From Granulicatella elegans ATCC 700633 (lineage in GTDB: Bacteria > Bacillota > Bacilli > Lactobacillales > Aerococcaceae): a DNA stretch of 64,000 bases. The notes under the pieces are model-generated. The model was not told where the DNA came from, did no database searches, and was given only the letters and a program-made list of their open reading frames with translations. The DNA lies in contig NZ_KI391971.1 of assembly GCF_000162475.2 (NCBI RefSeq), positions 1,571,609-1,635,608 on the forward strand. The letters are read 5' to 3'. Positions within the stretch are counted from its first letter, which is position 1; each line of letters starts with the position of its first letter. Made by a program: the position numbers and the translations under genes. Positions 1 to 64,000 of this stretch are shown here, piece after piece.

Positions 1-2
1 AT

Positions 3-437
3 TTCCCTGAAGAATATCAACTTCTTCTAACAATTCCTGGTATTAGTGATAATTGTTGTGCCACTATATTAGCTGAAATTGGTCCAAATGTTGATGATTT
101 TAAAACTGATAAGAAATTAGCTTCATGGGCTGGGATGTGCCCAGGTTCTAACGAAAGTGCCGGTGTAAAAAAATCTTCACACACGACGCAAGGCAATAAA
201 TATCTTAAACAAGCCTTAGTAATGTCGGTGTTAAGTGTTCAACGTGCTAAAGAAGAAACCTTTTCACTTTTCTATCAGCGAATTTCCAGCAGAGGAAGTA
301 AAATGAAAGCTATTATCGCTTGTGGTCATAAAATGCTTAGAATTATCTATAAAATACTTCAATCGCACCAACCTTATAATAGTCAAAAAGCGTTAGGTCT
401 GCGACAACAGACTAACGCTTTATCTTTGACAATTTAA
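3..437 (+). CDS. IS110-family transposase, C-terminal part (5' end outside window)
   Basis: The frame is open from the left edge, so the ATG at 135 is internal. The translation holds the C-terminal transposase_20 region typical of IS110/IS116/IS902 transposases: an IPGI motif near the edge, then an LAEIG helix, LASWAGMCPG and QGNKYLKQALV. These enzymes are DEDD recombinases that move circular intermediates and usually lack terminal inverted repeats. The N-terminal catalytic domain lies outside the window, so intactness cannot be judged. A strong hairpin (388-421) overlaps the last codons. Family assignment is secure; the element's right boundary is not visible. Confidence 0.85.
   Translation, partial: FPEEYQLLLTIPGISDNCCATILAEIGPNVDDFKTDKKLASWAGMCPGSNESAGVKKSSHTTQGNKYLKQALVMSVLSVQRAKEETFSLFYQRISSRGSKMKAIIACGHKMLRIIYKILQSHQPYNSQKALGLRQQTNALSLTI
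388..421 (+). terminator. Hairpin overlapping the 3' end of the IS110 transposase
   Basis: The arms AAAGCGTTA (388-396) and TAACGCTTT (413-421) are perfect complements, and an inner GTCTG/CAGAC extends the stem. There is only a weak T-tract. It could end transposase transcription or block read-in; its position inside the ORF is unusual. Confidence 0.5.
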
Positions 438-505
438 AAAAATTTCCACTTATATTATAGCATAGGTAGTATCTTTTTGTCTTTTTTTCGTACTTTGTTT
501 CAAAT

Positions 506-577
506 AAAAATCGAGATCAAGGCTCGATTTTTAGCCATGAGATTCGCATTCGCGAAGCTGCTGGCGTCCCTTACTAC
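506..577 (+). repeat. Intergenic hairpin repeat, copy 1
   Basis: A hairpin with arms AAAAATCGAG (506-515) and CTCGATTTTT (523-532) is followed by TTAGCCATGAGA and then GCTGCTGGCGTCC. The same string order, in reverse complement, lies at 7111-7172. The hairpin is U-rich on both strands and could act as a bidirectional terminator; it is the only hairpin found downstream of oppA. I do not recognise the repeat family. Confidence 0.6.
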
Positions 578-615
578 TTACAGGGAAGTCATATAAAAAT
601 ATACTAATTTTTTAA

Positions 616-2409
616 TTATTTAGTAGCTGTTTCTGAAACAACTTCAAGTTGGTATAAAGCAGATTTAGAATCTTTATTACCAATTTCAGAGTTCATGAAT
701 TTCACACGTTTGTTCACGGCAGTTACAGAATCACCAATTAAAGTTGGGAAGATGAACGCTTGATCGTGAACATATTTTTGCCATTCTTTGTAGAATTCTA
801 CATTCTTAGCTTCATCAAATGCTTCTGTTGAACTGATTTTAGCGATTAAATCATTAGCTTCAGCACTTACAAAACGAGCAAAGTTGAACTTAGCTGTTTC
901 TCCGAATAAACCAGCAGGGTTTGGATCATAACCAGTTCCCCATCCACCAGCGAACATATCGATTTCAGGATCATCTGCTTGAACTTTTTCATAGAATACA
1001 TTTGATTCAAGAGTACGGCCAGTGTAAAGTTTTACATCTAAACCAATTTCTTTCCACCATAATAGATATTGTTGGATTAATGATTCGTTTGCATCATCAC
1101 GAGTACGAGCTGCAAAGTTAATTGATAATTTAGAACCATCTTTGTTTTCACGTAATCCATCGCCATCAGTATCTTTATAACCAGCTTCATCTAATAATTG
1201 TTTAGCTTTTTCTGGGTTATAATCAAATCCTTCTTGGTTTGGATTGTAAATATCTTTGAAGAATGGGATGATAATTGAGTTTGTTCCACGTTGTAAACCA
1301 TGATACATGCTTTCACCAGCTGCATTGATATCTAAAGCATAAGCCAATGCTTGACGTAAAACTGGATCTTTCATTTTAGCATTTGGATCCATTACGTTTT
1401 TGCCTTGTTCTTTATCGTATTTACCTAAGTGGAATGCAACATATTCATATTGAGAAGCAAATGAACTAATGAATGAAACATTTGTTAAATCTTTGTATGC
1501 TTCATATTGAGCACTTGGCATTGAAGCAACATCATAGTTACCAGCTTTCATTTGAGAAACGATTGTATCTGGAGAAACTACTTCCATTACAACTTTATCT
1601 AATTTAGCACGACCTTTGTAGTAATGTTCATTTGGTACTAATGTTACAGACTCACCAGGAGTGATTGATTCAATCTTGAATGGTCCAAGGCCTACACCTT
1701 TATTTCCACGTACATAGTCACTCTTTTCCCATTCAGCTACTGGAATTGTTGAGAAAATGTGTTTTGGCATTACATAGTAAGGTAAAGCTCCACCTGCTAA
1801 TTGCATTGATGGACGCATTTGTTTGAAATGAATTTTCACTGAGTAGTCATCTAATTTTTCTACCCCAGAAATTGAGCTAGCTTCACCACTATGGAATTTA
1901 TCCATACCTTCGATGTTTTGGTAGTTAGAGTTATAACGAACACCTGTATAATCTTTATTTCCGATAGCTTCAATTGCGAAGATATAGTCATCGATTGTTA
2001 AAGGTTGTCCATCTGACCATTTATAGTCTTTAGAGTTTAATTTAACTGTAGCAGTTTTACCTTCTACGTCAAATTCAATAGCACCCATACCAGTATTTGT
2101 TAATTTACGGTTTTCATCATATTCAAACAATGTAGTATCAATTTGAGATGTAATTGATGAATCTGATGAATCTGATGCTAATTCATCCATGAATAATCCT
2201 TTAAATGGAGATGCTGAAACTAATGCATATTTTAATGTTCCACCTTTAATTGGTGTACCTTCGTGCGTTACTTCAGATGCATATTTAGTTTTTGGTTGTG
2301 GAGTTCCACCTGTTGTAATTGAGTTGCTAGATTGTCCTTTTCCACCACATGCTGCTAATGTTAAAGCTACAGCTGCAGTTGAGAAAAATAATAGTCCTTT
2401 TTTCTTCAT
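616..2409 (-). CDS. oppA: Oligopeptide ABC transporter substrate-binding lipoprotein
   Basis: This is an SBP_bac_5 (OppA/DppA-type) solute-binding protein that captures peptides outside the membrane for an ABC importer. The lipoprotein signal has a KKK start, a hydrophobic core and the lipobox LAAC, with the lipidated Cys at residue 21. The 597-residue length is normal for OppA. Family sequences include the NEHYYKGRAKLDKVV region and QALAYALDI. The start ATG has an AGGAGG site seven bases upstream. No oppBCDF genes are adjacent, so the permease is encoded elsewhere. A CodY-like box lies 31-45 bp upstream of the start. The exact ligand (oligopeptide or pheromone) cannot be told. Confidence 0.9.
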   Translation of the reverse strand: MKKKGLLFFSTAAVALTLAACGGKGQSSNSITTGGTPQPKTKYASEVTHEGTPIKGGTLKYALVSASPFKGLFMDELASDSSDSSITSQIDTTLFEYDENRKLTNTGMGAIEFDVEGKTATVKLNSKDYKWSDGQPLTIDDYIFAIEAIGNKDYTGVRYNSNYQNIEGMDKFHSGEASSISGVEKLDDYSVKIHFKQMRPSMQLAGGALPYYVMPKHIFSTIPVAEWEKSDYVRGNKGVGLGPFKIESITPGESVTLVPNEHYYKGRAKLDKVVMEVVSPDTIVSQMKAGNYDVASMPSAQYEAYKDLTNVSFISSFASQYEYVAFHLGKYDKEQGKNVMDPNAKMKDPVLRQALAYALDINAAGESMYHGLQRGTNSIIIPFFKDIYNPNQEGFDYNPEKAKQLLDEAGYKDTDGDGLRENKDGSKLSINFAARTRDDANESLIQQYLLWWKEIGLDVKLYTGRTLESNVFYEKVQADDPEIDMFAGGWGTGYDPNPAGLFGETAKFNFARFVSAEANDLIAKISSTEAFDEAKNVEFYKEWQKYVHDQAFIFPTLIGDSVTAVNKRVKFMNSEIGNKDSKSALYQLEVVSETATK

Positions 2410-2439
2410 ATTTCCTCCTGACTGTCAGACCTATATCAG

Positions 2440-2454
2440 AATTGTCTGACAATT
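2440..2454 (-). promoter_or_regulatory. CodY-like operator upstream of oppA
   Basis: The 15-base palindrome AATTGTCAGACAATT matches the CodY consensus AATTTTCWGAAAATT at 13 of 15 positions. It lies between the gene and its upstream AT-rich region. CodY represses peptide-transport genes in many low-G+C Gram-positives when branched-chain amino acids and GTP are plentiful. That it works here is an inference, because codY is not in the window. Confidence 0.5.
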
Positions 2455-2585
2455 AAATTAACTTCCTATACTTTAACAGTTTCTTAACAAAAAAGCAATC
2501 ATTTTTTATTAATTTTTTTCATTTTTTTTTAGAAATTTTATCATCTGTTATTTATTCTTTATCACATCTATGTTTAGACATAAAA

Positions 2586-2609
2586 AAGAGACGATTGAAC
2601 TCGTCTCTT
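2586..2609 (-). terminator. Rho-independent terminator of pepF
   Basis: The stem AAGAGACGA/TCGTCTCTT has a six-base loop and is followed on the minus strand by a run of six Us. It sits just downstream of the pepF stop codon. Confidence 0.85.
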
Positions 2610-2621
2610 CTGATACATTTC

Positions 2622-4361
2622 TTATTTATTTAATGGAGTTAAAGCTATAAATGCTTCAATAGACTCTGCTACTTCTGCTAATGCTTTCTTCCAGAATTCT
2701 GGAGTACTTACATCTACTCCTAAAACTTTAGCAGTATCTTCTACACTTGATACAGTTGTTGCACGAAGTAATTCTTGATATTTTTCAACAAAGCCTTCTG
2801 GTTGTTCTTGATAAATGGCATATAATCCTTTAGAGAATAATCCACCAAATGCATATGGGAAGTTATAGAAACTTAATCCAGTACTATAATAGTGAGGTTT
2901 ACATGCCCACATATATGGATGTAAGTAAGATTGATCTAGACCGTCACCATACGCTTCTTTTTGTGCAGATAACATCATTTCTTCTAAATCTTTAGAGAAC
3001 ATAAATGATTGTTTACGATTTTCAAAAACAGCTGTTTCGAATAAATAACGAGAATAAATATCGACAATAATTTGAGTAGTATCTTGTAATTGAGATTCAA
3101 TTAATGCGATTTTTTCTTCATCACTTGCTTCTTTAATTGCTGTATTCATAATGATATTTTCATTAAATGTTGAAGCTGTTTCTGCAACTGGCATTGAATA
3201 ATCTTGGTTTAATGGACGATGGTTTTCAATGTGTAAACCATGATAAGCATGCCCTAATTCGTGCGCTAATGTTACAACGTCACTTAATGATCCAGTAAAG
3301 TTCGTTAACACACGTGATTGTTTAATCATTGGTAAGTTTGCACAAAATGCTCCCCCAACTTTTCCTTTACGAGGGTAGAAATCAATATAGTGTTTATCAA
3401 AGAATTCTTCTGTCATTTCTGCTAAATCAGCTGAGAATGTTTTGAAGTTTTCAATTAAGTAATCTTTTGATTCTTCCACTGTAAATGTACGACTACTGTT
3501 TCCAACAGGTGCAAATAAATCATAGAATGGTAATCCATTTTCATGACCTAATAAAGCTGCTTTATGGCGTAAATATTTTCTAAAGTTTGGTAAATATTCA
3601 CGGATTGCTTCTAATAGTGCATCTAAAGTTTCATGACTCATACGAGAAGCTTCTAAAGTATGTGCTAATGGAGATTCAAATCCACGTAATTGTGAAGTTG
3701 TTAATACTTCTTTTTTAATATGGTTTAATGAGAAAGCAATTGGTTCTTTAATCGCATCATACATTTTTAACTCTGCTTCATACGCTGACTTACGTACTTC
3801 TGCATCGCTATCATATGCTTTACCACGAATTTCACTTAAAGTAACTACTTCGCCTTTATATTCGCCTTGAGCACTTGACCACATGAAGTCGAATAATTGA
3901 GACCAAGCTTTTCCTCCACTAATAGACATTTTTGCTAAAACTTCTTCTAACTCATCACTTAATAAGTGAGCTGCTTCTTTTTTAGCTTCTTCAAAATAAT
4001 AACGATATTCTGCTAAGAAAGGATCTGTTGTAATATCTGTTTGAATAGTTCCTAAAAATTTTGAAACTTTTGCATAAGTAGCTTGTAAATCAGCTGAAAC
4101 TCCTGCTAATTGTACTTCTACTTGTGTCGCTGTTTCATGCGTTGTATCTGTCGCTAATGTTAAATGAATATAATTATATAAACGACCTGTTAAAACTGTT
4201 GATTCTTCTAATAATTTTACAACTTGTGTAATTCCTTCAATCGAATCTTCTAATGTTAAACTTTCAAATTTTCCTTTTAACGCTTTATAAGATTCTACAT
4301 CTTGTTTAAATTCTTGACTTTCAAATGATGGGTATAAATCTTCTAATGTCCATTCATACAT
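2622..4361 (-). CDS. pepF: M3-family oligoendopeptidase F
   Basis: This is a cytoplasmic zinc metallopeptidase that cleaves short peptides, typically of 7-17 residues; it probably works downstream of Opp peptide uptake. The zinc motif HELGH is at about residues 367-371 in the string TLAHELGHAYHG, and a second conserved region (PVAETASTFNE) follows. The length of 579 residues fits the pepF/M3 subfamily (about 565-600). The N-terminus MYEWTLEDLYPSF is typical of the family, and an AGGAGG-type site precedes the ATG. It is monocistronic with its own terminator, next to oppA on the same strand, which suits a peptide-use cluster. No lesion is seen. Confidence 0.92.
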   Translation of the reverse strand: MYEWTLEDLYPSFESQEFKQDVESYKALKGKFESLTLEDSIEGITQVVKLLEESTVLTGRLYNYIHLTLATDTTHETATQVEVQLAGVSADLQATYAKVSKFLGTIQTDITTDPFLAEYRYYFEEAKKEAAHLLSDELEEVLAKMSISGGKAWSQLFDFMWSSAQGEYKGEVVTLSEIRGKAYDSDAEVRKSAYEAELKMYDAIKEPIAFSLNHIKKEVLTTSQLRGFESPLAHTLEASRMSHETLDALLEAIREYLPNFRKYLRHKAALLGHENGLPFYDLFAPVGNSSRTFTVEESKDYLIENFKTFSADLAEMTEEFFDKHYIDFYPRKGKVGGAFCANLPMIKQSRVLTNFTGSLSDVVTLAHELGHAYHGLHIENHRPLNQDYSMPVAETASTFNENIIMNTAIKEASDEEKIALIESQLQDTTQIIVDIYSRYLFETAVFENRKQSFMFSKDLEEMMLSAQKEAYGDGLDQSYLHPYMWACKPHYYSTGLSFYNFPYAFGGLFSKGLYAIYQEQPEGFVEKYQELLRATTVSSVEDTAKVLGVDVSTPEFWKKALAEVAESIEAFIALTPLNK

Positions 4362-4430
4362 CTTTCATTCCTCCTCTTTTTTCCGTATCTTTTATTATAC
4401 TGTATTTAGTACACTTTTTCCATGATAGGA

Positions 4431-5783
4431 TTAATTTTTCAATGATTGTACAGGTGCTGGAATTCTTCCACCACGGTTAACAAACAAATCACAATTGCCC
4501 TCTTTAACAGGCATAATTGGAGCATATCCTAACAATCCACCAAATTCTACAGAATCTCCTACTTTTCCACCAGGAACAGGGATAATACGTACAGCAGTTG
4601 TTTTTGTATTAATCATTCCAATAGCAGCTTCATCCGCTATAATTCCTGAAATGGTAGTAGCAGAAGTGTCTCCCGGAACAGCAATCATATCTAATCCAAC
4701 GGAACATACCGCCGTCATTGCTTCTAATTTATCTAATGTTAAAACGCCATTTGTAGCTGCTTCAATCATTCCTTCATCTTCTGAAACTGGAATAAATGCT
4801 CCACTTAATCCACCAACTGCAGAACTAGCCATCATACCGCCTTTTTTCACAGCATCGTTTAATAATGCTAAGGCAGCTGTTGTACCATGAGTTCCTGTCA
4901 CCGACAAGCCCATTTCTTCTAAAATACGAGCAACTGAATCCCCTACTGCAGGAGTTGGTGCAAGAGATAAGTCTAAAATTCCAAATGGAATACCTAACAT
5001 TTGACTAGCTTTTTGACCAATTAGTTCCCCAACACGAGTAATTTTAAACGCAGTTTTCTTAACAATTTCTGCAATTTCTGTTAATGTTTCCGCTTCATGA
5101 TTTTCAAGAGCAGCTTTTACAACACCAGGTCCAGAAACTCCAACATTAATGACCGCATCTGCTTCTCCACTTCCATGGAAAGCTCCCGCCATAAACGGAT
5201 TATCTTCTACTGCATTACAGAAAATCACGACTTTAGCACAGCCAAATCCTTCTGGAGTAATTTCAGCTGTTTCTTTAATGATTTCTCCAACTAATTTTAC
5301 AGCATCCATATTAATTCCAGCTTTTGTAGAACCAATATTCACAGAGCTACAGACAATGTCGGTAACCTTCATTGCTTCTGGAATTGAACGAATTAACACT
5401 TCATCTGAAGGACTCATCCCTTTTTGAACTAAGGCAGAAAATCCACCAATAAAAGATACGCCAATGGCTTTGGCTGCTCGATCCAATGTTTGAGCAATAG
5501 AAACATAGCTATCTGCTTTTGTAGCTGCTGCAATTTGAGCAATCGGAGTTACAGAAATTCGTTGGTTAACAATCGGCACACCATATTGTAGTGATAATTC
5601 GTGCGCAGTTTTCACTAAATCTTTTCCAATACGTGTAATTTTGCTATAAATATTTTGATTTAATACATCAATATCTGGATGAATACAATCATGTAAATCA
5701 ATTCCAATTGTAATGGTACGAACATCAAAATTTTGTTCTTTTACCATCGAAATTGTTTCTAAAATTTCACTATGTTGAACCAT
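4431..5783 (-). CDS. UPF0210 (DUF711/PFL) family protein
   Basis: This is a 450-residue member of UPF0210, a widely conserved family of unproven function whose fold is related to glycyl-radical/pyruvate formate-lyase-like proteins. Typical strings are [19 protein letters not shown] at the N-terminus, [11 protein letters not shown], and [17 protein letters not shown] in the middle. It starts eight bases after the stop of the ACT-domain gene, and its AGGTGAAGG site overlaps that stop, so the two are translationally linked. The UPF0237-UPF0210 pair is conserved across Firmicutes. The ACT partner suggests response to a small metabolite, but the ligand is unknown. Confidence 0.88.
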
Positions 5784-5791
5784 TCCTTCAC

Positions 5792-6064
5792 CTAACCAAT
5801 CCGATGCATCGCTTCAAAAATTTCATGATTTTGAATACGAATATCTAATGCTAAAGTTTTTCCTTGTTCGTTAATATAAGGAGCCAATTCTACAAATGGC
5901 ATTTTACTTGTAGATACATCTACTAAAATTAACATTGTAAAATATTCTTCCATAATTTCTTGAGAGATATTTACAATATTAATATTTTGTTCTGCTAATA
6001 ATTTTGATACTTCATAAACAATACCGACACGATCTTTGCCGACAACTGTTACGACTGCTTTCAT
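5792..6064 (-). CDS. ACT-domain protein, UPF0237 family
   Basis: This 90-residue protein consists of a single ACT domain. It begins [19 protein letters not shown], the characteristic strand-helix start of UPF0237, followed by [10 protein letters not shown] and the second strand. ACT domains bind amino acids and control partner enzymes; the partner is presumably the UPF0210 protein encoded eight bases downstream. An AGGAG site precedes the ATG. The pair diverges from the PucR-type regulator gene. No direct evidence for a ligand is visible. Confidence 0.88.
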
Positions 6065-6173
6065 ATTCTCACTCCTTTTATAAAGTTGCTTCTATTGTAT
6101 CGAATTTTCAAAAAAAATCCTAGTCAAAACTATAATTCCTTTTTCTTCTTTTTATTTCCCAGAAGTTTTAGTG

Positions 6174-6179
6174 TATACT
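6174..6179 (+). promoter_or_regulatory. -10 box of the PucR-type regulator gene
   Basis: TATACT lies 33 bp upstream of the ATG at 6207. Because it overlaps the alternative GTG start at 6171, it supports 6207 as the true start. The -35 is weak (TTTATT at a 17-bp spacing). Confidence 0.5.
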
Positions 6180-6206
6180 ACAATAGAAGAAGAAAAGGAG
6201 ACAGTT

Positions 6207-7076
6207 ATGAAATACGAAGAATGGTTACAATTATTTCCAAATTCTAAAATAATACATCATATTCCAGAAGATACAGAGGACTCTATTATCCCTTTAGAAG
6301 AAAATACTTATTTACAAATTCCATATGAACAATTATCGAATCGTGAACTAGCTTTATTAGAAACTTTTAAAAAAACACCTACAAAAGTTACAACTCAACT
6401 TTCACCTTGGCAACAATATTTAGAACAAGGAGGAAAATGCCCTGTTCAGTTGGAAAATATTCAATTCATTCATGTTTGTTTGATTCAAAAAAATGATGAT
6501 TTTAATGAACAAGAATGGCTAGAGATGATGCAAGAGATTTTCGGAGATGTGTTAACGAGTTTTTCTTGTTTTCCAAAACATTATACAATTGTTCGAAAAG
6601 CGGATGTTGAGACCATTACAACCCAAGATTTGCAAGCAATTCATGCAACAGTCGAAGAAGATTTTGCAATTTCAATGAAGATTTTTATTGGAAATATTTG
6701 GAAAATGTCAGAAGATATTTCGGGAATTTATCAAGCTGAGAAAGCTTTATTTGTAACGTATTTGCATGAGTCGAATAAGCAGACTTGTTTGGCTTTTGCA
6801 CCGATGGTTTTATGGGGATTTGCGCAGAAAAAGTTAGATTTTTCACCGATTCCTGAGACTTTGTATCAGCAGATGGTTCAAGATGAATTTCCTGATTTGA
6901 TTGAGGCGTTGTGGCAAGAGCGTGGGACTTTAACGAAGGCGGCAACTCGTTTGTTTATTCATCGTAATACGTTGCAATATCGAATTGATCGGTTTGGACA
7001 GTTGACAGGATTGGCGTTGAAGAATATGGACGATCTGACTCTCTGTCATTTCCTTTTGATGCAACAGGAATACTAA
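6207..7076 (+). CDS. PucR/CdaR-type helix-turn-helix transcriptional regulator
   Basis: The protein has 289 residues from the ATG at 6207, which has an AGGAG site seven bases upstream. A longer frame from GTG 6171 would start inside the promoter. The C-terminus carries the PucR-type HTH_30 domain: TKAATRLFIHRNTLQYRIDR followed by TGLALKNMDDLTLCHFLLM. The first about 230 residues are a poorly conserved sensor region without membrane segments or a recognisable ligand domain. Such regulators often control catabolic or purine/sugar-acid genes nearby. Here it is divergent from UPF0237/UPF0210, and the target is unknown. Confidence 0.8.
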   Translation: MKYEEWLQLFPNSKIIHHIPEDTEDSIIPLEENTYLQIPYEQLSNRELALLETFKKTPTKVTTQLSPWQQYLEQGGKCPVQLENIQFIHVCLIQKNDDFNEQEWLEMMQEIFGDVLTSFSCFPKHYTIVRKADVETITTQDLQAIHATVEEDFAISMKIFIGNIWKMSEDISGIYQAEKALFVTYLHESNKQTCLAFAPMVLWGFAQKKLDFSPIPETLYQQMVQDEFPDLIEALWQERGTLTKAATRLFIHRNTLQYRIDRFGQLTGLALKNMDDLTLCHFLLMQQEY

Positions 7077-7085
7077 CAATACAAT

Positions 7086-7238
7086 AAAATGAAATCCCTA
7101 TTTCTTCTGTAGTGAGGACGCCAGCAGACCTGCAGTCTCATGGCTAAAATTCGAGCCTTGGTCTCGAATTTTCCTTTGTAATAATACCCAACTCTGGGTA
7201 TTATTACTTGCACTACTAAGAAATAGGGATTTCATTTT
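7086..7238. repeat. Nested-hairpin intergenic element, copy 2 of the repeat
   Basis: An outer perfect 21-bp inverted repeat (7086-7106 and 7218-7238) encloses the repeat core (7111-7172, reverse complement of 506-577) and a second perfect hairpin, 12-bp arms at 7179-7190 and 7195-7206. A transcript of either strand would fold into a long stem with two internal hairpins. The element lies just after the PucR-type gene and could end its transcription. No ORF with a ribosome site is inside. It resembles a MITE or structured-RNA repeat, family unknown. Confidence 0.65.
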
Positions 7239-7372
7239 ATTTTTTGACGTTTTCTTTTTGTATCTGACGTTTTTATTGAGGGGGAAACGTACGTAATGAG
7301 GTTGCAAGCAGTCATTGTTGGTGTCTTATTGATTTCACTATCAAGAAATGGTAAGGATTTTTCCACAAAAAA
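7239..7372. other. Rest of the intergenic gap after the hairpin element
   Basis: Between the hairpin element and the terminator at 7373 I see no coding frame with a ribosome site, promoter or repeat. The gap 7077-7413 therefore holds only the element, this filler and the terminator. Confidence 0.5.
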
Positions 7373-7392
7373 AAGACGACCGGAGTCGTCTT
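7373..7392 (-). terminator. Terminator of the 230-residue choline-binding protein gene
   Basis: The stem AAGACGAC/GTCGTCTT with a four-base loop is followed on the minus strand by eight Us. It lies 22 bp past the stop codon. Confidence 0.88.
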
Positions 7393-7413
7393 CTTATTAT
7401 CGTTCAATAACAA

Positions 7414-8106
7414 TTAAATCCATTGACCGTTTTCGTTTACGTAGTAACCATCAGGAGTTTTTGTGTTTCTTAAAATTGCACCTGATTTGCTTGCGTAGAA
7501 CCAACCGCCATTTGCTTCAAACCATTCGTTTTCAGCCATTACACCTGATTCATTGAAATGATAAACTTCATCATTTGATTTAATCCATGCATTTGTAACA
7601 ATTGTTCCTTTTTCAGTTGCAAAATACCATTTACCAGCTACTTGGAACCATTCATAAACTTTTAATGCTCCTGATTTATCAGCGTAATACCAACCTTCTT
7701 TTTGTTGGAACCATTGATTCTCTTTCATCGCACCTGATTCATCAAAGTAATACCAAGTTTTATTTACTTCAAAGAATCCTTTTTTCATAATACCAATTCC
7801 TTTATGCTCACCTGTTAATTCATTTAAGTAGTACCAAGTACCATTGTCTTGAACCCAACCAGTTTGAACTTCACCTGTTTGACTTAAATAAACCCAAGTT
7901 TTGTCTACTCCTTCTTTTTTCTCTTCAGAATCATTAATTGATTTCCAACCTTTTCCTTTTTGTCCATTTTCAACATAATATACTTTTCCATTTTCACGGA
8001 TAAATCCAGTGTTACTTTGTTCTGCAGCTTGCACATTTGAACTTGTTGCTAAAAAGCTAGTACCTAAAACTGCTAAACTTGCTAACATTAATTGATGTTT
8101 TTTCAT
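7414..8106 (-). CDS. Choline-binding-repeat surface protein (230 aa)
   Basis: The start MKKHQLML is used because an AAAGGGGAA site lies upstream of it; the frame can be extended 28 codons further but without support. A Sec signal peptide with predicted cleavage near VQAAEQ (about residue 27) is followed almost entirely by CW_binding_1-type repeats of about 20 residues rich in W, Y and G, such as GTWYYLNEL and GWYYADKSGAL. These bind phosphorylcholine on teichoic acid. No separate catalytic domain is seen, so it is a repeat-only surface protein. The C-terminal TPDGYYVNENGQWI is shared with the cluster at 32-36 kb. Confidence 0.85.
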   Translation of the reverse strand: MKKHQLMLASLAVLGTSFLATSSNVQAAEQSNTGFIRENGKVYYVENGQKGKGWKSINDSEEKKEGVDKTWVYLSQTGEVQTGWVQDNGTWYYLNELTGEHKGIGIMKKGFFEVNKTWYYFDESGAMKENQWFQQKEGWYYADKSGALKVYEWFQVAGKWYFATEKGTIVTNAWIKSNDEVYHFNESGVMAENEWFEANGGWFYASKSGAILRNTKTPDGYYVNENGQWI

Positions 8107-8156
8107 AAAAAAATTCCCCTTTATAATTGCTACAATTTGCATTATGATGCATGCTA

Positions 8157-8186
8157 ACTGTACCACTACCTCATTGTGAAAGTCAA
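8157..8186 (-). promoter_or_regulatory. Probable promoter of the 230-residue choline-binding protein
   Basis: TTGACT (8181-8186) and TACAGT (8157-8162) are separated by 18 bp, about 50 bp upstream of the start codon. Confidence 0.5.
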
Positions 8187-8212
8187 ACAATACCCGTTCT
8201 ACAAATCAATAA

Positions 8213-8270
8213 AAAATCCACTTCTCAGTAGCTTGTCTAAAAAAGACTTACTACATAAGAAATGGATTTT
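8213..8270 (-). terminator. Long terminator hairpin downstream of clpC
   Basis: The outer arms AAAATCCA/TGGATTTT (8213-8220, 8263-8270) enclose a further imperfect stem (GTAGTAAGTCT against AGACAAGCTAC), with Us on the distal side in the minus direction. It is longer than usual but placed correctly. Confidence 0.7.
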
Positions 8271-8290
8271 CTAATTTTAAACTTTATCAA

Positions 8291-10774
8291 TTACACAAGA
8301 GCAGGAGTTTTTACAGCTTTTTCTTTTTTCTCTTTCCCTTTAATGGTAATTTTCCCTTTTGTGGCACCAATAGTGACTTGTTGTCCGAAACGAATTTCTC
8401 CACTTAACAATGCTTCACTTAATGGATCTTCAATTTTCTTTTGAATAGCACGGCGAATTGGTCTTGCACCGTATTCTGGATCAAATCCTTCTTCTGCTAG
8501 TACATCTAATACTGCTGAAGTAATTTTCACTGTAATATTCAATTCTTGTAATCTTGAAGTAATTTCTTTTGCCATAATGCCAACAATTTGTCTTAATTCT
8601 TCTTTTTGAAGTTTATGGAAGACAATCGTTTCATCAATACGGTTTAATAATTCTGGTCTAAATGAATTTTTCAATTCTTCACGAATTCGTTTTTCCATCG
8701 CATCATGGTTTTGTTGAACCGTTTTTGCACCAAATCCTACAGATTTTTCTTCACGAAGAGCCACAGCACCAAGGTTTGACGTCATAATAATAACGGTATT
8801 TCTGAAGTCCACTTTTCTTCCTTTTGAATCAGTTAAATGTCCATCATCTAATACTTGTAATAAAATATTAAACACATCTGGATGAGCTTTTTCAATTTCA
8901 TCTAGTAAAATTACGGCATACGGACGTTGACGAATTTTTTCAGTTAATTGACCACCTTCATCAAAACCAACATATCCTGGAGGTGAACCAACTAAGCGGC
9001 TAACGGAATGTTTTTCCATATATTCAGACATATCGATTCTGACTAGCGCGTCTTGTTCCCCAAACATCGCTTCTGCTAAAGTTTTCGCTAATTCTGTTTT
9101 ACCAACACCTGTTGGGCCTAAGAATAAGAATGAACCAATTGGACGACGTGGATCTTTTAATCCACTTCTTGCACGACGAATCGAACGAGCTACAGCACTT
9201 ACAGCTTCAGATTGTCCAATCACACGTTTGTGTAGCACAGATTCTAAGTTGATTAAACGTTCGCTTTCTTTTTTCTCCATTTGTTGAAGAGGAATTCCTG
9301 TCCATTGAGAAACAACTTCTGCAATATCCCCTTCTCCAATCGAAGCAATATAATCTGTTTGTGGTGAAGATTCTAATTTTTCGACTAATTTTTCTAATTT
9401 AGCTCGCTTCGCTAATTCTTTTTTACGGAATTTAGCCGCTTCATCAAAGTTTTGGTGTTGAATCGCTTGGTTTTTCAATTGTTCAAACTGTAAAATTTCT
9501 TCTTCTAATAAGACGATTGGAGAAACTTTTGTTGTAACATCTAAGCGAGCTTTTGCAGCTGTTTCATCCATTAAATCAATCGCTTTATCTGGAAGACGTC
9601 TTGAAGTAATGTAACGGACTGATAATTGTACGGCTGCTTGAATTGCTTCATCTGTGATTTCTACATGATGATGCGCTTCATAATGTTTTCTCAACCCTTT
9701 TAAAATTTGAATACTATCTTCAGCTGTTGGTTCTTCTACATGAATAGATGCAAAACGGCGTTCTAAAGCAGCATCTTTTTCAATGTATTTTTGATACTCA
9801 TCTAAAGTTGTTGCACCAATCACTTGTAATTCACCACGAGCTAAAGCTGGTTTTAAAATATTCGAAGCATCAATCGCTCCTTCTGCTCCACCTGCACCAA
9901 TTAAAGTGTGTAATTCATCGATGAATAAAATCACATCTTGTTGCGTATAAATTTCTTCGATGATTTTTTTCATTCGTTCTTCAAATTCACCACGATATTT
10001 TGTTCCTGCTACTAATGCACCCATATCTAACATCATTAAACGTTTGCTAGCAATTTCTTCAGGAACTTCACCGTTTATCATACGTTGTGCTAATCCTTCT
10101 ACAATAGCAGTTTTACCAACACCAGGTTCACCCACTAAGACTGGATTATTTTTCGTACGACGGCTAATGACTTGAATCATACGACGAACTTCTTCATTTC
10201 TTCCGATTACTGGATCTAACTTCCCTTGTCGAGCTAAGGCTGTTAAATCTCTTGATAAGCTATCTAATGTTGGTGTTTTGTCTTTTGCACTGTTACCTGA
10301 AACTTGCCCTTTTGTTGAACGAGCTTTTGAAGGTTGAATTCCAATTTTTTCATAAATCGTCTTCATTAATTCTTCTAATGAAATATGATTGTCACGCATA
10401 ATTTTTGTCGCTAATACTTCTTCTTGAAGTAAGCCTAATAATAGATGTTCTGTTCCCACTTGAGGAATTTTTAAACGTTTGGCTTCTTCAGTTGCTGCAA
10501 CAACTACTTGTTTAGCTCTAGGTGAATAAGGCATTAAATATGGATCGATTTCTTTACGATTGCTTCCATATCCTGTTAATGCTTCAATTTCTTGGCGAAC
10601 AATCTCTGCCGTTAATCCTCTTTCTCTTAATAAGATTCCAGCAATTCCTTCTTGTTCAATAACTAGACCTAATAACAAGTGTTCTGTACCAACTGCTTGA
10701 TGTCTAAAAGAAATTGCTTCTCTAGCAGCTAATACCATTGCACTACGTGCTTTATCTGTAAACATTTCACTCAT
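8291..10774 (-). CDS. clpC: ClpC, Hsp100 AAA+ unfoldase of the Clp protease
   Basis: At 827 residues it has the full ClpC order: two Clp_N repeats (about 1-150), AAA-1 with Walker A GEPGVGKT near residue 216, a UVR motif near 430-445, AAA-2 with Walker A GPTGVGKT near 555, and a C-terminal ClpB_D2 domain. It unfolds substrates and threads them into ClpP. The start [10 protein letters not shown] follows an AGGGGTGA site, and the gene begins directly after ctsR. mcsA and mcsB, present between these genes in Bacillus, are absent. Regulation is by CtsR through the box upstream of ctsR. Confidence 0.96.
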
Positions 10775-10785
10775 TCACGTCACCC

Positions 10786-11247
10786 CTACTTATACTTTAA
10801 ACTGGTTAATATATTTTTCATCATATTACTACGAAGTTGATCACTACATTGCTCTGCTTCTGTTAACGATTCTTTTGACATCGCAATATTTAACAATTGT
10901 GCTTCTCTTTTTGAGAGGAGCTCATTATCAAAAAGATTTTGTAAAATATGATTAGCTTGTTTGATGGATAATTCTTCTGGAACAACTTCCAATAAAGCAT
11001 CAATAATATCCATATCATCTACTAAATTCACTTTCATAATACGGATATAACCACCACCACCACGTTTACTTTCAACGACATATCCTTGTTGAACCGTAAA
11101 ACGAGTATTTATAACATAATTAATTTGCGATGGAACACAATTGAAACGATCCGCAATTTCACTACGACGAATCTCAACTTTCTCTTTTGCTACTAAAACA
11201 TTTTTTAAATATTCTTCAATAATATCCGACATATTTGACGGTTGCAT
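10786..11247 (-). CDS. ctsR: CtsR, repressor of class III heat-shock genes
   Basis: This 153-residue CtsR carries an N-terminal winged helix-turn-helix, with the glycine-rich wing KRGGGGYIRI that serves as the thermosensor in characterised homologues, and a C-terminal dimer/tetramer domain. The ATG has an AGGAG site seven bases upstream. It leads the ctsR-clpC operon. Its own promoter contains a perfect CtsR heptad repeat, so it is autoregulated, and clpP has a near-perfect box. As mcsAB are not in the operon, inactivation may depend on intrinsic heat sensing, as known in related bacteria. Confidence 0.96.
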   Translation of the reverse strand: MQPSNMSDIIEEYLKNVLVAKEKVEIRRSEIADRFNCVPSQINYVINTRFTVQQGYVVESKRGGGGYIRIMKVNLVDDMDIIDALLEVVPEELSIKQANHILQNLFDNELLSKREAQLLNIAMSKESLTEAEQCSDQLRSNMMKNILTSLKYK

Positions 11248-11263
11248 ATGGACTCTCCTCCCT

Positions 11264-11312
11264 TTTGACTTTCTTTGACTTTAATTATACAAAATAAATT
11301 TCTCTTTGCCAA
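11264..11312 (-). promoter_or_regulatory. ctsR-clpC promoter with CtsR operator
   Basis: TTGGCA (11307-11312) and TATAAT (11284-11289) are 17 bp apart. The CtsR operator AGTCAAAGAAAGTCAAA (complement of 11264-11280) lies just downstream of the -10 and fits the consensus RGTCAAANANRGTCAAA without mismatch. Confidence 0.9.
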
Positions 11313-11358
11313 TAAAAAGCTCTGGAGAAACAAAGAATTTGTTAAATTTATTTCAAAA

Positions 11359-11392
11359 AAATCCTGCCAGTAATTTCTCACCAACAGGATTT
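11359..11392 (-). terminator. Terminator downstream of the 451-residue gene
   Basis: The arms AAATCCTG/CAGGATTT are followed by seven Us on the minus strand. It isolates the upstream gene from the ctsR promoter. Confidence 0.8.
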
Positions 11393-11431
11393 GCCAAACT
11401 ATTACGATTAAATATGTTTTTTACTAAAACT

Positions 11432-12787
11432 CTAAAAAGGATAATCTCCTTCACTTAAAGCACGAATAATAGAGAGAATCATTTTAGGATTCACTTGTTT
11501 TTTTATTAGATACTTTTCTAAATCTTTCAAAGAAGAATGAGGATTCTTTTCCATAAATTCTATCGCAAATGGCACAGCTCGTTGAAATGCTTCTAGTTCA
11601 ACATCAACAATCTCATCTTTCCTATCGTCTGTAGATACTTTTAAAAATCCTTGAATATCATTCGATAGATTGTAATCGTCAAATTCATCATATTCATCAA
11701 GTTCATCAAATTCATCAAACTCCTCAAAATCTAGAAAAGGGGAATCAGATGTCATCAAATGATATAAATGCTCAAATGAATATGTATCAATAATAGATTC
11801 TTCTGTACCGATATGGAATTCAAGTTTAAAAATACTCATTAACGGATCTAAACTATCTTTCAAAAATGGTGCGAAAATCCCTCTTGTAACCCATCGAACT
11901 GGAATAAATTGTAATTCCATATATAATTCCATCAGTATATGTTGAATATGACGAGGATCCAACTCATCCAGTGGCTCTATCATAATCACTTCTTCATCAG
12001 ACGCAACCACTAAAATATATTGAGGACCTTTTTTCTCTTCTTTTCCATAAAAATGAGTCGGAGAAAACATTAAACGAATTTCAAATGTTACAGGAACTGT
12101 TAATTGAATATTTTTTTTCAATCGAAAAACGGAGAATTCTGGAATATATAGTTTGGGCTTTTCTCCTTTATATCCGATAAACTCTTCATAAGAGATTTCA
12201 TCTTTAACCTGAATCATATCTCCATTTTCACAAATACTTTTCTTTGTCTTTTGATTATAACAAATCTTAGGTAAAGTATTTTTTTCAATTGTTTTTGAGA
12301 TAGAGGCTAATAAAGCAAGGTTTCCTTCTTGAGTTAACCAATTCACCACTTTTTGACATAAAGTTACTTCCGTACCTTTAATATTTCTTGTTAAAAGTTT
12401 TGAATCATTTAAACTCAAAATTAATGGATACAGTTTCTTTTTTTTACGAGTAATCCCAAGCTCTCTTAATTTAGTTTTTTGACTTTCAGGAATGAATTGT
12501 AAAGGAACGAAGATGATTTGAATCCCTTGACGTAACGCTTCAATTTCATCCATATCTTCTTCTGTTTCAGCCATTTCTAAAATATATTCTTCTGCTTTTA
12601 TTCTTTGTTGATATTCACGAATATCTTTATGGAAAAATGCAGCAAACTGCCCTTCCTTATTATGCATTAATTGTACAATAAATTGGACCTTCCCCGACTG
12701 ATTACAGACTGCTGCAGTCATTAATTCATTGTCTATGTCTACTAATGCTTCTTGGACTTGATATAAGCCATTATAAATCTCTTCCAT
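11432..12787 (-). CDS. Uncharacterised 451-residue protein with acidic tract
   Basis: I do not recognise this protein. It is intact and cytoplasmic, with no signal peptide or membrane segment. Its N-terminus (MEEIYNGLYQVQEALVDIDN) is followed by a region rich in charged residues. A very acidic low-complexity stretch near residues 345-370 consists of repeated F-D-E and Y-D-E units. The C-terminus (from about 395) reads like a small helical domain. The ATG has a GGAAGG-like site upstream. It has its own terminator and probably its own promoter, so neighbouring ctsR gives no clue to function. Confidence 0.6.
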   Translation of the reverse strand: MEEIYNGLYQVQEALVDIDNELMTAAVCNQSGKVQFIVQLMHNKEGQFAAFFHKDIREYQQRIKAEEYILEMAETEEDMDEIEALRQGIQIIFVPLQFIPESQKTKLRELGITRKKKKLYPLILSLNDSKLLTRNIKGTEVTLCQKVVNWLTQEGNLALLASISKTIEKNTLPKICYNQKTKKSICENGDMIQVKDEISYEEFIGYKGEKPKLYIPEFSVFRLKKNIQLTVPVTFEIRLMFSPTHFYGKEEKKGPQYILVVASDEEVIMIEPLDELDPRHIQHILMELYMELQFIPVRWVTRGIFAPFLKDSLDPLMSIFKLEFHIGTEESIIDTYSFEHLYHLMTSDSPFLDFEEFDEFDELDEYDEFDDYNLSNDIQGFLKVSTDDRKDEIVDVELEAFQRAVPFAIEFMEKNPHSSLKDLEKYLIKKQVNPKMILSIIRALSEGDYPF

Positions 12788-12904
12788 CCTTCCTCACTCC
12801 ACATTCCTTAATTATCTTTATTTTACTATGGTTTAGCATAAAAGACTATACATTCCGTAAAAATTAAAATCATTGAAAAACTTTTCTTTGATAGAACTAA
12901 AAAG

Positions 12905-12932
12905 AAGTGTATCAGACGAATCCAATACACTT
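12905..12932 (-). terminator. Terminator of the membrane-protein gene
   Basis: The arms AAGTGTAT/ATACACTT are placed a few bases past the stop codon and end in a short U-run. Confidence 0.75.
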
Positions 12933-12937
12933 TTTTT

Positions 12938-14614
12938 CTATTTAATAGATATACTTCTAACTTCTCCACGTGCAGTTACTTGCATTTCTACTTGTTGTTC
13001 TTTTTGTACAAATGGTAAACGATTTTGAATTGTAGCTGGAGCACGATAGACTTTATCATCTACCAATAGGTAGTAAATCGTATTTCCATTGATAACAACA
13101 CCTTGAATATCTTGAACTTTACCTGTCACACTTGTTAAATGATCATCACTATCTGTTCCAACTTCTTCCGTTGGTGCAGATTGTTCATATTTTTGAATTA
13201 AACGACTAACACTTGTTTCTACGTAGACGTTTTGATAATTTTCTACATCTATTAACGCATATTTTTTAATCAGTCCTGAGCTATCTTTTAAGGATAAGAT
13301 ATACATCGGTTTGCCATTTAAACTAATCAGTAGTGGGAAGGTTGCTTTATAACCCGTTTCTTGTACACTACCTTCTGCTGAACTCATTGCTGAGAATTCT
13401 TCTGCTGCTGATACTGGATACATTTTTGCTTCTTTTGTACGTGTATTAACTAACACGAATCCAATATTTGAATTATCTGAAGCTACTGAAGTAATTCCTG
13501 TATATAAGTAAATATCGTCATTCATCGGTAAGTAATTATATCCTTTTGTAGGAACTGTCACTCCTTTTTTAGAGAAAATTGTATTCCAGAATCCTAACTT
13601 ATATTTTCCATTCATTTCTAACTGATGTAAAATTAATTCCGCACTATACACACGGTCTACCCAATGAGGAATTTCTTGTAAATTATAATGTTTACTTTCA
13701 CCTGTTAAAGCGTTCACCGTAATTAAACCATTCACTTCAGGTTCTCTTAAGAAAAAGTTACGACTATACGTTGAAGCAATATAATACGGTGTCCCTTCAT
13801 CATCGACTTCAAAACTTGGACTACCAAATAAAGTAAATGGATGGTGGAAACGTAAGTGACGATGAATATTACGGTTGAAATACTCTGCTTCACTATAACG
13901 AATTGGTTGATCCGGTTTCTTCACTTCTACATCCCCATTAACCATATCTACTTGCATATAATTTGGAATTCCATCTTGATGATTAGAGAACCATTTCCAA
14001 AATCCTGCATATTTTAATGGCGATACACGATACGGATGATTTTGAATATTAATTTGCGTATAATCTTCTGCCACTTCGAATTGAGAAACTAGGTCTGTCA
14101 AAGCCCCAATTCTACGATTACCTAATCTTGAAGCTGTGTCACGATCAATTAATGGAATTTGTGTCACATCTGTCTTAGGAAAATCTGTCGCAAAGTCTGC
14201 ATTTTGAACTTGAATCATTTTAGAATAAGATTCAGCAAAAAATAATGGAGACAAGATAAAATAACTTGCCGCAGCAATAACGATTAAAACTCCAACTATT
14301 GATAATACAATTTTAGAAACTATATGACTTTTAGATTGATTCACTTGCTCCCAAGAAAACTTACTAGTGCTAGTTTTAAAAGCAATACTAGCTCCTGTCA
14401 CCCATTCAATTGCTCCAACTAATACTAAAATCAAGGCTAAAAACACCCAGAAAGCAGGTGAAGCATAATGTATTGGTGGTAAGTTTTTATAATAGTAAAG
14501 TGCAATAATCATTATTGCAATAACATATAAAATTGATTTTGAAAAATTTAATCGAAAACTCTTTCCTTGTTGATTTCTTGCACTTCGATTGGCACTATTG
14601 GTTACATCTTTCAT
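12938..14614 (-). CDS. Uncharacterised membrane protein with large extracellular domain
   Basis: The protein has 558 residues from MKDVTNSANR, chosen because AGGAGG lies seven bases upstream; the frame can begin nine codons earlier. Three hydrophobic segments occur near residues 25-42, 50-70 and 105-128, followed by an about 420-residue hydrophilic domain probably outside the cell. That domain includes RDTASRLGNRRIGALTDL and repeated strand-rich sections such as TPYYIASTYSRNFF, and ends in a beta-rich GKVQDIQGVVINGNTIYYLL region resembling an OB-like fold. I know similar uncharacterised membrane proteins in lactic acid bacteria but no function. It is monocistronic with its own terminator. Confidence 0.6.
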   Translation of the reverse strand: MKDVTNSANRSARNQQGKSFRLNFSKSILYVIAIMIIALYYYKNLPPIHYASPAFWVFLALILVLVGAIEWVTGASIAFKTSTSKFSWEQVNQSKSHIVSKIVLSIVGVLIVIAAASYFILSPLFFAESYSKMIQVQNADFATDFPKTDVTQIPLIDRDTASRLGNRRIGALTDLVSQFEVAEDYTQINIQNHPYRVSPLKYAGFWKWFSNHQDGIPNYMQVDMVNGDVEVKKPDQPIRYSEAEYFNRNIHRHLRFHHPFTLFGSPSFEVDDEGTPYYIASTYSRNFFLREPEVNGLITVNALTGESKHYNLQEIPHWVDRVYSAELILHQLEMNGKYKLGFWNTIFSKKGVTVPTKGYNYLPMNDDIYLYTGITSVASDNSNIGFVLVNTRTKEAKMYPVSAAEEFSAMSSAEGSVQETGYKATFPLLISLNGKPMYILSLKDSSGLIKKYALIDVENYQNVYVETSVSRLIQKYEQSAPTEEVGTDSDDHLTSVTGKVQDIQGVVINGNTIYYLLVDDKVYRAPATIQNRLPFVQKEQQVEMQVTARGEVRSISIK

Positions 14615-14742
14615 TTGTATTCCTCCTTTTATTGTCTTCATTATAGGTTTATCTTATAAAACTGTCCATACAACTTTGGGATGATTTTGTTAACTGGATT
14701 GGATTTGGGTGTAAAATCGGTTGAATGGCAATTTACACATAA

Positions 14743-14784
14743 AAAATACCGCCTCCCAACATGATAATTGGAAAACGGTATTTT
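14743..14784 (+). terminator. Hairpin in front of the decayed toxin copy
   Basis: AAAATACCG (14743-14751) and CGGTATTTT (14776-14784) form a stem with a T-run on both sides. It replaces the leader and start region that the intact toxin copy has. Confidence 0.6.
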
Positions 14785-14787
14785 CTC

Positions 14788-14883
14788 TATGAAGCTTTGA
14801 CATTGGTGTGCTCTTTTGCGACTTTAATAGTTACATTAATGGCACTCATGATCAAACTAATAGAAATCAAGACAAAAAAATAA
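14788..14883 (+). pseudogene. 5'-truncated copy of the holin-like type I toxin
   Basis: The frame encodes YEALTLVCSFATLIVTLMAL and continues to IKTKK, nearly identical to the intact toxin at 15103-15207 from its fourth residue on. The first three codons, the Shine-Dalgarno site and the leader are missing. An in-frame ATG at 14761 exists but lacks a ribosome site. The downstream stem (14879-14920) is also degenerate. It looks like an inactivated tandem duplicate. Confidence 0.7.
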
Positions 14884-15001
14884 CACAGTTCTAACTTTGG
14901 ATAGTTAGCGATGTTATGCGATTATCATACAAAAAATTTACTAAAATGTCAAATAATGTGAAATTTTTCGCTGTTCGCTATTATTTCCATTTCGTTTATG
15001 G

Positions 15002-15007
15002 TACACT
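15002..15007 (+). promoter_or_regulatory. Extended -10 of the toxin mRNA
   Basis: TGGTACACT is an extended -10 about 95 bp upstream of the toxin start. The resulting leader carries a hairpin (GATGCT/AGCATC near 15056-15071) shortly before the AGGAGG site. Confidence 0.45.
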
Positions 15008-15102
15008 CTTGCCGTAGAAAGTTTTAAAGCGGTGGCAATCTCTATAAAGGTAGGTGATGCTTATGAGCATCTATTCAAAATCTATCGAAAGGAGGTTGCA
15101 CT

Positions 15103-15207
15103 TTGTCAGTCTATGAAGCTTTGACATTGGTGTGTTCTTTCGCGACTTTATTAGTTGCATTAGTATCGCTCATTGTCAAACTAGTAGAAATGATAACAAA
15201 AAAATAA
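15103..15207 (+). CDS. Holin-like type I toxin peptide (34 aa, TTG start)
   Basis: The TTG start has AAAGGAGG six bases upstream, a near-ideal site. The product MSVYEALTLVCSFATLLVAL then continues to a KK end: one hydrophobic helix (about residues 5-27) with a short charged tail. This fits the putative holin-like toxin family (Hol_Tox, relatives of TxpA/BsrG). Such peptides damage the membrane when not silenced by antisense RNA. An oppositely oriented promoter and terminator over the 3' end supply the antisense RNA expected for this family. A decayed copy precedes it. Confidence 0.8.
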   Translation: MSVYEALTLVCSFATLLVALVSLIVKLVEMITKK

Positions 15208-15244
15208 CACCGCTCATAACTTTGACTGATTGAGTGGTGTTATT
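15203..15244 (-). terminator. Terminator of the antisense RNA
   Basis: The arms AATAACACCGCTCA/TGAGTGGTGTTATT pair with one wobble. The U-run lies on the minus-strand exit side, overlapping the toxin's lysine codons. Confidence 0.7.
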
Positions 15245-15284
15245 ACATTCTCATTAGCCACCGTCTTTTCAACGGTCTACATTA

Positions 15285-15306
15285 GAGTCGAGTTGGCGCT
15301 CGGCTC
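15285..15306 (+). terminator. Terminator of the toxin mRNA
   Basis: The stem GAGTCGAG/CTCGGCTC is followed by five Ts on the plus strand, about 80 bp past the toxin stop. Confidence 0.8.
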
Positions 15307-15319
15307 TTTTTGTATCTTT

Positions 15320-15347
15320 ATTATACCAAAAACAAAACGGATTGCAA
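15320..15347 (-). promoter_or_regulatory. Promoter of the antisense RNA
   Basis: On the minus strand, TTGCAA (15342-15347) and a perfect TATAAT (15320-15325) are 16 bp apart. They face the toxin gene from behind its terminator. Confidence 0.65.
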
Positions 15348-15422
15348 ATTTTGTCAAATCCAAGTTATTCTATCCTATTGGAGCCACCTGCGACTAACTT
15401 CTCCACCTCATCACACAAAAAT

Positions 15423-15452
15423 AGTCGCCTCATTCCTAAGAAATCGGCGACT
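15423..15452 (-). terminator. Terminator of clpP
   Basis: The stem AGTCGCC/GGCGACT has a 16-base loop and a U-run on the minus strand, 13 bp beyond the clpP stop. Confidence 0.75.
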
Positions 15453-15464
15453 CCATCCTATCTA

Positions 15465-16058
15465 CTATTGTAAATCTTTTGAGTTTGTCATAATCGCATC
15501 AATTAATCCATATTCTAACGCTTCTTGAGCAGTCATATAGTTATCACGATCTGTGTCTTTCTCAATTGTTTTTAATTTTTGACCTGTTTGTTTTGCTAAA
15601 ATCGCATTTAAACGTTCACGTGTTTTTAAAATTTGACGAGCAGCAATTTCGATTTCTGTTGCTTGACCTTGAGCTCCACCTAATGGTTGGTGAATTAAAA
15701 TTTCAGCATTTGGTAACGCGTAACGTTTGCCTTTTGTACCAGCTGTTAATAAGAACGAACCCATCGAAGCTGCTAATCCCATCGCAATAGTTTGCACATC
15801 AGCTTTAATAAAATTCATTGTGTCATAGATTGCTAAACCAGCAGTAACACTTCCCCCTGGAGAGTTAATATACATATAAATATCTTTCTCAGGATCTTGC
15901 GCATCTAAGAATAATAATTGTGCAATAATCGCATTTGCCATATCATCGTGGATTGGTCCACTTACCATAATAATACGATCTTTTAATAATCTTGAATAAA
16001 TATCATATGCACGTTCACCACGTGATGATTGTTCAATAACTGTAGGAATTAAATTCAT
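15465..16058 (-). CDS. clpP: ClpP, proteolytic subunit of the Clp protease
   Basis: This 197-residue serine protease has the catalytic triad in place: Ser98 in AASMGSF, His123 in LIHQPLGG, and Asp172 in the TDRDNYM region. It forms a 14-mer that degrades proteins unfolded by ClpC and other AAA+ partners. The ATG follows GGAGGATT. The gene is separate from ctsR-clpC but linked to it through a CtsR box in its promoter. Length and sequence are normal. Confidence 0.97.
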
Positions 16059-16101
16059 GTTGAATCCTCCATCTCTCTTTTATATTTCAATTTTCTCTAT
16101 T

Positions 16102-16131
16102 AGTGTAACGTTTTTGTCAATAAAGGTCAAA
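16102..16131 (-). promoter_or_regulatory. clpP promoter with CtsR operator
   Basis: TTGACC (16125-16130) and TACACT (16102-16107) are 17 bp apart. The heptad pair TTTGACCTTTATTGACA (complement of 16115-16131) overlaps the -35 and differs from the CtsR consensus at two positions. Confidence 0.8.
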
Positions 16132-16139
16132 GATTATGC

Positions 16140-16343
16140 TTAATGAATAAAATCAATAATCTTTTGCCAAATATCCCAAGAAAATACTGAGAACGGATTT
16201 CCACCGCCACCAAGAACACTGTAACCAATCATAAGCCCTACTATAAATAGCAAAAAAGCTAATCCTAAAAATAGAGCGATACGAATGAGAACAATCATGA
16301 CAAAAGGCTTACTATTATAAAAATGTTCTAATCTCTCAAACAT
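16140..16343 (-). CDS. epuA: EpuA-family small membrane protein (annotated as RNA polymerase subunit beta in databases)
   Basis: This 67-residue protein has one long hydrophobic segment (about residues 17-45) ending in GGGGNP and an amphipathic SWDIWQKIIDFI tail. It matches the EpuA family (PF11772), which is often mislabelled as a polymerase beta subunit. The gene starts 14 bp after mbl and is evidently co-transcribed with it, an order also seen in other Lactobacillales. The role is not established; the mbl linkage hints at the cell envelope. Confidence 0.75.
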   Translation of the reverse strand: MFERLEHFYNSKPFVMIVLIRIALFLGLAFLLFIVGLMIGYSVLGGGGNPFSVFSWDIWQKIIDFIH

Positions 16344-16357
16344 GTTCTCACCTCTGA

Positions 16358-17434
16358 TTAATAATGAAGTACATCATCATCAAATACATTCGCAGTAGGA
16401 TTCATGACTACTCGTTTTGAAGAGAATAATCGTTTAAATCCATCAAACAAACCACGTTCTCTCTTAATACGGTCTAGTAAAATACCTGTACCAATGGCTA
16501 CACTTTCTAATGGATTATCTGCTAAAAACACTGGAACTTGTAATCGTTCTGATAACATACGATCAATACCATGAATTAAAGCTCCACCACCGGTTACCAC
16601 AATGCCTCGCTCAATAATATCACCCGCTAGTTCTGGCGGAGTATCTTCTAATACAAGACGAGTTTCTTCGCAAATTGTATCTAAAATTTCTTTTAAGCAA
16701 TGATAAATTTCATTTGTATAAATGGTTACCGTCTTCGGAAGGCCAGTCGTCATATCACGACCTTTTACAATCATATCCGACTGAGTTTCTACTTCGATAG
16801 CTGAACCTAAATCCATCTTAATTGCTTCTGCTGTTCTCTCTCCAATAATTAGTTGATATTTTTCTTTAATATAATCCATAATTTGATGATCCATATCATC
16901 CCCAGCTAACTTAATCGAACGGCTAGATACAGTTGCTCCCATAGAAAGCACTGCAATATCACTAGTTCCACCACCAATATCGACAATCATATTGCCAGAA
17001 GGTGAGAAGATATCTAAGCCAACACCTACAGCAGCCACTTTAGGTTCTTCTTCTAAATAAATTGAATGTCCTCCACACTTAATTGCAGCTTGAATAATTG
17101 CCTTTTGTTCTACAGTTGTAACATTTGTTGGCGTACAAATTAAAATATCCGGTTTTTGGAAAAATGTATTCAAATGTAATTTATGAATAAACATCTCTAA
17201 TAATTGTTCCGTTACGGCAATATCTGCAATAACCCCACCCTTTAGTGGATGAACAATGGAAATATCTCTTGGCGTTCTACCTAACATACGGTAGGCTTTC
17301 TCACCCACTGCAATTACTGTATTTGTTTTATCATCAACAGCAACTAGTGATGGTTCATTTAAGATGATTCCACGGTCTTTTAAATAAATTAAAATATTCG
17401 CAGTCCCTAAATCAATTCCAATATCTCTTGCCAT
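16358..17434 (-). CDS. mbl: MreB-like cell-shape actin (Mbl)
   Basis: This bacterial actin guides side-wall peptidoglycan synthesis at the membrane. It has the MreB signature GIDLGTANILIYLKDRG at the N-terminus, phosphate-2 loop DIGGGTSDIAVLS near residue 160 and the adenosine motif VTGGGALIHGID near 285. It is 358 residues, about 20 longer than typical MreB/Mbl because of a C-terminal tail after KRERGLFDGFKRLF. Calling it Mbl rather than MreB rests on the absence of mreCD next to it and the adjoining epuA. Confidence 0.85.
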   Translation of the reverse strand: MARDIGIDLGTANILIYLKDRGIILNEPSLVAVDDKTNTVIAVGEKAYRMLGRTPRDISIVHPLKGGVIADIAVTEQLLEMFIHKLHLNTFFQKPDILICTPTNVTTVEQKAIIQAAIKCGGHSIYLEEEPKVAAVGVGLDIFSPSGNMIVDIGGGTSDIAVLSMGATVSSRSIKLAGDDMDHQIMDYIKEKYQLIIGERTAEAIKMDLGSAIEVETQSDMIVKGRDMTTGLPKTVTIYTNEIYHCLKEILDTICEETRLVLEDTPPELAGDIIERGIVVTGGGALIHGIDRMLSERLQVPVFLADNPLESVAIGTGILLDRIKRERGLFDGFKRLFSSKRVVMNPTANVFDDDVLHY

Positions 17435-17613
17435 AGGTCTCCCTTTCTTATTCTAGTCATTGTATTTTATATTCTATCTTATCCTCTATGCCTAAATCTG
17501 TCCGTACACATTCATCCATAGTTACTTAGCATTATAGCATACTTTTGATGGATGGACTATTTTTGTGGTGTGAATAGATAAAAATTTGTTTCTGTTTAAA
17601 GTAAAGAACAAAA

Positions 17614-17643
17614 AGGAGAATGTGGTTTAAATTACATTCTCCT
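17614..17643 (-). terminator. Terminator of the hicAB operon
   Basis: The stem AGGAGAATGT/ACATTCTCCT is followed by a U-run on the minus strand, about 50 bp beyond the hicB stop codon. Confidence 0.85.
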
Positions 17644-17690
17644 AAAAATGATTTTATTAAACAGATAATAAAATATTTGCGTTAAAAAGC

Positions 17691-18068
17691 TTATAAGCCT
17701 AGTTCTTTTTTTAATGCAAACTGCAAAACACTAGAAAAATTAATAGACTTTTCTTCTGATAAATCATTTAACCACTTTGGAATTGTTAATGTTTTCTTAA
17801 TCGATTGTTGATTAGCTTTATCCTTGATTGGTTCTTCCCAAATTTCAATATAAATTACCATTTCATCATCTTTTGCTTTATAAGACAGTGGTTTAGGAAT
17901 TTCGATATTGTTTTTATACATTGAAAAAAGCATTCCTTTTAAAACATCCTTGGCATTGTCTACCACTTCTTCTAAAGTTTCTCCATCTGTAAAGACATTA
18001 TCTAATCCTGGAAAATTAGCATAATATATATGATCTTCTTGAGTTAAAACGCATGGAAAAAATAACAT
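17691..18068 (-). CDS. hicB: HicB-family antitoxin
   Basis: This 125-residue antitoxin has the partly degraded RNase H-like HicB fold (YYANFPGLDNVFTDGETLEE, the usual start) and a C-terminal DNA-binding segment, here TLTIPKWLNDL followed by NFSSVLQFALK, resembling a ribbon-helix-helix. It neutralises HicA and represses the operon. It lies 31 bp downstream of hicA in the usual hicA-hicB order. No lesion is seen. Confidence 0.85.
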   Translation of the reverse strand: MLFFPCVLTQEDHIYYANFPGLDNVFTDGETLEEVVDNAKDVLKGMLFSMYKNNIEIPKPLSYKAKDDEMVIYIEIWEEPIKDKANQQSIKKTLTIPKWLNDLSEEKSINFSSVLQFALKKELGL

Positions 18069-18099
18069 ATCTAAATCTCCTCACTTTATATATACAGGG

Positions 18100-18291
18100 C
18101 TAAAACTTTAGCCCTGTAATTCGTTCTATGTTAGAAACTGTACCTGCCGGAATATCTTTTTTAGTACACTTAACAGGACAACTGATTCCATCTTTTGTAT
18201 AGATTTCGTGAGATCCTGTCGTATGATCTAATATCCATCCGGCTTTAAGTAATATACTTCTAACATGTTTGTAAGGTTTTACTTTTGACAT
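18100..18291 (-). CDS. hicA: HicA-family mRNA interferase toxin
   Basis: The protein has 63 residues from MSKVKPYKHV; a GGGGGAAAA site six bases upstream selects this start over one 17 codons earlier that would begin inside the promoter. The dsRBD-like HicA fold is visible: SILLKAGWILDHTTGSHEIY with the conserved catalytic His in GSHEIY, and a C-terminal KKDIPAGTVSNIERITGL helix. HicA cleaves mRNA and tmRNA. It is co-transcribed with hicB. Confidence 0.87.
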   Translation of the reverse strand: MSKVKPYKHVRSILLKAGWILDHTTGSHEIYTKDGISCPVKCTKKDIPAGTVSNIERITGLKF

Positions 18292-18313
18292 AGTTTTCCC
18301 CCTTACACTCAAT

Positions 18314-18342
18314 ATTATACGTATATTTAATACGTGTGTCAA
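18314..18342 (-). promoter_or_regulatory. hicAB promoter with palindromic operator
   Basis: A perfect TTGACA (18337-18342) and TATAAT (18314-18319) are 17 bp apart. The spacer and -10 contain an inverted repeat with half-sites ACGTATT and TATACGT, the likely HicB operator. Confidence 0.82.
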
Positions 18343-18418
18343 TTCTATTTACTTATTTTTTCAAAGCAAAAAACTCAAACTATCTCTGAATACAATATGC
18401 CCCCAAACTTATTATGTT

Positions 18419-19078
18419 CTACTCCACCACAAGCTCACCTTCATCATCTAGTTTAACAAACACGGGATTATATAACTTAGGTTTTTTCGCTAATTTCTCT
18501 AATCTCTCCATATAATTTTGAATAATCTTATCGTGATCTATTTTTGAAACTACGAATTTTTTCTCTTTTACAGAAATAATCTCACTATTTTCAACCAGTT
18601 CACTAGAATATCGATTATACAGCATCGTTATCAGATTGATATCCTCATCATTCAAATCAGCCAAGTCCAACTCCGCTATGTTATATTTATGATTCAAAAT
18701 TTCACTTTCTTTTGCCTTCCAAATATTTAGTTTCTTCATAAAACTAGACCATTCTTCTTCTGTCAGTGTTTGAACGATAAACGCACATCTCTTTGCTCTA
18801 TCTTCATTTACTTTAATGATTTTATCTTCATAGATAGATTTAGAGTTTATATGAAATCTATCACAAATTTTTCCATAGTCCGTCCAAACAGCCCCAAAAA
18901 CTGGTCCTTTTTTTATTCCAATTAGAAAATTTAAATCTGATTCGTCATTTTCTATTTCAGAGAAAAATTCATATAATATCAAAAAAATTTGTAATTTATA
19001 GGGTCTATTGTATAACTTTCTTTCATGTACTTGAAACCAACCACTGAGGGTATATTTTCTATCATCAGAAAACATCAT
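18419..19078 (-). CDS. Panacea/SocA-like protein of unknown function
   Basis: The protein has 219 residues from an ATG ATG pair with AGGAGG nine bases upstream; the frame continues 44 codons further up without a site. The first 75 residues show the pattern RPYKLQIFLILYEFF followed by GIKKGPVFGAVWTDY, which resembles the Panacea/SocA antitoxin domain (LQK-LY and GPV motifs). The rest is a charged helical region. Its neighbours are hicAB and pce. If the domain call is right it may be an antitoxin-like or defence gene; no toxin partner is adjacent. The assignment is tentative. Confidence 0.45.
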   Translation of the reverse strand: MMFSDDRKYTLSGWFQVHERKLYNRPYKLQIFLILYEFFSEIENDESDLNFLIGIKKGPVFGAVWTDYGKICDRFHINSKSIYEDKIIKVNEDRAKRCAFIVQTLTEEEWSSFMKKLNIWKAKESEILNHKYNIAELDLADLNDEDINLITMLYNRYSSELVENSEIISVKEKKFVVSKIDHDKIIQNYMERLEKLAKKPKLYNPVFVKLDDEGELVVE

Positions 19079-19427
19079 AGCTATTATCCTCCTTAAACTT
19101 CCAAAATGACTGTTAATCGTAATATCTATCCTTATTATAAGTCTTACGGGAGAGATTGACAAAAATATTTTGTCAACTGATTTGATAAAGAAGCGTTTTG
19201 CTTCTATCATTTATAGTGTATACAAAAAGGGCCTCATCCCTTATATTAAAAGTGTTCAAACTATTTAAGAGGAGATGAAACCTTATGACTACTATACGCT
19301 ACAAATCAAAGATAAAATATTAAAAAAGGAATTAAGTAACTATCAGTCACTTAATTCCTTCAAAAAATTTATTTAATAGAATTCCTAACAAATATTTTTT
19401 CCCCTGTTAGGAAAGCTCATGATTTGT
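19079..19427. other. Gap between the Panacea-like gene and pce
   Basis: The gap holds a short hairpin near 19209 (AAGGG/CCCTT), an 11-codon ORF with AGGAG at 19284 that I do not interpret, and the pce terminator. An upstream extension of the Panacea-like frame also lies here. Confidence 0.4.
19326..19360 (-). terminator. Terminator of pce
   Basis: Perfect arms AAGGAATTAAGT/ACTTAATTCCTT with an 11-base loop have six Us on the minus-strand side. Confidence 0.8.
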
Positions 19428-21425
19428 CTATCTCGCTCCACCATTCGTTGTAGTTGGATTTAGATTTGTAGTTAAATCCGTATTTGAACTTACTTCTTTT
19501 TCCACAATTGAACTACCTACAGCTGTTTCTGGAGTTCCAGAAGTCGTAGGAGTCACTTCCTCTACTGAATGTTTCGGATTACTTGTTGAATGATTTTCTT
19601 CATTCGATTGTTTTTCTAAAACGGATGACGTATTCAACTCGTGAGTTACAGTTTCTCTACGATTATCACTTTCTGTGTAATGATATCTTTGAGAGCTTTC
19701 AACTGTTGTTCTTGCTTTTTCTGTCTCTTTTTTAACTTTCTTCACTTCTTGAGGAATATCTTTTAGCCATACACCTTTATCATCTACTGTGTATCCATCA
19801 GGTGTTTTTCCACTCTTCAATAATTCCCCATTTGCTTTGAAGTAATACCACTTACCATCAATTTCAGTCCATACTTCTTTTGCTCGCTCACCTGAAGTTC
19901 TGTAATAGTAGTTTTTATACCATCTTGTTAGCATATGCCCATCATTAGCTAGTACGTACTCTTGTTTATCTAGATGTAATTCTCCAGTTTTCATCTTGCC
20001 ATCACCGTCAAGATAATACCAGTTATCTAGATCTTTGACCCAACCTGTTTTCATCTCTCCTGATTCGGTAAAATAATACCAAGCTTTGTCTATCCATTTC
20101 CAACCTTTTTGCATATCGCCATCTTTGGATAAATAATACCATTGACCATTCGAACTAGCCCAACCTGTTTCCATCTGACCATAGCTGTTGAAAAAATACC
20201 ATGAATCATTAATGAACTTCCATTTTATTGCCATTTCTCCAGAATCTTGTAAATAAAACCAACGACTACGCCATTTTTTCCATTTGCTTTCTAACATTGC
20301 TCCATTTCCTTTGAAGAAATAATAACGACCTGCAATCTCACTCCAACCAATCGCATGTTCCCCAGTTGCATATTGATACTTCCAAACATCATCTTCCACA
20401 TACCACTTCGCAGTAAAACTTGGAATTCGAGGATACTGTGTTGAAATATTCTTAAATCCATCCGTACGAATATCAAAAACGGTCGCATCATATACTGCGC
20501 TACTTGCCTTAATCAATTCAGCACCATACGATTTCATTTGATTGATAACATCTGTTGCCAGTTGATTATTCTTCGAAGGATTACTACTTGAAGTTTGTAC
20601 CACAATCGAAGGTTGTAAATTTTGCAGTAAATTAGGTGTATTCGAAAATTCCGCATCAAAATGATGATTAAACTTCATCATATCGACTTTTCCAATGATT
20701 GGACCATAATTATCTTCATTACGATAATCTAAATTGTTCAAATCACCTGCCGTAAAAATTCTCTTCCCATTGACAGTAATCACACTAATGATTGAATTAG
20801 AATTATCATCTACTACTGGTGTTAATTGACCATTTGTATATTTATTTTCATAATTATAGAGTTGAATGTCCATATCTCCTAAAGAAAAATGAGCTTGTTC
20901 TTTTGAAATATCTTGGATGACTGGGATTCCCTTTTGACCCGCAACTTCTAATACCTTGTCATAATTATACTGACTATCCCACAGTCTCTCCTTATCCGTG
21001 ATTCGACTATCACTATAACGCTTCATATACACTTTATTGACATTAAAATTCTCCATCAACTCATCCGCATTCCCAATATGATCTGAATGAGCATGAGTAA
21101 TTAAAATAAAATCTAATGTTTCTACACCCACATTTTTCAAATGACGGATGACACGTTCTGTCATGACATTACGATAATCGGTATTATCACCCTCACGATA
21201 TGGATAACGTTCATCACTTCCATCTGGAAAATCATAATCTTCCCCCGTATCAATCATGGCATAATGCCCATTACTTTCCAGTAAAATAGCATCACTCCCA
21301 AGATTCGTTGGGGAAACATTTATAAAGTGAATCTTGTTTCCATTTCCTTCTTGTGCTTGAACTGGATTCATAAAACTAAGAAATCCAATTGTTGATAACA
21401 TCATCCCTATTTTCCACTTTTTCAT
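19428..21425 (-). CDS. pce: Teichoic-acid phosphorylcholine esterase (Pce/CbpE), choline-binding
   Basis: This 665-residue protein closely resembles pneumococcal Pce (CbpE). A signal peptide (about 1-25, cut after VQA) is followed by a metallo-beta-lactamase-fold esterase with its zinc motif HAHSDH (His111, His113, Asp115, His116), the family strings DTGEDYDFPDGSDERYPYRE and LMKFNHHFD. From about residue 335, around ten choline-binding repeats follow, ending in GKTPDGYTVDDKGVWL, then a Ser/Thr/Glu-rich tail without a sorting signal. It removes phosphorylcholine from teichoic acids and so releases choline-bound proteins. Its presence implies choline-decorated teichoic acid here. Confidence 0.93.
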   Translation of the reverse strand: MKKWKIGMMLSTIGFLSFMNPVQAQEGNGNKIHFINVSPTNLGSDAILLESNGHYAMIDTGEDYDFPDGSDERYPYREGDNTDYRNVMTERVIRHLKNVGVETLDFILITHAHSDHIGNADELMENFNVNKVYMKRYSDSRITDKERLWDSQYNYDKVLEVAGQKGIPVIQDISKEQAHFSLGDMDIQLYNYENKYTNGQLTPVVDDNSNSIISVITVNGKRIFTAGDLNNLDYRNEDNYGPIIGKVDMMKFNHHFDAEFSNTPNLLQNLQPSIVVQTSSSNPSKNNQLATDVINQMKSYGAELIKASSAVYDATVFDIRTDGFKNISTQYPRIPSFTAKWYVEDDVWKYQYATGEHAIGWSEIAGRYYFFKGNGAMLESKWKKWRSRWFYLQDSGEMAIKWKFINDSWYFFNSYGQMETGWASSNGQWYYLSKDGDMQKGWKWIDKAWYYFTESGEMKTGWVKDLDNWYYLDGDGKMKTGELHLDKQEYVLANDGHMLTRWYKNYYYRTSGERAKEVWTEIDGKWYYFKANGELLKSGKTPDGYTVDDKGVWLKDIPQEVKKVKKETEKARTTVESSQRYHYTESDNRRETVTHELNTSSVLEKQSNEENHSTSNPKHSVEEVTPTTSGTPETAVGSSIVEKEVSSNTDLTTNLNPTTTNGGAR

Positions 21426-21454
21426 TGAATAATTACCTCCCTTATTCCTTTTAT

Positions 21455-21483
21455 AGTATAAAACAATACGCTATTACCCTCAA
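21455..21483 (-). promoter_or_regulatory. Promoter of pce
   Basis: TTGAGG (21478-21483) and TATACT (21455-21460) are 17 bp apart, about 30 bp upstream of the ATG. A GGGAGG site follows. Confidence 0.7.
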
Positions 21484-21549
21484 TGAAATTTTTTAGCATA
21501 AAAAAATTCTGTCAGTGATTCATTTGATTCACTCAATGAGTCCAACTAA

Positions 21550-21625
21550 AAAAGGAATTAAGCAAACTGACGCTACTTAATCCCTTCATTAAAATTGTTT
21601 TATCAACCCTATTTGACAAAGAACC
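21550..21625 (-). repeat. IS-end-like repeat, copy 1, containing the abiK terminator
   Basis: A hairpin (AAGGAATTAAG against CTTAATCCCTT) followed by U6 on the minus strand ends the reverse transcriptase gene. It is joined to AACCCTATTTGACAAAGAACC, which resembles the terminal repeat of ISL3-family elements (GGTTCTTTGTCAA type). The same hairpin-plus-end block recurs at 32226-32301. No transposase is attached. Confidence 0.5.
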
Positions 21626-21664
21626 AATATATGGCCAAATCAACGTTTTTCTACCTTACTAGTA

Positions 21665-23470
21665 TTAAAAATATTTAAAATTTTGTTTTTCTCCGCAATC
21701 AACCAGAGAAATATTTCGTGAAAGTAACTCCTCATAAAACTTATTTATGTTCTGTTGATTCCCTTGTCTAAATATATATTTTGAATTCAATTCTGATTTA
21801 TAGCCACGTTTTTTACTTATTGGAAAGTTATTATTTTTATGAAATTTTCTAACTTCAGAGTGCTTAATGATATCATTTTGAATTAAATAATAAATAAAAT
21901 ATCTGAAGAACCAAAACTTTCCAGAAAATCTAGACCTATTTTTAAAAAGTCTATTTGATTCTGCTAGTAATTCATTAATTTTATGCAATAAATCTTTTAA
22001 ACTTAATTTCCGTTTAATATAAATAACTACTAATAAACAAAGTGAGAAATCATCTACTCTATTATCAATCAAACTTAAAATATCTTTTTTTCTAAAAACA
22101 CTACTTGTATTTATGTCGAATTGAGTTATATATAACAAAATCTGATAAAATTCTTGACTGAAATTATTCTTTTTTGAGTAAAGTATTTTTTTCTTTAAAC
22201 TTTCTTGATTTTCTTTAAAATACTTTTGTACTACTTTTTTTGCTTTAGTTCTTAACTTACTGTTTGTAAATAAATTTTCAAATAAATCCATAAACTTATT
22301 AGTTAGTCCAGGACTTTTTATCGAGACATCTAATATTTTTTCTAGCAATGAGTACAGAGTTCTAGGTTCTTCAAACAAAAACAAATCATCTATCTCTTTT
22401 TCGGTAAAATTTCCTTTGTAAATAATATTTCTTAATAAACCTGAAAAAATAATTTTTAAAGCACCTTTATTCCCTATACTTTCCTCAGTTATACACAAAT
22501 CAATATAATCATAAATCAGGTTACGTTGTTTTTTTAAATCTATATTAGTAAAATTATGACTATCAAAAAAATTGAATATTACAGATTTACTTCGTTGATT
22601 ATTTTGTGGAAAATCTTCGATTTCTGTTTTTTCGGTGTTTAAATAAAGATTGTATTCTCTACACAATAGATTTACTTGTTCCATAAATTCTTCTTTTTCA
22701 TTTTCCAATGAATATACAAAAGTAAAATCATCTACATATCGAGCATATTTAAATCCTTTACTTTCTAAAGCTTTATCAAAATAACACATAAACAATTCAG
22801 CTATAATCCTTGAAGGCACATTTCCTGTCGGAATTCCGTGGGTTTCTCCATATTGACATGCCTGAATTAGAGAATCTAAATTATTTGCGAATCCTTTACC
22901 TCTATTCGACTTTGCATTTTCTTTTCCCATAATCATCCAGGGTATACTATGAGTATATAGCGTATGATAAAAATTTGCTAAGTCTAAATGAAGTTGTTTA
23001 TTGCCCGACTGTAATAATCTTGACTTTATTCTTTCAATAGTTTCATATTTATACTTTGGAGAATCAAAGTACTTTGAAATAGATAATTTATTATCGAAAA
23101 ATTCATTAACAAACTTATCCTTATTATCACACATGAATTTTACTAAAACAGTATAACTATATAAGTTTGGTAGTTTATACTGCCTACGTATCAAACCTTT
23201 CTTTGGAATATTAAAGTATATAGGTTCTGTCCAGGTTTTGTCCATAAAATCAAATGTTCCTTGCGATTTTGTAGCCATAATCTGTTCTAAAATTTCTATT
23301 GAATGTATAGAAAAAACATCTAAATTAAACATTTTATAAAATGTTTCTGTATTAAAGTATTCATCATTGTTACTGTTAGTATCTTTATTTTTTCTATATG
23401 AAAAATAACCATATTTTATTAAATATTCTGGAGTAAATAATTCATTATACATATTCTCCAATTCGCTCAT
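21665..23470 (-). CDS. abiK: AbiK-type abortive-infection reverse transcriptase
   Basis: The protein has 601 residues from ATG 23470; a GTG two codons earlier is less likely. The RT fold is clear: LHLDLANFYHTLYTHSIPWM (motif A region), ETHGIPTGN (motif B) and catalytic YVDD near residue 250 in YARYVDDFTF. Length and order match lactococcal AbiK (about 600 residues), whose RT domain is followed by an about 300-residue helical C-terminal half. AbiK makes untemplated protein-primed DNA and stops phage growth. The gene is far lower in G+C than the core genes and sits among mobile-element debris, consistent with transfer. It ends in its own terminator. Confidence 0.82.
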   Translation of the reverse strand: MSELENMYNELFTPEYLIKYGYFSYRKNKDTNSNNDEYFNTETFYKMFNLDVFSIHSIEILEQIMATKSQGTFDFMDKTWTEPIYFNIPKKGLIRRQYKLPNLYSYTVLVKFMCDNKDKFVNEFFDNKLSISKYFDSPKYKYETIERIKSRLLQSGNKQLHLDLANFYHTLYTHSIPWMIMGKENAKSNRGKGFANNLDSLIQACQYGETHGIPTGNVPSRIIAELFMCYFDKALESKGFKYARYVDDFTFVYSLENEKEEFMEQVNLLCREYNLYLNTEKTEIEDFPQNNQRSKSVIFNFFDSHNFTNIDLKKQRNLIYDYIDLCITEESIGNKGALKIIFSGLLRNIIYKGNFTEKEIDDLFLFEEPRTLYSLLEKILDVSIKSPGLTNKFMDLFENLFTNSKLRTKAKKVVQKYFKENQESLKKKILYSKKNNFSQEFYQILLYITQFDINTSSVFRKKDILSLIDNRVDDFSLCLLVVIYIKRKLSLKDLLHKINELLAESNRLFKNRSRFSGKFWFFRYFIYYLIQNDIIKHSEVRKFHKNNNFPISKKRGYKSELNSKYIFRQGNQQNINKFYEELLSRNISLVDCGEKQNFKYF

Positions 23471-24117
23471 TAACACACACCTACCTAAATATATTTGTAT
23501 AGCAGTAAAAAAATTGATTGCAAAATGAAATATAATCTTTTTTACCTTTCATTTTGGGTAGATTATTAAGTTTTTAGCAATATCATCTGTAATTACTAGA
23601 TAGTTAATTTTTCCACCGTTTTTAATATATATTCTTTATTAACGCTATATTCAGATCTAGCATTTAAGAATAGAAAAACATTATACCTTCCTTTTATAGT
23701 TTAAAAAATCTATTATTTTTTAAATTCTTATTCTAAATCAAAAGAAATATCTAAAAAACTTTTCATTTTTTAATAACAACCTCTCAACCTCAATAAATCA
23801 ACTTATCTATATTCTAATGAAAAAAATTGTATACAACAAGTAAAAAAGTAAGCGTTTTTAAAAAGATTACCATTTTAATATAAATAACATATATCACTTA
23901 ATGTTGCAATTTACGGAGAATATAATCCATAAAATTTGATAGCCTCTTACATTAAATTTTAGTATTATATTTATATCATTATCAATAGGAGAAAATATTA
24001 TAAATTTTTTTCTATTGGTGATAATGATTTTTCTTATAGGACCAATGTTATTATCTTTGGATTATCTCTCTATTTGTTGCAGTGTTACAATTATGCATAT
24101 CATTCAAGGAGGATTCT
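23471..24117. other. AbiK leader region with decayed ORF and promoter
   Basis: On the minus strand, between the promoter module (23811-23860) and abiK, two broken frames (for example YNVFLFLNARSEYSVNKEYI, then after a shift NYLVITDDIAKNLIIYPK) suggest a degraded small gene at about 23570-23700. Beyond the module the DNA is AT-rich; on the plus strand a short hydrophobic frame (FLLVIMIFLIGPMLLSL) overlaps the small ORF at 24118. Confidence 0.4.
23811..23860 (-). promoter_or_regulatory. Promoter module A: cre-like box plus TTGTTG-17-TAGAAT
   Basis: On the minus strand, a cre-like 16-mer (23845-23860, TAAAAACGCTTACTTT) precedes TTGTTG (23834-23839) and TAGAAT (23811-23816), spaced 17 bp. It would drive the degraded small ORF and abiK. 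It is one of three copies with the same layout. Confidence 0.6.
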
Positions 24118-24213
24118 ATGACAGTATTTAATGAGGAATTGGTAAATGCCGTCTACAGAGTGTCCAGTATTGATACGATAATAACAGCTTTTGAATATCA
24201 TCTCATCGGGTAG
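24118..24213 (+). CDS. Small ORF (31 aa) with strong ribosome site
   Basis: AAGGAGGATTCT stands right in front of the ATG. The product MTVFNEELVNAVYRVSSIDT plus 11 residues has no signal or membrane segment. A hairpin with T-run (24250-24272) follows. It lies just upstream of a relaxase remnant, so it may be a leftover small gene of a mobilisable element. I do not recognise it, and it may not be expressed. Confidence 0.35.
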   Translation: MTVFNEELVNAVYRVSSIDTIITAFEYHLIG

Positions 24214-24249
24214 CGCCCAGCAGCTTCGAATCCTGCATACTCTTCCAAA

Positions 24250-24272
24250 AAAGAGATCTTAATGGTCTCTTT
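24250..24272 (+). terminator. Terminator-like hairpin after the 31-residue ORF
   Basis: AAAGAGATC/GGTCTCTTT pair with one wobble and one mismatch at the loop end; Ts follow on the plus strand. Confidence 0.4.
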
Positions 24273-24384
24273 GTTATTTCGCTTGTTCAATATAAATGCT
24301 AATATATAAATATACATTTTTAAATTCCCACTTTTGTACATTTTTAGATTGACGTTTATACGAGATTTCTACAATTATGGAGCA

Positions 24385-24735
24385 AGTTCATACCATGAAA
24401 AAGTATCAAGCTTATTACAAGGAAAATAAGGCAGATTCATCGGACAAGGCCTTTTTGTGGGAGAACATAAGGATGAAATCACACGCTACGAAACGACTCT
24501 TGTAAAACTAAAAAAATCCTATTCAAAATGTACTGTACCCCAAAAGTTAGACATGAAAATCTAACTTTTGGGGGTCACTTCAAAAGCTGCCAAATTCAAA
24601 TGATATTTTAGATAAATTGCAAGAAAAAAGAATACCCTAATACAAGAGTATTCTTCTACCAAACCTACTATGGACAATCTTTATCAACTACGAAAGAACT
24701 ACGGAATTTATATGGGTAAGGATATGAAGAAATAA
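24385..24735 (+). pseudogene. Relaxase (mobilisation protein) C-terminal remnant, interrupted
   Basis: Across shifting frames the DNA reads YQAYYKENKADSSDKAFLWE, then HKDEITRYETTLVKLKKSYS, then KLPNSNDILDKLQEKR, then EYSSTKPTMDNLYQLRKNYG and IYMGKDMKK, the usual ending of MobA/Rlx-type relaxases of conjugative or mobilisable elements. At least two frameshifts break it, and an IS-end palindrome is inserted at 24531-24579. The N-terminal catalytic part is gone. Confidence 0.6.
24531..24579. mobile_element. Minimal IS remnant: two facing IS3-type ends
   Basis: TGTACCCCAAAAGTTAGA and its near-perfect inverse TCTAACTTTTGGGGGTCA stand only about seven bases apart inside the relaxase remnant. The end sequence resembles IS3-family (IS150 group) terminal repeats. 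An IS3-like element probably inserted and then lost its whole interior. The flanks share TTCAAAA, a possible target duplication. Confidence 0.55.
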
Positions 24736-24749
24736 AGCTTCATCTCTAT

Positions 24750-26441
24750 TTACATCAATTGAGCACTTAAAACATTTTCTAAAATATCTTCATATTCTTT
24801 GAAAGTTTCAGAATTAAGCAACTGATATTTATCATTTTTTAGCTCAATAATTTTTATTTCCCCTTCAAATATAAACTTCGTTCTTTCAAATCCAATTGAT
24901 GAAAAAATGAGTTGCGTATATTTGGATGAATTCTCCAATATATATTCAATTAAAGCTTGTTCTTTATAATAATCCATCTCTGCATTCTTAGGACTGTCCA
25001 ATACCATTGGTAACTTCAAAGATTTTTTATTGAAACATACTTTAAGATTATTAAGAATGAAATACCATATAACCGTTGAAATAGGTTTATTACTTCCACT
25101 AGCACAAAACACACGATTAATCGCTTTATATTGTGACTCCTCCAATTCATTCAATCCGAATCTCAACACTTGGCTATCTACCATCTCATAATACTTGTTA
25201 TTAATATCAGCTTTTATTTCAGATACTTTTTTTAGTTCTTCTTCGATATTTTCTATTCTATCTTTAAGTTCTTCTTGTAATTGCAATTCACTAAACAATT
25301 CCAGATTCAAGCTATTATAAAGCTCATTTAATCCAATATAACTGGTATAATTTTTGATTTCTTCCTGAGCAGAATCAATATTTTTCTTATATGATTCCAA
25401 TCTATTTGAAAACTCTCTATAACTACTCTCAATTTTCGAAATCACTTTTGAAATCTGTTCTATATCTTCGTAGATGCTGTCACTTATATATATTGAAGTC
25501 TCTATTGAATTATATCTTTTGCTCCTTAGATCAGTGGTATCATTCAAAAATGAATGACATTGAGGACAGATATCCGTCTCTAAAATAAACTTTACTTCTT
25601 TTTCTTTACTATTTTTAAATCTCTCAATTTGGTTCAATGCAATCTCTAGCTCATATTTCTCATTTCTTAAATTAGTAAGTTTATATCTAAACTCATTCAT
25701 AGAATGCAATATATCATTATATTCCTTTGATCTAATAGAAAGTTCTCTTTCGAGCTCTTCTAAATTTTCAGGAACAACTACATTCTCTAATAAATTAGAT
25801 ACTTTTCCCTTCATTTCATCCGATTTTTTATATGATTCTTTAGAGTCATTAATGCGTTCAAATAAATTTTGTTTAATTTTAACACGCTCAAAATAGCTCT
25901 TATCATATATTCCAAGTTGGGAGTAGATCACATCTGGTTTGAAATTTCGATATTGTCCTAAACTTTTAAAAGAATTGAAATTGGTTCCATCATAATAGTC
26001 TTGATCAAGAAAATTCATCACATATGTATACGCTGGTGGGGCAATCTCTAACTTCTCAGTATTTCTATTAGGCAAAAATATTTCAAAAGACCAAATTTCA
26101 CCTAAAAACTCTGATAATTCTGTCCTAGATGATGTTTGAAATAATATCTGAATAAGATCATTAAATACCTTAAATAACTTTCTATGTCTATATATAAAAT
26201 ATTTTTTATTATCAACAAAAAACTCTAAAAGATATACTTTGTCTTCATTTTTCCATTTTTTATCGAAGTGGGCATCAGCTCCCATAACATGATATAAACT
26301 ACGCAACAATACCGATTTTCCTCTATCTGTTCCATCAATACTGCTAGAAGTAACAATATTTACTCCTTTTTCAAAGCTTGTAACAAAAGCTTTTTTAGTT
26401 AAAATATCAAAAATATATATTTTTTTAAAAATTACATTCAT
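24750..26441 (-). CDS. lmuB: SMC/Rad50-like ATPase of a Lamassu-like defence system (LmuB-like)
   Basis: This 563-residue protein has split ATPase ends: an N-terminal P-loop-like GTDRGKSVLLRSL (about 37-49) and a C-terminal Walker B LPMVLDSP (about 478-485). Between them a long coiled coil (about 200-430) carries a zinc-hook-like CPQC near residue 291. This is the SMC/Rad50 layout of LmuB (also DUF2326-type) proteins. Its ATG overlaps the stop of the DUF4297 gene (TAATG), so the two are translationally coupled. Lamassu SMC proteins are thought to sense foreign DNA ends and release the effector. It is intact; the LmuB name is inferred from the gene pair. Confidence 0.7.
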   Translation of the reverse strand: MNVIFKKIYIFDILTKKAFVTSFEKGVNIVTSSSIDGTDRGKSVLLRSLYHVMGADAHFDKKWKNEDKVYLLEFFVDNKKYFIYRHRKLFKVFNDLIQILFQTSSRTELSEFLGEIWSFEIFLPNRNTEKLEIAPPAYTYVMNFLDQDYYDGTNFNSFKSLGQYRNFKPDVIYSQLGIYDKSYFERVKIKQNLFERINDSKESYKKSDEMKGKVSNLLENVVVPENLEELERELSIRSKEYNDILHSMNEFRYKLTNLRNEKYELEIALNQIERFKNSKEKEVKFILETDICPQCHSFLNDTTDLRSKRYNSIETSIYISDSIYEDIEQISKVISKIESSYREFSNRLESYKKNIDSAQEEIKNYTSYIGLNELYNSLNLELFSELQLQEELKDRIENIEEELKKVSEIKADINNKYYEMVDSQVLRFGLNELEESQYKAINRVFCASGSNKPISTVIWYFILNNLKVCFNKKSLKLPMVLDSPKNAEMDYYKEQALIEYILENSSKYTQLIFSSIGFERTKFIFEGEIKIIELKNDKYQLLNSETFKEYEDILENVLSAQLM

Positions 26442-27466
26442 TAAATTTCACCTCCCTCTATGTATATATAAAAGACTAATAAGTAAAATACATTCTTCAT
26501 AATTTGTGTATATTCCATCTGAAATTCTCCATCAAATATTGGGCTTAAAACACAAAAAAGTTCATCTTCATTTTTAATCTTATCTATATTTCCTTCAATA
26601 TATTTAAAAACTGATGCCTTTAATACATTCAAATCATAACTATGATCAATTTCTATCAAATTAGTTAAAGCTTGATTATACATTCTTCTTTCGGCTGGAT
26701 ATAAAGTTTTAATATAATTTTTAGCTTGCTCAATACCGGTTATAGATTTTTTCCTATGAGATTCAAGCATTTTATTAAACTCATCTTTAGAAATCCCCTT
26801 CAACTCTAGAACATCATTATAATTAGTTATTGCCATCTCATAAGAAGCTTTTTTCTGGGCTGTCTCAGATACTAATCTATATAAAGCGTTCGGATTATTA
26901 GGTTCTTCATTTTTAATTTCTTGAAAAGATTCAATTAACTTTCCAATCAAAGCGTAGTGAGGATTTATTAAATCTATACCTTCACAAATATAAAAAACAT
27001 TGTCAAGAACAACATCTGACAAATTCAGTTCTTCTTTCAATTTATCTTGAATAAAATCTATTACTGTTTTATCCAACTCCCCTAAACATATCTCTTTTCT
27101 TAGTTCTTCATTCCTAGCAATCTTCAAATATTTATTACAAACTACAGCCAACTTAACGTTTTGATTAGGATTGTATAGGGCATATAATGTTCCCAAAATA
27201 GATTTACTATTTTCTTTTCGATTAGTCAGTGTTTTAAAGCTGTGATTCCCACTATTTTTTGTTTTTACCTGATAAAAATCTAGACCATTTTCATAATGTA
27301 ACTCGATGTCACATTTGAAATCAAACACGACAGTATAGTCATCGTACTGCTTATATGCATCAATTAATTTGCTAATACCCCACAATAATTCAACTCTAAA
27401 TCTATTCTTAGTTCTGCTACCTGCTAAGTCTAATGGCAAATTCATATAATAGTCCGAATATCCCAT
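26441..27466 (-). CDS. lmuA: DUF4297 (Cap4-like) nuclease effector of a Lamassu-like system (LmuA-like)
   Basis: The 341-residue protein begins with a DUF4297/Cap4-type PD-(D/E)XK nuclease: LDLAGSRTKNRFRVELLWGI, then the acidic residues of VVFDFKCDIEL and the QVKTK signature at about residues 65-69. Residues from about 200 to the end form a helical region that may contact the partner or stand in for LmuC, as no separate lmuC is seen. An AGGAGAGGT site precedes the ATG. Such nucleases degrade DNA upon phage sensing. The alternative is an uncharacterised DUF4297/ATPase pair outside Lamassu proper. Confidence 0.7.
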   Translation of the reverse strand: MGYSDYYMNLPLDLAGSRTKNRFRVELLWGISKLIDAYKQYDDYTVVFDFKCDIELHYENGLDFYQVKTKNSGNHSFKTLTNRKENSKSILGTLYALYNPNQNVKLAVVCNKYLKIARNEELRKEICLGELDKTVIDFIQDKLKEELNLSDVVLDNVFYICEGIDLINPHYALIGKLIESFQEIKNEEPNNPNALYRLVSETAQKKASYEMAITNYNDVLELKGISKDEFNKMLESHRKKSITGIEQAKNYIKTLYPAERRMYNQALTNLIEIDHSYDLNVLKASVFKYIEGNIDKIKNEDELFCVLSPIFDGEFQMEYTQIMKNVFYLLVFYIYIEGGEI

Positions 27467-27557
27467 ATAATATACCTCTCCTTCTTAGTTATCATATCTA
27501 CACCATCTACATAACGGATCCTTGATAATCTCTAATTATTTCCCTCAAAATTACAAT

Positions 27558-27766
27558 CTAATCTTCTTCTACACACTCCACAATTTCCTCAATATTGCAA
27601 TTCAAAGCATTGCAAATTCTAAGCAAAACATCCGTAGTTACATTTTTCCCCTCTTCATTTTGTAAAATGTACTTTTACCCACTTTTGCCTTTTCCATCAA
27701 TTCGTTATTTGTCATATCTAAATCAATGAGTTTTTTGAATAATCTTTTATAACTAAAAGCCCTCGT
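27558..27766 (-). pseudogene. XRE-family helix-turn-helix regulator, broken
   Basis: The frame reads RAFSYKRLFKKLIDLDMTNN, then ELMEKAKVGKSTFYKM, and after a frameshift near 27670 continues EEGKNVTTDVLLRICNALNC and IEEIVECVEED. This is a small XRE (Cro/CI type) repressor of about 68 residues. The expected ATG is ACG (27764-27766), behind an AGAGGA site and a TATAAT box. With both lesions it is most likely dead; it is perhaps left from a conjugative element. Confidence 0.65.
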
Positions 27767-27876
27767 TTTTATCCTCTGTTTAAGAAAACTATACTTAGCA
27801 TATTATATCGCAAAATATACTTTTTTCATAAATATATTCTCTTTAATCGAACTCATATATCTAAGAAACACAAACA

Positions 27877-29011
27877 TTTGTGACACAAACCAGTGTCAAT
27901 ACAACTTGTGGGACAATTGGCTTGTACACAAAATATTTTAACGTCTGGATTTGTCAAGGGCTTTAGAGCGAAGCGTCCCTTTACAAAGGAAGAAGGAGTT
28001 GAACTATAATACATTAAGCTGATTGTAACAAATGTTGCTGTACTATTTCATTTGGAGATTTAAATTTTAATACACATCTAGCTACATTATTCCCTCTACT
28101 AATATATCTTATATGAGCTTTAACTAAACTATCTAAACTCTTAAATACTCGATTATACAATCTTCTTCCATCTTCTCTATGACTACGTTCTACTTTCCCA
28201 TTTTGCCATGGAGAGTAGGATCTAGTTTTTATATGTTTAATGCCTTTTTCTTATAATTTTTGTTCGAAAATCATTTTTTTAGTTGTCACTTCTGGATCAT
28301 TTGTAAATTCACGTCCATTATCTGTTTGAACAGTTTTAATGCTAAATCCAAAATGCTCTTCTAAATGATCTAAAAATGCCGCTGTATGTGTAACGCTTTT
28401 CTCATCTACAATTTTACATACTCGTTTTCTACTAAATTCATCTATCGCTGTTATTTGATAATATTTAACACCCTTACTATCCCATCCTATACAGTACTGC
28501 GGAACATATTTAATGTCGATTTGTACTTTTTCTCCTGGATAAGTAGTTGGTATTGGTGTTCATTTACTCTTAGGATCATTCTTTTTTCTTTCTTCTCAGT
28601 TAATTGAAGTTTTTTAATCATTTTTTTCATAGCACCGTATGAACGTTTATACCCTCTTCTTTGACATTGGACATAAATCTCTGCTAATCCGTCTCTGCTA
28701 TAACGTTTGTATATTTTATGTATAAGTTCTAATTCGTGGGTTTTATGTTCTTTAGGATGATGTAACGGTCTTCGACTTTTTGGGAGCAATGATTGTGCAG
28801 TGCCATCATATTGACTTCTCCATCGAGCAATTTGTTGTCTAATTGTATGGTATTTCCTTGCTGCTTTAGCGTTATTATCATGTTTTATTGCATATTCTAC
28901 TGCACGCTGTCTTAATTTGATTTCTACTGTTATAATAAATTTCATAAGAGAACCTCTTTCCTGATTTTTGAGCAAATTCAGTATAACATTGGTTCTCTTT
29001 TTTATCACAAA
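27877..29011 (-). mobile_element. Decayed IS481/IS3-like insertion sequence (about 1.1 kb)
   Basis: Imperfect terminal inverted repeats, both starting TTTGTGA, bound the element (27877-27901 and about 28984-29011). It holds one degraded transposase gene on the minus strand. Its right end lies 21 bp beyond the stop codon of the MBL-fold gene, so that gene was not cut. Confidence 0.65.
28014..28945 (-). pseudogene. IS481-like DDE transposase, degraded
   Basis: The start MKFIITVEIKL has an AAGAGG site. An N-terminal helix-turn-helix (HDNNAKAARKYHTIRQQIAR) is followed by an rve integrase core with the catalytic Asp of VQIDIKYV, the Asp of VQTDNGREF and the Glu of NGKVERSH. At least one frameshift near 28590, a TGA at the Trp position before TPIPTTYPGE, and a TAA at 28251-28253 break it. 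The product would have been about 310 residues. Confidence 0.78.
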
Positions 29012-29032
29012 TACATAGTACGCTAGCATCCA

Positions 29033-30166
29033 TTAAAAAAATAAATACTCTACAAATTGTTCTTCGTTTGAACAACATAAAATTCTATTATCCTTTATAA
29101 TATCTGAAATAACTTCAGAATTTGGATGACCATATGGATTATTTAAACCAGCTGAATTAAAAAAAAATTTAGCATTTGGGCAGTTATTTAAAATATTACT
29201 ATTCCAATTATTCATTGCACCATGATGTGGTGTTAAAAAGAATTTTATATTTTTCATTTCATTTCTATAATATTTTAAAAAGTGGGTAAACCTAGAACTT
29301 TCATTTAATGAAATATCACCGACAAGCATACTTCCACTTATATAATTAAGATGATAATTATTCTCATATATACAATATTTGCAATATTTGCAATATTTAT
29401 CACTATCATAACAAATTACAACATCTTGAGATAAAAACGTATGACTTATATGTGAATGAAAAACACATAAACTTGATTGATTTTGTTTCGAAGTATCGCT
29501 ACTCATGCAGAACTTATTATATACAGCCCTCAACTCATTTTTAATATCAGAATTGTTAATTTGACTTAATAAATCACTTAAACCACGACAACTATGTTTA
29601 GCTATTATATCTTCTATTTCTTTTTCAATACTATCTAATACTTTTTCATTTTTTAAATAAGTATTGTAAAATTTAAACTTCCATATGTTTTTATATTTTA
29701 CAATCGGCATTCTCATTTTAGTTAGTTTAATTCCACCTATTTTTAATTTTTCATCAAGGTTATAGTTTTCTCTATTCTCTTCACTAAAATCATCTCTAAC
29801 TTCTAAATTCGAATCTACAAATATTATTTCACTTTCCATTTTTAATAAATCAAAATCATAAATATATAGATAAATAACTAACAAAAGATAAGTACTAATT
29901 CCTCCATAATACGGAATATAAATTTGTGATATTTTCTCTATTTTTGATAAAAGTATAGGTAATCCATTAATATGATCCTCATCAAAATGAGAAATAATTA
30001 ACATGTCTAACTCTTCAATACCATACTCATTTAAATATTTATCAATAGACTCTTTGATATAAGTTTTTTTCCCACCACAATCATATACAAAATTAAATTC
30101 ATTATTGATCGTTCCTGTGTAAAATAATCCTTGTCCAACTGACCATAATTTAAATCTTGAATACAT
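29033..30166 (-). CDS. MBL-fold metallohydrolase, ComEC-like, orphan in the island
   Basis: This 377-residue protein has a metallo-beta-lactamase fold: VYDCGG, then metal motif SHFDEDHING (about 76-85; Asp replaces the usual second His), a late FFLTPHHGAMNNW and the NPYGHPNSEV end typical of ComEC-type beta-lactamase domains. There is no signal peptide or membrane channel. GGAGG precedes the ATG. MBL-fold hydrolases of this type occur in several phage-defence loci (for example Avs type 1), but no STAND ATPase or other partner is adjacent, so a role in defence is only suggested by location. Substrate unknown. Confidence 0.65.
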   Translation of the reverse strand: MYSRFKLWSVGQGLFYTGTINNEFNFVYDCGGKKTYIKESIDKYLNEYGIEELDMLIISHFDEDHINGLPILLSKIEKISQIYIPYYGGISTYLLLVIYLYIYDFDLLKMESEIIFVDSNLEVRDDFSEENRENYNLDEKLKIGGIKLTKMRMPIVKYKNIWKFKFYNTYLKNEKVLDSIEKEIEDIIAKHSCRGLSDLLSQINNSDIKNELRAVYNKFCMSSDTSKQNQSSLCVFHSHISHTFLSQDVVICYDSDKYCKYCKYCIYENNYHLNYISGSMLVGDISLNESSRFTHFLKYYRNEMKNIKFFLTPHHGAMNNWNSNILNNCPNAKFFFNSAGLNNPYGHPNSEVISDIIKDNRILCCSNEEQFVEYLFF

Positions 30167-30328
30167 ACATTTTCTCCTCCATACTCTTAATTAATTTAAA
30201 TGCAGCAAGATATTTCTATTTCCTTATACATAATTCTTCTTTCCCTCAATTATTTTAGTCTAACTAACCAATATGAGTTCTCTTTCATTTAACGCTAAAC
30301 TCTCATCCACAATATATTACTCAACTAT

Positions 30329-30377
30329 ATTTTAACGAAAAAAATTCTAGATAACAACCGAAAAGTAAGCGTTTTAA
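30329..30377 (-). promoter_or_regulatory. Promoter module B: cre-like box plus TTGTTA-17-TAAAAT
   Basis: On the minus strand: cre-like TTAAAACGCTTACTTT (30362-30377), TTGTTA (30352-30357), TAAAAT (30329-30334), spacer 17 bp. It points at the MBL-fold gene, whose ATG is about 165 bp further on. Confidence 0.62.
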
Positions 30378-30490
30378 TAATACGCTATCAAAAATTCCCC
30401 AGGATAAAAATAATCAACTACAGTAGTTATCTTATCCTTTAGTAACTCATCTTAGCATAGATCGACTCAACTTCTTTATAAACGGTCTCT
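30374..30490 (-). pseudogene. Decayed gene 3' end, copy B
   Basis: Two fragments of one frame read ETVYKEVESIYAKMSY, then KDKITTVVDYFYPGEFLIAY, ending in a TAA that touches the cre-like box. It is homologous to the fragment at 32050-32170. The parent gene is unknown to me. Confidence 0.45.
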
Positions 30491-30561
30491 TTTCTGAGAT
30501 ATCAATAATTCGCAAGAAAATTAAATTCATTTTTCAATCAGTAACTATCGAACAATCATAC

Positions 30562-30589
30562 AAAAAAGAGAGCTTGCGCTCTCTTTTTT
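30562..30589 (-). terminator. Terminator of the membrane-protein pseudogene
   Basis: AAAAAAGAGAGC/GCTCTCTTTTTT with a four-base loop, overlapping the stop codon of the upstream frame. It is U-rich on both strands. Confidence 0.8.
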
Positions 30590-31854
30590 AAAAATATATC
30601 CATTCTCCTTTATCATTTCTAGACCAATGTAATTTTAAAAAAATATACTGATTAGTTAGATTAGTATTTAAAACAATAGTGTTATTATTTGTATTAATTT
30701 CACCTACTGTAATATTGTTAAATTTCTTAAAAGTAAGACTAGCATTATCGTAGATATATTCTTCGTTTTCAAAAATAATTTTATCCTTATCAAAAATTAA
30801 TTGGTTCTCATAATTAATACAATTATTGGAGTCTACTTTATAATATACCCCTCTATAATCATTTTGCATTAAGTTTTTTATTCCATAGTTTGAACATATA
30901 TATACTACAAAGCAGAATATCGGTATTATTAAAGGTTTTATTGGCACCTTTAAATTTAATTTATGATTTAATATTTTATTCTCATCAATTTTAAATAAAT
31001 ATGTGAAAGCTTTATAAATGATAAAATCTTTAAAAGATACAAACAAAATAATAGTTATTGTTAGAAAAATTACATTTAAAATAAAACGGAAAAATGTGAA
31101 TGCAGAAAAAAATCAAATTCCAAAGGCGAGTAGTGACTATAATGATATTTATTAATCAAATAAGCAAATTCATTACTTTTTGATATTTTTTCCGATAAAT
31201 TTAAGCAAAAATAGAAAAATACTAGAAATATAAATAAATTTAATCTTATCTTCATTAAATTTACTTTTATTTTATTTTTAGGTATTTTCTTTTGTATTTT
31301 CTGTGGAAGTATTAAAATTAAATTTTCATTTATTAATTGTGGAAGCGCGGTTACAAGAAGTAATGATAGGAAAGACCAATTTAAGAATGATGATTCAATT
31401 CCAATCCCAGAAAGTAATAAAAAAATAATGAAAGAAGAAACATAAATTAAAAATGCTGCTATTTTAAATAGACTATACAATACACGAGAAAAAACAACCA
31501 CAATGTTACATATAGTAAAACTTTATCAATGGAATTTTTTAACAACTCATTTTCAATGTTATTTATAATAGGTTGATAAAAAATATATAAGCCAACATAT
31601 ACAAATGGATAAACAAAAAAATTCAAATTCAACTTAGTTTTTTCATTATTTAATATCTTTTGAACCTATTTTCCTGAGTCACCTAACTCTGACTTCAAAT
31701 CATCAATATTAAAAAAACAAAAAGCAACTAGAATATAAAATGTACACATGATAAATAGCATAATTATTTTTTCATTGTAAATCTTAAATTGATAATATAG
31801 GATTATTAGTGATAAGATTTTTAAAGCTATTGTTACTATAAAATTATACTTCAT
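30588..31854 (-). pseudogene. Membrane-protein gene broken by an amber codon and frameshifts
   Basis: Three adjacent short hydrophobic frames (31666-31854, 31076-31501, 30588-31046) lack ribosome sites for the second and third and join into one about 420-residue multi-pass protein if lesions are repaired. The first frame ends in TAG (31666-31668), but the same frame continues FVYPFVYVGLYIFYQPII. A shift near 31510 joins the second frame, and another near 31095 joins the third through FRFILNVIFLTITIILFVSF. The last about 90 residues are hydrophilic and beta-rich. It is unlikely to be functional; family unknown. Confidence 0.6.
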
Positions 31855-31980
31855 TGGTTTTTTTTACAAAGAAATTTTTTACATATTTTCTCCTTATATC
31901 TAATTTTCTTATTCTAACTTTTAAAATAGTTAGAAAATCTTTTTACTATTTTAAACAATAATCTCTCATAACTTATCTAT

Positions 31981-32029
31981 ATTCTAACGGAAAGTATTCT
32001 ATATCACAAGGAAAAAGTAAGCGTTTTAA
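31981..32029 (-). promoter_or_regulatory. Promoter module C: cre-like box plus TTGTGA-17-TAGAAT
   Basis: On the minus strand: cre-like TTAAAACGCTTACTTT (32014-32029), TTGTGA (32004-32009), TAGAAT (31981-31986), spacer 17 bp. It points at the broken membrane-protein gene. Confidence 0.62.
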
Positions 32030-32049
32030 AATTGTGAATTAACTAACGT

Positions 32050-32170
32050 TCAATCATTCAATATCAAAAATTCTTCATTATAGAAATGATCCGTCACATC
32101 GGTTGTCTTATCCTTATTAAAACTCTGATTGGCGTCACTCGCCTCAACTTCATTATAACTGAGATTATTC
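32050..32170 (-). pseudogene. Decayed gene 3' end, copy C
   Basis: The frame NNLSYNEVEASDANQSFNKD, then KTTDVTDHFYNEEFLILND and a stop, aligns with copy B (EVES, DYFY-EFLI positions). Only the last about 40 codons remain. Confidence 0.45.
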
Positions 32171-32225
32171 CTAAGTTATCAATTGATCCCATTAATAAAT
32201 CCATTTTCTTGAATAATCCATACAA

Positions 32226-32301
32226 AAAAGGAATTAAGCAAACTGAAGCTGATGAATTCCTTTACCAAAATTGTTTCATCAACCCTATTTGACAAAGAGC
32301 C
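32226..32301 (-). repeat. IS-end-like repeat, copy 2
   Basis: It has the same order as 21550-21625: hairpin AAGGAATT/AATTCCTT, an ACCAAAATTGTTTCATC spacer, then AACCCTATTTGACAAAGAGCC. The two copies match at most positions. It is probably a leftover end of an ISL3-like element. Confidence 0.5.
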
Positions 32302-32306
32302 AAAAA

Positions 32307-32326
32307 AAGAGAGCTTTCGCTCTCTT
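32307..32326 (-). terminator. Terminator of the 504-residue choline-binding protein gene
   Basis: AAGAGAGC/GCTCTCTT with a TTTC loop, and seven Us on the minus-strand exit side. Confidence 0.85.
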
Positions 32327-32343
32327 CTTTATCAGTATTCTTA

Positions 32344-33858
32344 TTATACCCATTCACCATCAGCATTAACAGTGTAACCATCTGGTGTTGTTGTATTTGT
32401 TAGTAATGCTCCTGAAGTATTGAAGTAATACCATTTACCTCCAATTTGTTGCCATCCAGTTTGCATTGCACCTGAGTTGTTCATAAAGTACCAAGTGCCA
32501 CCTACTTGAACCCAGCCAGTTTCCATAGCACCTGATTCATTTAGGAAGTACCAGTTTCTACCATCTAATAACCAACCTTTTTGCATTGCGCCTGATCCGT
32601 TTAGGTAATACCATTTACCTCCAACGAATTGCCAGAAAGTTTGCATTACACCGTCATTGTCAAAATAATACCAAGAACCGTCTAATACCCAGCCTTTTTG
32701 CATTACGCCAGCAGCATTGTAATAGTACCATTTACCGTCAATCTTATTCCAACCTGCTTCAACATTATCTTCTGATAATTGATACGTTTTACCATTCACA
32801 ACAACACTACCTGTTTTACGAGTACCGTCTTCGTTAATGTAATAAACTTTTTTACCGTCTTCAATTAAACCAGTTTTACGTTCACCTTCAGGAGTTACAT
32901 AGTAGTATTTCTCTCCATCTTTGATTAAACCAGTTTTATTAACGCCATCTTCTGTGAAGAAATACCATTTATTTTCAACTTTCTTCAAACCTACTACTTG
33001 AACACCGTCTTCTAAGTAATATTTCTTATCGCCAACAGTAAAAATGCCTTTTAAAATAGTTCCGTCTTCTTTGAAATAGTAGTATTTGTCTCCAACTTTT
33101 TGCCAGTTTAATTTTTGAACACCTTCAGCATCAAAGTAGAAACGTTTGCCACCTTCATCTAATATTCCAACTTTTGCAGAACCATCAGCTAAGAAGAAGT
33201 ATTTCTTACCGTCAACGGTTGTCCACCCAGAAGCTGCTTTACCGTCAACTTTCAAGTATTTTCTACCATCTTTTGTAGTCCATTCATATTTCTTAGTTGC
33301 TGAGGTTGTAGTTGATGTTGTAGTTGTACTATCAGAAGACGTTGTAGAAGTTTTCATTCTATAAACGTGAACTTTGTACTCTCCTTGTTTTTCAACACCA
33401 ACATATTCATATTTAGCTTCTAACTCTTTTTTAGAGTCTAAATCCCCAGACTTAGTTTCTGCTAAACTGTCCAATGTTATTCCTTTCTCATTTTTCAGAA
33501 CCCAACTAGTATACTTCACTGTAGTTGCAGTTGAAGAATTTGAAACTGGTGGAGTCACTGGATTAGTTGTATTAGTAGTTGTTTTTGTAACAAAGTGATG
33601 CAGTCTGATACTACCTTGAATTTCTGTTCTATCTAATTTAGCATTTTTTCCTGTTAAGTCAATCTCTTCTGCTTTATGATCTCCACTTAATTCTTTTACT
33701 AACCCATTATCTAAAAGCCAAATTGTTTTTTGAACTTTTGTGTTTGTATTACTTTCAGCTTCAACAATAACATTATTCGCTACGTAAGTTGTAATAGCTC
33801 CTGTACTTAATAAGGTAAGTGCAGTTAAACTTGTTGCCATAACTTTCTTTTTATTCAT
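32344..33858 (-). CDS. Choline-binding surface protein (504 aa)
   Basis: A signal peptide (about 1-35) is followed by a short N-terminal domain that opens QKTIWLLDNG and recurs as KYTSWVLKNEKG, split by Thr/Ser/Pro-rich linkers. From about residue 185 to the end there are around fifteen CW_binding_1-type repeats of two kinds: internal ones with a G-L-I-x-D-G-x-K-Y-Y pattern and C-terminal classic ones (GGKWYYLNGSGAMQKGW). The end TPDGYTVNADGEWV is shared by the cluster. It is anchored by phosphorylcholine. A 40-bp gap suggests co-transcription with the gene at 33898. No enzyme domain is seen. Confidence 0.85.
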   Translation of the reverse strand: MNKKKVMATSLTALTLLSTGAITTYVANNVIVEAESNTNTKVQKTIWLLDNGLVKELSGDHKAEEIDLTGKNAKLDRTEIQGSIRLHHFVTKTTTNTTNPVTPPVSNSSTATTVKYTSWVLKNEKGITLDSLAETKSGDLDSKKELEAKYEYVGVEKQGEYKVHVYRMKTSTTSSDSTTTTSTTTSATKKYEWTTKDGRKYLKVDGKAASGWTTVDGKKYFFLADGSAKVGILDEGGKRFYFDAEGVQKLNWQKVGDKYYYFKEDGTILKGIFTVGDKKYYLEDGVQVVGLKKVENKWYFFTEDGVNKTGLIKDGEKYYYVTPEGERKTGLIEDGKKVYYINEDGTRKTGSVVVNGKTYQLSEDNVEAGWNKIDGKWYYYNAAGVMQKGWVLDGSWYYFDNDGVMQTFWQFVGGKWYYLNGSGAMQKGWLLDGRNWYFLNESGAMETGWVQVGGTWYFMNNSGAMQTGWQQIGGKWYYFNTSGALLTNTTTPDGYTVNADGEWV

Positions 33859-33897
33859 TTTTTGTCTCTCCCTTGTTCAATATTTATTACTTTAATA

Positions 33898-35223
33898 CTA
33901 TACCCATTCACCATTAGCATTTACTTTATAACCATCTGGTGTAGTACCATTTGTTAATAATGCTCCTGAAGTTTGGAAGTAGTACCATGAAGAACCAATT
34001 TTTTGCCATCCAGTTACCATTGAACCTGAATTATTCATGTAGTACCATACTCCATCTACTTCAACCCAGTTAGTTTCCATAGCACCTGAACCATTTAAAT
34101 AGTACCAGTTAGTTCCATCTTGTAACCATCCAGTTTGCATTTCACCTGAACCATTTAGATAGTACCATTTGCCGCCATCAAAAACCCACCATTTTTGCAT
34201 TACTCCGTCAGTTCCTAGATAGTACCAAGTACCACTGTCTTTTACCCAACCTTTTTGTTTTTCACCGCTTTCAGTTACGTAGTACCATTTTCCATCAATC
34301 TGTTTCCATTCAGCTTTTTCTACTTGATCATCTTCTGTTAATGTATACTTCTTACCATTTACAGTAACTTCACCGTGTTTACGTTCACCTTCTTCTGTAA
34401 CGTAGTAGTATCTTCCACCACCGGCTTCAATTAAACCAACTTTACGTTCACCTGTAGCTGTTACATAGTACCATTTTCCATCTGTATTTTTTACTAATCC
34501 AGATTTTGTTTTTCCATCTAATGTGAAGTAGTACCAAGCTGTTCCTACTTTAAATACACCTTCTTGAATGATTCCATCTTTTGCGTAATATTTTTTATCA
34601 TCAATTTGGATGATATCAGTTTTACGAGAACCAGCACTATCAAAGTAATAAGTTGTTGTTCCAACTTTAACTATACCTGTTTGTTTTACTCCATTATCTC
34701 CAAGATAATAACGTTCAGAATTGTTAGCAATTAAACCTTTTGCCATTACTCCTTCACTATTGAAGTAATACATTTTCCCATCAATCATTGTCCATCCTTT
34801 AACTGGATTACCTTTTGAATAGAAATAACGGTTACCACCTGATTCACGCCATTGGTTATCTTTATCAGTTGATTTATATCCTTGTGTATTTAGTTCTTCA
34901 CTTGAAGCATTAGGATCATTTGTTAATTCATCTAATTTTGTACCTTTTTCAACGAATACATAGTATCTAACTCCTGCTTCAACATAAGTATTTTGGTATT
35001 CAAATTTATCAATAGAAGAGTGCTTATCAATCTTTTGATCGCCTGCTTCAAAATAAACAGTTGTACGAGTTCTACTTCTATCATTTGAAATAGTTACCCA
35101 TTCTGTTTTACGAACGCTTTCTTCAGCATGTACAGGTGCAGTAGCAACTGTATACGCTGTTAATGTTACAGCACTTGCCATTGTTAAACTTGATAAAGCG
35201 ATTAATACGTTTTTCTTTTTCAT
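33898..35223 (-). CDS. Choline-binding surface protein (441 aa)
   Basis: The start MKKKNVLIAL at 35223 is preferred, because GGAGAG lies seven bases upstream; an ATG five codons earlier overlaps that site. A signal peptide (cut near VHAEE) precedes an about 100-residue N-terminal region opening RKTEWVTISN, related to that of the 504-residue neighbour, then about fourteen choline-binding repeats of the same two kinds. It is a paralogue of the downstream gene. An AT-rich promoter region with TATAAT about 60 bp upstream probably drives both. Confidence 0.85.
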   Translation of the reverse strand: MKKKNVLIALSSLTMASAVTLTAYTVATAPVHAEESVRKTEWVTISNDRSRTRTTVYFEAGDQKIDKHSSIDKFEYQNTYVEAGVRYYVFVEKGTKLDELTNDPNASSEELNTQGYKSTDKDNQWRESGGNRYFYSKGNPVKGWTMIDGKMYYFNSEGVMAKGLIANNSERYYLGDNGVKQTGIVKVGTTTYYFDSAGSRKTDIIQIDDKKYYAKDGIIQEGVFKVGTAWYYFTLDGKTKSGLVKNTDGKWYYVTATGERKVGLIEAGGGRYYYVTEEGERKHGEVTVNGKKYTLTEDDQVEKAEWKQIDGKWYYVTESGEKQKGWVKDSGTWYYLGTDGVMQKWWVFDGGKWYYLNGSGEMQTGWLQDGTNWYYLNGSGAMETNWVEVDGVWYYMNNSGSMVTGWQKIGSSWYYFQTSGALLTNGTTPDGYKVNANGEWV

Positions 35224-35335
35224 CACACATCTCTCCATTTTGTATCATTTATAAGATTGATTACAATCTTACAAATATATTATACTACAACTTTTTCTAG
35301 AATAGTAAGAAATTTTCGAAAAAGTTAAAAAAAAA

Positions 35336-35359
35336 GAGAGAAAACTTTCGTTTTCTCTC
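35336..35359 (-). terminator. Terminator of the 333-residue choline-binding protein gene
   Basis: GAGAGAAAAC/GTTTTCTCTC with a TTTC loop and a long U-run on the minus strand. Confidence 0.88.
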
Positions 35360-35382
35360 ATGTTTTTCTAATTTAATAGGTA

Positions 35383-36384
35383 TTATACCCATTCACCGTT
35401 AGCGTTAACAGTGTATCCGTCAACAGTTGTGTTAACAGCTAAAGCACCTGTAGCATCTACATAGTACCATTTTCCATCAACTTCGAACCATTGGCTAGCT
35501 TTCATAGCGCCTGATCCTTCTAAGTAGTACCAAGTTCCGTTATCTTGTAACCATCCAGTTTGCATTTCGCCTGAACCGTTTAAGTAGTACCAAGTTCCGT
35601 TATCTTGTACCCACCATTTTTGTGATACGCCTTCAGCGTTAAAGAAGAACCATTTTCCTTCGATTTGTTTCCAGCCAGTTACAGCTTTGTTGTTAGCATA
35701 GTATTTCCAACCAGCTTCTTCTTGAACCCATTGGTCTTTAACAACGTTGTATGAATCAGTTTTTTCTAATACTAAATCTACTTCAGCGTTTGTATAGAAT
35801 GAACCATCTGAAACTACTGATGGAGAAGAAACAATACTTCCAACTTGTAAGTCAGCAGGTACAAAGTAACCTTTTGGTGCATTTACAACACGATATACAA
35901 CTACTTCACCTTTTTTAACTGCAATTTCAACGTCTCCGCCTTCATTTGAAGTAGCTTTAGCATATTTTGTTACTAAATCATCTCTTTTTTTAGCTGCAAA
36001 CTCTTCAGCAGTTGTGTGTACATAAAGACCAAAAGCATCTAAATCTTTGAATTTTAATACTTCAACTTCAACACCTGGAATTGGGTTTCCTACACGGTCT
36101 TTAACAGCAAAACGAACAAAAGTATCTTTGTCAAATGCTTGTGGTTTACCGTGATAAGGGTTGTAAGCTGGAGTAGCTGGTTTGTATTGTTCAGCTTCTG
36201 GAACAACTCCAGTATGTTCTGAAACAACTTTATTTGCTGAATAAGTTGTTGTTTCTAATTTACCAGTTTCTGGGTTTACACGACCAGTTACTGAAGCACC
36301 ATTGTTAGTATCAGCATTAGCTGTGTTGTAAGCAGCGAATAATGATAAAGCTGCTACACTTGTTAATAATAATTTTTTCTTCAT
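35383..36384 (-). CDS. Choline-binding protein with SpaA-like domain (333 aa)
   Basis: A signal peptide (cut after NANA, about residue 24) is followed by an about 190-residue region with a prealbumin-like/SpaA pilin-type fold: FVRFAVKDRVGNPIPGVEVE, a GGDVEIAVKKGEVVVYRVV strand pair and APKGYFVP. Five choline-binding repeats then end in VDGYTVNANGEWV. Such domains serve as structural or adhesive modules. It has its own terminator and promoter, so it is a separate unit from the two CBP genes downstream. No enzyme motif is seen. Confidence 0.8.
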   Translation of the reverse strand: MKKKLLLTSVAALSLFAAYNTANADTNNGASVTGRVNPETGKLETTTYSANKVVSEHTGVVPEAEQYKPATPAYNPYHGKPQAFDKDTFVRFAVKDRVGNPIPGVEVEVLKFKDLDAFGLYVHTTAEEFAAKKRDDLVTKYAKATSNEGGDVEIAVKKGEVVVYRVVNAPKGYFVPADLQVGSIVSSPSVVSDGSFYTNAEVDLVLEKTDSYNVVKDQWVQEEAGWKYYANNKAVTGWKQIEGKWFFFNAEGVSQKWWVQDNGTWYYLNGSGEMQTGWLQDNGTWYYLEGSGAMKASQWFEVDGKWYYVDATGALAVNTTVDGYTVNANGEWV

Positions 36385-36430
36385 AATATTATACCTCTCT
36401 TTATTTTTTTGGTTTTTATATTATAAGATA

Positions 36431-36459
36431 ATGCTACCTCACTGATTGTTCATTGTCAA
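36431..36459 (-). promoter_or_regulatory. Probable promoter of the 333-residue choline-binding protein
   Basis: TTGACA (36454-36459) with TAGCAT 17 bp away (36431-36436); a better TATAAT lies 11 bp further down at non-standard spacing. Confidence 0.45.
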
Positions 36460-37077
36460 GCTATTTTACGAAAAAAGTTGAGTTTTTCACTTTTTAGGTT
36501 ATGGTTATGATGGTAATAAGTTCATAACTTGTCATGTCAACCTGTGTTTTCACAATATTTATAATATTGTTCTTTCAAACAAAGATATAATACCACTTAT
36601 CCACAACTTCCGCAAGTATTATAATATTACGGTTATTTTACAATTGCTTTGTTCGATTGTTACAACTACTTGTTACATTGTTTCATTTTTATCCTAGTGA
36701 ATTTTACTTTTATTTTATATTATAATACTCTCTTTAATATATGTACTTTTATTTTTTTAATAATCTTCATTAACGATTCCTTTTTCTTCCTTATATTAAA
36801 GGTAATAATCTAGCGTTTTCTTAACACGTATTTTATTATCAATTTCATGATTCATTTTATTCCGATTTCAAAGAATAGATGATTTTAGTAATTATTTAAA
36901 CAATTTTTAAAACAACTAAGTCTCTCTTAAAACCTTTTGTACAAAGATTTAAAAGAACAGATTTTTTAAGATTAATCTGATTATAGGGATTACTTATTCC
37001 ATGAAAAAACTATTCTGTAATTTTATTTAGACTTTCTATCCTTTTTATAAGTTCTTTTTTTCACAGATATGCTGATC

Positions 37078-37210
37078 TAACATTCGTTAGATTCATTCCC
37101 GTAACTGCCTCAATAAAGTCTTCTAAAATATATTCCTTTCGTGTTGTTGTCATCATTTTTTGAGGAGTAAGTCATTTGTTGATTTGATTTTGATATCGAT
37201 TCCTCTTTTA
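37078..37210 (-). pseudogene. Decayed duplicate of the 5' end of the Rpn nuclease gene
   Basis: The minus strand reads KIKSTNDLLLKK, then after a one-base loss MMTTTRKEYILEDFIEAVTG and MNLTNVRS, matching the first about 40 codons of the gene at 37361-38269 including its leader. The start codon is ATA instead of ATG. It is a truncated tandem copy. Confidence 0.7.
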
Positions 37211-37360
37211 TTTTTATACACCTATATATACGAAATGAATAGAAAAAAAAGATTTTTAGTATAGAATTTTTTCATTTTTTAGTACCTCAAAAATCTGAAT
37301 CTTAAAATTTATAGCATCAAAAAAGAACAGTCCTATAACGAGCTGTCCTTCTTTTCACTA

Positions 37361-38269
37361 CTATTCCATTTCTTTTCTAAATGCTTCGATTTCTTCAATC
37401 GACAATCCTGTATGTTTTTGGATTTCTTCGATTGGTAAGTTCATTTTGAAGCAGATCATGACTTGCCCTTTTCGTTCCCCAAGCGCTACGCCTTTCTCCA
37501 TTCCTCGTTTTTCCCCAAGAGCTACGCCTTGTTGACGTCCGATTTCAATCCCCTGTTCAAGCCCTTCTTCAAGTTGGTGTTTCATTACTTGATAGTATAC
37601 ATCTTCATATTTTTCCATTAATTCTGCAAGCCTCCGTTCTTCACCTGCTAGATTTGAGAAGTTTACGATTTTTTGTGCTTCTTTTAATCCTCTGCTTGAT
37701 TTCGGCTTAATTGTACCATTTTTTAGAAAGTCTCGCCACTCTGAAAAATCTCTACTTTCTCCATTAACAATAGCTTTATCTGTCAAATTTACTAAATAAA
37801 TTCGCCAATAGGGTTGTTGTTTTCGATTTCTTATTTCTTGATAATAAGCAAAATTGGTTAATCCAATTTCTATTCTAGCTTCTTGAAATTCTGGGAACAC
37901 TGTGAAATTGGTAACAACAATAGAAATAATCGGTTTTGCAGTTTCTGCTTTATAGTTTTGTGTATATGCCGTTGCCATATAGTTAAAGATACGTTCAAAG
38001 AAATCTTTGTGCTGATAGAGTTGCATTTCTATCATAATTTCCATACCATCTTCTGTAGTAGCTGCTACATCAACAATCGTGCTATACATTACTGGATTCA
38101 GATTTTCTATCGTTTTCTGATAAGTTTCAATCTGATATGGATTTGCTGGTCTAACATTTTTTAACTTCATTCCCGTAACTGCTTCAATGAAGTCTTCCAG
38201 AATATATTCCTTTCCTGCTGTTGTCATCATTTTTTTGAAGAGTAAGTCATTTGTAGGTTTTATTTTCAT
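37361..38269 (-). CDS. Rpn/PD-(D/E)XK nuclease family putative transposase
   Basis: The protein has 302 residues from MKIKPTNDLLFKKMM, with AGGAGG seven bases upstream (an earlier frame start has no site). It is a PDDEXK_2 (PF12784/Rpn) protein: DVAATTEDGMEIMIEMQLYQ carries the nuclease core (D, then E-x-Q in place of E-x-K), with FERIFNYMATAY and NFSNLAGEERRLAELM downstream and repeated GRQQGVALGEKRGMEKG heptads at the C-terminus. Rpn proteins promote RecA-independent recombination. These genes spread widely in this group; the decayed copy next door shows local duplication. Confidence 0.85.
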   Translation of the reverse strand: MKIKPTNDLLFKKMMTTAGKEYILEDFIEAVTGMKLKNVRPANPYQIETYQKTIENLNPVMYSTIVDVAATTEDGMEIMIEMQLYQHKDFFERIFNYMATAYTQNYKAETAKPIISIVVTNFTVFPEFQEARIEIGLTNFAYYQEIRNRKQQPYWRIYLVNLTDKAIVNGESRDFSEWRDFLKNGTIKPKSSRGLKEAQKIVNFSNLAGEERRLAELMEKYEDVYYQVMKHQLEEGLEQGIEIGRQQGVALGEKRGMEKGVALGERKGQVMICFKMNLPIEEIQKHTGLSIEEIEAFRKEME

Positions 38270-38455
38270 ATTGATTCCTCCTTTATTTTTCTCTTCACTT
38301 ATATATACGAAATAAATCAAGAAGAATATTTTTTACAGAAAAAATTTTTAATAATCTCATTTCCCAAAATCTCTAACACAATGTCTCAACGCATGATTCG
38401 TATCCCTTTCTAATTCAAAACGTTCAATTTCCCCTACAATTCACCAACACAAAAA

Positions 38456-38479
38456 ACACCCCCGATTTCTCGAGGATGT
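38456..38479 (-). terminator. Terminator of the first giant adhesin
   Basis: ACATCCTCGA/TCGGGGGTGT (two G-U pairs) with a four-base loop and six Us follow on the minus strand, about 80 bp past the stop. Confidence 0.7.
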
Positions 38480-38558
38480 CGTTAGACGTCTCATACTATT
38501 GAACCTTACTCTTAGGGCAACTGTCATTCATCATGAGGTAACCTGATTACGTTCAATC

Positions 38559-41500
38559 TTATTTTTCATCTTTTTTGTTTCTTTTTGGAGCTACTAGTCC
38601 TAATCCTGCAAGGATTGCACTTGCTGCTGCACCTAAGAATGCTGATTCTTGACCAGTTCCTGTATTTGGTAATTCTTGACGAGTTACTTTTTCTTGTTTA
38701 GCTGGTGTTGTTTCAACTGCTTTTGGTGCTGGAGCTACAACTTTACGGTAGATGTGACGAACGTTTCCGTTAGCATCTTTTTCAGTTCTTACTAATTCAT
38801 ATTCTACGATATCTTTAGCAGGAACTTCACCGTTTTCGTTAGGAATAATCACGTTTCCATTTTCATCCACAAATGTAGTCATCACTTTTGCTTCTGGAGT
38901 CACTTTACGGTAAACATTACGAACATTACCATTCGTATCTTTTTCAGTACGAACGATTTCGTAACCTTTTAATTCTTTACCTGGATGTGATCCATTTTCA
39001 TTTGGAATGATTAACTCTCCATTTTCGTCTACATAAGTTGTTAATACTTTTTCTGTAGTTGGTGTTGAAGTTGTTTTACCAACTTTTCTATAAATATGTC
39101 TTACTGTTCCATCTGGGTCAGTTACAGTTTCAACATATTCATATTCAGGAATATCTAATACAGGAGATAACATATCATATTCAAATCCTGGGATTACGTT
39201 TCCTTCTGTATCTCGGATAATTCCTTTTGGTTTTTCAACTGATGGAGTTGGTGTTGGAGTTGTTACTTTTTCGTATACGTGTTCGATATCCCCATTTCGA
39301 AGAGTCTTAGTTTCTACGAATCTGTATCCTGGAATATCTTTCTTATCTGTTGTTCCTTCTTCTACTGGATATCCTGGAATAACATTTCCTTCTTTATCTT
39401 TGAAGAATGTTTGAACTGGTGCGTAAGTGTGAACTGTATCTCCTTTTCCACTAGTTGTTGTACTTACTAGTTTGTAACCTGGAATGTTCTTAGGTTCTTT
39501 TGTTCCTTCTTCAATTTCAGTCCCTGGAATTGGGTGACCAGCTTGATCTACGTATCTTGTCGTTACTTTTTCGTAAACATACTCTGTATCTCCATTTGGA
39601 AGTTTCTTAGTTTCTACTACGTTATATCCTGGAATATTCTTAGGATCTTTTGTTCCTTCTTCTGTTTCTGTTCCTGGAATTGGGTTTCCATTTCTATCTA
39701 CGTGTTTAGTTGTTACTGGTTCGTAGATGTGTTTAGTGTTACCTTTTTCATCCGTTTCAGTCTTAACAAGTTTGTATCCTGAGATTTTTTCTGATGGTTT
39801 TTTACCATCTTTAGATGGGATAATTTCAGTTTCTTTACCATCTTTTCCTACGACTACAAATTTAGTGTCAGGACGTACTGTTGGTGTGTAAGAAGCTTTG
39901 ATTGTCTTACCGTTTTTATCTTTACGTACAACTTTTACTGGAGTAGCTTTTCCTACGAAGTTTGGTTCTGGAGTGAACGTTACTTTACCGTTCGCATCGA
40001 TTGTATAAGTTCCTTCTCCTGGAATTGTCTTAGTAGTTGTTCCATCTTCAAATGTTGGCGCTACTGTAGTGTCCACATCACCTTTGAATACTGGAGTATT
40101 CGATTGAGGTTGTCCTTTAGCACCTTCTGATACTACGTTTTCAGTAGTTGTTTTACCTAATACTGTTGGAGTGTAAGTAGCTGTTACTGGTGTTCCATTT
40201 TTATCTACACGTTTCACAGTTACACCTTTAGCTTTTCCTACGAAGTCTGGTTCTGGAGTGAATGTTACTTTACCGTTTGCATCGATTGTGTAAGTTCCTT
40301 CTCCTGGTACTTTCTTCTCAGTTGTTCCATCTTCAAATGTTGGCGCTACTTTGTCATCAATCTCTACTGTTACAGTTTTACCATTTACTTTAGTAATTCC
40401 TGCTGTAAATACTGGTGTTTCTGATTGAGGTTGTCCTTTTTCACCGATTGATGTTACATCTTTAGAACTTGGAGTTACTGGTAATACTACTGGAGTATAT
40501 TTAGCTGTTACTGGTGTTCCGTTTTTGTCCACACGTTTCACGGTTACTCCGTTAGCTTTTCCAGTGAAGGATTTTTCAGGAGTAAATGTTACAGTTCCGT
40601 CTGGGGCTACTGTGTAAGTTCCTTCTCCTGGTACTACTTTTTCAGTTGAACCATCTTCAAATGTAGCTGGTTTAGTATCATCAAGTTCTACAGTTTTTTC
40701 TACACCGTTCACTGTTGTTTTACCTGCTTCAAAGGCTGGTTTACCTTTTTGAGTTGCACCTTGTACATCAGTAGTTACTTCATCATCTGAAGTTGGAGTT
40801 ACTGGCTTAACAGTTGGTGTGTATTTTGCTGTTACTTCTGTACCATTTTTATCCACACGTTTAACAGTTACACCACTAGCTTTACCTGTGAATTGTGGTT
40901 CTGGAGTGAATGTTACTACACCATTTTCATCGATAGTGTAAGTCCCTTCTCCCGGCACTTTCTTTTCTGTTGTTCCATCATCAAATGTTGGTTTAACAGT
41001 TTCATCGATTTCTACAGTTACTTCTTGACCATTAACTGTTGTTTTACCAGCTGTAAATACTGGAGTTCCAGTTTGTTTAGCGCCTTGTACATCTTCAGAA
41101 ACTACGTCATCTGATGTTGGAGTAACTGCTTTAACAGTTGGTGTGTATTTTGCTGTAGCTGGAGTTCCGTTTTTATCTTTACGTTGAACTTCAACTCCTT
41201 GTGCCTTACCTGTGAATTTTGGTTCTGGTTTGAATGTTACTTCACCCGTTTCTGGGTTGATTGTGTAAGTTCCTTCTCCTGGTACTTCTACTGAAGTTTC
41301 ATCAGTTGGTTCTCCTGTTTCTGGATTGATTAATTTCGCTGGTACAGTTAAATCGATAGGAGTCTTAGTATTTCCTTCAGTAAATGTTGGAGTTCCACTT
41401 TGTTCTTGACCTTGTGCACCTTGAGAACTTGCTTCTTTAGCAGTTGGTGTAACAGGCGTGATATTTGGAGTGTAAGTTGTTGTTACAGCTGTTCCATTTG

Positions 41501-44500
41501 TATCTTTGGCTTGAACTGTTACTGGTTGAACTTCTCCTGAGTAAGTTTTAACTGTTGGAGTGAATACTGCCACTGGATCTTTACCATCTTCTGTTGTAAG
41601 AGTGTATTTACCAATTACATTACCATCTGGATCTTTAGCTGGTACTTCTGTAGCTGGTTGTCCATTTTCATCTAATAATGTGTAAGTTGTTGGATCGATT
41701 GTTACAACTTCTTCAGTTTTAACTTTTGTCATTGGGTTTTCAACTTCAACTACTCCACCTTTGAATTTAACTGATTGGCTTTGAGTTTGACCTTGAATGT
41801 CTGAAGTTACTGATGGTTCTGCAGTTGGTTTAACACCGATTACTACCGCAGAGTATTTACCAAGTGCTGGAGTACCGTTTTTATCCACTCGTTTAACTGT
41901 TAATTCAGTACCTTTACCTTTGAAGTTTTTATCTGGAGTGAATGTTACAGTTCCATTTTCTGCAACTGTGTAAGTTCCTTCTCCTGGAATTGTTACACTT
42001 GTTACTTCTTGACCTGTAGTTGGGTCAATTAGTTTCGCTGGTACAGCTTCATCAATATCAACAGTTTTTTCAACACCGTCGATTGTTGCTTTACCACCGA
42101 TGAAGTTTGGTTTACCACTTTGTACTTTACCTTGAACACCTGCAGTCTCAACTTCTGTTCCTTCTGGAGATGCTGGGTGTACAACTGCTGTGTATTCTGC
42201 AGTTACTGGTGTTCCGTTTTGGTCTTTACGAACAACTGTCATTGTTGTTCCTTTACCTTTAAATTGTTTATCTGGAGTGAAGTGTACAGTTCCATCTGGA
42301 TCTACTGTGTAAGTTCCTTCTCCTGGAATTGTCTTAGTAGTTGTTCCATCTTCAAATGTTGCTGGTACTTTATCGTCCATTGGTACTTCTACTTCTTCAC
42401 CATTGATTGTAGTTTTACCAGGTTTGAATTCTGGTTTACCACTTTGAGGAGCACCTTGAATATCTTCTGTAAATGTATTCACACCTACTGGACTCACTGG
42501 TTTAACAGTTGGTGTATAAGTAGCTGTTGTTGGAGTTCCATTCGCATCTTTTGCTTGAACTGTTGCTGGTACTGGAGTACCTACGAAGTCTTTATTTGGT
42601 GTAAATGTCACTTTACCTGTTGTTGGATCGATTGTATACGTACCAACTTCTTTTCCGTTAGCGTCTTTTGCTGGGATTGTTGTTGCATCAGTTGGTTGTC
42701 CAGTAGCTGGATCAATTAATTTAGCTGGCTGAGTTGCATCGATCTTCATAGGAACTTTTTCATTACCTGGAGTGAATGTTGGAGTTCCTTCTTGAGGTTG
42801 TCCTTGTGCACCTTCAGTAGATTTTGGAGTTCCTGTTGGTTCAACTGGAGTAATATTTGGAGTATAAGTTGTTGTTACTGGTGTTCCATTTGTATCTTTC
42901 GCTTGGATAGTAACTGGAGCAACTTCTCCTGCATATGTTTTATCAGTTGGTGTAAATACGGCAGTTGCTTTACCGTCTACAACTTTAAGTGTGTAAGTAC
43001 CGATAACATCTCCTGCTGGGTTTTTAGCTGGTACTGATTCTGCTGGTTGTCCATTTTCATCTAATAATTTGTATGAAGTAGTGTCGATTGGTACTTCTTT
43101 TTCAACACCGTTAACTGTTGCTTTACCAGATTTGAACGTTACTTCTTTCGATTGTTCAACACCTTGTACATCAGTTGTTTCAGCTGGTTCTGCATTTGGT
43201 GTTACACCTACGATTGTTGGAGTATAAGTTGTTTTCACTTTACTTCCATTTTCATCTTCTGCTTGAACGTTTGCTGGTTGTACTTTACCTTTGTATTCTT
43301 TATTTGTTGGTGTAAATGTTACTTTGTTAGTAGCTGGGTCAATTGTGTATTCCCCTACTTTGTTTCCTTCTGAGTCTAAAGCGTCTACTGGAGTACCTGG
43401 TGCTACTGGGTTACCTGAAGCATCAAGTAGAACCGCTGAGTTAGCTTTAATTGGTACTGATTTTTTAACACCTTCTACTGTTGTTTCACCAGGTGCAAAT
43501 GATACAGTTCCGTCTTGTGGTTGTCCTTGGATACCTGAAGATTCTGCTGGTGTTGCTGTTGGTATTACACCTACGATATGTGGAGTATAAGTAGTATTTA
43601 CTTTCGTTCCGTTTTTATCTTCTGCTTGTACTTTAGCTGGTGCAACTTTTCCAGTGTAAGTTTTATCTGTTGGCGTGAATGTTACTTCACCTGTTGCTGG
43701 GTTTACTGTGTATTCCCCTACTTTATTTCCTTTTTCATCTAAAGCATCAACTGGGCCATTTGCTTCTGTTCCATCAGCATTTAATAATTTCACAGAATTT
43801 TCTTTAATTGGTACTTCTGCATTTCCTTCTGTAAATGTAGGAGTTCCTTTTTGAGTTTCCCCTTGAACGCCTGCTGAATCTGATGGCTTAGCTGTTGGCG
43901 TTACAGCAGTTACTGTTGGAGTGTATTTTGTAGTAGCTGTAGCTGTTACTGGTTGACCATCTTTATCTTGACCTACTGGTGCTGTTAATGTTACATCAAC
44001 ACCTGAAGCAGTTCCTTTAAATGTTGGAAGTGGTTGGAATGTTACTTCACCTGTTGTTGGGTTAATTGTGTAAGTTCCTTCTCCATCAACCATTACAGAA
44101 TCCACTTTAGCGCCAGTTTTTGGATCTACTAATTTAGCTGGGTAAGTAGCACTTGGTGTTACTGGTGTAGCTGTAGCTGCATCACCTTCGGTTTTAAATG
44201 TTGGTGTTTTCTTCTGTTCTTTCCCTTGAATATCTGTTGATTTTTCAGGGTCAGCAGTAATTTCTTTTGGAGTTACTGTTGGAATATAAACAGCATCCAT
44301 CGTTTTAGTTGTTCCTGCTGAGTGTGTTCCATCATTAATATTTTCTAATTGGTTTTGATTTGTTAATGCAGTCCATCCTGTTGATTGACCATTTGAGTCT
44401 ACAGCACGTAATACAATACCATCCGCTTTACCTATAAAGCTAGCTTCTGGAGTAAATGTAACCTTGTCATCTGTAACTGTATAAGTACCTTGACCTGCTT

Positions 44501-47228
44501 TAGTGTATGTTTTTGTTAATGTTCCATCTGGATTAACGATCATTACACCTTCAGATTGAACTTTTTTAGTAGTTTCTGCACTGATTACATTACTTTGTTC
44601 AGTATAGTGAATTTTACCGTATGAGTTAAATGTAGTTTTACCATTGTTTGAACCTAAGTCAGATGCATCATCACCTGTCGGACGTGTTCTGAATTCGATA
44701 CCTACAGATTGAGTTTCCCCTTGTTTACCTGTAGTTTCTTCTTTATCCCCACGTGGTGGATGAGCAACTTGGATTTGGTTATCTTCAACTTCCCCAGAGT
44801 ACGCAATTCCATTTGATTTTTCTACTTGAGCTTCGTCTTTTGCGATACGAACACGGAAGTTTACTACATCTTTACTAGTGTCAATTACTTGAGTGTTAGT
44901 GAATGTTAATTCAACAAGTTGGTTGTTTCCATTAACTTGTACGATGTTAGATTGTTCACCTTCATCGAATTTACCATTTCCGTTAAAGTCGATAAATCCA
45001 CGCACATATGCAGGAGCAACTGTATCTGTGTATTTATCATTACCATTTGCTGAAGCGTAAAGTTTTACTTTATAAGTATTATCTGGTCCTTGGATGAATT
45101 TAACCTCTGGTTGTCCTGTATCTACGTTAGTGTGTACATGTTCTTCTGAGATTAATTGGTCTACACCTTCATCTCCAGTTTCTGTTGCATCATCAGAACC
45201 TATTCCACGTACTCTTGTACCTGGTGCAGAGTCGATATCCGCTTTAACTTTACCTAAGAATGGTTGTTGGATTTGTTTCTTTTGTTTTGTTAAGTAGTCG
45301 ACTGTTTCTGTTCTTAAGAAATGCTCAGCCGTTCCATATGATTCTGGTAGATCCCCAAAGTCAGAGAATTTAATCCCAATCATAGAAGATTGTTGTCCAG
45401 AAGACATAATGTATAATCCTACTTCTGTTACATTGGCAGTAGATAAGACTGGAGTACCTGCTCCACCATTATTACGGTATCCACCAAATACTTGAGAACC
45501 TAAACCTGCAGTAGATGCATCAGGTGTAGCAAATTTTTCACCACTTAAGGCATTATAGAATTTTTCATCTTGCCATTTAAGGATAGCAGTTTTACTACCA
45601 TTCATATCTTTAAATTTATCAAGTGGAACATATGCATTTTTATTTGTTTTATATCCAACAATCGCTGCAAGGTCCCATGGTGTACCATTAGTTGTATAAA
45701 TTTCAGACTCAAGAGGTCCGATATCTTCCCCGGAAGTCATAACGATACCAGGTTTTACAGGTTTACCATTATATGTTGCTGTTACATCGAATTTAACCCC
45801 AGCTGCTTGACCATTTTTAGGTTGTCCTGCAGGGTTTGTTCCGGCGATAGTTGTTTTAGATGTACCTGTTGATAAACCAGCATTATTAACGTGTGTATAA
45901 CCATTTTGAGGATTTGCACCTAATCCTGTTGCACCATTTTCTGGGTTAAATTTATTTTCTTTATCCGGTTCATAACTACTTGCTAAATCAGTTCCTGCTA
46001 CACGGTTTTTAAATATTTCAGTTGATTCAAATGGTTTTAATTCTTTAACCTTCATCGTAACGATATAACCAGGAATTAATTCTTTCTTATAAGTAGAACC
46101 AATTTGTAGATGGTTATGTTCTGTTAATCCAGTCCATGCATTTGTATCCGCAAAGTCTAACCATTGGATTTGGTCATTTAAATCTTTAATTTCTTTTAAG
46201 TTATCTTCTTTTGTTTTAACTTTGATATCTGATAATGAAGAATAACCATGATCTTCTAACCATTTTTTACCAGTTTCTGTTGAAGCATCTTTTAATGCTG
46301 TTGCTTGTTCTTCTGCTAAATTCACTTCGAATTTATCGTTACGTTTTGCGCCTGCATTTTCTAATTGGCTATAGACTGCTTTAATAGATGCGTCTAATTG
46401 AGCTAAGCTATTATCGATTTGTGCTTTAGTTGCATTTTTATTTGCTAAAATTTCTTTTGCTAATTTTAATGCTTCTGCATTGGCTACGACTGCTTTTTCA
46501 ATGGCAGCTTTTGCTTCTTCATTCAAATCTTTTTTGATTGCTTCAGTTTTTGCTAGAGTATTTGTTACTTCTGCTTCTGAAGCTACTTGTGTTAATTGAG
46601 TTTTAACTGCTTCAACTTCTTTTTCTTCAGTTGTTACAGTTTCTTCTTTAGCTTTTGTTTCTTCAGCTTTTTTCTCTTCTAACTTTTTATCAAAAGCTTG
46701 AGCTTTTGCTTCAGTAATGACTGTACTTAATGCAACTACTGCTTCTGTTTGTGCATTTACTTCTTCTAATGTAGCTGAATCATTTTCTAAAACTGCTTTT
46801 GCTGAAACTAAAACTTCACGTGCAGTTTGAACTGCTGTTGAATCTGCATCTTGCGCTGATTTTAACTTTTCTTCTAATGTATGAATACTTGCTTTTAAAA
46901 TTTCTTTTTTAGATTTTTCTACAATCGATTGACGATTTGTAGCTTCTTCTTTTTTAGGAGCTGCTGCTTGTTTTTCAACAATTGCTGCTTCCTCTTTTTT
47001 TACAGTCGTAGCTTCTGGCTTTTCAGCACTCACTACTTCTTCTTTCTTCTCAGCTACTGCTGTTGTTTCTGTTGCTTTTGATGGAGTTACTTCATCTGCA
47101 GATACCATACCACCTGCTAAAAAGAACATTCCACTAGCAATCATAACGCTGGCTACGCCTTGATTGAACTTACGAATTCCAAAACGTTGGAATCGTTTCA
47201 TAGGTTGTTGTTTATTATTCTTACCCAT
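38559..47228 (-). CDS. Giant CshA-type fibrillar adhesin, LPXTG-anchored (2889 aa)
   Basis: A YSIRK-type signal (FGIRKFNQGVASVMIASG) is followed by a Glu/Ala-rich coiled region with FIVAR-like helices (about 105-300), then an about 520-residue non-repetitive head (about 330-850) like the CshA NR2/ligand-binding domain. From about 850 to 2450 come fourteen CshA-type fibril repeats of about 100-120 residues, each with a Q-G-x-x-Q-x-G turn and an EGTYTI-type core. About eight MucBP-like units of about 50 residues follow, then LPNTG near 2853, a membrane helix and KRNKKDEK. Sortase A would link it to the wall. By analogy to streptococcal CshA it should form adhesive fibrils. Confidence 0.88.
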   Translation of the reverse strand: MGKNNKQQPMKRFQRFGIRKFNQGVASVMIASGMFFLAGGMVSADEVTPSKATETTAVAEKKEEVVSAEKPEATTVKKEEAAIVEKQAAAPKKEEATNRQSIVEKSKKEILKASIHTLEEKLKSAQDADSTAVQTAREVLVSAKAVLENDSATLEEVNAQTEAVVALSTVITEAKAQAFDKKLEEKKAEETKAKEETVTTEEKEVEAVKTQLTQVASEAEVTNTLAKTEAIKKDLNEEAKAAIEKAVVANAEALKLAKEILANKNATKAQIDNSLAQLDASIKAVYSQLENAGAKRNDKFEVNLAEEQATALKDASTETGKKWLEDHGYSSLSDIKVKTKEDNLKEIKDLNDQIQWLDFADTNAWTGLTEHNHLQIGSTYKKELIPGYIVTMKVKELKPFESTEIFKNRVAGTDLASSYEPDKENKFNPENGATGLGANPQNGYTHVNNAGLSTGTSKTTIAGTNPAGQPKNGQAAGVKFDVTATYNGKPVKPGIVMTSGEDIGPLESEIYTTNGTPWDLAAIVGYKTNKNAYVPLDKFKDMNGSKTAILKWQDEKFYNALSGEKFATPDASTAGLGSQVFGGYRNNGGAGTPVLSTANVTEVGLYIMSSGQQSSMIGIKFSDFGDLPESYGTAEHFLRTETVDYLTKQKKQIQQPFLGKVKADIDSAPGTRVRGIGSDDATETGDEGVDQLISEEHVHTNVDTGQPEVKFIQGPDNTYKVKLYASANGNDKYTDTVAPAYVRGFIDFNGNGKFDEGEQSNIVQVNGNNQLVELTFTNTQVIDTSKDVVNFRVRIAKDEAQVEKSNGIAYSGEVEDNQIQVAHPPRGDKEETTGKQGETQSVGIEFRTRPTGDDASDLGSNNGKTTFNSYGKIHYTEQSNVISAETTKKVQSEGVMIVNPDGTLTKTYTKAGQGTYTVTDDKVTFTPEASFIGKADGIVLRAVDSNGQSTGWTALTNQNQLENINDGTHSAGTTKTMDAVYIPTVTPKEITADPEKSTDIQGKEQKKTPTFKTEGDAATATPVTPSATYPAKLVDPKTGAKVDSVMVDGEGTYTINPTTGEVTFQPLPTFKGTASGVDVTLTAPVGQDKDGQPVTATATTKYTPTVTAVTPTAKPSDSAGVQGETQKGTPTFTEGNAEVPIKENSVKLLNADGTEANGPVDALDEKGNKVGEYTVNPATGEVTFTPTDKTYTGKVAPAKVQAEDKNGTKVNTTYTPHIVGVIPTATPAESSGIQGQPQDGTVSFAPGETTVEGVKKSVPIKANSAVLLDASGNPVAPGTPVDALDSEGNKVGEYTIDPATNKVTFTPTNKEYKGKVQPANVQAEDENGSKVKTTYTPTIVGVTPNAEPAETTDVQGVEQSKEVTFKSGKATVNGVEKEVPIDTTSYKLLDENGQPAESVPAKNPAGDVIGTYTLKVVDGKATAVFTPTDKTYAGEVAPVTIQAKDTNGTPVTTTYTPNITPVEPTGTPKSTEGAQGQPQEGTPTFTPGNEKVPMKIDATQPAKLIDPATGQPTDATTIPAKDANGKEVGTYTIDPTTGKVTFTPNKDFVGTPVPATVQAKDANGTPTTATYTPTVKPVSPVGVNTFTEDIQGAPQSGKPEFKPGKTTINGEEVEVPMDDKVPATFEDGTTTKTIPGEGTYTVDPDGTVHFTPDKQFKGKGTTMTVVRKDQNGTPVTAEYTAVVHPASPEGTEVETAGVQGKVQSGKPNFIGGKATIDGVEKTVDIDEAVPAKLIDPTTGQEVTSVTIPGEGTYTVAENGTVTFTPDKNFKGKGTELTVKRVDKNGTPALGKYSAVVIGVKPTAEPSVTSDIQGQTQSQSVKFKGGVVEVENPMTKVKTEEVVTIDPTTYTLLDENGQPATEVPAKDPDGNVIGKYTLTTEDGKDPVAVFTPTVKTYSGEVQPVTVQAKDTNGTAVTTTYTPNITPVTPTAKEASSQGAQGQEQSGTPTFTEGNTKTPIDLTVPAKLINPETGEPTDETSVEVPGEGTYTINPETGEVTFKPEPKFTGKAQGVEVQRKDKNGTPATAKYTPTVKAVTPTSDDVVSEDVQGAKQTGTPVFTAGKTTVNGQEVTVEIDETVKPTFDDGTTEKKVPGEGTYTIDENGVVTFTPEPQFTGKASGVTVKRVDKNGTEVTAKYTPTVKPVTPTSDDEVTTDVQGATQKGKPAFEAGKTTVNGVEKTVELDDTKPATFEDGSTEKVVPGEGTYTVAPDGTVTFTPEKSFTGKANGVTVKRVDKNGTPVTAKYTPVVLPVTPSSKDVTSIGEKGQPQSETPVFTAGITKVNGKTVTVEIDDKVAPTFEDGTTEKKVPGEGTYTIDANGKVTFTPEPDFVGKAKGVTVKRVDKNGTPVTATYTPTVLGKTTTENVVSEGAKGQPQSNTPVFKGDVDTTVAPTFEDGTTTKTIPGEGTYTIDANGKVTFTPEPNFVGKATPVKVVRKDKNGKTIKASYTPTVRPDTKFVVVGKDGKETEIIPSKDGKKPSEKISGYKLVKTETDEKGNTKHIYEPVTTKHVDRNGNPIPGTETEEGTKDPKNIPGYNVVETKKLPNGDTEYVYEKVTTRYVDQAGHPIPGTEIEEGTKEPKNIPGYKLVSTTTSGKGDTVHTYAPVQTFFKDKEGNVIPGYPVEEGTTDKKDIPGYRFVETKTLRNGDIEHVYEKVTTPTPTPSVEKPKGIIRDTEGNVIPGFEYDMLSPVLDIPEYEYVETVTDPDGTVRHIYRKVGKTTSTPTTEKVLTTYVDENGELIIPNENGSHPGKELKGYEIVRTEKDTNGNVRNVYRKVTPEAKVMTTFVDENGNVIIPNENGEVPAKDIVEYELVRTEKDANGNVRHIYRKVVAPAPKAVETTPAKQEKVTRQELPNTGTGQESAFLGAAASAILAGLGLVAPKRNKKDEK

Positions 47229-47304
47229 AAGTCATCTCCTTTGAACTGTTTATTAATTTTAACCATACATCTCTTTAATTATTTTCCATAATTAAATCTA
47301 CATC

Positions 47305-47333
47305 ATTATATAGTGTTCACAAAATAAAATCAA
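47305..47333 (-). promoter_or_regulatory. Promoter of the first giant adhesin
   Basis: TTGATT (47328-47333) and TATAAT (47305-47310) are 17 bp apart. The spacer shares ATTTTGTGA-like sequence with the promoter of the second giant adhesin. Confidence 0.75.
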
Positions 47334-47612
47334 TATATAATATTAATAATTTTATATTTTAAGGCATTTTTAACATTAGTGTATTATTTTTCACAAAAAT
47401 ATTAATTTTTTGTTAATAATCGACCACGATATATTAACGATATATATTTTCCCAATATTTACGAAATACTATCAGTCTAAATATTTTTCTTTAAGATTCT
47501 TTCATCTTTAACGATATTTTTTTATATTTTTTCCGAAAATTCCATTATATATTTATAATTTTATTTCTCATTTTTAAAACTCCCCATCTATTCTAAAGAT
47601 TTCTCCACAAAA

Positions 47613-47640
47613 AAACACTCTCGATTTCTCGAGAGTGTTT
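47613..47640 (-). terminator. Terminator of the silent CshA cassette
   Basis: Perfect arms AAACACTCTCGA/TCGAGAGTGTTT with a four-base loop and U-run on the minus strand. Confidence 0.85.
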
Positions 47641-47672
47641 CTGGACGACTGACTTAAGTCAATTATGAATCA

Positions 47673-48690
47673 TTATTCTTCGTCTTTTTTAGTTGGAGCT
47701 ACCATTCCTAAACCTGCTAGGATTGCTGTTGCAGCCGCTCCAAAGATTGCGAACTCTGAACCAGTTCCTGTTTGTGGTAATTCTTGACGAGCTACTTTTT
47801 CAGGAGATGCTGGAGTTTGTTTTGCTACTTTACGATATACGTGGCGTACATTTCCATTTGCATCTTTTTCAGTTCTTACAAGTTCATAACCTGATAAATC
47901 TTTACTTGGATTAGATCCTTGTTCTTCAGGGTTGACTACTTGTCCATTTTCATCTGGAATGATTAATTCACCATTTTCATCTAGATAAGTCGTTAAAACT
48001 TTATCTGTAGCTGGTTTTGTAGGTGCTGGTGCATATGGTGTTTCAGGTACTGAAGGTGTAGGAAGCACTGTTGGGATATATGCTCCATAAGCTAAGTTAC
48101 CTTCTGTATCTACACGTACTACAAGTACTCCTGAAGCAGCTCCAATGAAGTCTTTTTCTGGAACAAAAGTTACTGTTCCGTCTGGTGCTACCGTGTATTT
48201 ACCTTCTCCTGGTACTACTTTTTCTTTTGAACCATCTTCGAATGTTGCTGGAACTTTTTCGTCGATTGGTACATTAGGATCTACTGGTGTGAATTTCGTT
48301 GTTCCAGTTTGAGTTTCACCTTTTTTGTTAATTGTTTTCGCAGGTTCACCTGTTGGTTCAACAGGTTTAACAGTTGGTGTGTAATTTGCTGTTACTGACG
48401 TTCCGTTCTTATCTACACGTTTCACTGTTACACCTTTAGCTGTACCTACGAATTGTGGTTCTGGAATGAACGTTACTTTACCGTCTTTGTCGATTGTGTA
48501 TGTTCCTTCGCCTGGTACTTTCTTCTCAGTTGTTCCATCTTCGAATGTTGGAGCTACTGTTTCATCGATTGGCACATTAGGGTTTCCTGGTTAGAACTCT
48601 GGTGTTCCCTCTTGTTTCACACCTTGAAGACCTGTTGTTGCTGCAGGTGTTACTGTTGGTGTGTATTTAGCTGTAACTGGTGTTCCATAA
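47673..48690 (-). pseudogene. Silent C-terminal cassette of a CshA-type adhesin
   Basis: The frame begins abruptly at a coding position inside a CshA repeat (GTPVTAKYTPTVTPAATTG), right against the terminator of the next gene, with no start, ribosome site or promoter. It runs through two CshA repeats, a MucBP-like unit and an LPQTG sorting signal. A TAA (at about 48591-48593) breaks the first repeat; the 300-codon frame from ATG 48575 lacks a signal peptide. It is a cut-off paralogue that could donate its C-terminus to the intact adhesins by recombination. Confidence 0.75.
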
Positions 48691-48693
48691 AAA

Positions 48694-48724
48694 ACATCCT
48701 CATACGTTAGACGCATGAGGATGT
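48694..48724 (-). terminator. Terminator of the second giant adhesin
   Basis: ACATCCTCAT/ATGAGGATGT with an 11-base loop and six Us on the minus strand. It directly abuts the silent cassette. Confidence 0.88.
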
Positions 48725-48756
48725 AAAAATCATTTCAAAACGATTCTATTTTAGAA

Positions 48757-51700
48757 TTACGCTTCTTCATCTTCTTTTTTTGTTTTCTGTGTTCCAACCA
48801 TTCCGATACCTGCAAGAATTGCGCTAGCTGCAGCTCCAAAGATTGCCATTTCATTGCCTGTACCTGTATTTGGTAACTCTTGACGAACGACTGGTTGTTT
48901 TGATGCTGGAGTTTCTTTTTCTTCCACTTTCGCTGGTGCTGGAGTTGGAGCAGGTGTTGGTTTTTGTTCTGGAGTAGGTGTTTCTACTTTGCGGTAAATA
49001 TGACGAGTATTTCCTTTTTCGTCTTTTTCCGTTCTTTCCAATTCATAACCTGGAATGTTTTCACTTGGTTGTTCTCCATCTTTTTGCGGAATCAATGTTT
49101 TACCTTTTGAATCCACATAAGTTGTATTCTTCTTACCTTGCTCTGGAGTTGGAGCTGGTGTTGGACTTGGTGATGGAGTTGGTGTTGGTGCTGGAATTTT
49201 CTTATAAATATGTTTTGTATTACCATTTTCATCTTTTTTAGTTTCTACAAATTCATATCCTGGAATATCTTTCTTAGGATTTTCTCCATCTTCCGTTGGA
49301 TTTCCTGGAATTTCTTTTCCATCACTATCCACATAACTTGTTTTAACCTTTTCATAGATATGTTTAGTATTACCGTCATTATCTGTAATAGTTTCTACAA
49401 ATCTATATCCTGGAATATCTTTCTTAGGAGTTGTTCCATCTTCACTTGGATATCCTGGGATTTCTTTTCCTTCTTTATCTCTGAAGATAGTTTCTGGGCG
49501 AACAGTTGGTGTGTAAGATGCAAAAATTGTTTTACCATTTTTATCTTTTCTAACAACTGTTACACTGTTTGCTGTACCTACGAATTCTGGTTCTGGAGTG
49601 AATGTTACTTTTCCGTTTGGATCGATAGTGTAAGTTCCTTCTCCTGGTACGACTTTTGTAGTTGAACCGTCTTCGAATGTTGGTGGTACATCTTTATCGA
49701 TATCCCCTTCGAATACTGGAGTATTTGATTGTGGTTTACCTTTTGGTCCTTCAGATTCTACATCTTTCGTTGATGTTTCTCCTAAAACTGTTGGTGTATA
49801 TTTCACTGTTACTGGTGTTCCATTTTTGTCAACACGTTTAACCGTTACACCTTTTGTTACACCTACGAAGTCTTTTTCTGGAGTAAATGTTACTTTTCCG
49901 TCTGGTGCTACTGTGTAAGTTCCTTCTCCTGGTACGACTTTTGTAGTTGAACCGTCTTCGAATGTTGCTGGTACATCTTTATCGATTTCTACTGTTTTGT
50001 TTTTACCATTTACAGTTTCTGAACCACCTTTAAAGATTGGTGTTCCTTCTTGAGGTGTATTCTTAGGTCCAACTGATGTCACATCTTCTCCAGATGGGGA
50101 TACTGGAATTACAGTTGGTGTGTATTTCGCTGTTACTGGTGTTCCATTTTTGTCCACACGTTTTACAGTTACTCCTGTTGCTACACCTGTGAATTTAGGT
50201 TCTGGTACGAATGTTACAGTTCCATCTGGTGCTACAGTGTAAGTTCCTTCGTTTGGTACTACTTTTGTAGTTGAGCCATCTTCGAATGTTGCTGGTTTAT
50301 CGTTATCGATTTCTACTGTTTCTTCTTTACCATTTACAGTTGTTTTTCCACCTGTGAATGTTGGTTTTCCTGTTTGAGTTTCACCTTGTAGGTCTTTAGA
50401 TTTAGCTTCTTTACCTTTTGGTGTTACTCCTACTACTGTTGGTGTGTATGTTGATTCAGCTGGTGTTCCGTTTTTATCCACACGTTGAACTGTTACACCT
50501 GTTCCGCGTCCTGTGAATTTTGGTTCTGGTGTGAATGTTACTTCTCCAGAGTTCGGATCGATTGTGTATGTTCCTTCGTTCGGTACTTTAATAGTAGTTT
50601 TATCTGTTGGTTGACCAGTTTCTGGATCTACGAATTTCGCTGGTTTAGTTTCATCGATTTCTACAGTTTTTTCTACTCCATTAACAGTTGTTTTACCTGG
50701 TGTGAAGTTTGGAGTTGCTTTTTGCGTTGCTCCTTGGATACCTACAGTAGTTTTTTCTTCACCTGTTGGTGTTACTGGTACTACAGTTGGTGTATAAGTC
50801 GCTGTTGCTGGTGTTCCATTTTTATCAACACGTTGAACTTTAATTCCTGAAGTTTTACCTTTGAATTGTGGTTCTGGTGTGAATGTTACTTCCCCACTAT
50901 TCGGATCAATTGTGTATGTTCCTTCGTTTGGTACTTTTACAGTTGTTTCATCTGTTGGTTTACCTGTTGTTGGATCTACCAATTTAGCTGGTTTTGTAGT
51001 ATCAATTTCGACTGTTTCTTCTTTACCGTTAACAGTAGTTTTACCACCTGTAAATGTTGGAGTTGATTTTTGTGGTGCACCTTGAACATCTTGTGTTTCT
51101 TTTTCATCACCTTTTGGTGTTACTGGTTTAACCAATGGAGTGTATTTACCATTTACTGGTGTACCGTTTTTATCTTCACGTTGAACTTCAATTCCTTTAG
51201 CTTCTCCAGTGAAGTTTGGTTCTGGTGTAAATGTTACTTTACCATTCTCATCAATTTCATAAGTTCCTTCGTTCGGTACTTTTACAGATTTTTCTTCTGT
51301 TGGTTTACCTGTTGTTGGATCTACTAATTTAGGTGCTTTTTCAGTGTTAATTGGTACTTTCTTATCCCCTTCTGTAAATGTAGGTGTACCTTCTTGTGAT
51401 TTACCTTGGATTCCTTCTGAAGTTGCTGGAGTCGCTGTTGGTGTTACCGGTGTGATGTATGGTGTGTAAGTAGTTTCTACTGTAATACCATTTTCGTCTG
51501 CTGCACGAACTTTAACTGGTTGTACTTCACCGTAGTAAGTTGCATTTGGAGTTAAGATCCCGATAGCTTTTCCGTCTACTACTTCAAGCGTGAATTCCCC
51601 GATAACATTTCCTTTTGGATCTTTAGCAGGAACATTCGTAGCTGGTTGTCCATTTTCATCTAATAATGTGTACGATTTTGGATCAATTGGGACAGTTTTC

Positions 51701-54700
51701 GTAGTTGCTACTTTTACATCTGGATTATCAATATCCGGTACAGTCGTTGTATCTACTACACTATCGATAAATGTAACAGGTTGTTTTTGAACTTGACCTT
51801 GAACATCTTGTGAAGTAGCTGGTTCTGCTTTTGGTTTAGCTCCGATAACGATTGGACGGTATTTACCGATAGCTGCTTGTCCAAGTTTATCAACACGTTG
51901 AACGATTACCCCTTTAGCTTCACCAACGAATGTTTTCTCAGGATCAAATTTCACTGTTCCGTCTGGTTGAAGCGTATATACCCCTTCTCCTTTAACTGTA
52001 ATTGGAGTTCCAACTGCTACTGGTTGTTTTGTCGCTGGATCAAGTACTACTGGAGCAACATTTTCATCGATTTCTACTGTTTTCTCTTCTCCACCGATTT
52101 CTACTGTTCCACCTTTGAACTTAGGTTTTCCGTGTTGTTCTTGACCTTGGATATCTGCAGAGATGACATCCCATCCTGTAGGAGTTACTGGGTGAACAAC
52201 TGCTGTATATTCTCCACGAGCTGGTGTTCCGTTTTTATCTCTACGGATAACTGTTAGTGTCGTACCTTTACCTGAGAATAATTTTTCTGGAACGAATGTT
52301 ACTGTTCCATCTGGAGCTACTGTATAAGTACCTTCGTTTGGTACTACTTTTGTAGTTGAACCATCTTCAAATGTTGCTGGTACTGTATCATCCATTGGTA
52401 CAGATTCTTCTTTACCATTAATAGTTGTTTTACCACCTTCAAATGCTGGTTTTCCGCTTTGAGTTGCACCTTGAATATCTTCTGTGAATGCCACTTTACC
52501 AATTGGAGTTACTGGTTTAACTGTTGGTGTATAAGTCGCTGTAGCTGGAGTACCATTCGCATCTTTTACTTCTACTGTTGCTGGTACTGGAGTACCTACG
52601 AAGTCTTTATTTGGTGTGAATGTTACTTTTCCAGAGGTTGGGTCAATTGTATACGTACCAACTTGTTTTCCTGTTGCGTCTTTTGCTGGAATTGTTGGTT
52701 CATCTGTTGGTTTACCAGTTGTTGGATCTACTAATTTAGCAGGTTGAGTTGCATCAATTTTAATTGGAGCAACTGGGTTACCTTGCGTAAATGTTGGAGT
52801 TCCTTCTTGAGGTGAACCTTGAATTCCTTCTGTACTTGCAGGAGTTCCTGTTGGTGTTACCGGTGTGATATTCGGTGTATAAGTTGTAGTTACAGGTGTT
52901 CCGTTTTTATCTTTCGCTTGAACTGTTACTGGTTCTACTTTACCTACATATGCTTTGTCAGTTGGTGTAAATACTGCAACTGCTTTTCCATCTACATTTT
53001 TAACAGTGTAAGTACCTACTACTTTTCCTGTAGCGTCTTTAGCTGGTACTTCTGTAGCAGGGTTACCATTTTCATCTAATAATGTGTATGTTGTTGGATC
53101 GATTGGTACTTTCTTCTCAACACCATCGATTGTTGTTTTCGAATCGTTAAATGTTACAGATTGCTCTTGAGTTGCACCTTGTACATCTGTTGATGTTGCC
53201 GCTTCTGCAGTTGGAGTTACTGGTTCAACGACTGGAGTGTATTTTCCTGTTGCTGTTACTTCTACAGTAGCTCCTTCTTTGTCAGTTGCGTTAGCTGTTA
53301 CTTTTACATCTACACCTTGAGCTGTTCCTGTGAATGTTGGAAGTGGAGTAAATGTTACAACACCTGTTGTTGGGTCAATTGTATAAGTTCCTTCGTTTGG
53401 AACAACAACTTTCCCTTCATTATCAGCACCTTCTAATGAGTACTTAGATGTTGTTAAATCAACATTTGTACCATTAGGAGTATTTTCTGGAGTATTTAAT
53501 TTAGAGAATCTTTCACTTCCTGGTTTAGAAGTTTGGACTGCTCCTTGTACATCTTTAGTTGTATCAACATTACCTTTAACACCATAAACTGTTGGTGTGT
53601 ATGTAGTTGATGCTTCTACTGTTACAGGGTTACCATCTTCTCCTGGGATAGTTACATTAGCTGCTACTGTTAATGATTTAGCAGTTCCTACATATCCTTG
53701 AGCTGGTGTGAACGTTACTTTTCCTGTTGTAGGATCTACCGTGTAAGTTCCTTCATCTGTAGTTACAGAAGGTTTTTTCTCTCCTGTTGTTGGGTCTACT
53801 AGTTTGTAGTCAGATACAGTAGAATTTTCAGGAAGACCAGTTTTGAATCCTTTTTCCATAGTATCACTTTGTGGAGTATCTTGTGCTCCTGAAGAAATTT
53901 CTGGTTTAGGTACTACGATGTAGTAAGTTGTTTCTGCTACTGCATCATCTGTTACTTCACCTGAATCTGTTCCTCCTACTTTTGGAGTTGTTACAACACC
54001 GTTTGAGTCAACAGAATGAACCGTTACTTTATAACTACCATATTGACCTAATGTGTAAGCTGCGATTTCTGGATTTGCTAAGTTTGCTGCTGCAGCTGTT
54101 TTCAATGCTTCACGAGCTGTTTCTACCGCTTTTTCAGCTTCTAAAGCAGCTGTACGCGCCGTTTCTACTTCAGTATTTTTTGTTGAAAGATTTGCTTGAG
54201 CTGTTGCTAGTTGCGCTTCAATAGATGCTTTAAACTCTTTGGCATGCGCAAGTTTTCTTTCTGCTAATTCTTGAGCTGTTGGAGAAATTGTACGTAATTT
54301 CAAGTTGTCTAATGCTGATTGAGCATCTTCTACCGTTCTTGTTGAACGATCTAATAGTTCTTGAAGACGTGCTAATTCATTTTGTGTATCTTGTTGTTCT
54401 TTTACAGCCGTTGCTGCCGCTTGAGTTTTAGCTGCCGCTGTACGTTGTGCTTGAATATAAGCTGTTTCTTCAGCTTTCGCCGCATCAAATACTTTTTGGC
54501 TTCCATCTGGAGCTGTTACCGTTAATTTTGTTTTAATTGTTTCTGATTGAGCAGCGTCTGATTTATCATCGATAGTATCTGTGAAATCAACATTAGCTTT
54601 TTCTGATTTTAGTAAATCTACTGATGCATCTTTTGCTTCTGAGTAACTTGTTGATGTTCCAGCTGGTTTAGCATTTTGAATTGATGCTACGTCTGTTGAG

Positions 54701-57291
54701 CTTGCTTCACGGTATGCTACATACCCTTTAAATCCTGATGCTGTTTCGATTTCCCAACCAGCATTTGATTCTTTAGCTGTTACTGCTGATCCGTCAGAAG
54801 ATGTCCATTGGTTTGTTACTGAGTCGTAACTTACTGTAACTACCATCCCTTGTTCTGAAGAGGTGTTATCTTTTTTAACTAGAGTCTCTGTACGTGTTAC
54901 ATTACCTACTGCAGTTACCTCACCATTTTTACGGATTTCAGCAATCTTGTCCACTAAGGTTGACGCTGAAGATGTTGTATTCCATGTACGTTCAAACTCA
55001 TAAACAACGAACTTAACATCACCATTTGCTTGAGCATCTGTATAAACACGACGTTCAATAAGAGTTGATGTGCCATCATTATTTTCTTTTAATTCATATG
55101 CTTTTTCTGTTGGTAATGAATATTTACCTGTTGCACGGTTAAATTTCGCTTTATACGTATTCCCTGTTGCGTCAGTTACCATAGCAAATTCACGTTGAAT
55201 GTTTGCTTTTACCTTATCAGTTGTTGCTTTAGCCGCAATACTATCAACACCAACGTATTTTGTAGATTCTGGAGTTACAGCTAAATTAACAGTCGAATCT
55301 CCTGTTGTTGAAGCTGACCCCAACACTGCACCTTCTTGTAACGCAGTATTTGTAGTACCTGCTGCAACTGTCCAGTTACCATCTTTAACTACAAGTTTTG
55401 TAACTGTTCCATCTGGCATTGTAATTTCAGCTTTGTTAGCACCTTTTGAAATTGTCACAGGTACATTTGTTGCATAAGCTTCAACATTCTTAACAGTAAT
55501 TTTAGGCGCTACTGCGATTGTAATATTTTCATGAGCTTCTTGACCATACATGTTCCAATCCATATTTCTTGCATTGGTTGTATTATTATAGTCTTTCGCA
55601 TAAACAGCTGCTGTGAAAACTCCAGCTTCTGTTGCTGTTCCAGTGATATCTCCAGTTTTTGGATCATAATTTAATCCTGGTACAACATCATTTATCGAAG
55701 TTTTACTTCCCGTATAATTACCATTTAGGGCTGTATGAGCTGTGACAGTTTGTGGTCCGTTCTCGGTATTTACTTTAGATCCATCAACTGCAGTAAAGGT
55801 TGCTCCAATCGTGGTTCCAGGAGCAGTTTTTGAACCGGCAACAACCTTTGCTCCATTACTTCTGTATACATAATCAGCTCTTTCATCACGAGTCATTCCA
55901 TCGTTATCAACATATTTAATATTATGATTGACTTGGTCGCCTATTGTTACTAATTTTGATTTTCCTTGAATAACTGGTGCAGATGAATCTTGCCATCCTA
56001 TCCATCCAGCTGTTAAGTCTCTGAAAGTAACTTGCTGAGTAGCTCCGCCTTTTTCTACAGTTAGAACATAACGCATGTCATATACACCGTTTTGAAGAGT
56101 AGATGCTACATATCCTTCTACAGTATCTTTATCAGCATTATAACCTAATCCTGGCGGTAAGTTACTCGCTTCAACTTTTGAAATTGTATATCCTGCAGCA
56201 GTTGCCTCTGGTGATAAACTAAAACGTTTTTTTACATCTGTAAGATATACATAGTGGTTTCCTTGTTCATAAGTATAACCATAGATTTCTGTAGCTAGAT
56301 ACTCATAGGCACCTCCTGCACCGTATGTGTTATTAGCTCTGTTAACTTTTCCTGTAACACGGATTTTTCCATTCCATAGTTCTGCTTCACGTCCCACTTT
56401 TTGAGCTTCTGTTTTAGATAATGGAATATCTGTACGTCCACTAACCCCAGCTTGTCCATTATTAACCGCAGGCACATCAGTGTTCTCAGATTGATAACCA
56501 TGAACATAAACTTTATAGTTAGCGTTACCATCTAGTACTTTGTAAGATTTACCTGTAGATCCAAGGAATTCACCATTTTCTTTTCTTAGTTCTGTAGAAG
56601 CAGCTGTGTATCCTTCGTTAGCTGAACGTAATTGTGAACCTTGTTCTGTAATTTCTTTTCCATTACGTTCATCATTTTTACCAGTATTGGCAATTGAATT
56701 TGAAGCTGCTGCAGGTTCTGTATTTTCTGCTGCTTTACCAACTGTTGGTTTTCCATTTGTTGTATCTTCAGCTTTAGTTGCTTCTTTCTTTTCTACTGGT
56801 TTGTTTTTTAATTTTGAGTTAACTGTCATTACTAATTTTTGATAAGCCTTTGTTAACTCTTCTTGTGTTGTTGCACTTGATAATGTAGCTTTTGCTGCAT
56901 CTAATTCCGCTTTTAATACAGCTACACTTTCTTCAGTTTTTGAAGCATATTTTCCTGCTTCGATATTTGCAGTAATTTCATTTACATAATTCTCTAATTG
57001 AGCTTTATTTAATGATGCTGCTTTTTCTTCTTGTTTAGCCTCTTGTTTTGGCTCTTGTTTAACCTCTTGTTTTGGTTCTTGTTTTTCCTCTGACTTCTTA
57101 GGAGCAGTTTCTTCTGCTACTTTTGAAGTTGTTGGTTCTGTTTGAACTGCTACTTCATTGGCAGATGCTGTTCCACCTGCTAAGAAGAACAATCCACTTG
57201 CAATCATGACACTCGCTACACCTTGCGTGAATTTACGAATCCCATAACGTTGAAATTGTTTTACTGGTTTTTGTTTATTATTTTTACCCAA
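48757..57291 (-). CDS. Giant fibrillar adhesin with SasC-like head and CshA repeats, LPXTG-anchored (2844 aa)
   Basis: Translation begins at TTG, seven to nine bases after AAAGGAGA; the downstream GKNNKQKPVKQFQRYGIRKF equals the ATG-started paralogue, so the start is firm. After the YSIRK-type signal come a Lys/Glu/Gln-rich stretch and a FIVAR-like helix (about 85-150), a head (about 210-600) resembling the SasC/FmtB/Mrp aggregation domain, and a coiled coil (about 935-1075). Then follow thirteen CshA-type repeats (about 1140-2600), MucBP-like units, a Pro/Thr linker, LPNTG near 2806 and a KKEDEEA tail. It differs from its neighbour mainly in the head. The expected role is adhesion or aggregation. 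Confidence 0.87.
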   Translation of the reverse strand: MGKNNKQKPVKQFQRYGIRKFTQGVASVMIASGLFFLAGGTASANEVAVQTEPTTSKVAEETAPKKSEEKQEPKQEVKQEPKQEAKQEEKAASLNKAQLENYVNEITANIEAGKYASKTEESVAVLKAELDAAKATLSSATTQEELTKAYQKLVMTVNSKLKNKPVEKKEATKAEDTTNGKPTVGKAAENTEPAAASNSIANTGKNDERNGKEITEQGSQLRSANEGYTAASTELRKENGEFLGSTGKSYKVLDGNANYKVYVHGYQSENTDVPAVNNGQAGVSGRTDIPLSKTEAQKVGREAELWNGKIRVTGKVNRANNTYGAGGAYEYLATEIYGYTYEQGNHYVYLTDVKKRFSLSPEATAAGYTISKVEASNLPPGLGYNADKDTVEGYVASTLQNGVYDMRYVLTVEKGGATQQVTFRDLTAGWIGWQDSSAPVIQGKSKLVTIGDQVNHNIKYVDNDGMTRDERADYVYRSNGAKVVAGSKTAPGTTIGATFTAVDGSKVNTENGPQTVTAHTALNGNYTGSKTSINDVVPGLNYDPKTGDITGTATEAGVFTAAVYAKDYNNTTNARNMDWNMYGQEAHENITIAVAPKITVKNVEAYATNVPVTISKGANKAEITMPDGTVTKLVVKDGNWTVAAGTTNTALQEGAVLGSASTTGDSTVNLAVTPESTKYVGVDSIAAKATTDKVKANIQREFAMVTDATGNTYKAKFNRATGKYSLPTEKAYELKENNDGTSTLIERRVYTDAQANGDVKFVVYEFERTWNTTSSASTLVDKIAEIRKNGEVTAVGNVTRTETLVKKDNTSSEQGMVVTVSYDSVTNQWTSSDGSAVTAKESNAGWEIETASGFKGYVAYREASSTDVASIQNAKPAGTSTSYSEAKDASVDLLKSEKANVDFTDTIDDKSDAAQSETIKTKLTVTAPDGSQKVFDAAKAEETAYIQAQRTAAAKTQAAATAVKEQQDTQNELARLQELLDRSTRTVEDAQSALDNLKLRTISPTAQELAERKLAHAKEFKASIEAQLATAQANLSTKNTEVETARTAALEAEKAVETAREALKTAAAANLANPEIAAYTLGQYGSYKVTVHSVDSNGVVTTPKVGGTDSGEVTDDAVAETTYYIVVPKPEISSGAQDTPQSDTMEKGFKTGLPENSTVSDYKLVDPTTGEKKPSVTTDEGTYTVDPTTGKVTFTPAQGYVGTAKSLTVAANVTIPGEDGNPVTVEASTTYTPTVYGVKGNVDTTKDVQGAVQTSKPGSERFSKLNTPENTPNGTNVDLTTSKYSLEGADNEGKVVVPNEGTYTIDPTTGVVTFTPLPTFTGTAQGVDVKVTANATDKEGATVEVTATGKYTPVVEPVTPTAEAATSTDVQGATQEQSVTFNDSKTTIDGVEKKVPIDPTTYTLLDENGNPATEVPAKDATGKVVGTYTVKNVDGKAVAVFTPTDKAYVGKVEPVTVQAKDKNGTPVTTTYTPNITPVTPTGTPASTEGIQGSPQEGTPTFTQGNPVAPIKIDATQPAKLVDPTTGKPTDEPTIPAKDATGKQVGTYTIDPTSGKVTFTPNKDFVGTPVPATVEVKDANGTPATATYTPTVKPVTPIGKVAFTEDIQGATQSGKPAFEGGKTTINGKEESVPMDDTVPATFEDGSTTKVVPNEGTYTVAPDGTVTFVPEKLFSGKGTTLTVIRRDKNGTPARGEYTAVVHPVTPTGWDVISADIQGQEQHGKPKFKGGTVEIGGEEKTVEIDENVAPVVLDPATKQPVAVGTPITVKGEGVYTLQPDGTVKFDPEKTFVGEAKGVIVQRVDKLGQAAIGKYRPIVIGAKPKAEPATSQDVQGQVQKQPVTFIDSVVDTTTVPDIDNPDVKVATTKTVPIDPKSYTLLDENGQPATNVPAKDPKGNVIGEFTLEVVDGKAIGILTPNATYYGEVQPVKVRAADENGITVETTYTPYITPVTPTATPATSEGIQGKSQEGTPTFTEGDKKVPINTEKAPKLVDPTTGKPTEEKSVKVPNEGTYEIDENGKVTFTPEPNFTGEAKGIEVQREDKNGTPVNGKYTPLVKPVTPKGDEKETQDVQGAPQKSTPTFTGGKTTVNGKEETVEIDTTKPAKLVDPTTGKPTDETTVKVPNEGTYTIDPNSGEVTFTPEPQFKGKTSGIKVQRVDKNGTPATATYTPTVVPVTPTGEEKTTVGIQGATQKATPNFTPGKTTVNGVEKTVEIDETKPAKFVDPETGQPTDKTTIKVPNEGTYTIDPNSGEVTFTPEPKFTGRGTGVTVQRVDKNGTPAESTYTPTVVGVTPKGKEAKSKDLQGETQTGKPTFTGGKTTVNGKEETVEIDNDKPATFEDGSTTKVVPNEGTYTVAPDGTVTFVPEPKFTGVATGVTVKRVDKNGTPVTAKYTPTVIPVSPSGEDVTSVGPKNTPQEGTPIFKGGSETVNGKNKTVEIDKDVPATFEDGSTTKVVPGEGTYTVAPDGKVTFTPEKDFVGVTKGVTVKRVDKNGTPVTVKYTPTVLGETSTKDVESEGPKGKPQSNTPVFEGDIDKDVPPTFEDGSTTKVVPGEGTYTIDPNGKVTFTPEPEFVGTANSVTVVRKDKNGKTIFASYTPTVRPETIFRDKEGKEIPGYPSEDGTTPKKDIPGYRFVETITDNDGNTKHIYEKVKTSYVDSDGKEIPGNPTEDGENPKKDIPGYEFVETKKDENGNTKHIYKKIPAPTPTPSPSPTPAPTPEQGKKNTTYVDSKGKTLIPQKDGEQPSENIPGYELERTEKDEKGNTRHIYRKVETPTPEQKPTPAPTPAPAKVEEKETPASKQPVVRQELPNTGTGNEMAIFGAAASAILAGIGMVGTQKTKKEDEEA

Positions 57292-57348
57292 GTATATGTC
57301 TCCTTTATATAGTATTCATTAACTTATTTATATTGTTAATGCTATAAA

Positions 57349-57377
57349 ATTATATAACTATCACAAATAATAGTCAA
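57349..57377 (-). promoter_or_regulatory. Promoter of the second giant adhesin
   Basis: TTGACT (57372-57377) and TATAAT (57349-57354) are 17 bp apart, nearly consensus, about 60 bp before the TTG start. Confidence 0.78.
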
Positions 57378-57640
57378 TATTTTTGCTTAATTTTCATAAA
57401 TTTATAGCTTTTTCATACTTTTGTTAACAATTATTCACAAATTATAAACAATTTCTTTAAAATATTTACACAAATATAATTCGGAAATTTTCTTGGTTAT
57501 TATCGTTTAATTATATATTTCTCTGCGTGAATTACAGGTGTCTTTTCTATATGCACAACTTTTTTTGAAAGGTTACAATTTTCTTGTGAATTATTCTGAA
57601 AACTCTCTTTTTCTACTATTGTAATTTTTTACGAAAAAAA

Positions 57641-57670
57641 CACCCTCGCACATTACATTGTACGAGGGTG
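57641..57670 (-). terminator. Terminator of the third giant adhesin
   Basis: CACCCTCG/CGAGGGTG with further pairing in the loop, and seven Us on the minus strand. Confidence 0.85.
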
Positions 57671-57701
57671 ATAAAAGTTAACTGGAATGATTTGCTATTG
57701 A

Positions 57702-60700
57702 TTAAGCTTCATCTTGTTCTTCTTTTTTCTTACCTGGGGCTGCTATTCCTAATCCTGCAAGAATTGCACTTGCTGCCGCACCAAAGATTGCAAACTCATT
57801 GCCTGTACCAGTATTTGGTAATTCACGCATTGGAGTTTGTTCTCCATTATTTGTTGGAGTTCCATTGTCTGATGGAGTTCCATTATTGTTTCCGTTGTTA
57901 TCTCCATTATCTGCAGGTGTTACAGGTTTTGGAGTTTCTGGATTTGGTTTTGGCTCTGGTTTAGGTTCCGGCTTAGGCTCTGGTTTAGGAGCTGGAGCAG
58001 GATTTGGTCCTGGGTAAGGATTTGGGTTTGGTCTAGGATCATTTGGTACATAAGTAATTGGTGTATCCTTCGTTGGATCTCCAGGTACATCAGGTACTTC
58101 ATATCCTTTAGTTGGATCATTTGGATCCACCGGTTTCAATGGTACTAATGGATTATTTGGTCCAACTGGTTTAGTTGGATCTTGAGGTACCATTGGTGTA
58201 TGTCCAGGTACGTAAGGAACAATAGGCTTGTCACTTCCTGGTTTTGTTGGATCTTTTGGATCGTTTGGATATGGAATTGGATTTGTTGGTGTTCCTGGAA
58301 TATTTGGAATCCATGAACCTAACTTATCGTAAATCACTGTTTCATTAATATCCTTGATTGTATCAGGTGTAACTTTAACATCTTTCGTTGATGATTCTAA
58401 ATCACCAGCTTTAGCGATGTATCCTTTCACAACTGGTACTTGGTATCCGTTGAAGATATCATCGTTACGATCTGTTGTCCATTCACCATAAGTGATTTCA
58501 CCAGTTACTAAGTTAACTTTCGCTTCACGAGTGAACTTGATTGTTTCTATACGAGTTCCTGAAACTTCTTTTCCGTTACGATCTACATACTTGATTGTAC
58601 GTGTAGCTGATTTTTCAGTTACAAGATCTTTCACAGTATTTGGCCATACTGGACTATTTGGATCTCCAGGGAATACTGGTTTACCTGGTTCAGGTGTAGA
58701 TGGTGTTACAGGTTTCAGTGGGTTATTTGGACCTACTGGTTTAGTTGGATCTGTTGGCACCATTGGTTTATCAGGATTATTTGGATTTGTTGGCACGATA
58801 AGTGGAGTAACTACCACATTAAAGACTTGATCTTTATCTTTGTCTTTATCGAATACTCTATCATTATCTGCAGAAGGGTAATCATTGCTTTCTACAATGT
58901 AACCTTTCTTAACGAGTTCTTTAATCTTACTTTCAACATCTCCAGATTTAGTAAATTTAGATCCTGAATCACCTTCATCTACTACTGGAGTTGATACTAC
59001 CTTACCTTTTTCATCTACGAAGTTTGTGATAGCTTTTTGCTTATCCGTTACGTAGTTGATTGGTGTATCTGTACTTGGGTTTGTTGGTACTGGTGGTACT
59101 TCATATCCTTTCGTTGGATCTTTCGGATCAACTGGTGTTAATGGAACTAGTGGGTTATCCGGACTAATTGGTTTAGTTGGATCTTTTGGTACCACTGGTG
59201 TTGTTCCTGGTACGTAAGGAACGATTGGTCTATCGCTACCTGGTTTAGTTGGATCGTTCGGATCGTTTGGATAAGTAACCGGAGGAACTGGTGTAGATCC
59301 TTCTGGTACTTTTGGAATCCATGAGCCAAGTTTAGTATACACAACTTCGATGTTTTCATCTTTAGAGTCTGCAGTTAATCCTGTTGTAGCTGCTACTTCT
59401 TTTTGTTTTGCATCTTTCAGAATGTATCCTTTAACAACTGGTGATTCTACTTTATCGAATGTTGTATCTCCATCTTTAGCTGTCCAGTTACCGTAAGTAA
59501 TTTCACCTGTTACAGTATTAATATTACCTTCACGCGTGAATGTAACTTTGTCTGTTACTTTCTTAGCTACTTCCTCACCTTTTTCGTTAACATACTTGAT
59601 TGTACGGTTCACGTGACGAGTTGTATCAATCTTCTTAATTAAATCTTCAGTCCATTTTGGTCCATCAGGGTTCTTAGGATCGATTGGATCACCTGGTTTT
59701 GGTTTGTTTGGATCATTTGGATTTTCTGGATCTACTGGTTTGATTGGCTCAACGTGAGGTTTAACCGTTACTACGAAGCTTTGATCTACTTTCGTATCTT
59801 TATCGTAGTTCTTATCTGTAGCTGTTGTGAAGCCGTCACTTACTAGATCATATCCTAGAGCTTTCAATTCAGCAAGTTTTGTTACTGTAGAGTACTCAAT
59901 TGGTTCTCCAGATTTACCTTCTAGGTTATCTGTGTGAAGTACTGTTCCTGTTCCTTCTACCACATAAGTTACTTTCGCTTTTTGAGTATCTTTCTCATAA
60001 GTGATTTGCGTATCTTCTGTTGGGTTTTCAGGTGTTGGTGGAACATATCCTTTACTTGGATCGTTTGGATCTATTGGTTTCAGTGGGTTTCCATTTGGAT
60101 CTTTTGGAGTTGTTCCTGGAACATAAGGAATCACTGTTGTTGGTGTTCCTGGTTTCGTTGGATCTGTTGGATCATTTGGATATTGAGGTTTCTCAACTTT
60201 TGGAACTTCAAATCCTTCTGGTACTTTCGGTACATATTTACCTAGTGGTGAGTAAACAACATTTACTACTGAGTCAGCTGCATCATGAGCAACATTTTCT
60301 ACTTTTTCAGCTGCTTTAATATCTGCAACATATCCTTCGATGACTGGAGACGTTACTTCTGCTAATGTTTGTGGTTTTGTCCAATCAGAAGTATAAGTGA
60401 TTTCACCTGTTACTTTGTTTAGATCACCTTTACGAGAGTAACGAAGTTTTTGTTCTACAGTAGCTGCAGCTTCTTGACCACGTTTCGCTTCTTCTACTTT
60501 ATCAGTATTCGCATATCTGTAGTTGATTGTACGATTTACTTCATCTAGTAATCCTAGTTGTTCAAATGTACGTTGTTTTGGATCACCTGGTACTTTATCT
60601 CCTGGTTTTGGAGTCACATTTGGATTATTTGGATCTAGCGGTTTATCTGGATCGATTGGAGTGATTCCTTCTTTAACGATTACGTAATAAACTTGGCTAA

Positions 60701-63700
60701 TTCCTTTATCACCTTTGTCATCTTTGTCATCAAATGTACGATTTGCATCAGCGTAGAATGCTACACGTTCTGCTGTATAAGCTGGATCTGTTGGAGCGAT
60801 TACTTCGTAACCTTTAGCTTCTAATTCAGCTTTAACATTATCAATGTTTGTTGTCTTGATTGCTTTACCTGTATCTCCTGCTTCCGCAACTGATACGTGA
60901 ACTGCAGTTCCATCAGCTTTAATGAAGTGAACTAGAGCAACTTGAGAACCATCTTTAACATACGTAATTGTAGTATTTTGAGTTGGATCTTTTGGTACAT
61001 CTGGTACTTCATATCCTTTCGTTGGATCGTTAGGATCTTTCGGAGTTAATGGTTTACCATCTGGTCCTACTGGAGTTGTTCCAGGGATATATGGTACTAC
61101 TGGAGTTTCAGTAGGTGTTCCTGGTTTTGTAGGATCATTTGGATCATTTGTATATGGTTTTGGTGTTAAGTCAGTGTTCGCTGGAGGTGTTACTCCTTCA
61201 GGAATTACTGGTACATATGAACCGAGTTTACGGTAGATGATTGTTTCTTCACTATCTTTATCAGTAGCTTGTACATTTGTACGCTCTGTTGATTTAGCTG
61301 CTGAAGCTACATAACCTTCTTTAGCTGGTGTTGGCACAGCGTCGATTGTTGTATCAGGTTCTGTTGCTCCCTCTGGTATTTTAGCTTTCCAATCAGAGAA
61401 GTTAGAAATTGCTCCAGTTACTGGATCTAAGTCAGCTGTACGAGTGAATGTTAATGTTTGTACATTATCACGGATACCTGCATCTGATCCGTCAGCTAGT
61501 TTGTAGTGAACTGTGTGTGTTACTTCTTCGATTAATCCTAATTCTTTGTACGTACGTCCTTTTGGATCGTTTGGTACTTTGTCTTCAGGTTTAGGAGTAA
61601 CGTTTGGAGTATTTGGATCCGTTGGTTTAGATGGATCTAATGGTACTGGTTTTGTAGTATAAACTACTGTTTCATTAATGTCTTCAGCAGTTGCTGTTAC
61701 TTCTGATGCTGGTACAGTCTCTTTATTTGGAGTGTAGTTTGTAACTTTTGGCGAAGTTACAGCTTCAAATGTTTGAGCTGGTGACCAGTCTCCGAATGTA
61801 ATTTTACCAGTTACTGGGTTGATAGTTGCTGAACGTTTGAATTCTTTAGTTTCTTGAACTGAATCAGCTGCTTTCTTACCATCTGCATATACATAGTTGA
61901 TTGTACGTTTAACTTCTTCTTTACGTCCATCTTCTAACTCTTTAATTAACTCAGGAGTCCATTTTGGTCCTGTTGGATTATTTGGATCGATTGGTTTTCC
62001 TGGAGTCGGTGTTGGATCGTTTGGATTTACCGTTGCTGGTTTAACTGTTACAAGAACTTTATATTCTTGGTTAGTTGTTGCATCTGCATCAAACTTACCA
62101 TCTGTTGGATAGTTGTTTTCTACTACTGTATAACCTTTAGCTTTCAGAGCTTCGATAGTTTTCTCTACTTCTGCACCTTTCATGAAGGCTTTTCCTGTAT
62201 CTCCAGTATCAACGATTGATTGAGCTACTCCACCTTTTTCAGTTTTATCCGTTTCACTGTTTACTTCGATAAAGTGTGTAACTGCTACTTGAGAACCATC
62301 TTTCGTATAAACAATAGTAGTGTCTTCTGTAGGGTTCGTTGGAACTGGTGGATTATATCCTTGTTTTGGATCGTTAGGATCTTTCGGAGTTAATGGTTTT
62401 CCATTTGGTCCCACCGGTGTAGTTCCTGGTACGTAAGGAATCGTTGTTGTTGGTGTTCCTGGTTTTGTAGGATCATCTGGATTATTTGGATACTGTGGGT
62501 TTTCAATTGTCGGAGGAGTGAATCCTTCTGGAACAACTGGTACAAATTTACCTAAATCTTTATACACAATTGCTTCTACAATATCTTTATCCGTTGCATT
62601 AACACCTGTTACATCTTTCTTAGATGCTTCTACATCTCCTGTTGCTACATATCCAGTTTTAACTGGGACAGTCGCTTTTCCTTCAAGAGTTGTATCGTTA
62701 TCTTTAGCCGTCCATTCACTGTAAGTAATCTCTTTTGTTACAGCATTAACTGTTGCTGTACGTGTAAAGCTTACTGTATTTTCGTGGTCAGGTTCTACTT
62801 TAGTTCCGCGTTTAGCAGTATCTGCTACATCATCAGCATAAGTGTACGTAATTGTACGTTTTACTTCTTCAGCTAGTTTAAGATCTTTATATTTTGGTCC
62901 ATTTGGATTACTTGGATCTACTGGTTTATTTGGATCGAAGTTTGGATCATTTGGATCAATTGTAATTTGTTTAATTTTGTAAACTACTACTTCTTCGAAG
63001 TCCGCTGCATCAGCTGTTACTGTCTTAGCTGGAACATCACTTGTTGTTGGATTACTTACTAACGCAGAAGTATATCCATCAATTGTAGGAGTTGTTACAG
63101 CTTCGAATCCATCAGTTGTCTTAGGTGTCCATGCTCCATATTCAACTTCTCCTGTCACAAGGTTAACTTTAGCTGTTCTTGTAAACTCAAGAGTTTGAAC
63201 TTTCTTAGTTGGAACATCTGTACCAAGTTTAGCATCTGGAACTGGAGTTGCATCTTCGTATACATACTTGATTGTACGTGTTACAGATTCAGTAGTCTTC
63301 AAGTCTTTAACAGAGTCAGGCCATTTCGGTCCATCCGGTTTTGTTGGATCTACTGGTTGACCTGGTTCTGGTTTCACATAACCTGGAGTTGTTGGATCAG
63401 TTGGAATATCTTTAACAATCGGTTTGAATGTTACTGTATATTCTTGGTTTGTTGATGCATCAGCATCAAATACTTTTTCAGCAGCTGTTGATGGATAGTC
63501 TTTTTCACCTGCATTTACATTGGATACTTTTTCATATCCTCGAGCTAAAATCTTATTGATTGCTGCCGTTACATCTGCATCTTTCGTAAATGCTTTTCCT
63601 GTATCTCCTGTATCAACTACTGAAGGTTCTAATCCTTTACCAGTTGTATCTACAAATTTCGTTACAGCTACTTGAGAACCATCTTTCGTATAAACGATTG

Positions 63701-64000
63701 TTGTGTCTCCTGTTGGTGTAGTTGGAGCTGGTGGTAAATATCCCTCTTCTTTGTTTGCAGGGTTCTTCGGTGTCAACGGTTGTCCATCTGGGCCTACTGG
63801 TGTAGTTCCTGGTACGTATGGAATTATCGTTGTTGGTGTTCCCGGTTTTGTAGGATCTGTTGGATTATTTGGATATTGTGGATTTTCAATTGTCGGAGGA
63901 GTGAATCCTTCTGGTACAACTGGTACATATTTACCTAGTGCTTTGTACACTACTTTTTCCGTAATATCTTTATCTTCTGCCTTAACATTTTCTATAGGTT
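57702..64000 (-). CDS. Giant Mub/MucBP-type LPXTG adhesin, C-terminal part (5' end outside window)
   Basis: The frame is open to the right edge (upstream residues PIENVKAEDKDITEKVVYK), so the GTG at 63950 is not the start. The visible about 2100 residues form six large units. Each has a Pro-rich stalk (DPTKPGTPTT, VPGTTPVGPDG), a MucBP_2-like domain (TIVYTKDGSQVAV) and Mub_B2-like domains (VTRTIKYVYE, GEVEYGAWT). The last 80 residues are repeats of E-P-K-P, Asn/Gly-rich linker, LPNTG, membrane helix and KKKEEQDEA. Such proteins bind mucins or host glycans. It is of a different family from the two CshA-type neighbours. Signal and head are outside. Confidence 0.87.
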   Translation of the reverse strand, partial: PIENVKAEDKDITEKVVYKALGKYVPVVPEGFTPPTIENPQYPNNPTDPTKPGTPTTIIPYVPGTTPVGPDGQPLTPKNPANKEEGYLPPAPTTPTGDTTIVYTKDGSQVAVTKFVDTTGKGLEPSVVDTGDTGKAFTKDADVTAAINKILARGYEKVSNVNAGEKDYPSTAAEKVFDADASTNQEYTVTFKPIVKDIPTDPTTPGYVKPEPGQPVDPTKPDGPKWPDSVKDLKTTESVTRTIKYVYEDATPVPDAKLGTDVPTKKVQTLEFTRTAKVNLVTGEVEYGAWTPKTTDGFEAVTTPTIDGYTSALVSNPTTSDVPAKTVTADAADFEEVVVYKIKQITIDPNDPNFDPNKPVDPSNPNGPKYKDLKLAEEVKRTITYTYADDVADTAKRGTKVEPDHENTVSFTRTATVNAVTKEITYSEWTAKDNDTTLEGKATVPVKTGYVATGDVEASKKDVTGVNATDKDIVEAIVYKDLGKFVPVVPEGFTPPTIENPQYPNNPDDPTKPGTPTTTIPYVPGTTPVGPNGKPLTPKDPNDPKQGYNPPVPTNPTEDTTIVYTKDGSQVAVTHFIEVNSETDKTEKGGVAQSIVDTGDTGKAFMKGAEVEKTIEALKAKGYTVVENNYPTDGKFDADATTNQEYKVLVTVKPATVNPNDPTPTPGKPIDPNNPTGPKWTPELIKELEDGRKEEVKRTINYVYADGKKAADSVQETKEFKRSATINPVTGKITFGDWSPAQTFEAVTSPKVTNYTPNKETVPASEVTATAEDINETVVYTTKPVPLDPSKPTDPNTPNVTPKPEDKVPNDPKGRTYKELGLIEEVTHTVHYKLADGSDAGIRDNVQTLTFTRTADLDPVTGAISNFSDWKAKIPEGATEPDTTIDAVPTPAKEGYVASAAKSTERTNVQATDKDSEETIIYRKLGSYVPVIPEGVTPPANTDLTPKPYTNDPNDPTKPGTPTETPVVPYIPGTTPVGPDGKPLTPKDPNDPTKGYEVPDVPKDPTQNTTITYVKDGSQVALVHFIKADGTAVHVSVAEAGDTGKAIKTTNIDNVKAELEAKGYEVIAPTDPAYTAERVAFYADANRTFDDKDDKGDKGISQVYYVIVKEGITPIDPDKPLDPNNPNVTPKPGDKVPGDPKQRTFEQLGLLDEVNRTINYRYANTDKVEEAKRGQEAAATVEQKLRYSRKGDLNKVTGEITYTSDWTKPQTLAEVTSPVIEGYVADIKAAEKVENVAHDAADSVVNVVYSPLGKYVPKVPEGFEVPKVEKPQYPNDPTDPTKPGTPTTVIPYVPGTTPKDPNGNPLKPIDPNDPSKGYVPPTPENPTEDTQITYEKDTQKAKVTYVVEGTGTVLHTDNLEGKSGEPIEYSTVTKLAELKALGYDLVSDGFTTATDKNYDKDTKVDQSFVVTVKPHVEPIKPVDPENPNDPNKPKPGDPIDPKNPDGPKWTEDLIKKIDTTRHVNRTIKYVNEKGEEVAKKVTDKVTFTREGNINTVTGEITYGNWTAKDGDTTFDKVESPVVKGYILKDAKQKEVAATTGLTADSKDENIEVVYTKLGSWIPKVPEGSTPVPPVTYPNDPNDPTKPGSDRPIVPYVPGTTPVVPKDPTKPISPDNPLVPLTPVDPKDPTKGYEVPPVPTNPSTDTPINYVTDKQKAITNFVDEKGKVVSTPVVDEGDSGSKFTKSGDVESKIKELVKKGYIVESNDYPSADNDRVFDKDKDKDQVFNVVVTPLIVPTNPNNPDKPMVPTDPTKPVGPNNPLKPVTPSTPEPGKPVFPGDPNSPVWPNTVKDLVTEKSATRTIKYVDRNGKEVSGTRIETIKFTREAKVNLVTGEITYGEWTTDRNDDIFNGYQVPVVKGYIAKAGDLESSTKDVKVTPDTIKDINETVIYDKLGSWIPNIPGTPTNPIPYPNDPKDPTKPGSDKPIVPYVPGHTPMVPQDPTKPVGPNNPLVPLKPVDPNDPTKGYEVPDVPGDPTKDTPITYVPNDPRPNPNPYPGPNPAPAPKPEPKPEPKPEPKPNPETPKPVTPADNGDNNGNNNGTPSDNGTPTNNGEQTPMRELPNTGTGNEFAIFGAAASAILAGLGIAAPGKKKEEQDEA

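Follow-up and report, generated by a model that had tools for sequence, protein, structure and literature searches.

An intact AbiK-type reverse transcriptase gene on the chromosome of Granulicatella elegans

Does an open reading frame on the chromosome of Granulicatella elegans ATCC 700633 encode a genuine AbiK, a protein-primed polymerase that works without a template, or does it encode a reverse transcriptase (RT) of another class, or a relic stranded among broken mobile DNA? The frame lies in the window, the stretch of 64,000 nt that was analyzed (contig NZ_KI391971.1, positions 1,571,609 to 1,635,608), and occupies window positions 23470-21665 of the minus strand. It is uninterrupted over 601 codons and specifies a protein of 601 aa. 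The ATG start codon (23470-23468) is preceded by a ribosome-binding-like stretch, AGGTAGGTGTG; the last coding base is 21668, and the stop codon ends at 21665. An alternative, in-frame GTG is present upstream at 23476 and would give a protein of 603 aa, with two extra residues. The translation contains the HSIPWM, HGIPTGN, and YVDD motifs, and both these motifs and the length of 601 residues agree with the preliminary description of this DNA. An RT-like domain (about residues 1-290) is followed by a C-terminal helical domain, with the border between the two transferred from the Lactococcus protein. Pfam RVT_1 matches at 40.6 bits (cut-off 29.6). The gene is the sole match within its own genome, a single contig of 1,743,361 bases, and its GC content of 25%, compared with 34% for the window, fits acquired DNA.

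The family of the protein is indicated by profile searches. In PADLOC, two AbiK models rank at the top with E-values of 1.8e-194 and 2.8e-194 (646 bits, residues 2-592), while the best class other than AbiK is Drt6, at 3.3e-58. The margin of the AbiK models over the other PADLOC classes thus exceeds 130 orders of magnitude, and their matches run from end to end. A phmmer search against the PDB returns AbiK entries 7r06 and 7z0z as its top two rows (E about 1e-148, residues 3-600); the remaining ten sequences, UG15 and other RTs, have E-values of 4e-23 or weaker and span at most 265 residues. Alignment with AbiK of the Lactococcus lactis plasmid pSRQ800 (PDB 7r06 and 7r07; the Y44F variant is 7z0z) is colinear over the full length, with 44% identity over 606 columns and 387/606 positives (64%). 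In contrast, the RT core alone aligns with E. coli Abi-P2 (26% over 216 columns). Together with the open frame, these matches bear out the claim that an intact AbiK-type RT is encoded at 21665-23470.

An RT of another class (a retron, group II intron, Abi-P2, DRT3b, DRT4, or DRT6 protein) that resembles AbiK only in its RT core would also produce matches to several RT models, and weaker matches to Drt6, Drt4, Drt3b, AbiP2, group II intron, and retron models are indeed present. In NCBIfam, whose six matches include no AbiK model, Drt4, Drt3b, Drt3a, group II intron, retron, and Drt5 all fall far under their cut-offs. Within the best 25 of 46 PADLOC families, 15 of the 23 rows for other classes stop by residue 360 and eight extend beyond it, so the C-terminal half is not wholly unlike that of other classes. 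Nevertheless, the full length aligns with AbiK, and this alignment runs to residue 600. The C-terminal half, whose helical fold is predicted from the sequence, is accordingly kept to its last residues, which excludes the loss of this half that the preliminary description had raised as grounds for doubt. In Lactococcus AbiK the last 46 residues are needed for activity (PMC9508834).

A maximum-likelihood tree of 21 rows (14 AbiK, two Drt6, three AbiP2, and two Drt3b) gives the same answer. The AbiK label was assigned by PADLOC for the window protein, L012, L014, and L015 and by similarity for the other ten; among the AbiK rows, those of Streptococcus anginosus, Enterococcus pseudoavium, and genome G085 are incomplete. 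Rows left out were L001 (the window's own), L010 (a viral RT, only distantly related), L013 (which seems to duplicate the contig of L009, an E. pseudoavium record), L055 (a short RT fragment), and L059 (a fragment at a record end). All 14 AbiK rows lie on one side of a branch with support of 100/99, with the S. anginosus AbiK as the sister of the window protein (100/100). Thus, the phylogeny proposed as a check groups the window protein with AbiK in a comparison with AbiP2, Drt6, and Drt3b, with AbiA and DRT4 sequences left out. The long-branched Drt3b and Drt6 rows were included throughout; long-branch warnings attach to Drt6, Drt3b, and one AbiP2 row, and the relations among the non-AbiK classes are unreadable from this tree. 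The suggested alternative placement with group II introns or DRT3 is excluded, since scores for the group II intron, Drt3a, and Drt3b models are far below those for AbiK and the tree sets the protein apart from Drt3b, Drt6, and AbiP2. With Abi-P2, DRT3b, and DRT6 the window protein has an RT core in common, and they occupy separate branches. The other-class reading is refuted for Drt6, AbiP2, and Drt3b by PADLOC and the tree, while for AbiA and DRT4 it is profile scores alone that speak against it; taken as a whole, it is scarcely credible. The window protein is an ordinary member of the known AbiK family.

Membership in the family is matched by the residues through which AbiK works. In the Lactococcus enzyme, which is active only when oligomerized and works without a template, DNA synthesis starts on Tyr44 and catalysis depends on Asp163, Asp247, and Asp248 (PMC9508834). 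The window counterpart of Tyr44 is Tyr38 (codon 23357..23359, minus strand), in a shorter priming loop, and the catalytic aspartates carry the same residue numbers in both proteins: Asp163 is encoded at 22982..22984, and the YVDD codons at 22727..22738 (both minus strand) specify Tyr245, which stacks on DNA, Val246, and the catalytic Asp247 and Asp248 (positions by alignment, roles from PMC9508834). In the 21-row alignment, the column of the priming tyrosine holds Tyr in 14/14 AbiK rows and a gap in 7/7 rows of other classes; in Abi-P2 and DRT3b, the priming tyrosines lie elsewhere (PMC9508834 and excerpts of PMC13174585). Contacts with DNA in Lactococcus AbiK are made by Asp141, Tyr142, residue 145, Tyr245, Lys295, Phe299, and Asn346 (PMC9508834). 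Five of these seven are identical in the window protein (Tyr142, Tyr245, Lys295, Phe299, and Asn348, which corresponds to Asn346), and the exceptions are D141K and T145I. Alanine substitutions at these two positions, D141A and T145A, which differ from the changes seen here, had moderate, non-significant effects in the Lactococcus enzyme (PMC9508834). At the trimer interface, Thr151 is replaced by Arg151, while the Thr369 contact is kept as Thr371; the sole change tested there, the bulky double substitution T151W/T369W, abolished activity (PMC9508834). Five further AbiK rows (S. anginosus, E. pseudoavium, G085, G183, and G407) likewise have Lys or Arg at residue 151, and T151R is thus not peculiar to the window protein. 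An AlphaFold2 model built from four sequences had a mean pLDDT of 49.8, too poor for the interface to be read.

The nearest relative found is the AbiK of S. anginosus J4206 (L007), which is 71% identical over 436 aligned codons and is chromosomal, like the window gene. Across these codons, the NG86 method gives a dN of 0.21 and a dS of 2.64; because dS is saturated and the S. anginosus copy is interrupted, the ratio is rough and its direction alone is safe. In that direction, dN lies far below dS, which indicates that the protein sequence has been conserved. The interruption is one in-frame stop, which splits the S. anginosus frame into 436 and 134 aa (L007 5998-7308 and 7357-7761), whereas the window frame is intact. 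A stop in the closest relative is one reason to consider that the window gene might be intact yet silent, or a relic starting to decay in an island of broken mobile DNA. Its 601 unbroken codons, the retention of the functional residues, and the excess of dS over dN argue otherwise. The S. anginosus gene stands among what are presumably purine genes, named from their translations.

Whether abiK is expressed bears on the same alternative. In front of the gene is a promoter-like repeat of 62 nt (23798..23859, minus strand), in which TTGTTG (23839-23834) and TAGAAT (23816-23811) can be picked out by eye, 17 nt apart. Behind it is an 87-nt repeat (21541..21627, minus strand) containing a hairpin that resembles an intrinsic terminator (21587-21551); a second copy, 85% identical, is present at 32217-32303, where it follows a choline-binding protein gene as the first copy follows abiK. 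The gene is probably transcribed alone, from the promoter-like repeat to the hairpin. However, the first hexamer is poor, with 3/6 consensus bases, and the number of sites in a generic promoter scan of 21400-24800 is close to expectation (25 vs 24.4), with the TTGTTG/TAGAAT pair absent from the matches. These observations would fit a silent gene, while the repetition of the promoter-like module and the terminator-like hairpin point to a transcribed one.

The "shared promoter module" of the preliminary description is real as a repeat, with three copies on the minus strand at 23798-23859, 30316-30377, and 31968-32029, located 5' of abiK, of a gene for an MBL-fold protein, and of small membrane genes, respectively. 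By eye, the other two copies read TTGTTA-17-TAAAAT and TTGTGA-17-TAGAAT, and all three have a common AAACGCTTACTTTT box in front of the promoter. These are the only good copies genome-wide, they all lie inside the island, and they look like local duplications. When 76 genomes of the family were searched with a 191-nt stretch around 31968-32029, one match was obtained outside this genome (52 nt, 77%, E 6e-4); it falls mostly outside the 62-nt repeat and belongs to a genome of another genus. The module has no match at the S. anginosus J4206 abiK locus, and the best match in 14 other AbiK loci (43 nt, E 0.003) lies away from the RT gene.

The repeat could mean that abiK, the MBL-fold gene (29033-30166), and the membrane genes (30588-31854) are defense cassettes switched together through a duplicated promoter module, with an island-wide regulator acting on the AAACGCTTACTTTT box. 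If true, the island would hold a coordinated defense regulon instead of a chance cluster; we regard this as quite unlikely. The MBL-fold gene (minus strand), possibly another defense gene, weakly matches profiles of ComEC and Avs1a and, in PADLOC, an LmuA model (9e-16) and RTasMBL (5e-10). That AbiK and the MBL-fold protein work as a pair, an idea prompted by the common module, was considered and set aside: no such neighbor is listed for annotated AbiK plasmid loci, in which flanks of 2.5-5 kb with incomplete gene tables were covered. As a regulator, CcpA was also considered. The motif WGWAARCGYTWWMA, which we take to be the cre consensus for CcpA, is matched exactly in two of the three modules and with one mismatch in the abiK copy; allowing up to one mismatch, it occurs 11 times in the window compared with 5.9 expected, a count reached in 5/100 shuffles. 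Exact matches in the genome are unenriched (8 vs 13 for a backwards control), so that interpreting the AAACGCTTACTTTT box as a cre site is a weak lead. CcpA control of abortive infection of phage does not figure as a topic in the titles and opening parts of abstracts that were searched. The repeat is in itself a small, testable side observation.

The long leader that separates the start codon from the promoter-like site (about 330 nt, 23804-23471) raises another question: might the RT be templated by an RNA encoded nearby? The Class 2 DRTs studied so far use cis-encoded noncoding RNAs (ncRNAs), whereas Class 1 defense RTs, AbiK among them, are described as template-independent (excerpts of PMC13174585). 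DRT3b is also placed in Class 1, as a protein-primed, untemplated hexamer (excerpts of PMC13174585). The leader would be the candidate RNA, but its folding is barely above that of shuffled sequences (z -1.26, with 11/100 as good), and there is no Rfam match in 21400-24750 up to an E-value of 0.1. Among 14 AbiK loci, the best match to the leader is 41 nt long (E 0.002) and lies several kb away from the RT gene. In an all-versus-all comparison of flanks (upstream, 14 loci, at most 330 nt; downstream, 13 loci, at most 300 nt), the best E-values between the window and other AbiK loci are 0.17 upstream and 0.038 downstream, and the strong matches among those listed join close relatives (for example, L002/L003, L005/L008, and L009/L011). 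In S. anginosus, 5 nt separate the RT frame from the ORF in front of it, leaving no room there for such an RNA. Thus, no ncRNA beside the RT gene, of the kind used by Class 2 DRTs, is common to the window locus and the other AbiK lineages compared. Given also the template-free activity of the Lactococcus enzyme (PMC9508834), an RNA partner for the window AbiK is unlikely, and a Class 2-like, RNA-templated mode of action is highly improbable.

The surroundings of the gene combine another phage-defense system with broken mobile DNA. Upstream, two open frames on the minus strand (24750-27466) encode a Lamassu pair: LmuA with a Cap4 nuclease domain (26441-27466; PADLOC 2e-145, Pfam 5e-53) and LmuB (24750-26441; PADLOC 8e-214). 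The pair is preceded by a regulator like HTH_26 (27558-27802) that is split over two frames, and an IS481-like transposase lies in pieces at 28014-29029 (minus strand), with its rve core at 28251-28556. In the approximately 1.3 kb between Lamassu and abiK, no other frame exceeds 62 aa. A 50-aa fragment there (24353-24502, plus strand) contains 30 aa similar to a Streptococcus agalactiae relaxase (63%, E 7e-3), which lends weak support to the "relaxase debris" reported at this place; the fragment has no Pfam match up to an E-value of 1. Downstream are a choline-binding protein with an MBL fold (19428-21425, minus strand), which matches the pneumococcal phosphorylcholine esterase CbpE/Pce (2bib, E 4e-197), and a HicAB-like pair (17691-18342), in which HicA is above and HicB below the Pfam cut-off. 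Farther away, an Rfam match to the Listeria sRNA rli28 is present at 15014-15173 (plus strand; 61.8 bits, cut-off 45), and three very large ORFs follow one another on the minus strand at 38559-47228 (2889 aa), 48757-57291 (2844 aa), and 57702-63998 (at least 2082 aa). The completeness of the genome, one contig, is 90.33%, compared with 98-99% in six relatives from the genus, and assembly frameshifts could account for some of the split genes nearby.

The fragmented IS481-like element, the weak relaxase remnant, and the frame-split HTH_26 regulator are the kind of company that a relic might keep. Set beside the integrity of the frame and its conserved residues, they leave a silent or decaying gene unlikely. 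The window AbiK is probably functional, judging from its sequence.

The gene neighborhood was also compared with those of other abiK loci. The window abiK is chromosomal and adjoins Lamassu, while that of pSRQ800 adjoins a restriction subunit gene. Lactococcal-type loci contain a site-specific integrase in 4/4 cases and restriction subunit S in 3/4, and staphylococcal abiK plasmids have an Fst toxin as a neighbor. No annotated neighbor is common to the lactococcal-type, staphylococcal-plasmid, S. anginosus, and window loci, as expected of a one-gene system. Within the genus, 19-20 kb beside an MreB-like gene in five relatives was compared with 17 window proteins (E 1e-8). In the closest relative locus (G043; MreB-like, 97%), the region holds only a 71-residue piece like the 18419-19210 protein, together with what appears from its translation to be tex. 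At the other four loci, this region yields MreB-like genes only. AbiK, the one island gene sought genome-wide in the genus, is absent from the six other genomes; the rest of the island could sit elsewhere there.

The occurrence of AbiK was also surveyed beyond the genus. At an E-value of 1e-20 or better, 1/76 genomes of the family matches, namely this one. At 1e-30 or better, matches are found in 4/395 genomes sampled from the order and 4/398 sampled from the class, each count including this genome, and G085 appears in both; the G085 match ends early (472 aa), and that of G154 is cut by the end of its contig. Named-species genomes were scanned with two peptide patterns, which reach only fairly close relatives; this gave three loci, one each in S. 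anginosus, in E. pseudoavium (where the contig ends), and in a Staphylococcus. Of 72,556 records in the plasmid collection, 215 match, 66 of them over 80% or more of the query; Staphylococcus accounts for 37 of the 40 best matches listed. The preliminary description set the gene against described AbiK proteins that are mostly plasmid-borne in Lactococcus, which makes it sound unusual; given the plasmid distribution, this contrast is out of date. Phage-borne AbiK was not found in the phage collection (seven records, 20-21% coverage) or in a scan of viral contigs (one distant match, 74 residues, 27%). An AbiK from Granulicatella is not reported in the titles and opening parts of abstracts searched, nor in one survey searched for the name.

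Taken together, the open frame, the end-to-end family matches, and the conserved residues make it very probable that this Lactobacillales chromosome carries a genuine abiK, which would work as a single-gene, protein-primed, template-independent polymerase. By analogy with the lactococcal enzyme, its product would form trimers and hexamers and use Tyr38 as the primer for DNA synthesis, lengthening single-stranded DNA with neither a template nor an RNA partner. On infection, AbiK may then block phage DNA replication or recombination, the known targets being phage single-strand annealing proteins, and the infected cell would fail to release phage. DNA polymerization, oligomer formation, and abortive infection are thus predicted for the window protein from its lactococcal counterpart.

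The window protein and its S. anginosus relative represent a lineage of AbiK, full-length in the window, on a branch distinct from the lactococcal and staphylococcal ones. What is known of the family is unchanged by it. However, the lineage keeps the priming tyrosine yet varies at Thr151, and it may therefore be useful for testing which residues AbiK needs.
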